A DNA stretch of 22,731 nucleotides from a virus. Numbering within the stretch: the first letter of the stretch is position 1; each line of letters opens with the position of its first letter. The position numbers were made by a program, and so were the translations under genes. The notes beneath the pieces are model-generated. The model was not told the origin of the DNA. It ran no database searches and saw only the letters and a list, made by a program, of their open reading frames with translations. The stretch spans positions 1-22,731 of the IMG/VR virus record IMGVR_UViG_3300031673_000517; one strand, 5' to 3'. Of this stretch, positions 1 to 22,731 are shown piece after piece.

Positions 1-1271
1 GGATTCGTCGCACCCGCCGGGCTTAGCCCAGCGATAGGACCAGTGGGGGTCTCTTCCTCCACGATGAACGGGTCTTGTCCGGTGCGCTCCGCCGGTTCTT
101 CTGCCTCGAATGCTGCTTCAGCCTGCCGCACTGCAGCGCGGAACGTCTCAGGCTCCATGTCGAAGTCAGCAGCGGAAAGCCCCGCCGTCGCCGAAAGCCC
201 TTGGCGAAGATTGGTGAGCGCAACGTTATATGCAATGTCAGACTGCCGTTCGAGCGCAGCCGCAAGGTCTGTCGCGCCCACGGTGGCAGCAACCGGTCCA
301 AGTACATCGCTGTAAAGCCCGTACAACCCTGTGCCCGCAGCACTCAGCACACCTGCATACCGGTCAAGTGCACCGCCAACCCCACTGCGGACGCTCTCCC
401 CGAACGTCTGGGCTGCAGCGGCCCGCGAATCAACGCCCGCAGGACTCATACCAACCTGCTGGGTAAGAACAGACCGAAGCGCATCAAACTCCCCAGTCAT
501 GGGGAGTTCCGTGTTGGTTAGTGTGTTAACGATCCGCCCGTCAGGGTACACGTCAAACGCAACGCCGCCGAACTCGGCCCGAGCAGGTTGGCCTGCGGGT
601 ACAGCTGCCGGACCAGTGGGTGTATCTGTACCTCCGCCGCCCGCAAGTGTATCTGCACCCCCGCCACCCGCAAGCGCGGCTGTACCGCCTTGGTTGAACA
701 CCGATGGGAACTGTACCCCAGCGCCCGGCGGGGCGGGGAACCCAAGCTCCGGTATGATAACCGACCTCCGCGCGGGCGGTACAGGCGGCCCTTGGACGGG
801 CGACTCGACCCGGTCCCGCCCACGGGGGGCACCGACGCGCACTCCGGCAGGCGGCTCCACATTCAGCGGAACACCGACACCAGTCCGGGTCGGTAACAGC
901 GGGAAGGGGTTCTCCGCCGTCGGGGTGACGAAGTTGTCGACAGGACGCCGTACGCCCGCCGTCGTCGGGGCCGGGCCTGCGGTAGCCGCGCGAGTATACG
1001 CCTCAAAAGCAGCGCGCTGCTGCCCCGCCCGGGCCTGTGCCGCTGCGCGGGCGGCCCGCTGCGCCTCGAACTCCTGTTGCGTCCGTGCCTCTTGTGCCTG
1101 TGCCAACGCCATACGCTGTTCAGTCTCGCGGGCCGTACGCTGGGCGTTCCGGAACTCTTGTTCGCGCTGCTGGGCGAGGTCCATGGCTTCTGCCGCGCTC
1201 GGACCTCCAACACGCCCAAGACCACCAAGGACGTAGTTGCCCCGTCCGACATTCGCTACAGTCAACGCCAT
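1..1271 (-). CDS. Large internal-virion-like protein, 3' end beyond window (partial)
   Basis: The frame is open from the ATG at 1269-1271 to the window edge, giving 423 complete codons and no stop, so the gene is truncated at its C terminus by the window. An AAAGGAAAG Shine-Dalgarno lies 4 nt before the ATG, and the preceding gene stops 11 nt upstream. Residues about 25-95 are rich in Ala, Gln, Glu and Arg and look like a long coiled coil. The middle is Pro/Gly-rich and has an imperfect tandem repeat (LAGGGGADT / LAGGGGTDT). A short compact stretch follows (AFDVYPDGRIVNTLTN), then an Ala-rich helical region. No enzymatic domain is visible in this part. Its position as the last of a run of virion proteins, directly after a gp14-like protein, suggests a DNA-ejection (internal virion) protein, but that is inferred from context. 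It could also be another large structural protein. Confidence 0.75.
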   Translation of the reverse strand, partial: MALTVANVGRGNYVLGGLGRVGGPSAAEAMDLAQQREQEFRNAQRTARETEQRMALAQAQEARTQQEFEAQRAARAAAQARAGQQRAAFEAYTRAATAGPAPTTAGVRRPVDNFVTPTAENPFPLLPTRTGVGVPLNVEPPAGVRVGAPRGRDRVESPVQGPPVPPARRSVIIPELGFPAPPGAGVQFPSVFNQGGTAALAGGGGADTLAGGGGTDTPTGPAAVPAGQPARAEFGGVAFDVYPDGRIVNTLTNTELPMTGEFDALRSVLTQQVGMSPAGVDSRAAAAQTFGESVRSGVGGALDRYAGVLSAAGTGLYGLYSDVLGPVAATVGATDLAAALERQSDIAYNVALTNLRQGLSATAGLSAADFDMEPETFRAAVRQAEAAFEAEEPAERTGQDPFIVEEETPTGPIAGLSPAGATN

Positions 1272-1282
1272 GGTTCTTTCCT

Positions 1283-2278
1283 TTACGCAATGCCGCCGAA
1301 CAGGTTGGGTGCAGCGCGTGTCACGCCATAGACCAGATCGGCCCGGGCTTGGCGGCCACGCTCGGCGAGGTCTTCATACATCGGAAGCGCCAGCCCGGCA
1401 TAACGCTCCGGGGCAGAAGTCGGAAGCAACCGCAGGCCCGCCTCCATCAGCGAGGTCTGGGCCCCACGACCACGGGCTTCCTCGGCTGCTGCCGCCGTTG
1501 CACCTGTCTGCGTACCACGGATGGCTGCCCGGCGCTGGGCCAAGGACGCCGCGCCCGCATCAAGACCACGGGTCTGCTCGGCAAGCTGCCGCTCCGTGGC
1601 GATCTTGGTCTCGGCAAACGCTTGTTGCGGGTTCGGGGCCTGCTGCGCGGCCATCTGCATGAAGTTGTTTGCCTCCCGCACCTGCTGCTCAAACAGTTCT
1701 TGGTTGGTCGCAGCGATCTGTTGAAGCTCCTGCTTGCGCAGGTTCACCAGTTCTTCCTCGGCTGCCGATACCCCCGTCATATCGCCGGTAGCAGCGAGCA
1801 AGGTGATGCGCGCGAGCGTGGCCGGATCAGTCAGGGCAGCGATACCGGACTGAAGGGCCTTCCGACCAGCGCCCGCTGCAGCGGCAGTGCCTGCCTCCAG
1901 ATACCCAGCGCCTGCACCGGTTGCCGTGGCTGCCGGTGGCAAAAGACTGGACGCCCCGCCTTGCAAGTAGCCTGCCTGCTGGTACAGCGGAGTACCCGTG
2001 GTCATACCCGGCCCGCCAAAAAGCCCACCGCCCACGGACTTCTGTCCTGCGACGAGGGGTTGAGTGCCGCCTGCGGCGAAGGTACCGACTCCCCCCAGCG
2101 CAGCGCCGAGTAGAGGGTTGCCTCCTGTGGCTGCAGCGGCTGCTGCCCCGAGGCCAGCCCCCACTGCAGCGGGCCCGAGCGCACTGGAGATACCGATGGC
2201 CCCGGCAATAGCCGGAGCGACGAAGGGGACAACAACTGCCGCTACGACCCCTAGAACTTTTTTGACACCCTTCGACAT
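1283..2278 (-). CDS. Internal virion / DNA-ejection-like protein (gp14-like)
   Basis: This is a 331-aa protein. Residues 7-70 are almost entirely Ala, Gly, Val and Ile (VVAAVVVPFVAPAIAGAIG and Gly/Ala runs) and could form membrane-inserting helices. Residues about 170-270 are Gln/Glu/Ala-rich and predicted to be helical or coiled coil (ELVNLRKQELQQIAATNQEL). A hydrophobic Ala/Gly N terminus followed by a coiled coil is the usual layout of the small internal virion proteins of podoviruses, which leave the capsid and help build the DNA-ejection conduit. The ATG follows a strong AGGAGG Shine-Dalgarno. It lies between the GNAT-like gene and the large partial gene. Function is inferred from composition and position; sequence identity to a named family is not claimed. 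Confidence 0.6.
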   Translation of the reverse strand: MSKGVKKVLGVVAAVVVPFVAPAIAGAIGISSALGPAAVGAGLGAAAAAATGGNPLLGAALGGVGTFAAGGTQPLVAGQKSVGGGLFGGPGMTTGTPLYQQAGYLQGGASSLLPPAATATGAGAGYLEAGTAAAAGAGRKALQSGIAALTDPATLARITLLAATGDMTGVSAAEEELVNLRKQELQQIAATNQELFEQQVREANNFMQMAAQQAPNPQQAFAETKIATERQLAEQTRGLDAGAASLAQRRAAIRGTQTGATAAAAEEARGRGAQTSLMEAGLRLLPTSAPERYAGLALPMYEDLAERGRQARADLVYGVTRAAPNLFGGIA

Positions 2279-2287
2279 CGCTGCCTC

Positions 2288-2710
2288 CTATAGCGTCATT
2301 CTGACATACGAGCATGATTTGTTAAAGCCAAACTTGCTCCTGTAAACCTTAGCGAGCCGCTCGTTTGCGTAGGCATCCAAGAACTCACACCCGTTGGCTT
2401 TCAGCCAGTCCAGAATCAACGCCCAGTAGGCGTTCTTGAACTTCAGCAGCCGCTCACCGCCCATGGCGATGACATCTGCACCCTTGTGGCCGTTCGATTC
2501 GTTGAACTGGATCGCTACGACTACCTTGGGTTCTTCTTCCTCTGACCCGACAAAGATCGCGCACTCACCAGCGGCAGCCAGAATGTGGATGTCATCCGGT
2601 GTGATGTCCAAGATACCGACCTCGTTGCTTTCGCAAGAGGCTTCAAACATTGGCTCCAGCTTGGGCCAGATGTCGTCGACCTCCTCAGGGGCCAGCAGCT
2701 TTATGTGCAT
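2288..2710 (-). CDS. GNAT-like (acetyltransferase-fold) phage protein
   Basis: This is a protein of about 140 aa with a GNAT-like pattern. An N-terminal segment (IKLLAPEEVDDIWPKLEPMF) is followed by central strands (ECAIFVG, VVVAIQFN), a Gly-rich turn (AMGGERLL) and a terminal part, LDWLKANGCEFLDAYANERL then YRSKFGF. The last part matches the closing GNAT pattern in which an Asn/Tyr-rich helix precedes a 'GF' strand. Short GNAT-like proteins occur beside internal virion genes in several podoviruses, where the role is unclear. The canonical acetyl-CoA loop (R/Q-x-x-G-x-G/A) is only partly recognisable, so catalysis should not be assumed. The start is ambiguous: ATG at 2722 would overlap the upstream gene by 11 nt, whereas ATG at 2710 follows its TGA by one base. 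Neither has a strong Shine-Dalgarno. Confidence 0.65.
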   Translation of the reverse strand: MHIKLLAPEEVDDIWPKLEPMFEASCESNEVGILDITPDDIHILAAAGECAIFVGSEEEEPKVVVAIQFNESNGHKGADVIAMGGERLLKFKNAYWALILDWLKANGCEFLDAYANERLAKVYRSKFGFNKSCSYVRMTL

Positions 2711-2711
2711 C

Positions 2712-3542
2712 TCACTTGTCATTGTTTTTTACATACTGTTCCAACATGCGGTCAAAGAACTCACGCCCCTTCATATCCACGATATGCTTGGGGATCACGT
2801 ATTCGCCTGTATGCGCCTCAATAAGTACCGGCTCGCTGTCGGTACCCTGTACCCGTCCGCCTTTCTCAAGCGACTGGATCGGGCGTTGCTGTGCCATCTG
2901 TGGAGAACCACCGGCCATCATGTTCTGACCGCCCACACTGGCTTGCGCGGCGCGAGCGGCGATGAGGATGGCGATGATAAGGCCCTGATCGTACTCGGGC
3001 GACAGGTCTTGCTCGGTGGCGATACCCTGCTGGATGGCGAACTGGCGAACCTGCGGGTAGAGCGCCGGATCGCGCAGCACCGTGGTGGCCATTTGGACCA
3101 TCATGTTCAGTTCCTGCTGGGTCAGTTCGCCGCTCATCACGGCCTCGTCGATAGCCTGCCTGATCTGCGCCAGCACCTGCGGGTTGCGGGTGGCGAGGTC
3201 TTGGATTTGCATCTCGATCATCTGCGGCGAGATCGGTTCCTGCGGATTTGTCTGCCCGGGCATGGTCATACCGGCGGGGCGCATGGGCTGCCCGCCGGGG
3301 CCAATAGCCCCGCCAACTTGATATGACGGAACCTGTCCGAACCCGGCCTGTTGCGGGGCCATAGCCCCGGCGAGCGAGGGCATTGCGCCAGCAAGACCAC
3401 GGCCCGGGGCCATGACAGGCGGCTGCGGTGCAGCGGCCATAAGCCCCTGCAACACGAGTGGCAGAGTCGTCGGCTGCGCTGCGCGCTGGGAGGGTTGTGC
3501 CTGTGTGGCACGCTGGTTGTTGTTCATTGGAGCACGGGCCAT
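2712..3542 (-). CDS. Putative virion-associated protein, Gln/Pro-rich N terminus
   Basis: This is a 276-aa protein. Residues 1-110 are low complexity (Ala, Gln, Pro, Gly, Met) and probably disordered. Residues about 110-200 are helical (MIEMQIQDLATRNPQVLAQI and following), with a short hydrophobic helix GLIIAILIAARAA. The C terminus carries a compact motif, EAHTGEYVIPKHIVDMKGREFFDRMLEQY, that I recognise as recurrent in phage proteins of unknown role found near tail or internal-virion genes. The gene lies between a 118-aa small virion-like gene and the GNAT-like gene, with only a few bases of spacing. I cannot assign a function beyond a likely structural or ejection-associated role. Confidence 0.6.
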   Translation of the reverse strand: MARAPMNNNQRATQAQPSQRAAQPTTLPLVLQGLMAAAPQPPVMAPGRGLAGAMPSLAGAMAPQQAGFGQVPSYQVGGAIGPGGQPMRPAGMTMPGQTNPQEPISPQMIEMQIQDLATRNPQVLAQIRQAIDEAVMSGELTQQELNMMVQMATTVLRDPALYPQVRQFAIQQGIATEQDLSPEYDQGLIIAILIAARAAQASVGGQNMMAGGSPQMAQQRPIQSLEKGGRVQGTDSEPVLIEAHTGEYVIPKHIVDMKGREFFDRMLEQYVKNNDK

Positions 3543-3544
3543 GG

Positions 3545-3901
3545 TTATCCCCTCAGTTGCGTGATGAGCACTTCCACGGTCGCCCGCAGGTTGGCTACGT
3601 CGTTGGCGAGCTTCTGTACGTCGGTGATGAGTTGGACGTAATCTTCGAGGATCGGGATGTTCGCCCCGCTGATGGTAGCGCCGCTCCCCTGCGCGCTCAC
3701 CTGCACCATGGATTGGGCAGGCGGAACAGCCACGGTGAGCCGGGCGCGATTGATGGCCACGCTGGCCAGATCAGGCTCACCGCGCGTGCCGGTCAGCAAC
3801 TCGATGTTCTCTTTCATCGCATTCAGAAGCTGCGACTGCCACTCCTCGATCCCCACGAGGGGGACCGCCGGAACTGCCGTGTATCTGGGTTGTAACGCCA
3901 T
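3545..3901 (-). CDS. Small putative virion protein with C-terminal coiled coil
   Basis: This is a 118-aa protein. The start at 3901 is chosen because its ATG overlaps the stop of the nozzle-like gene as TGATG; a longer upstream open frame only runs antiphase through that gene. The N-terminal half is Pro/Ala-rich. Residues about 85-115 (VQLITDVQKLANDVANLRAT) show heptad-like hydrophobic spacing typical of a short coiled coil. The middle segment (VAVPPAQSMVQVSAQGSGATI) looks like beta-strand. No known domain is recognised. Tight coupling to the nozzle-like gene suggests co-translation and a tail or tail-associated role. Confidence 0.6.
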   Translation of the reverse strand: MALQPRYTAVPAVPLVGIEEWQSQLLNAMKENIELLTGTRGEPDLASVAINRARLTVAVPPAQSMVQVSAQGSGATISGANIPILEDYVQLITDVQKLANDVANLRATVEVLITQLRG

Positions 3902-6291
3902 CAGACTTCCCTCAATCCTGTCGGTGTCTCGGCAATGCGGACCGTCCTCAGCCGCACAGAACCTTCTACACCTACCTCGAATGTATCCGAACGGTACCCG
4001 TGAGGCAGACGAAACACTCTGCGACTGTCCAGTTCTTGGGTCAGGACCAGATCGCCATCGACCCATAGCTTGAATGTAACCCCGCCATCAACACTCCACA
4101 GAATAGTCGAAGTGCCCCACGTGTCGGTCACGGTGTCCCAGACGGGTGAGGTCGCAGCGTAGTCGGCATCGACCTGTGCCGCGCCGATATTGATCGGGTT
4201 CTGGGTGACAATGACCTTGGACTTCCACTCAAACGGCTGGGCAGGCTGGGTCAGGTCATCCCAGAGGTACACGTCACCGTCGGTGCCGGTGGTGTAGAAT
4301 AGGTTGTTGGTGAGCGGGTCATACCACGTCGCCTCGGGTTGCTGAGCCGTCACGAGGTCCACGAAGAAGCCGCCGACGCGATCATCCCGCTCGAAGCTGA
4401 TACCGCCTGCCGAGTGCCATGCGAGGTAGGTATCCTTGTACGCCGTGCCGATGAGCGTGGTCGGGTCAAGATCGGCGTTCCACGTGTCGCTGTTGTACAG
4501 CAGCCGGGTCGCAAGCTGCGGACCGGTCGTGGTCGAGTAGAGTGCCAGCCCGTCATGGGTGGCGTACATCACTCCAGAACCCATGTTGGCGATGCTGCGC
4601 TTGTTCAGACATGGGTACATAGCGGGCATACGGGTCAACGTAAGTACGACAGGGTCGTTACCAGCCACGAGGTACGGGTAGCTCTCGGTGACGACCAGCA
4701 GGTAGCCTGAGAACACGGTCAGACCGACGATGTTGAACGGGATTTCCTTTTTGTACACACGCGGCCATGCGTGGTACTGGCCCGGCTCAGAGAAGTAGAG
4801 TTCGTTGCCGACGAAACCCACGAGGATGTTGTTATTATACAGCGTCAGGCCCTTGAGGCCCTCCGGCGGCGGGTCGTAGTCGTCCGTCACCAGCGCGTTG
4901 AGTAGGCTGGTGACGTTGAAGTCGTCAACGAAGTCATACGACCCGTCGCCCCAGTACCGAGGCGTCGTCGTGCCGGGGTTCTCCGAGACATCGTGGTAGA
5001 GTGTGCCGCCCGTGCCACCCGCGCCGACACCACCGGTGTAGACAAAGCGGAAATCATCGAGCACATCCGTGACCTCGCCGCCGGAGACGCCGGTGCTGAT
5101 CTTGAAGTAGCTGCCCACCGCGAGATTATGGGGTTCAGCTGTCGTGACCGTGGTGCCTGTGACATTCGACACCGTCATAGGGAACCACAGGGTGGCAAGC
5201 CGCAGGTATTCGGTATCCGCGACCGTCGAGAGCGTGCGGTAGAGGCGGATGCCACGGATGAAGTTCTGCCCGGCGGGCCGAGCCGTGGGCAGGTTGCTGA
5301 TCGTGACGGTCTGCCCTTCCTTGATGAACAGTTCGTCCGACGGCTCGGAACCAATCGACTCCTCCTCCCACGGGGTGAACCACGTGTAGAGGTAGCTGCG
5401 CGCCTGCGTATCGCCTGCAAGGTCCACGCGCCCGGCGGCGCTCGAAATGGTCGAGACCTGAAAGCCCGGGCTGGTGTAGGTAAAGGTCGTCGAATCAAGC
5501 ACCGTGATCTTGATCGAGGTGGCGTTCAGGTTCGAGATGTCCCAGTCCACGTTCCCGCTAGTGGTCGCAGCCACCGAGGCCGTGACGGTGAAGGTGTCCG
5601 CCGTTGGCGTGGTCACAACCGTGAAGATGTTGGCGGTTGCTGCACCCGAAGTGAACCGCAGCAGGACCTTGGACCCGATGGCCAGACCGTGACCGGTGAT
5701 CGTCACGGTGATGGTGGTACCGGCCTGACTGTACGTCCCCGAGACGTTGGTGAACCCGCTGATTGTGACGAAGGCACCGGTCTTGAGGCCGTGCGCGGTC
5801 GAGGTCGTCATAGTGACAAGGCCACCGGCATCCCGGGCATAGGTCGCCGTCGTCTTGGTGGTGAACGCAGCCTCTACAGCCGTTGGCTTCTGGGTCGGGA
5901 GCGGTAGGCCGAGGTCATAGTAATCCACGGGGTAGGGCGCGGCCCCGGTCGTGGCCAGCAAATAGTTGGAGACCTTGGGAGCGCCGTCGCCGGTGTAGTA
6001 GAACCGCTGCTCCTCGACGTTCTCGGACCCGGCGGGCGTGGCAACGTCCACATCCTTGTCCCACACAAGCCACTCCGGTTCATCCGTCGATGGGTTGTAG
6101 AGAGCGTGCAGCGTCACCGGGGCGGCACCGGTCAGCCCGTGGTTGCCCACGACCACCGGCTGAGGGTAAGGGATCAAGTCGCCAGAATACAACTTGACGT
6201 TGGTCGCAACCTGCGCGGCCATATCGGGAAGCAGCTCCGGCGCGATGCGCGGAGCCTTACCGAGAAACCTCTGGAGCTTGATCCCTGCCAT
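3901..6291 (-). CDS. Large tail protein, nozzle / stabilisation-protein-like (podovirus gp10-like)
   Basis: This is a 796-aa, beta-rich protein with very few helices. The N terminus (KLQRFLGKAPRIAPELLPDM then AAQVATNVKLYSGDLIPYPQP) is the usual opening of podovirus nozzle or packaged-DNA-stabilisation proteins. Residues 155-300 hold an inserted run of Thr/Val/Gly-rich strands with similar turn sequences (TAHGLKTGAFVTISG, TGHGLAIGSKVLL, EPHNLAVGSYFKIS), which look like repeated small beta modules. The second half (GLTLYNNNILVGFVGNELYF then IVGLTVFSGYLLVVTES) has the beta-propeller-like character of the P22 gp10 / T7 gp12 nozzle group. The likely role is the distal short-tail tube that holds packaged DNA. 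It is the longest uninterrupted gene in the window and its stop overlaps the next start. The family is inferred from pattern, not from a search. Confidence 0.7.
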   Translation of the reverse strand: MAGIKLQRFLGKAPRIAPELLPDMAAQVATNVKLYSGDLIPYPQPVVVGNHGLTGAAPVTLHALYNPSTDEPEWLVWDKDVDVATPAGSENVEEQRFYYTGDGAPKVSNYLLATTGAAPYPVDYYDLGLPLPTQKPTAVEAAFTTKTTATYARDAGGLVTMTTSTAHGLKTGAFVTISGFTNVSGTYSQAGTTITVTITGHGLAIGSKVLLRFTSGAATANIFTVVTTPTADTFTVTASVAATTSGNVDWDISNLNATSIKITVLDSTTFTYTSPGFQVSTISSAAGRVDLAGDTQARSYLYTWFTPWEEESIGSEPSDELFIKEGQTVTISNLPTARPAGQNFIRGIRLYRTLSTVADTEYLRLATLWFPMTVSNVTGTTVTTAEPHNLAVGSYFKISTGVSGGEVTDVLDDFRFVYTGGVGAGGTGGTLYHDVSENPGTTTPRYWGDGSYDFVDDFNVTSLLNALVTDDYDPPPEGLKGLTLYNNNILVGFVGNELYFSEPGQYHAWPRVYKKEIPFNIVGLTVFSGYLLVVTESYPYLVAGNDPVVLTLTRMPAMYPCLNKRSIANMGSGVMYATHDGLALYSTTTGPQLATRLLYNSDTWNADLDPTTLIGTAYKDTYLAWHSAGGISFERDDRVGGFFVDLVTAQQPEATWYDPLTNNLFYTTGTDGDVYLWDDLTQPAQPFEWKSKVIVTQNPINIGAAQVDADYAATSPVWDTVTDTWGTSTILWSVDGGVTFKLWVDGDLVLTQELDSRRVFRLPHGYRSDTFEVGVEGSVRLRTVRIAETPTGLREV

Positions 6292-6294
6292 CTC

Positions 6295-6435
6295 TTATTT
6301 CTTTTTCTTCGCCGCTTCTTTCTTCGCGCACTTGCCTGCGGCCCGACACTTCATCGGGCTAGGGCAAGAGGCGCATGGTTTGAACACCATACCACCTTTT
6401 TTGTACGACATGGGCTTCTTCTTTTTGTCCATCAT
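6295..6435 (-). CDS. 46-aa Lys-rich, four-cysteine protein
   Basis: This short gene encodes a 46-aa, very basic protein: a KKKK stretch near the N terminus and an EAAKKKK tail. In between lie four cysteines at residues 21, 24, 30 and 36 (spacing Cx2Cx5Cx5C, within CASCPSPMKC). Two ATGs are adjacent (6435 and 6432). The stop lies 4 nt before the nozzle-like gene start, and the endolysin stop is 5 nt upstream, so it sits neatly within the operon. The cysteine spacing could make a small zinc knuckle and the lysines could bind nucleic acid or phosphate, but that is inference. I recognise the overall pattern as recurring in small phage proteins of unknown function. Confidence 0.6.
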   Translation of the reverse strand: MMDKKKKPMSYKKGGMVFKPCASCPSPMKCRAAGKCAKKEAAKKKK

Positions 6436-6439
6436 GGCT

Positions 6440-7255
6440 TTATCCTCGCGCTATGAGTTTTGCTAGTGTCTGCGGCCCAACAACACCATCGGCTACAAGA
6501 CCGTCGGCTGCCTGCCACTCCTTTACCTTGGCCTCAGTATTGGGGCCAAAGGCTCCGTCAGCGATGAGGCCTAGTTTGCGCTGAAGCCGCTTCACTGCAT
6601 CACCGGTGCTACCCTTACGCAGCGTTTCGGTGACTGTCGCCCGGGGGGGAATCTCGCCCATCAACGCTTGCATTGCCACACTAAACCGCAAACGGCGGTC
6701 AGCCAGTCCGATGTCGCCGCCGTTGATACGCTTGGTCAGCGCAGCCACGGCACCCGTGTCGGCAACAGGGTTGAGGTTGTTCGTGTTCCAGAACCACAGA
6801 GCGGACGCCAGTGCGCCCTCCTTGGTCTCGATCCAGTCGGACGCCTGTTCTGGCGTCATGTCGTAGTCCTTGGCAAAGCGAGCATAGTTGTTACGCCCGG
6901 TCAATTGCTTGAGACCACGGCCACGAAAGCGCCAGCCGTCACCCGGCTGTGTATTACCCAGCGCACCCGACTTGCTGCGGAACTCATCCATGTAGACGTA
7001 GTTCGCGATCTTTTCGGGATTGCGCGCATATTCAGCAGCGTTGCGCTTGCCCGGCCCGAAGTAGCGACCGAACACCCGCTCCAGAGCCTGCTGCGAGTAG
7101 TTCAGGTTTTCTTCCAGTGCAGTGAAGTCGCGTGACTCGTGGGCGCACTGAGAGATGAACGCAGCAACCCGCAGCGAAGTGGTGATCTCGTACTTGGGTA
7201 GGGCTTTGTTCAGTTCGTCACACCACTCTGCCACCTCTTTGTTGGTGGGCAGCAT
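6440..7255 (-). CDS. Endolysin: GH19-type muramidase/chitinase fold plus peptidoglycan-binding domain
   Basis: Counted from the ATG at 7255 the protein is 271 aa. Residues 25-190 match the GH19 (chitinase-like lysozyme) family: the catalytic-Glu motif CAHESRDF with Glu40, the ENLNYS segment around residue 49, the GRYFGPGKRNAAEYARNP and YMDEFR segments, and the conserved substrate-binding GWRFRGRGLKQLTGRNNY. Residues 208-270 form a PG_binding_1 domain with two half repeats (GLIADGAFGPNT and GLVADGVVGPQT). It degrades peptidoglycan for host lysis, once released or exported by the upstream holin. No signal peptide is visible. The start is uncertain: the ATG has no Shine-Dalgarno, while an AUA codon at 7283-7285 overlapping the holin stop would add ten residues (KLTVEQLSA before the Met) that resemble a normal GH19 endolysin N terminus. 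Confidence 0.92.
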   Translation of the reverse strand: MLPTNKEVAEWCDELNKALPKYEITTSLRVAAFISQCAHESRDFTALEENLNYSQQALERVFGRYFGPGKRNAAEYARNPEKIANYVYMDEFRSKSGALGNTQPGDGWRFRGRGLKQLTGRNNYARFAKDYDMTPEQASDWIETKEGALASALWFWNTNNLNPVADTGAVAALTKRINGGDIGLADRRLRFSVAMQALMGEIPPRATVTETLRKGSTGDAVKRLQRKLGLIADGAFGPNTEAKVKEWQAADGLVADGVVGPQTLAKLIARG

Positions 7256-7281
7256 GGCGGAAAGTTGTTCGACGGTGAGTT

Positions 7282-7731
7282 TTATTTGGAAACGCCTTTC
7301 TGCTTTTCGTAGGTGCGCAGACCACCGAGGCCCAACATGCCCATGAGGACAGTCATCAGAGATGTCATGTCGAACTGGGGCAGATCACTTGGGTGCAGCC
7401 CAGTGACGTTGAAGGTAACGAGCACAAACACCAAGAAAGGTTGCAGCACGAAGTGGTAGGCAAAGGCGCTAGCGCAAATCCAACCAACAGCCGGACGCCA
7501 GCCGCCCTTGAACAAAGAGCCAGATGCAGCCTCTGCCTTGTTCACTTCGATCTGCGCAAGGGCTAAATCCTGCGCGTGGCGATCTGCCATCGTGGCAAGT
7601 TCATGCGCAAGCTGCGCTTTCTGGTCCTTGTCCTCGATGAATTTATCCAAGAGACTCGTTACAGGTTCGATGAGTTTTCCGATCATTTGTTTGACTCCAT
7701 CGCGTTGATCGTAATTGGGTCCATTTTTCAT
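7282..7731 (-). CDS. Holin, 3-TM type
   Basis: This is a 149-aa protein. The N-terminal 70 residues are soluble and helical (KLIEPVTSLLDKFIEDKDQK, then AQLAHELATMADRHAQDLAL). The C-terminal half is hydrophobic: VGWICASAFAYHFVLQPFLVFVLVTFNVTG and SLMTVLMGMLGLGGLRTYEKQ. This is the layout of the 'holin of 3 TMs' family (PF11351-like), also seen in gene-transfer agents, with the typical motif GWRPAVGW before the first membrane helix and a terminal GLGGLRTYEK-like segment. It is expected to permeabilise the inner membrane and allow the downstream endolysin to act. Its ATG overlaps the preceding stop as ATGA (7728-7731), implying translational coupling with the XhlA-like gene. Its TAA overlaps the possible AUA start of the endolysin. 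Confidence 0.85.
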   Translation of the reverse strand: MKNGPNYDQRDGVKQMIGKLIEPVTSLLDKFIEDKDQKAQLAHELATMADRHAQDLALAQIEVNKAEAASGSLFKGGWRPAVGWICASAFAYHFVLQPFLVFVLVTFNVTGLHPSDLPQFDMTSLMTVLMGMLGLGGLRTYEKQKGVSK

Positions 7732-7937
7732 GCTAACTTTAGCAAGATCGCCACCAGCATAGAGATGATAGCCCCGGCTGAAGCAACAAGCAGCGCCTCG
7801 ACACGCTTGATGCGGATGAACAGTTCTTTGAATTGAATACGCGTCTCGGTTTTCAGTGTCGTCACATCCCGGTCGATCTGCTCGAGCTTAGGCTCAATTC
7901 TATCAAGGCGCTTATGCGCTTCAGCAACAGTGTTCAT
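7728..7937 (-). CDS. Small XhlA-like coiled-coil/transmembrane lysis-associated protein
   Basis: This is a 69-aa protein. Residues 1-45 are charged and heptad-like (RLDRIEPKLEQIDRDVTTLK) and form a likely coiled coil. Residues 48-69 are a single hydrophobic helix (VEALLVASAGAIISMLVAIL) ending the protein. This two-part design matches small phage membrane proteins of the haemolysin XhlA type that accompany holins. It stops in an ATGA overlap with the holin start, so the two are probably made together. The exact role (holin accessory, antiholin or spanin-like) cannot be decided from sequence. It lacks the lipobox expected of an outer-membrane spanin. Confidence 0.75.
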   Translation of the reverse strand: MNTVAEAHKRLDRIEPKLEQIDRDVTTLKTETRIQFKELFIRIKRVEALLVASAGAIISMLVAILLKLA

Positions 7938-7940
7938 CTA

Positions 7941-8104
7941 TCACTCCGGCGTTTTGTCGGCAGGCAGCGGCTCGTTGCCCCCGGCCAGCCATTCCAGATA
8001 CTCGGCGTAGTCCGTGTTGGCGGGGTCGAAGGGGATGAAGGCGTTGTTGAACCATCCGCGAAGGCGTTGCCAAGTTGGGCGAGGTCAAATGCTTTCGATG
8101 TCAT
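7941..8104 (-). pseudogene. Small tail-fibre-associated gene, apparently frameshifted by a 23-bp insertion
   Basis: An ATG at 8104 follows a good GGAGG Shine-Dalgarno (8110-8114). It opens a frame beginning MTSKAFDLAQLGNAFADG, an N terminus like that of many phage tail-fibre proteins. The continuation in this frame (56 aa, ending at 7934) is Pro/Thr/Ser-rich and unlike a protein. The -1 frame from about 8054 instead encodes NAFIPFDPANTDYAEYLEWL and GGNEPLPADKTPE, ending with TGA at 7941. I recognise that as the C-terminal signature of small fibre-associated phage proteins. The 9-base sequence AACGCCTTC (minus strand) occurs twice, 23 bases apart (8060-8068 and 8037-8045). Removing one 23-base unit joins the two parts in frame into a 46-aa protein. 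It may be a disrupted gene, a sequencing or assembly slip, or an exotic recoding event. No slippery heptamer is visible. Confidence 0.55.
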
Positions 8105-8116
8105 GCCAGCCTCCTA

Positions 8117-8470
8117 TTAGGCAAGCAGCGCGTCGAGCGTCAGAGCCTTGAGCGCGTCAGGGGTGGCAGCGCCAGCGATCCGAGCATCCGCAGTCACATC
8201 GCGCAGTGCCTGCTTGACCGACACAATGGCTTGCTGTGCAGCGGTGTCGCCTTCTTCCAGCGCCTTCATGTAGTCAACGTCCAGCGCAGACAGACGCGGT
8301 GCGCGCTCTGCCCGCAGGTTGTCGCGGTGGATGCCACGCGCAGCGGTCATGTCGATCTCGACAGCCGCGCCGTTGAATTGCCAAGCGCCACGAAACACGC
8401 GGTCGGCAGGGACAGTCAGCGAGCCCGCATCGCGGATGTCGCCGTTGATGTTGATAAGTGACTGAACCAT
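8117..8470 (-). CDS. Small tail-fibre-associated protein, unknown function
   Basis: This is a 117-aa protein. The start at 8470 (MVQSLININGD) is chosen because it lies one base after the stop of the preceding gene; the longer open frame reaches back inside that gene. The first half is beta-like (INGDIRDAGSLTVPADRVFR then GAWQFNGAAVEIDM). The second half is helical (YMKALEEGDTAAQQAIVSVK and onward). The motif PADRVFRGAWQ resembles the 'DRTFRNAW' motif of small proteins found directly after phage tail fibres, and the upstream neighbour has its own version (SDRTYRNAWR). The two may be paralogous or analogous fibre-associated proteins, possibly assembly factors. The role is inferred from context. 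Confidence 0.65.
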   Translation of the reverse strand: MVQSLININGDIRDAGSLTVPADRVFRGAWQFNGAAVEIDMTAARGIHRDNLRAERAPRLSALDVDYMKALEEGDTAAQQAIVSVKQALRDVTADARIAGAATPDALKALTLDALLA

Positions 8471-8471
8471 A

Positions 8472-8903
8472 TTATGCGGCCTCCTGGATTGGGTTGTCTT
8501 GATTGATCCGCCATGCGTTGCGATAGGTTCGATCAGAAGGAACCATATCAACCGGGACGATCCGCAAGATGCACCTGTTGCCTGCATAGTCACGCCACAC
8601 AGCGGGCGGAATGTCCTTTTGAATTAGATATTCGACGGCCTGTTCCTCGGTCATAGCACCGATGGGTTCAGCGTAGGGGTGTTCCTTGGGCTGGCCATCG
8701 GGCACGTCTTGATCGCGCAAATAGGCGTCGATGGGCGGCAGGATGCCACCTTCTAGTGCTGCGGCCATCCAATTCGGGTCAGGCACAAGCACAGCGGCAG
8801 CCGCATCTGGATTTGACGGGTCTTCGAATAGCACACGGTGCTTGCTTTGCACAGGTGCAAGGCGGCTCTTGGCTTCTGCTAGGCGGTCCCAGAGATGGCT
8901 CAT
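8472..8903 (-). CDS. Small tail-fibre-associated protein, putative fibre assembly factor
   Basis: This is a 143-aa protein. The start at 8903 (MSHLWDRL) overlaps the tail-fibre stop as ATGA; the ORF's further N-terminal extension is only antiphase reading of the fibre gene. It contains a helical N terminus (DRLAEAKSRL), a loop region (VLVPDPNWMAAALEGGILPP) and a compact C-terminal part with YLIQKDIPPAVW and SDRTYRNAWRINQDNPI. The 'DRTxRNAW' motif is common in small phage proteins encoded immediately downstream of tail fibres, so a fibre-assembly or chaperone-like role is plausible. No catalytic motif is visible. Confidence 0.65.
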   Translation of the reverse strand: MSHLWDRLAEAKSRLAPVQSKHRVLFEDPSNPDAAAAVLVPDPNWMAAALEGGILPPIDAYLRDQDVPDGQPKEHPYAEPIGAMTEEQAVEYLIQKDIPPAVWRDYAGNRCILRIVPVDMVPSDRTYRNAWRINQDNPIQEAA

Positions 8904-9805
8904 GCGAGGTCTCCGTCGACCGAAAATAAAGTGATAAAACAATCAAGGACGCCCATGCCAGAGCTTGTGCCGATGCTGTACCCTGAAATAAAGTTTGTTG
9001 CTGAGACCGAATAGGCCAGAGTAGAGCCCGTTGGAAAGTTCCAATAGGCAGTCGTTGAAGTTGACGACTGCCTACCAGCTGCGCCTTTAGCAGCGTAGTT
9101 GGCATTGGCAAAGGCTGCGCTATAATTTGCCGTGAAGTCACCTGTTGCATTATCAGTAAGAGAGGACAGATTAAGACTGTCACGAACAGATGGAACAGTT
9201 CCATCATAATTTGCCCAAGCTTTCGCGCTGCCATTGATAACCGTAGTGGTAGGGACCGAGTTAGTCCCATCGGATAGGTCCGTTGTCGTTACCTCATCAA
9301 ACCAGCCTTCGGCCCAGCGGTTTGCCGTGCTGCCAATGTCGCGGCTGCTGTCCGCATCCGGTATGATATCTTCATCGACCGCAGCTAGATTTGCTGCGGC
9401 CAGCGCGTCAATAGCGGCCTTGACATCTGCGGGGGATGGAACGCCTGCCTCGGTAGCAGTCCCGGCCTCCCAAGCAGCCGTGGCGTGATCCAGTGCCCCG
9501 TCCAGCAGGTTCAATTCCGCCGCCGTGGCAGTCAGGCCAAGATTGACCAGCGCCGTGGCTGCGCTTGCGAGATCGGAGAGGTTGTTCGCCCGGTGCGCAT
9601 ACCGGTCATCATTCTGAACAGCGGCGGTGCCAAGACCAAGTGTCGTACGAGCCGCCGCCGCGTCGGCGTCGTCGATTAGAGTACCACCAAACGCAGATAT
9701 GGCCGAAGTCTCAACCTTGTCAGAGTTGAGGTTGTTGAAGTTACCGTCCACCTCGGCGTTGGTGAGTGGCGACCCCTTACCTGCGCGGGTTGTGATCGTG
9801 GTCAT
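8900..9805 (-). CDS. Tail fibre protein
   Basis: This is a 301-aa protein. The N terminus, TTRAGKGSPLTNAEVDGNFN, is the typical opening of phage tail-fibre or tail-collar-like proteins ('kgspLtnaEvDaNf'). Ala/Thr/Leu repeats follow (ARTTLGLGTAAVQ, LTATAAELNLLDGA), then a DADSSRDIGSTANRWAEGWF segment known from fibre shafts, and a distal Ser/Thr/Tyr-rich part (NYSAAFANANYAAKGAAG and beyond) that is probably the receptor-binding tip. Base composition changes inside the gene: by hand count about 63% GC over 9421-9720, but about 49% over 8941-9240, which suits a distal part acquired by recombination. The start at 9805 has a GAGGTGAC Shine-Dalgarno. It is followed by small coupled fibre-associated genes. 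Confidence 0.85.
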   Translation of the reverse strand: MTTITTRAGKGSPLTNAEVDGNFNNLNSDKVETSAISAFGGTLIDDADAAAARTTLGLGTAAVQNDDRYAHRANNLSDLASAATALVNLGLTATAAELNLLDGALDHATAAWEAGTATEAGVPSPADVKAAIDALAAANLAAVDEDIIPDADSSRDIGSTANRWAEGWFDEVTTTDLSDGTNSVPTTTVINGSAKAWANYDGTVPSVRDSLNLSSLTDNATGDFTANYSAAFANANYAAKGAAGRQSSTSTTAYWNFPTGSTLAYSVSATNFISGYSIGTSSGMGVLDCFITLFSVDGDLA

Positions 9806-9813
9806 GGGTCACC

Positions 9814-10275
9814 TCACGTAGCTGCCAGAGTGATGGTCCACGTGATCTGCAGCGTGTCCGCAGCCTGCTTGTTCACGACCGGGAAAACAGTGCGGCAGAG
9901 CATGGTGCCCGCCGACAAGGCGTTAAAAATGCCCGCCTCGGTGACCGCGCCGGTACCCTCACCGGGGTCAAACGTCGCAGAATAGACAACGCTTTCGCTA
10001 ATCGTCCCGGTCAGCGTGGAACTGTCCAACGCTTTCCTCGCCCCAAGTAACGAACCGAGGTCGGTGTCGCCCGCAGCCACCGCAACCGTCCCCGAACCCA
10101 GCGCCATGTGGGACATGGCAGCGGGAGGCGGGTCGATCATGCGCCCAGCAATGTAACCTACGCCCGTATTGACGACGAGGTTCCGCACTTCCCGCATGTC
10201 CTTGAGCTTGCCGCTGCCGTCTCTGAGCACTATGGTCAGGTGGCCTGCCAAGCCGAGCTTATCGCGTGGGTTCAT
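9814..10275 (-). CDS. Putative tail protein preceding the fibre
   Basis: This is a 153-aa beta-rich protein. Recognisable pattern elements are an opening strand pair (GHLTIVLRDGSGKLKDMREV), then NLVVNTGVGYIAGRM, MSHMALGSGTVAVAAGDTDL, and a C-terminal TFDPGEGTGAVTEAGIFN. This order ('hiaiGtGt.a...dt.L', then 'f...e.tg.i.EaGif') is common in small tail or baseplate-fibre proteins of phages. I infer a tail-fibre network component. The ATG at 10275 follows a GAGGAG Shine-Dalgarno, and the gene ends 8 nt before the fibre start. Confidence 0.7.
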   Translation of the reverse strand: MNPRDKLGLAGHLTIVLRDGSGKLKDMREVRNLVVNTGVGYIAGRMIDPPPAAMSHMALGSGTVAVAAGDTDLGSLLGARKALDSSTLTGTISESVVYSATFDPGEGTGAVTEAGIFNALSAGTMLCRTVFPVVNKQAADTLQITWTITLAAT

Positions 10276-10286
10276 TTGGTGGCTCC

Positions 10287-10763
10287 TCAGAAAGTCAGGG
10301 ATGTCCCGACATAGCCCTCAGCGAAATAGTCGAATGCGCAGTAATCCTGCATCCGCAGCGATCCACTATCCGCGACGGCTGGCGCGTCTATAATAACAGC
10401 GTTGGCCCGGCGCGCAACTGTTTCCGCTGCGCCGGCCCCATCAGCCAAATCCTTGGCCGAAGTAACATCCTGCTCGTCGACGACGCCAACATCATCAGCG
10501 CGGCCCTTTCGCACCTCCAGCACAAACGATGAAATCGTGTACCCGAACTGGACGTAATCCTCGGCGAAATAGCTTCCGCCCTCGGTTGACGCCGTCAGGC
10601 TGTCGTTGACCACCAACCGTTTGATAAACCGCCCGGTAGCGGCTTTGATGCGGATATACGGCACCGCTATAGACATACGGAACGCCGCGACCGAGGTCGT
10701 AGTCTTGAGCCGCACCGCCCGGACAAGCGCGCGGATACGGTCGTTATCCGTATAGAGCTTCAC
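10287..10763 (-). CDS. Hypothetical tail-region protein, GTG start
   Basis: This is a 158-aa protein starting with GTG at 10763, chosen because it overlaps the upstream TGA as GTGA. It contains two related aromatic motifs, GGSYFAEDYVQFGYTI near the middle and CAFDYFAEGYVGTSLTF at the C terminus, suggesting an internal duplication or a repeated strand-turn element. Between them is an acidic loop region (DDVGVVDEQDVTSAKDLADG). The N terminus is basic (DRIRALVRAVRLKTT). I recognise the 'YFAEDYV' motif from phage proteins of unknown function next to tail fibres. A structural role in the tail tip is likely from position. Confidence 0.6.
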   Translation of the reverse strand: MKLYTDNDRIRALVRAVRLKTTTSVAAFRMSIAVPYIRIKAATGRFIKRLVVNDSLTASTEGGSYFAEDYVQFGYTISSFVLEVRKGRADDVGVVDEQDVTSAKDLADGAGAAETVARRANAVIIDAPAVADSGSLRMQDYCAFDYFAEGYVGTSLTF

Positions 10764-11110
10764 GCATAGTCCTCACGCAACCGGAACTTCAGGGTGTCGT
10801 AGACCGTCTGGCGAACGCCCGTCGCCAACACGACCTCGATCTCGCCCTCATAATCGCCGGGGTCTTGGTCAAGGTCAGTCGCCCCCCACACCACGGTGGC
10901 CAGTCCCTGCGTGGCGGTAGAGACGGGGATAACCAGCGCCCGGCTGAACAGGGTCACCCCTGTGGCTTCGGAGCGGAAGTGCAGCGCCGCCGTCGCACCG
11001 GACAAGTTGATCGGGTCGCCCGTCACCTCGTCGGTCAGTGTAACCTGCACCTGTGGGCCTGTGTCGCCCTGCACCAACCGGATGCGGGTGTCCATAAACC
11101 GTGCGTCCAT
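10760..11110 (-). CDS. BppU-N-terminal-like tail/baseplate domain protein
   Basis: This is a 116-aa protein that is essentially one beta-sandwich domain. It begins with RIRLVQGDTGPQVQVTLTDE, then PINLSGATAALHFRSEATG, WGATDLDQDPGDYEGEIEV and a final VYDTLKFRLREDY. The 'GDtgp...vtl.d..g.pidLsgatv.f..r' opening followed by 'pG.Y.gei.v....g....' is the pattern of the BppU N-terminal family (PF10651 type), small domains used in phage baseplates and as fibre adaptors. The ATG at 11110 follows AGGAGG with 5-nt spacing. It is translationally coupled to the downstream gene (GTGA). Confidence 0.75.
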   Translation of the reverse strand: MDARFMDTRIRLVQGDTGPQVQVTLTDEVTGDPINLSGATAALHFRSEATGVTLFSRALVIPVSTATQGLATVVWGATDLDQDPGDYEGEIEVVLATGVRQTVYDTLKFRLREDYA

Positions 11111-11119
11111 GCTGACCTC

Positions 11120-11794
11120 CTATGCAAAGCGTGGGGCGCGCGCCGTCAGCGCCGCCCTCATATGGCCAAGGTTCGCATGTGCCCGGTACTCCATGACCCG
11201 GGCGAGGAACTGCTTCGCGTGGTACGAAGCCAACTCGCGGTCGAGCCATGGCGTGTTGGGCAGTACGAGCAAGTCTTGGAGGGCCTTGCTGACGATGGCG
11301 TCCTCCAACTCATCCATCACCGCCTCGTCCATATCGCTGGCGGAGCGAGTGGGCTTCAGCGCGTAGATCATGCGCAGCGTGTACGTCTCGGCGGCATCGG
11401 GCGGCGGCAGTACGAGATACTGCGTCGGTGCGACCTGCGTGAGGCAACGGGGCTGGCTGCCGTTATCGGCGATGTCCTGCGTCGTCGTAGAGGCCCGGAC
11501 CCAACCGGGGAACAGTCTGGCCGCCGTCTCCAATGCGATCGGGGCGAGCGTCTCGTTCTCGTTCAGGGCGGTGTGCAGCAGCGCCGCGATGTCCGTGTCG
11601 GTCGGGAGGTTGTAATCGTAGCGGTAGGTGCCCGGGACCAAGCTGAACGCAGGCTGCTCGTAGCGCCATGCCAGCGTCCGCTCGCACGTCACGCGCGCCG
11701 CGTTCCGGGTGTACTGGACGATCAGGGGCAGTGAGCAGCCGGGAACGCTGGGGTTGATCCGGGCGGCGAGCGAGGCAAACGTACGACGGGCCAT
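11120..11794 (-). CDS. Putative head-tail connector/adaptor-like protein
   Basis: This is a 224-aa protein. The N-terminal part has RRTFASLAARINPSVPGCSL, followed by strand-like segments (YRYDYNLPTDTDIAALLHTA, LTQVAPTQYLVLPPPD). The C-terminal half is helical (EAVMDELEDAIVSKALQDLL and YHAKQFLARVMEYRAHANLG). Similar conserved proteins in podovirus-like genomes sit directly after the DUF6682-like adaptor gene. Its start overlaps that gene's stop as TGATG (11794). I infer a connector or tail-adaptor role from the neighbourhood; no motif proves it. Confidence 0.6.
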   Translation of the reverse strand: MARRTFASLAARINPSVPGCSLPLIVQYTRNAARVTCERTLAWRYEQPAFSLVPGTYRYDYNLPTDTDIAALLHTALNENETLAPIALETAARLFPGWVRASTTTQDIADNGSQPRCLTQVAPTQYLVLPPPDAAETYTLRMIYALKPTRSASDMDEAVMDELEDAIVSKALQDLLVLPNTPWLDRELASYHAKQFLARVMEYRAHANLGHMRAALTARAPRFA

Positions 11795-12438
11795 CAGACA
11801 ACACCTCCACGGGGCATACCGGCCATCTCGGTGTCCGTGATCTCACGGGCCTGCAACGAGGTGCCCAAGCTCTGGGTGAATGAATCGAGGAACAGCTTCG
11901 CGCGCCCCGAGTTGACGTGTTCGTCGTCAATCGACGAGGCAAGGAAGACCGCGCCGTCGACCACGGACGGGAAGTACGCCTCCGGCAGCACCGTGATCTC
12001 CTCGGCAAGGGTGTAATCCGTAGGGACCTTCGCATACTCGCCGAGCAGCACAACACCCGGGATTGGGCGCGGGTACAGGAAGTATTTGTTGGCGTTGCGG
12101 ACATGCCGCATGTAGTTGTACGGCGTCCCGGGCGGATCAGACACCCAGTTCGGATACCCCTGATCCATGGTTTCCCGGTTCACCTCGGTTACGGTGTTGC
12201 CGTTCTTCACCTGATAGATTTCAATCAGGCGCAGCGCGTCCGTCGGGAGCGACTGCAGAGCGGTGTTGGCCGTGGTCGTGATCTCACCATAATGGGCAAA
12301 CAGATCGGGCCGCAGGACCGCCATGCGCTTGAGCGTCTGGTTGACAAAGCCGAGAAGCTCCGCATCCGAATAACGCTGCGGCGCACGGCTGTCGCCAACA
12401 AGCCTGCGGACTTCGGAGATGATCTCGGCTGGTGTCAT
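11794..12438 (-). CDS. Head-tail adaptor-like protein (DUF6682 type)
   Basis: This is a 214-aa protein. It starts with a helical segment, ISEVRRLVGDSRAPQRYSDA, then ELLGFVNQTLKRMAVLRPDL. This 'll.d.....rws..ell.wlN.a...i' pattern is shared by phage head-tail adaptor/connector proteins (the gp6-like group and DUF6682). Beta-like segments follow (LRLIEIYQVKNGNTVTEVNR, NKYFLYPRPIPGVVLLGEYA) and a long C-terminal helical part (AYFPSVVDGAVFLASSIDDE) that is also typical. The protein would form the ring beneath the portal. The ATG overlaps the previous stop as ATGA (12435-12438). Confidence 0.75.
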   Translation of the reverse strand: MTPAEIISEVRRLVGDSRAPQRYSDAELLGFVNQTLKRMAVLRPDLFAHYGEITTTANTALQSLPTDALRLIEIYQVKNGNTVTEVNRETMDQGYPNWVSDPPGTPYNYMRHVRNANKYFLYPRPIPGVVLLGEYAKVPTDYTLAEEITVLPEAYFPSVVDGAVFLASSIDDEHVNSGRAKLFLDSFTQSLGTSLQAREITDTEMAGMPRGGVV

Positions 12439-12710
12439 CCGGGCAGACCTTGCGATGCGTCAGCCGAAAGCTCCGGCGACGTGGCGGGCGGCGCGTCGTC
12501 CACCTGATCCTCGGGCGTGGAGAAATCCACGGCGGCGGTCTTGGTCTTGGCGCGCCTTTGTTTGACTTTTTCGACCTGCTCAGGTTTCACGAAACGCTCG
12601 GGGAAGGCTTCTTCCTCGGTCACTTCCACGCACTTCGGGTTTTTGGCGAGGATCGGGTTCCACCCGTAGATGAACCCATCGACTTTGTTGCGCAGATACT
12701 TGGTGGTCAT
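12435..12710 (-). CDS. Small hypothetical protein with disordered acidic tail
   Basis: This is a 91-aa protein. The start at 12710 (MTTKYLRNKVDGFIYGW) has an AGAGGAAG Shine-Dalgarno and overlaps the preceding TGA as ATGA; the ORF extends further upstream only in the frame overlapping the previous gene. The N-terminal 45 residues look folded (VDGFIYGWNPILAKNPKCVE, with an EEEAFPERFV segment). A Lys/Arg patch follows (KVKQRRAKTKT), then an acidic, Pro/Ser-rich tail. Similar small proteins occur in many phage structural clusters. Function unknown. Confidence 0.6.
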   Translation of the reverse strand: MTTKYLRNKVDGFIYGWNPILAKNPKCVEVTEEEAFPERFVKPEQVEKVKQRRAKTKTAAVDFSTPEDQVDDAPPATSPELSADASQGLPG

Positions 12711-12943
12711 TGTGACTTCCTCTTTCCAGATGGCGTTACCGGCCATGATTTGCGGGTCGAACTTGTCTTCTTCGCGGCCATGGACCGCTTTTCAGCGGCG
12801 GTCATTTTAGCGGCGGCCTTGGCGGGTCTACAAGCCGGATAGGAGCGGCTGGACTTCTCGCCACCGGAGCGACCGCAGGGCTTGCCGGTCTTCACATCGA
12901 CCCACTTTTCCCCGAACCATTTGCCCAACCCGCCCTTGCTCAT
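12707..12943 (-). CDS. Small basic protein
   Basis: This is a 78-aa, strongly basic protein. The start at 12943 (MSKGGLGKWFGEKWVDV) overlaps the previous stop as ATGA. It contains TGKPCGRSGGEKSSRSYPAC, with two cysteines, followed by Lys/Ala-rich helical sequence (AKAAAKMTAAEKRSMAAKKT) and a basic tail. I recognise this 'GKWFgekWVDvktgkpCGRs' arrangement as widespread in phages, without an assigned function. Its high positive charge and small size suggest nucleic-acid or virion association, which is inference. Confidence 0.65.
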   Translation of the reverse strand: MSKGGLGKWFGEKWVDVKTGKPCGRSGGEKSSRSYPACRPAKAAAKMTAAEKRSMAAKKTSSTRKSWPVTPSGKRKSQ

Positions 12944-13116
12944 TTCTTCACCCGGTTGTCCGGACCACGCCAGCCACCGCCCCGCTTCTTGTACTCCTTC
13001 GAGGCCCACGCATTGGCGTAGGCAGAGGGGTACACGTCAAACTTCTTCTTGGCCCCAGCTTTCACGCGAGACCAGAGGGCCGGGTTGGTGGGCTTGGGGC
13101 TGCTCTTGTCTGCCAT
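12940..13116 (-). CDS. 58-aa basic protein
   Basis: This is a 58-aa gene. The ATG at 13116 lies 1 nt after the preceding TGA, and its own stop overlaps the next ATG as ATGA. The sequence contains NPALWSRVKAGAKKKFDVYP, then SAYANAWASKEYKKRGGGWR. This compact 'KFDVYPSAYANaw..keYK..GGgWr' motif is one I recognise from small basic phage and giant-virus-type proteins of unknown function. Fifteen or so Lys/Arg residues make it strongly positive. It belongs to a run of coupled small basic genes. Confidence 0.65.
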   Translation of the reverse strand: MADKSSPKPTNPALWSRVKAGAKKKFDVYPSAYANAWASKEYKKRGGGWRGPDNRVKK

Positions 13117-13117
13117 G

Positions 13118-13378
13118 TCAGCACTTCCACGCTCTCAGAGACTTGTTTATCCGGCTGTTCGGGTCGCGCTTGGTCTTCTCGCTGGTCAGCTTCTTCTTCA
13201 TCCCTTCCATCCGGGCGCAGAAGCTGGCGCGGCGGCCCTTGTCCTCCTTGGTCTTCGGGTTCGGCGCGGGGGGCTTGAGGTTCATACCCTGTTTCTTTGC
13301 CGATGCGCGCCCTTTCGCGTTCAGACCACCCTTGGGGTCTTTGCCTTCCTTGCGCTGCCACGCCGGAGATTTAGCCAT
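13118..13378 (-). CDS. DUF6321-type small basic protein
   Basis: This is an 86-aa protein. It shows the DUF6321 pattern nearly end to end: SPAWQRKEGKDPKGGLNAKG, then KPPAPNPKTKEDKGRRASFC, ARMEGMKKKLTSEKTKRDPN and SRINKSLRAWKC. It has two cysteines (one in SFCARM, one at the C terminus) and is very basic. The start at 13378 overlaps the fibre-like gene stop as TGATG. The biochemical role of the family is not known to me. Its conserved place among head and connector genes suggests a virion or assembly function. Confidence 0.8.
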   Translation of the reverse strand: MAKSPAWQRKEGKDPKGGLNAKGRASAKKQGMNLKPPAPNPKTKEDKGRRASFCARMEGMKKKLTSEKTKRDPNSRINKSLRAWKC

Positions 13379-14376
13379 CAGCTTGTGACCCCCTTGATGA
13401 CGGCGAAGCTGAGCACCAGCGTGTCGGTGCCAGCCGCAGGAAGCGTGCCGTTGTCGTTGTTCCCGATGGAGATTGTGCAGGACCCGGCGCTGACGCTCGT
13501 CACAGCAATGGTGTAGTACTTCCGGGTCGCGGCATCTGCGCCGGACTTGATGTTTACGATCACAACATCTGTCGCGGCAATCTCGCTGTTGGTTAGGGTG
13601 AACTCGTCTGCCTCATGTCCGGCGAGTGACCCGGCGACGAGTGTGATCGCCCCACAGGCTTGGTTCAGCGTCACACCGGTCGTGCGGCTGGTAAGCTGTG
13701 TGACCGTGCCCCCGGCACCGGTAGCGTACCCCGCACCCTGCGTGGCAAGTACCGTCGATCCACGGATGGTCGAAACTGCCGTCGCGCCAATGGTTGTCCC
13801 GTCGATGGCTCCGCCGTCGATGTCCACCTTTGGGAGGTTCACCTCGCCCGTGCCCTTGGGCGTGATGTCGATGTCGATGTCGGTATCTGTACCGTCAGCC
13901 GTCAGTGCCTGTCCTGCAAGCGTAAGACCCGCGTCCAATGTATCCGTGAAGAACGAGGTCGCGGTGATCGAGGTGATACCGTTAAAGGTACCAGTAAACG
14001 TCACGCCGCTGATAGAGCCGCCGGTGACGTTGATGTTCGAGATATTGACAGAGCCTGTGCCGTTCGGCGCGAGGATCAGATTCCCGTTCGCGTCCGTCGT
14101 GGCAATCGTGTTGCCATCGAACGACAAGTTGTCAGTGGTTACGGCACCTGTGCCGTTAGGTGTAAGCTCGATGTCACCATTGGTGTCCGTCGAAGAAATG
14201 GTGTTGCCGTCGAACTGGATGTTGTCCACAGAAACGGACTGCGTACCAACCTTGAGGGCTGTCGCCACGCCAGTACCGCCGTAGACAACTTTTTCCGTCG
14301 CCGCAGGACCATCGTCGACATGGAGGAGTTGGTCGAACGTCGCGCTGATATTTGAGCCCGTTAGGTTTATGGGCAT
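13378..14376 (-). CDS. Repetitive head-fibre / surface-fibre-like protein
   Basis: This is a 332-aa, Thr/Gly/Asp/Asn-rich protein with almost no Cys or Trp. It contains near-repeats of about 30 residues: FDGNTISSTDTNGDIELTPN then GTGAV, FDGNTIATTDANGNLILAPN then GTGSV, and a more diverged TDIDIDITPKGTGEVNL. These look like turns of a beta-helix or triple-stranded fibre shaft. The C-terminal 110 residues (from about GYATGAGGTVTQLTSRTTGV to FAVIKGVTS) form a separate beta domain that I recognise as a recurrent C-terminal domain of phage surface/decoration proteins. Its position after capsid and decoration genes favours a capsid fibre over a tail fibre, though either is possible. Confidence 0.7.
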   Translation of the reverse strand: MPINLTGSNISATFDQLLHVDDGPAATEKVVYGGTGVATALKVGTQSVSVDNIQFDGNTISSTDTNGDIELTPNGTGAVTTDNLSFDGNTIATTDANGNLILAPNGTGSVNISNINVTGGSISGVTFTGTFNGITSITATSFFTDTLDAGLTLAGQALTADGTDTDIDIDITPKGTGEVNLPKVDIDGGAIDGTTIGATAVSTIRGSTVLATQGAGYATGAGGTVTQLTSRTTGVTLNQACGAITLVAGSLAGHEADEFTLTNSEIAATDVVIVNIKSGADAATRKYYTIAVTSVSAGSCTISIGNNDNGTLPAAGTDTLVLSFAVIKGVTS

Positions 14377-14401
14377 GGGCGGGGTCCTCTCGTAAGGTGA
14401 G

Positions 14402-14421
14402 GCAGGCCCCGAAGGGCCTGC
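14402..14421 (-). other. UUCG-tetraloop RNA hairpin between decoration and fibre genes
   Basis: In the minus-strand transcript there is a perfect 8-bp stem (GCAGGCCC) closed by a C(UUCG)G tetraloop, just after the 104-aa gene stop. No U-run follows, so it is not a standard rho-independent terminator. It may protect the upstream mRNA end or act as a weak attenuator. Confidence 0.6.
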
Positions 14422-14424
14422 TCA

Positions 14425-14739
14425 TTAGCTCGGGGTTACGGCGTTTGTACCATCAGCATCGACCCAAGTTGAGTTGGCGTTTGCGCCAGTCGCAACCTTG
14501 AGCTTGCTGTTGGTCACATCGAACACGACGGTTCCGGCAACCTTGCCAGTCGTGTTCACCGCATTAGCGATAGCCGCGATATTTGCCGCTGTCGCCGTGC
14601 GAAGCTGGATGTAGCCAGCCGTCGCAACTACGTTACCGGTCAACGTACCTGCAAGGGTACCGCCCGTCACCGTCACGTTGTAGAGCGTACCACCGTTAAT
14701 AGTGGCATTGTCCTGCGTTACTCCGCGATAGACACCCAT
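14425..14739 (-). CDS. Small decoration-like structural protein
   Basis: This is a 104-aa beta-rich protein. The N terminus (DNATINGGTLYNVTVTGGTL) is Thr/Gly-rich like fibre repeats. The middle is helical/Ala-rich (TATAANIAAIANAVNTTGKV). The C terminus has GTVVFDVTNSKLKVATGANA then NSTWVDADG, a motif common in phage head-surface and fibre proteins. The ATG follows AGGAGG (5-6 nt spacing). It is bracketed by two UUCG-loop hairpins and lies directly after the 160-aa protein, suggesting a separately tuned expression level. Probable capsid decoration; not proven. Confidence 0.6.
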   Translation of the reverse strand: MGVYRGVTQDNATINGGTLYNVTVTGGTLAGTLTGNVVATAGYIQLRTATAANIAAIANAVNTTGKVAGTVVFDVTNSKLKVATGANANSTWVDADGTNAVTPS

Positions 14740-14758
14740 CTTAGCCTCCTGAGTTGGG

Positions 14759-14780
14759 GGTGGGGGCCGAAGCCCCCACC
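14759..14780 (-). other. UUCG-tetraloop RNA hairpin between the 160-aa and 104-aa genes
   Basis: The minus-strand RNA would form a perfect 9-bp GC-rich stem (GGTGGGGGC pairs with GCCCCCACC) closed by a C(UUCG)G tetraloop, immediately after the 160-aa gene stop. A C-rich tract rather than a U-run follows, so a stability or attenuation role is likelier than full termination. Confidence 0.6.
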
Positions 14781-14781
14781 A

Positions 14782-15264
14782 TTAGTTACAGTCAGCCACG
14801 ATGGCCCAGACCTTCATCACCGCCGTATCCGCCGCGTTCACGGTCGTCACGTCGATAGTGTCGGCAGCACCGTAGTACTTACCGAACCCGAAGGCAGGGG
14901 ATAGCGTGTTCGGGGCACCTTCAACCAGCGTAACCGTCGTGGACGAGTAGCCAGCTGCGGTGTTGGCGTTCACACCATCGAGGAAGCCATCCGGGTCAAC
15001 CCCGTCGCCCACGTCGATAGTCAGCGTGCCGCCCTCGGCGGTGGTCACGTCCAGACCGACAGCCAGAACTTGCGTCTTAGCTGGAATCTGGATGACCTCG
15101 AGTACGTCACCCCCCGTTAACGCAGTGGCACCAGCGGCAGCACGTGCTGCCGTGATGGCTGCGAAGTCGAGTTCTACTTCGAGCTTCAGGACCGCACCGA
15201 TACCCTTGGCGGGGTAGGCGGCAACGCCTTTGTTGAAGCCCAGCGAGTCAGTGTAAGTAGTCAT
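14782..15264 (-). CDS. Putative capsid decoration/head protein
   Basis: This is a 160-aa protein. It opens with TYTDSLGFNKGVAAYPAKGI, then a strand and helix LKLEVELDFAAITAARAAAG, and beta-rich remainder (VLEVIQIPAKTQVLAVGLDV, TLTIDVGDGVDPDGFLDG). The 'ipagt.vl.v.ldv.tae.gt.ti.vGd..d.dgfl.g' pattern is common in phage head proteins encoded immediately after the major capsid protein. The ATG at 15264 follows AAGGAGGG. It is probably abundant in virions, as a decoration or auxiliary head protein. Function is inferred from position and pattern. Confidence 0.65.
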   Translation of the reverse strand: MTTYTDSLGFNKGVAAYPAKGIGAVLKLEVELDFAAITAARAAAGATALTGGDVLEVIQIPAKTQVLAVGLDVTTAEGGTLTIDVGDGVDPDGFLDGVNANTAAGYSSTTVTLVEGAPNTLSPAFGFGKYYGAADTIDVTTVNAADTAVMKVWAIVADCN

Positions 15265-15277
15265 GCGTCATCCCTCC

Positions 15278-16204
15278 TTACGAGAACGAAATGACGGCCT
15301 GAGCAAGAGCTTCCGGCTTCACAACTTTGTAGCCGTAGACTTGCAGACCGCGAACGATGTTGCCGAAGGTCGACTCGGAGCGGATGGTTTCCATCTCGGT
15401 CATCTGAGACGCGAAGGTGAAACCCATCTTGTGGCCAGCGATGAGGCTGTACTTACCGCTCGATACGTTCAGGTTGTGCGACACGTAGACCGTGAAACGG
15501 TCGATCATGCCGAGACGCCCATTACGTAGGACCGAAGTGCCATCGCCAGAGAGCGATGCGTCCTTGAGTTCCGACTTCTTGATGAGGTTAGCCAGCTTCG
15601 CCGGAATAACAACATAGCGGTCAGATTCAGGAACGTTTGCTTCGTCCAGAACAGTGCCCATGTCGACAAGCAGATCGACAACAGCAGTGGTCGAGGACGC
15701 ACCGTCCTTGGTGACGACCAGCGGTGAGCCGGTAGTGCCAAGGTTGAACGAGGCCGACTGCTCGCCTGCGGTTGCACCTTTGTTGGTGGCCGCAATGTCG
15801 GGCAACATATCGGTCAACACGCGCTGGTCGATCTTGATCTTCATACGCTCAGAAGCGTCTTTGGACCAAGTGTCCATGAGGTTGATATCCGACTGGATGC
15901 GATCAACATCGTCCTCAACGCAGGCGAAGTACTCGCCCTTGTCGATGACAAGCTGCAGCTTCGGCTTGTCAGGGTTTTCAACGGTCAGAGTTTGACCTTT
16001 GACGTAATCCCGAATGGTGATTTCCGGGGTGGTACGGATGTTAACCGTATCACCGAAAGAGCGGATTTCACCTTCGTAATCGGTGTTCGAGATCGCGGAC
16101 AGCACGGTGGCGTCGTAGAAATTCTCGATCAGTTTACCCGACCAAATTTCGGGGATGAAGTTGCCGCTGTAGTTGGGGCGGCCACCCGATACGGGGTAGG
16201 ACAT
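15278..16204 (-). CDS. Major capsid protein
   Basis: This is a 308-aa protein. The N-terminal arm carries FIPEIWSGKLIENFYDATVL. It is followed by a strand segment typical of phage coat proteins (GEIRSFGDTVNIRTTPEITI, then RDYVKGQTLTVENPDKPKLQ) and the acidic VEDDVDRIQSDINLMDTWSK helix. These form the E-loop/P-domain pattern of the HK97-fold coat proteins, here most like the P22/N4-type group. The later part (RYVVIPAKLANLIKKSELKD, VYVSHNLNVSSGKYSLIAGH) is the A-domain pattern seen in the same family. The start has an AGGAGATAAATC leader. It sits between scaffold-like and decoration-like genes, as expected. Confidence 0.88.
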   Translation of the reverse strand: MSYPVSGGRPNYSGNFIPEIWSGKLIENFYDATVLSAISNTDYEGEIRSFGDTVNIRTTPEITIRDYVKGQTLTVENPDKPKLQLVIDKGEYFACVEDDVDRIQSDINLMDTWSKDASERMKIKIDQRVLTDMLPDIAATNKGATAGEQSASFNLGTTGSPLVVTKDGASSTTAVVDLLVDMGTVLDEANVPESDRYVVIPAKLANLIKKSELKDASLSGDGTSVLRNGRLGMIDRFTVYVSHNLNVSSGKYSLIAGHKMGFTFASQMTEMETIRSESTFGNIVRGLQVYGYKVVKPEALAQAVISFS

Positions 16205-16221
16205 GATTTATCTCCTGTGGA

Positions 16222-17226
16222 TCATGCAGTGACTATGCGACCTTCCCGCTGTGCAGCGAAAATGTCACGTTCGATGCGGTCACGCTCATCTTCCCGCCCT
16301 TTATACTTCCCCTTCTGCACATCAGTGAAGAAGTTTTTGATGTCATCAGAGGAGTATGTCTTGGGTTCGCCTGCGGCGCGAGATGTCCCAGAGCGTCCAC
16401 GCCCCGGGGCCACCTGCTTCTCAAGCTGAGAAGGCTGAGCCGTCCGATTAGTCTGAGCATCCGGTACACCAGACAACCCTTTCCAAGCGGAGAAGAAATT
16501 CGCCACCCGACGGACATCCAGACTACGCTGAGCGTCATCCAGATAGGTCTGGCGCGGAATACCCGTGAGCGGATCGACTTCCAACAGCCACGACTGGAAG
16601 TCGCGGTTGGTGTTTACGTCCTGCCAGTCAGGTACAGCCGTCTGTAGGTCCGCCCAAAACCGCTGTTCCTCTGACACGGCATGGCTCCGCGAAAGCTGGT
16701 GGACCTGAGGGACCACGGTGCCTTGCATCTGCCGCACCAAATGCCTGAGTTCGTTGATCTCGGAGTCCTTAGAGGACATCTCCTCGCGGAAAACTCTCCG
16801 CATTACATCGATTGAGTCGCCGTAATCTTCCACGTCTTGCGCGGTAACGAGCTTTTCCATGGGAGCCTGTGGCTTCACAGGCGCGGCATTCATCGAAGCG
16901 ATCAACTGTTCAAGCTGCTGAACACGGTTGGTAAGCTCACGCCTATCAGCGTGAAGCCGGGGAACCTCGGCGTTGTACATACCCTGCAGGGTCTTGTACT
17001 TCTGCTCAAGGGTCTTCTCAGTCTTGTCGCCTTCAGGCTGCTCTTTTGCCGTGGGCGCGGGTGCTTCCTTCGCTACACTGTCGGCGTTTCTGCCCTGTGA
17101 TACATCCTCAACACCTTCCTGTTCAGGTTCGGTCGTATCGACCGCCTGTCCATTCTCTGCGTTGAGTTCTTCGTACAGTTTGTTAACTGCCTCAGACTGT
17201 TTGCGAACTTGCGCTGGTAGTGCCAT
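16222..17226 (-). CDS. Capsid scaffolding-like protein
   Basis: This is a 334-aa, highly charged, Glu/Gln/Lys-rich protein. The first 100 residues are acidic and low complexity (NAENGQAVDTTEPEQEGVED). Residues about 85-190 are coiled-coil-like (EQKYKTLQGMYNAEVPRLHA, DRRELTNRVQQLEQLIASMN, SEINELRHLVRQMQG). A basic region near the C terminus (VQKGKYKGREDERDRIERDI) fits the coat-binding end of scaffolding proteins. It lies directly before the major capsid gene and after the portal and a small gene. The start at 17226 follows GGAGCG. Composition plus position support scaffold; a fused protease is not visible. Confidence 0.75.
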   Translation of the reverse strand: MALPAQVRKQSEAVNKLYEELNAENGQAVDTTEPEQEGVEDVSQGRNADSVAKEAPAPTAKEQPEGDKTEKTLEQKYKTLQGMYNAEVPRLHADRRELTNRVQQLEQLIASMNAAPVKPQAPMEKLVTAQDVEDYGDSIDVMRRVFREEMSSKDSEINELRHLVRQMQGTVVPQVHQLSRSHAVSEEQRFWADLQTAVPDWQDVNTNRDFQSWLLEVDPLTGIPRQTYLDDAQRSLDVRRVANFFSAWKGLSGVPDAQTNRTAQPSQLEKQVAPGRGRSGTSRAAGEPKTYSSDDIKNFFTDVQKGKYKGREDERDRIERDIFAAQREGRIVTA

Positions 17227-17260
17227 AGTGAACGCTCCTATCGGTGTGCGTAATCAACAG

Positions 17261-17485
17261 CTATCCATGTTTGGATTCTGCCGCGAGGTCAGGGGATTTT
17301 TCCATAAGATCACGAAGCTCTTTCAGAACCTGACACCGCCCCTGTGCAAGTGCCACGTTCTGACCAACACTGGGTAGCTGCTCCATCTCATGGCGACACC
17401 AACCGTCGATCCACTGATGGACCTCGGGAAACTGGCGCACCGTCAGAGCTAGAGCTTTGACTACTCTGGGGTCAGGGCGCTTCAT
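17261..17485 (-). CDS. Small hypothetical protein between portal and scaffold
   Basis: This is a 74-aa, mostly helical protein. It begins RPDPRVVKALALTVRQFPEV and continues with HQWIDGWCRHEMEQLPSVGQ and a terminal helix VLKELRDLMEKSPDL. The ATG overlaps the portal stop as ATGA (17482-17485), so it is probably translated together with the portal. Small helical genes at this place are common in podovirus-like genomes. I see no motif that gives a function. Confidence 0.65.
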   Translation of the reverse strand: MKRPDPRVVKALALTVRQFPEVHQWIDGWCRHEMEQLPSVGQNVALAQGRCQVLKELRDLMEKSPDLAAESKHG

Positions 17486-19542
17486 CCTGCACCCCCAGTG
17501 TCACGATTCATCACGGTGTTTGCCTGCTGCCCGCCCATAGGCATACCGCCCGGTAGGGTGGGCGTCGGCGCACCGGCTTGTTGTCCGCCCTGCGTAGCCT
17601 GCATGGCCGCAACCTGCGCGGCCAGTTTCTGCTCGTGGGACATCTTCTCCCGCGACGGGATGATCTCATCGACCGGCATCTGCAGGCCCTTGGCGACTTC
17701 GCGCAGGATAGCCGCACGCCCGGTGGGACCCATGATCTCGATGTCGATGGGGTTGGCCGTGGCGTTGAGGAACTCGACGCGGCGGATGTTGACCGTCTCC
17801 TTGACCGCGAGGTTGATCGCCCCGCGTGGCACGATCTCCACGTCGCCCTTAATCGACTCGTCGGGATCGTAGCGCATGTTGTAGACGAACTGCCGCTTGA
17901 CCACGGGGTGAATGATGTCGTTGTCGATGTGCATCACCACCTGCCGGATACCCTTGCCCGCCGACCCCATCAGCATGGACAAGCCCGAGGCTGTGCGCCC
18001 GGCCCCCTGCACGTTGGTGTCGCCGTAGATGTAGGCCGGTATGCCGCTGTGGTCGTCCGCCATCCGCGAGAACCGGTCGTAGACGCCCATCAACTCGTTG
18101 GCACGTGAATCCGGCTGCGAGAAGCGCACGGCAGGCGCACTCGACCCGAGCGGGTCGTTCATCGTCTGCCAGATTTTCCACGGGTGAAGCTGGGTGATGT
18201 CCTCGTTGGGCGGGATGCGCTCGAGGTTGACCTCGACCTGCGGGCCGGAGGCGATGGCCATGTTGTTCACGAGCGCCCGGGCTGCCGCGTTACAGATATT
18301 TTGGACATCTTCGATGATCTCGGGGATGCCCTTGCCCCAGAATGCCCCGGGCTGCTTGATGAAGCTCGTCTTGGCATAGGGCTTTTCGCCCAGCGGGTCG
18401 TAGTTCAGCACCGCCTTGATGACGTAGTTCCCCACGACCCAGACATTGGCGTCGTACTCCCGCGCCGCATCCGGCACTTCCTCGTCGCTCAGGCCCCACT
18501 CGCGGAGCATCTCGCCGTTGACCTTGCCCCAGAACTCCAGAGCATCGAACATGTCGGTCGGACGCATCTCGGTGTAGTACAGCCGCTCCTGCTCGTCCTT
18601 CCCCTCAAGCCCCTCGCTGATCCACGACTGCCCGTTGCCGATCTCCAGCACTTTGCGGATAGCCTCGTCGTCGTAGCCCGGCACACCGATCAGGTCCGCC
18701 AGTTCCATCCGGCTCATGTGGTGGTGCTCGAAGACATACCCGTCGTCGATGTGCCGGATGCCCGGCTCTGGGTACATGCGGAAGGGATCGACCCGCTCAA
18801 ACTCCGGCCCAAGCCGCTCTGTGGCCTCGACGACCGTGGTCCCGTTGACCTTGTTATACCCCAGCACCCGCTGGCGGCGCACCACTGGCCCCTTCACAAA
18901 GGCAGCCGGGAAGGTCACGAGGTCAGTGATGAACTCGTTGAACGCCTCAGACCACCCGCCCTGCTCGAACTGATCCTCGATCTTGTACTTCATCTTGTCG
19001 GCGCGGTTCTGCGCCTCCTGCAGCACCCGGAACCGGTAGTCCTGCGCGACCATCTCGCGTAGTTCGGTCATCTCCTCCACCGTAGGGGCCTGCCCCCGCG
19101 ACTGAAGCATCTCGACAACCTTGGCCCCGAACGCCTGTTCGATCTCGGTGTCAGTGTCCGGTGACAGGTCAGGGATGGTCGTCGGGTTCAAATCCCACGG
19201 CGGCATCCCTTGGTCGAGCATGATGTCCCGCAGCCAACTCTCAGCGGCCCGGCACTTCACCTCGGTAATCATCATATAGACCTCGGAACCACCTTGGTTC
19301 CTGATCTGACTCATCTTGTCCGCTTCGTACTCACCGTTGCGCTGCCGCATGGCGCGCAACATGATGTCTTCGATGGGCTTCTTGGCGATGCGTGCGGCGT
19401 CCCAGCACTCGCGCAGATACGCCGTCAGGCCGAGGATGAGAGGGGTGTTCTGCCGTGCCTGTAGCTCACGATCAATCCGCTCACGTTCCTGCCGGTCGAG
19501 AGCTTCATTATTAACTACGCGAAGAATTGTCAGGCCAGCCAT
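17482..19542 (-). CDS. Portal protein
   Basis: This is a 686-aa protein, starting at 19542 (MAGLTILRVVNNEALDRQER). The start is chosen for the GAGAGG Shine-Dalgarno 6 nt upstream; the nine extra upstream codons overlap the promoter. It is mostly helical with acidic and amphipathic segments (LRECWDAARIAKKPIEDIML). Mid-protein hallmarks of podovirus portals are GWSEAFNEFITDLVTFPAAF then VKGPVVRRQ, PFRMYPEPGIRHIDDGYVFE, KTSFIKQPGAFWGKGIPEII then EDVQNICNAAARALVNNMAI, and RTASGLSMLMGSAGKGIRQV. The C terminus is Gln/Gly/Met-rich and probably disordered. It forms the dodecameric DNA channel that docks the terminase and the head-tail adaptors. Confidence 0.92.
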   Translation of the reverse strand: MAGLTILRVVNNEALDRQERERIDRELQARQNTPLILGLTAYLRECWDAARIAKKPIEDIMLRAMRQRNGEYEADKMSQIRNQGGSEVYMMITEVKCRAAESWLRDIMLDQGMPPWDLNPTTIPDLSPDTDTEIEQAFGAKVVEMLQSRGQAPTVEEMTELREMVAQDYRFRVLQEAQNRADKMKYKIEDQFEQGGWSEAFNEFITDLVTFPAAFVKGPVVRRQRVLGYNKVNGTTVVEATERLGPEFERVDPFRMYPEPGIRHIDDGYVFEHHHMSRMELADLIGVPGYDDEAIRKVLEIGNGQSWISEGLEGKDEQERLYYTEMRPTDMFDALEFWGKVNGEMLREWGLSDEEVPDAAREYDANVWVVGNYVIKAVLNYDPLGEKPYAKTSFIKQPGAFWGKGIPEIIEDVQNICNAAARALVNNMAIASGPQVEVNLERIPPNEDITQLHPWKIWQTMNDPLGSSAPAVRFSQPDSRANELMGVYDRFSRMADDHSGIPAYIYGDTNVQGAGRTASGLSMLMGSAGKGIRQVVMHIDNDIIHPVVKRQFVYNMRYDPDESIKGDVEIVPRGAINLAVKETVNIRRVEFLNATANPIDIEIMGPTGRAAILREVAKGLQMPVDEIIPSREKMSHEQKLAAQVAAMQATQGGQQAGAPTPTLPGGMPMGGQQANTVMNRDTGGAG

Positions 19543-19560
19543 TGGGTACCTCTCAGGTGT

Positions 19561-19589
19561 AATATACACACCAACCTATTTCACGGCAA
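19561..19589 (-). promoter_or_regulatory. Sigma70-like promoter for the portal/head operon
   Basis: On the minus strand, TTGCCG (19584-19589) and TATATT (19561-19566) are separated by exactly 17 nt. They match 4/6 and 5/6 of the sigma70 consensus. It lies between the terminase terminator and the portal start, and would give a very short leader beginning near the GAGAGG Shine-Dalgarno. It is predicted from pattern only. Confidence 0.5.
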
Positions 19590-19594
19590 GCCAA

Positions 19595-19628
19595 AGAAAA
19601 AACCCCGCCGGGGGAGGACCGGCGGGGC
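19595..19628 (-). terminator. Rho-independent terminator after the large terminase
   Basis: In the minus-strand transcript a perfect 9-bp stem (CCCCGCCGG with CCGGCGGGG, 7-nt loop, 19603-19627) is followed directly by six U residues (19597-19602). This is a classic intrinsic terminator between the terminase and portal genes. Confidence 0.85.
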
Positions 19629-19691
19629 AAGTCAGTCGTATCGAGCAAGTTCCAACGAGTAGCGTTGAGACCTTGTGACACGAGTTGCATA

Positions 19692-21947
19692 CTATGTCCA
19701 GCCGAGGGATGCAACAGGTTTTACCTCCCTCCGCTGTATCATGTGCTGCCCCTCCCCTGCGGACGCTATATGTAGCATCAGGTACTGAAGTGCTTCGGCC
19801 ACGTGGCTGTGTTTGTTCTTGTCGATCCCGCCGTTCTTGTCGAACCGGTAGCCGCCCATCATGGCAGCCTTGAGCCGCGTGCAGCGTGGGTCGAGCAGAA
19901 ACGCAGGGTCGCCGTCCACCTGCCGCATGAGGTAGTCGTCCACGGCGTTGATCCGCGCACTGACCTTGTTGGTCTTGGCCGGGATGACCCGCAGCCCCTC
20001 GGCCTTGATGATGTCCACTGCCGACCGCTCGTCGGTCTGCGCCCGCTGCACACCCGCCGGGTCCACCACGATGAGGACCGGCGCACCGGAGAAGCGTTCA
20101 TATAGCAGGGGTTTGAGCATCGTGCGGACGAAGCGTTGAATCCCCATGTCGAAGCTCACAAGCTCGTCGAGAACCAAGGCCCGCCCGCGAGGGTCCTGTT
20201 GCCCCAGAACCGCCGCCGGGGTCAAGCCCAAGTCGACCCCCACGATGAGTGGCCGCACCCCATTCAGCAGTGGTCTGAGCGTCTGGCTGGCCATGTGGTA
20301 ATCCGGGCGGAAGTACTGGTAGACCGGTTGCCCGTTGCTGCTCAGCCCGTACTCTCCGTCGATGAAGACCCGGATGTACTCCTCCGAGCGACCCTGTGTG
20401 TCGTAGTACCCATCCGGCAGGTTCTCGATGTTCTCGGCGTAGACGCTCCGCCCCGAGGGTTGCTTGAACACATCCCACCCGTTGTTGTTCGGTGAGACGC
20501 CGTCCTTGGGGTCGAGGCGTTCGAGTTGGTAGTACCACCATGTGTCCATGGTTGGCGGGTTGGTATCCCCCCACATTCCGAACCACGTCGGTCCACCGTC
20601 CTTGGAGGACGGGAATCGCCCAATACGTTTCGACATGGCGTCGACGATCTCGGGGTGGATGTCCCTGCACTCGTTGAACCACGCGAACGTAAGCTCCAGC
20701 GAGTTGAGGTTGGCCACGTCGTCGGCGTCGTCCAGCGCCCGGAACATGATCTCGCACTCGATGTCGCCCACCTCGAAGAAGTAGGTCTTGGTGGTGCGCA
20801 TGTACCGCCCACACACCCCCGGCGGGAACCAGTCGAGGAACGTCTTGATTGTCGTGTCCTGAAGTTGGCGTGCCGTCTCACGGACGATAGCCGCCCGCGT
20901 CCTGCGCTTGCCGGTATTGGCATCTGGCTCCTGCAGCGCCGCCCGGCGGATGATCTCGAAGCTGCATGACACGGACTTGCCCGAGTTATGATGGATCGCC
21001 CCATCCACCGTAACGTAGTTGTTTGTGTCAAGTACCTGCATGTCCCAGTAAGACCGCTTGACGGCCTCCCGGGTAACCGATACGATGGCCCCGTCGGATA
21101 TGGAGGGAATGTCCAATGGGTGAGAACACGAAGAAGATTGTGGCTCTGGCAGACGGCACTCGTACGTCTGCGGAGATAGCCGGGCTTGTTGGTCTGACAC
21201 CACGCTATGTCCGTAAGGTCCTGCTAAGGCTAGACCTTCCACGCCGGGGAGAAGGCGCACAACCGGGTGCAGCAAACCATCAATACAAGACAGGGCGGCG
21301 TATAGACTTTGACGGGTACGTTCTTGTAACCGCCCCATCAGACCACCCCTACGCCCGCCAGCGGACCAATCGCGCCGGTAAGCTGATTTATGAACATCGT
21401 CTGGTGATTGAACAAAAGCTAGGTCGGTACCTTCTTCCCGAAGAAGTTGTAGACCACGTTGACGGGCTGACTCTGCATAACGCACCAGACAATCTACGGC
21501 TGTTCTCGTCGAACGCGGAGCATCTTGCAGCGACAACGGTTGGCCGCACAAAACTTTGGTCAGCGCAGGGATATCAGAACATAGGGACAAGGACTGACCG
21601 GGGCAAAGTGATCCAACAGGTAGATAGCTATGGTCAGCGGCGTAAGTCCGGTGATGTTCGTTTGCGGCAAATACTCCTTGCGGCGTTATCACTTGAAGCA
21701 GATAGTCCGTACCTTTTGGGAACGCACCACCACACCAAGAAAGCTGGAATCGACATGTCTTGTCGCTCCACGATACAACGCGCATTGGACGATCTATACG
21801 CCAGATGGGTATAGGCCCATACTCGGTAAGCACCAAAGTGTCGGGTGCAACGCACCCAACGGGGCCCATCAGCACGCGCATCTTCGCGTCCGACTCCATG
21901 AACTTCTGCCCGGTGGGCGGTGGGGTGTAGTCGATTTCCAGTGACAT
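19692..21947 (-). CDS. Terminase large subunit interrupted by an intein in the Walker A motif
   Basis: The ORF has 751 codons. The ATG at 21947 (MSLEIDYTPPPTGQKFMESD) is preferred over GTG at 21956, because GGGGTG lies 6 nt before it and this is the usual terminase N terminus. Residues 32-321 are an intein. Splicing would join GPVG to SGKS, restore the P-loop GPVGSGKS and leave a terminase of about 461 aa. After the intein come a Walker B-like strand (LTFAWFNE, about residue 422), the RNase H-like nuclease acids (VGVDLGLTPAAVLG; VLIVVDPAG) and the C-terminal KHSHVAEALQYLML. This is the ATP-driven DNA packaging motor with headful or cos-type cutting. Without splicing, the ATPase site would be split by 290 residues, so splicing is presumably essential. 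It is followed by a terminator. Base composition of the C-extein (about 63% GC in a 300-bp sample) exceeds that of the intein. Confidence 0.95.
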   Translation of the reverse strand: MSLEIDYTPPPTGQKFMESDAKMRVLMGPVGCVAPDTLVLTEYGPIPIWRIDRPMRVVSWSDKTCRFQLSWCGGAFPKGTDYLLQVITPQGVFAANEHHRTYAADHSYLPVGSLCPGQSLSLCSDIPALTKVLCGQPLSLQDAPRSTRTAVDCLVRYAESARQRGLQLLREEGTDLAFVQSPDDVHKSAYRRDWSAGGRRGGLMGRLQERTRQSLYAALSCIDGLLHPVVRLLPGVEGLALAGPYGHSVVSDQQARLSPQTYECRLPEPQSSSCSHPLDIPSISDGAIVSVTREAVKRSYWDMQVLDTNNYVTVDGAIHHNSGKSVSCSFEIIRRAALQEPDANTGKRRTRAAIVRETARQLQDTTIKTFLDWFPPGVCGRYMRTTKTYFFEVGDIECEIMFRALDDADDVANLNSLELTFAWFNECRDIHPEIVDAMSKRIGRFPSSKDGGPTWFGMWGDTNPPTMDTWWYYQLERLDPKDGVSPNNNGWDVFKQPSGRSVYAENIENLPDGYYDTQGRSEEYIRVFIDGEYGLSSNGQPVYQYFRPDYHMASQTLRPLLNGVRPLIVGVDLGLTPAAVLGQQDPRGRALVLDELVSFDMGIQRFVRTMLKPLLYERFSGAPVLIVVDPAGVQRAQTDERSAVDIIKAEGLRVIPAKTNKVSARINAVDDYLMRQVDGDPAFLLDPRCTRLKAAMMGGYRFDKNGGIDKNKHSHVAEALQYLMLHIASAGEGQHMIQRREVKPVASLGWT
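21058..21086 (+). promoter_or_regulatory. Sigma70-like promoter for the antisense HNH gene
   Basis: On the plus strand, TTGACG (21058-21063, 5/6 of consensus) and TACGAT (21081-21086, 4/6) are separated by exactly 17 nt. They lie inside the DNA that encodes intein blocks F-G on the other strand. Transcription would begin near 21093, about 9 nt before the GGAGGG ribosome-binding site. It is predicted from pattern only. Confidence 0.5.
21102..21107 (+). promoter_or_regulatory. Shine-Dalgarno of the antisense HNH gene
   Basis: GGAGGG on the plus strand ends 8 nt before the ATG at 21116. It is a strong ribosome-binding site, facing opposite to all other genes here, and it supports that ATG as the true start of the HNH endonuclease. 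Confidence 0.75.
21116..21814 (+). CDS. HNH homing endonuclease encoded antisense within the intein
   Basis: This is a 232-aa protein on the strand opposite to the intein. Residues 6-42 form a helix-turn-helix (TSAEIAGLVGLTPRYVRKVL). Residues 65-136 are an HNH_3-type nuclease: GYVLVTAPSDHPYARQRTNR, EHR at 93-95, VVDHVDG with the likely catalytic His114, then N122, N126 and NLRLFSSNAEH ending in His136. The C-terminal part (VDSYGQRRKSGDVRLRQILL, CRSTIQRALDDLYARW) is basic and helical and could help DNA recognition. It has its own promoter-like sequence and GGAGGG site. It lies wholly inside the intein gene, opposite intein residues 14-246, and probably cuts intein-free terminase genes at the P-loop site to spread the intein. 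This homing role is inferred. It is the only convincing plus-strand gene in the window. Confidence 0.93.
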   Translation: MGENTKKIVALADGTRTSAEIAGLVGLTPRYVRKVLLRLDLPRRGEGAQPGAANHQYKTGRRIDFDGYVLVTAPSDHPYARQRTNRAGKLIYEHRLVIEQKLGRYLLPEEVVDHVDGLTLHNAPDNLRLFSSNAEHLAATTVGRTKLWSAQGYQNIGTRTDRGKVIQQVDSYGQRRKSGDVRLRQILLAALSLEADSPYLLGTHHHTKKAGIDMSCRSTIQRALDDLYARWV

Positions 21948-21971
21948 CAGTCGCACCCCATAACGATCTTA

Positions 21972-22193
21972 TCACCCACGTACGTACTCCTTCACCAGCA
22001 TCACCACGATTTCCCTCGGGCGTCCTTTTGGGCGTCTGTGCGTTCTGCCACGTGGGGGGACGATCTTCGTCCGGTACGAGTGGCCTTCGCTTTCAAGCGC
22101 AGCGCGTAGGTCTTCATGCTCTCGTAGCGTTTGGAGACGGACCGCCGGAGACCCTTCATAGTCGCTGTCAAAACATGTCAGGATCGAGTTCAA
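21972..22193 (-). CDS. Small hypothetical protein between terminase genes, TTG start
   Basis: This is a 73-aa basic protein. The start is TTG at 22193, inside the small-terminase gene's last codons, supported by a GGAGGG Shine-Dalgarno (22202-22207) with 8-nt spacing. It contains LQTLREHEDLRAALESEGHS (helical) and a basic tail region (RGRTHRRPKGRPREIVVMLV). It ends 24 nt before the large terminase ATG. No family is recognised. A 52-aa open frame in another phase (22001-22159) was considered less likely because it lacks a Shine-Dalgarno. Confidence 0.55.
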   Translation of the reverse strand: MNSILTCFDSDYEGSPAVRLQTLREHEDLRAALESEGHSYRTKIVPPRGRTHRRPKGRPREIVVMLVKEYVRG

Positions 22194-22647
22194 TGGCTTC
22201 GCCCTCCACGTCCGCCGTGAGGGTCATGGGCGGCGCGTTGTTCCCGAAGTTGATGTTGATCTTCACCCCACCGGCGGCACCACCGGGGGCCTCGTCCGTC
22301 TTGGTCTCCAGCCCCGCCCACTTCACCGTGGATTTGATGAGGTCGGCCTTCACCGCCGGAGACACATCCGGGCTGTGGATCAATCCCCAAGACGTTGTGA
22401 GGAGCTCCTCGGCCTGTGCCCGGGCCTTGAGTTTGAAGGTCAGCCCCTTCTCGCGGATGTCGTCGCGGTAGTGATCCACCTTCTTGAGGAAGACCCTGTC
22501 CTTGTTGAACACCAGCAGGTCACTGGCCGTGATGCCGTGGCGCTGCTTGATCTCGTCGAGCGACTCCCCGCTGCCTTCCAGCGCGAGGGCCACGTCGAAC
22601 GCGAGGCGGTCAGACCACTTCGTATGCTGGAGAGGGTATGTATCCAT
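22168..22647 (-). CDS. Terminase small subunit-like protein
   Basis: This is a 159-aa protein from ATG 22647 (MDTYPLQHTKWSDRLAFDVA). The ORF extends further upstream but the added residues are Pro-rich and unlike a protein start. Residues 10-45 form a helix-turn-helix-like unit (LALEGSGESLDEIKQRHGIT then ASDLLVFN). A helical middle follows (YRDDIREKGLTFKLKARAQA, EELLTTSWGLIHSPDVSPAV), then a Gly/Ala linker and a beta C-terminal tail (VKININFGNNAPPMTLTADV). HTH, oligomerisation helices and a C-terminal motor-binding tail is the usual layout of small terminases, which recognise the viral DNA and hand it to the large subunit. The gene is immediately upstream of the terminase large subunit region. 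No clear Shine-Dalgarno precedes the start. Confidence 0.75.
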   Translation of the reverse strand: MDTYPLQHTKWSDRLAFDVALALEGSGESLDEIKQRHGITASDLLVFNKDRVFLKKVDHYRDDIREKGLTFKLKARAQAEELLTTSWGLIHSPDVSPAVKADLIKSTVKWAGLETKTDEAPGGAAGGVKININFGNNAPPMTLTADVEGEAIELDPDMF

Positions 22648-22731
22648 GGTGGGAAGATAGCGCGGGGATGGGGGGTCTGGCAAGTGGGCGGTGCGGGGAG
22701 TGAACAAAGTATACACGTTCCTTTTTTGGGG

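Follow-up and report, generated by a model that had tools for sequence, protein, structure and literature searches.

The large terminase (TerL) gene of the viral record IMGVR_UViG_3300031673_000517 is interrupted by what we take, with a probability of about 0.88, to be a mobile intein with divided coding, its homing endonuclease being encoded by an independent gene in antisense. The window, meaning the whole 22,731-nucleotide stretch that was analysed, had been read in a first-pass annotation as holding a continuous intein, a sense strand without an endonuclease and a complete HNH gene on the other strand. The coordinates of TerL, the 290-aa intein and the 232-aa HNH open reading frame were confirmed from the sequence, and the central claim stands, with the same arrangement recurring in 88 members of the family. 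Comparison across these members indicates that the antisense-HNH intein is a real, overlooked and recurrent kind of mobile intein. The other genes scanned in the window (1283-19569) lie on the minus strand and are podovirus-like, including a head-tail adaptor, major head protein, internal virion protein, endolysin and tail fibre; no tRNA genes were found in the window.

The terminase intein and the HNH gene opposite it

TerL, including its intein, occupies 19692-21956 on the minus strand as one frame of 754 aa from a GTG. The N-extein (21855..21956, minus) comprises 34 aa from the GTG at 21956, with a later in-frame ATG at 21947, and the C-extein (19692..20984, minus; 430 aa plus stop) begins with Ser+1 of SGKS. 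Between them, the 290-aa intein (20985..21854, minus) is inserted within the Walker A loop GPVG^SGKS, splitting it into GPVG^C...HHN^SGKS, with the Cys1 codon at 21852-21854, the His-Asn end at 20985-20990 and Ser+1 at 20982-20984. C1, H289 and N290 are invariant in the alignment of the intein family, and every locus listed has either Ser or Thr as its +1 residue. Within the N-terminal splicing part (residues 1-92, blocks A and B; 21579..21854, minus), C1 and H68 are invariant, and the block B Thr is replaced by Asn in the window; in the C-terminal splicing part (residues 249-290, blocks F and G; 20985..21110, minus), Asn often takes the place of the block F His among members of the family. 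The Pfam Intein_splicing profile matches the window intein weakly (E 0.056) and is matched by 48 of its 62 relatives, at best with E 3e-9. Profile searches of the sense frame in the window and its relatives returned no match to any endonuclease family. We also considered an RNA intron and rejected it, as the insert had no Rfam match at E 0.5.

Structure predictions, made from alignments without GenBank phage rows, give the intein a HINT, or mini-intein, fold. The AlphaFold model is confident for residues of about 1-140 and 250-290, and Foldseek places the Ssp DnaB and DnaE mini-inteins first (E 6e-8). Residues 153-246 (21117..21398, minus) are predicted to be disordered and appear to be read-through of the N-terminal half of the HNH gene. 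The element therefore has a nucleophile at position 1, a His-Asn end, Ser or Thr at +1, a predicted HINT fold and in-frame insertion with empty alleles, all of which are expected of an intein; the in-frame endonuclease domain of a canonical maxi-intein precursor is absent from it.

The HNH gene lies entirely inside the intein on the plus strand (21116..21814) and encodes 232 aa plus a stop. Intein residue r faces HNH residue of about 246-r, such that the C-terminal tail of the HNH protein is encoded opposite intein blocks A and B. An N-terminal helix-turn-helix (HTH) region (residues 1-45; 21116..21250, plus) is followed by an HNH_3 catalytic core (residues 92-133; 21389..21514, plus). The family phrog_10730 matches residues 6-231 (E 3e-59) and Pfam HNH_3 matches with E 1e-7; HNH_3 is present in all 40 of 40 HNH members, and the catalytic residues H94, H114, N122 and N126 are invariant. 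AlphaFold models the protein with a pLDDT of 87; the HTH stands at the N-terminus, followed by the HNH core and, at the C-terminal end, a helical tail. The predicted core shares its fold with I-HmuI-type HNH homing endonucleases (Z 6.8, rmsd 3.8, 85 residues), a middling match to solved folds, from which the window protein differs in its HTH and in the tail encoded opposite the splicing blocks.

Constraint on both strands and expression signals

Of the three antisense frames in the first 69 related loci and in the window, one and only one runs across the HNH region without a stop, always in the same relative frame, and the two others usually hold 2-16 stops. Position 1 of an intein codon lies opposite position 1 of an HNH codon, 2 opposite 3 and 3 opposite 2, so that the usually most constrained position of each gene is set against the freest of the other. 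The HNH stop is nearly fixed, mostly 19-40 nt from the Cys1 codon. When synonymous codons of the HNH gene were shuffled, a mean of 6.4 stops arose in the intein frame, compared with 0 observed in 41 of 41 non-redundant loci; the converse shuffle of the intein gave a mean of 4.5 stops in the HNH frame.

Substitutions in 19 disjoint pairs were sorted by their effect on each frame, with rates expressed relative to opportunity. At the intein ends outside the HNH gene, intein-synonymous changes reached 2.69 of opportunity versus 0.40-0.68 for intein-nonsynonymous ones, a pattern indicating constraint on the intein only. Over residues 14-90, which span N-terminal splicing blocks, changes that altered one frame but were silent in the other stood at 0.77-0.84, and double changes at 0.41, indicating that intein and HNH are both constrained. 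In the intein middle, HNH-silent but intein-altering changes rose to 2.37 versus 0.59-0.79 for HNH-altering changes; there it is mainly the HNH that is conserved, and the sense frame appears for the most part to read through this stretch passively. These rates point to a reading frame on each strand that is conserved and under selection.

The HNH gene is also preceded by conserved promoter-like and ribosome-binding signals of its own, predicted from the sequence and placed inside the intein gene. A conserved Shine-Dalgarno sequence, GGAGGG (21102..21107, plus), lies 8 nt 5' of the HNH ATG, and a sigma70-like candidate promoter, TTGACG-17-TACGAT (21058..21086, plus), occupies a conserved position; both fall within codons of the C-terminal part of the intein. 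Controls were generated by keeping the intein protein and recoding it with the codons of the host gene. A Shine-Dalgarno match of at least 4 nt was found in 34 of 41 loci, and the mean match was 4.17 versus 1.70 in the recoded controls. Promoter scores averaged 9.79 versus 8.43 in recoded controls across 39 clusters, with a z of 12.8 that is not a probability, since related loci are not independent and clustering at 70% reduces this dependence without removing it. The -35 element sits at the same position in 26 of the 39 clusters, two loci carry a perfect TTGACA-17-TATAAT, and in four of six HNH-degenerate loci the promoter was no better than controls. Scanning of the region found one such site in the window where shuffles give 0.7, and the case for the promoter is thus one of conservation rather than of a single match. 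We suspect that the promoter is used and the HNH gene transcribed from it.

Distribution and probable mobility

Protein searches of annotated phages recovered full-length HNH in nine records (seven Pectobacterium phages, Dickeya phage Setonix and Pseudoalteromonas phage PHS3), each of which also matched the intein at the same place. IMG/VR scans with HNH and intein queries brought the total to about 98 distinct inteins, of which the 88 noted above have a full-length antisense HNH within a continuous terminase frame. In the remaining members the HNH is truncated or decayed and the intein is open wherever the locus is complete; no sense-strand endonuclease was found among the approximately 98. 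The first-pass annotation had named two sequence patterns that would speak against its reading, namely related inteins that keep their middle without an antisense HNH and HNH homologues that never lie opposite inteins; neither was observed. Where the HNH is incomplete, the middle has been lost or has decayed, and full-length HNH homologues were found only opposite these inteins, with none seen free-standing outside them in phages, plasmids or IMG/VR, where the remaining matches cover part of the protein, mostly the HNH core. When bacterial genomes were scanned with one query, a single locus emerged, and it was the only full-length match in 100 genomes from its phylum, and the actinobacteriophage records in the collection searched had no match to this intein family.

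Besides the approximately 98, a prophage of E. coli strain MEI003 (L253; NZ_CP071263.1 147328-155703) carries the element. RefSeq annotates its HNH and calls the terminase a pseudogene missing its N-terminus, yet an uninterrupted frame of 802 aa runs through the intein. In PHS3 (L003; KX912252.1 15455-22354), the HNH is annotated and the terminase start is placed near the intein end, such that the annotation leaves out the N-extein and the greater part of the intein.

Several observations bear on mobility. The Walker A motif is uninterrupted in 69 of 79 close TerLs, some of them 92-93% identical to the window C-extein, and at the DNA level the flanks of these empty sites join cleanly. In E. 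coli, a detectable copy is present in 1 of 5426 genomes and a terminase matching at 90% or more in 774, carrier included; one E. coli allele examined among the 774 was empty. Inteins about 40-47% identical occur in TerLs without detectable similarity to each other, the divergent C-exteins having been called terminases by eye from translations. Within the close group, one locus (L013) has a TerL of 78% and an intein of 90% identity and another (L021) a TerL of 84% and an intein of 60%, so the sequences indicate that intein and terminase relatedness disagree. Seven members (L035, L069, L154, L156, L158, L171 and L068) have partly lost or broken the HNH and keep the intein frame and the splicing residues, a decay with intein retention that resembles the usual homing cycle. 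Taken at the level of sequence, the distribution of the element fits homing.

The intein of L171 (L171:115-633) has 173 aa, with a decayed HNH core, and is close to a mini-intein; across from where the HNH active site used to be encoded it retains a helix (LGRYADMAREYG), and this helix may therefore matter in the sense protein. In L058, L160 and L161 the intein is longer, at 336 aa, with the sense frame open throughout, and the N-terminal HTH region is matched a second time, weakly, within the antisense HNH, which may reflect a duplication.

We propose that the strand coding for the terminase also specifies a HINT-type splicing domain, which would excise itself from the Walker A loop and thereby restore the packaging ATPase. 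On this view, the opposite strand of the same DNA holds a distinct gene for an HNH homing endonuclease, equipped with a promoter, a ribosome-binding site, a start and a stop, and production of the protein would not depend on the late terminase gene. The HNH protein would cleave terminase alleles that lack the intein, at the conserved Walker A codons, and repair of the break would copy the element into the cut allele. Splicing, promoter use, target cleavage and homing are inferred in this scheme.

The HNH might instead be a domesticated phage gene, such as a packaging or exclusion nuclease, that shelters in the intein and is not the homing endonuclease of the site. Packaging roles are possible for HNH proteins near terminases (PMC11855218), but the sporadic presence of the element, its many empty alleles, the loss or decay of the HNH in some members, the constant association of full-length HNH with this intein, and the incongruence between intein and terminase make this unlikely, and a homing endonuclease encoded antisense to its intein is the reading that we prefer.

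Relation to known elements

Maxi-inteins, with the endonuclease in frame between blocks B and F, share with this element the HINT splicing domain, insertion at a conserved catalytic motif, an endonuclease within the element, and empty and degenerate forms; here, however, the endonuclease is outside the precursor protein, as a separate antisense gene overlapping the N-terminal splicing blocks. In fractured genes, split inteins have a free-standing homing endonuclease between their halves. These likewise associate a free endonuclease gene with an intein, whereas in the present case the host gene and intein frame are continuous and the endonuclease is superimposed rather than placed between halves. 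A 2025 bioRxiv preprint on actinobacteriophage inteins of non-canonical architecture and the work of Gorbalenya (1998) on non-canonical inteins are said to deal with overlapping frames. In our literature search, the antisense-endonuclease layout was not found described for an intein in any of the papers retrieved. We consider it fairly probable that these ~870 bp hold three superimposed layers, namely a splicing element, an autonomous antisense homing-endonuclease gene, and a promoter and ribosome-binding site within splicing-domain codons, and that they represent a distinct, widespread class of mobile intein, which would be the first among inteins to have its endonuclease in antisense.

Antisense homing-endonuclease genes are known from group I introns in nuclear rDNA, for example I-DsqI, whose endonuclease is active (PMC9548176). 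These are also self-splicing elements with an endonuclease gene on the opposite strand, but the intron is RNA and the same bases do not have dual protein coding, unlike those of the window element. Closer in one respect are the ShiLan domain and the Pacc40 insertion in mycobacteriophage methylases, where an HNH gene is hidden in another frame of an insertion that leaves the host frame open (PMC11855218). In ShiLan a single transcript serves both, the HNH being read from its third frame, and there is neither a splicing domain nor a detectable ribosome-binding site (PMC11855218), whereas that of the window is antisense, with a Shine-Dalgarno sequence and a promoter-like site, and is accompanied by an intein whose predicted fold provides a splicing domain.

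By this precedent of an open-frame HNH insertion (PMC11855218), the window insert could be a non-splicing one that is simply tolerated by the terminase. We regard this as very unlikely, as an ATPase would hardly tolerate a Walker A loop left split by an unspliced insert; the splicing residues are invariant, the predicted fold is that of a mini-intein, constraint at the ends is on the intein only, and the splicing parts are kept in members with a decayed HNH. Least credible of all is that the HNH frame is a functionless artefact opposite an ordinary degenerate intein, for although long antisense frames are common in GC-rich DNA and the window has many such mechanical open reading frames, the comparative data argue strongly against it, with a full-length family match, invariant catalytic residues, amino-acid conservation higher in the HNH than in the intein frame, strong purifying selection on the HNH frame, and conserved Shine-Dalgarno and promoter sequences.

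An intein whose endonuclease is encoded on the complementary strand would be another way of coupling splicing and mobility, beside in-frame fusion and fractured arrangements, and predicts that the endonuclease can be produced independently of the late host gene. It would also provide a long, conserved antisense protein-coding overlap of about 700 bp in which constraint on each strand is measurable. The element exposes an annotation problem: either the HNH is called and the terminase is shortened or labelled a pseudogene, as in PHS3 and MEI003, or the terminase is called and the HNH missed, as in records of the Ymer-group phages, where the paper on these phages mentions neither intein nor HNH (PMC11445585). 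As the carriers include cultured phages, splicing and homing are directly testable there.
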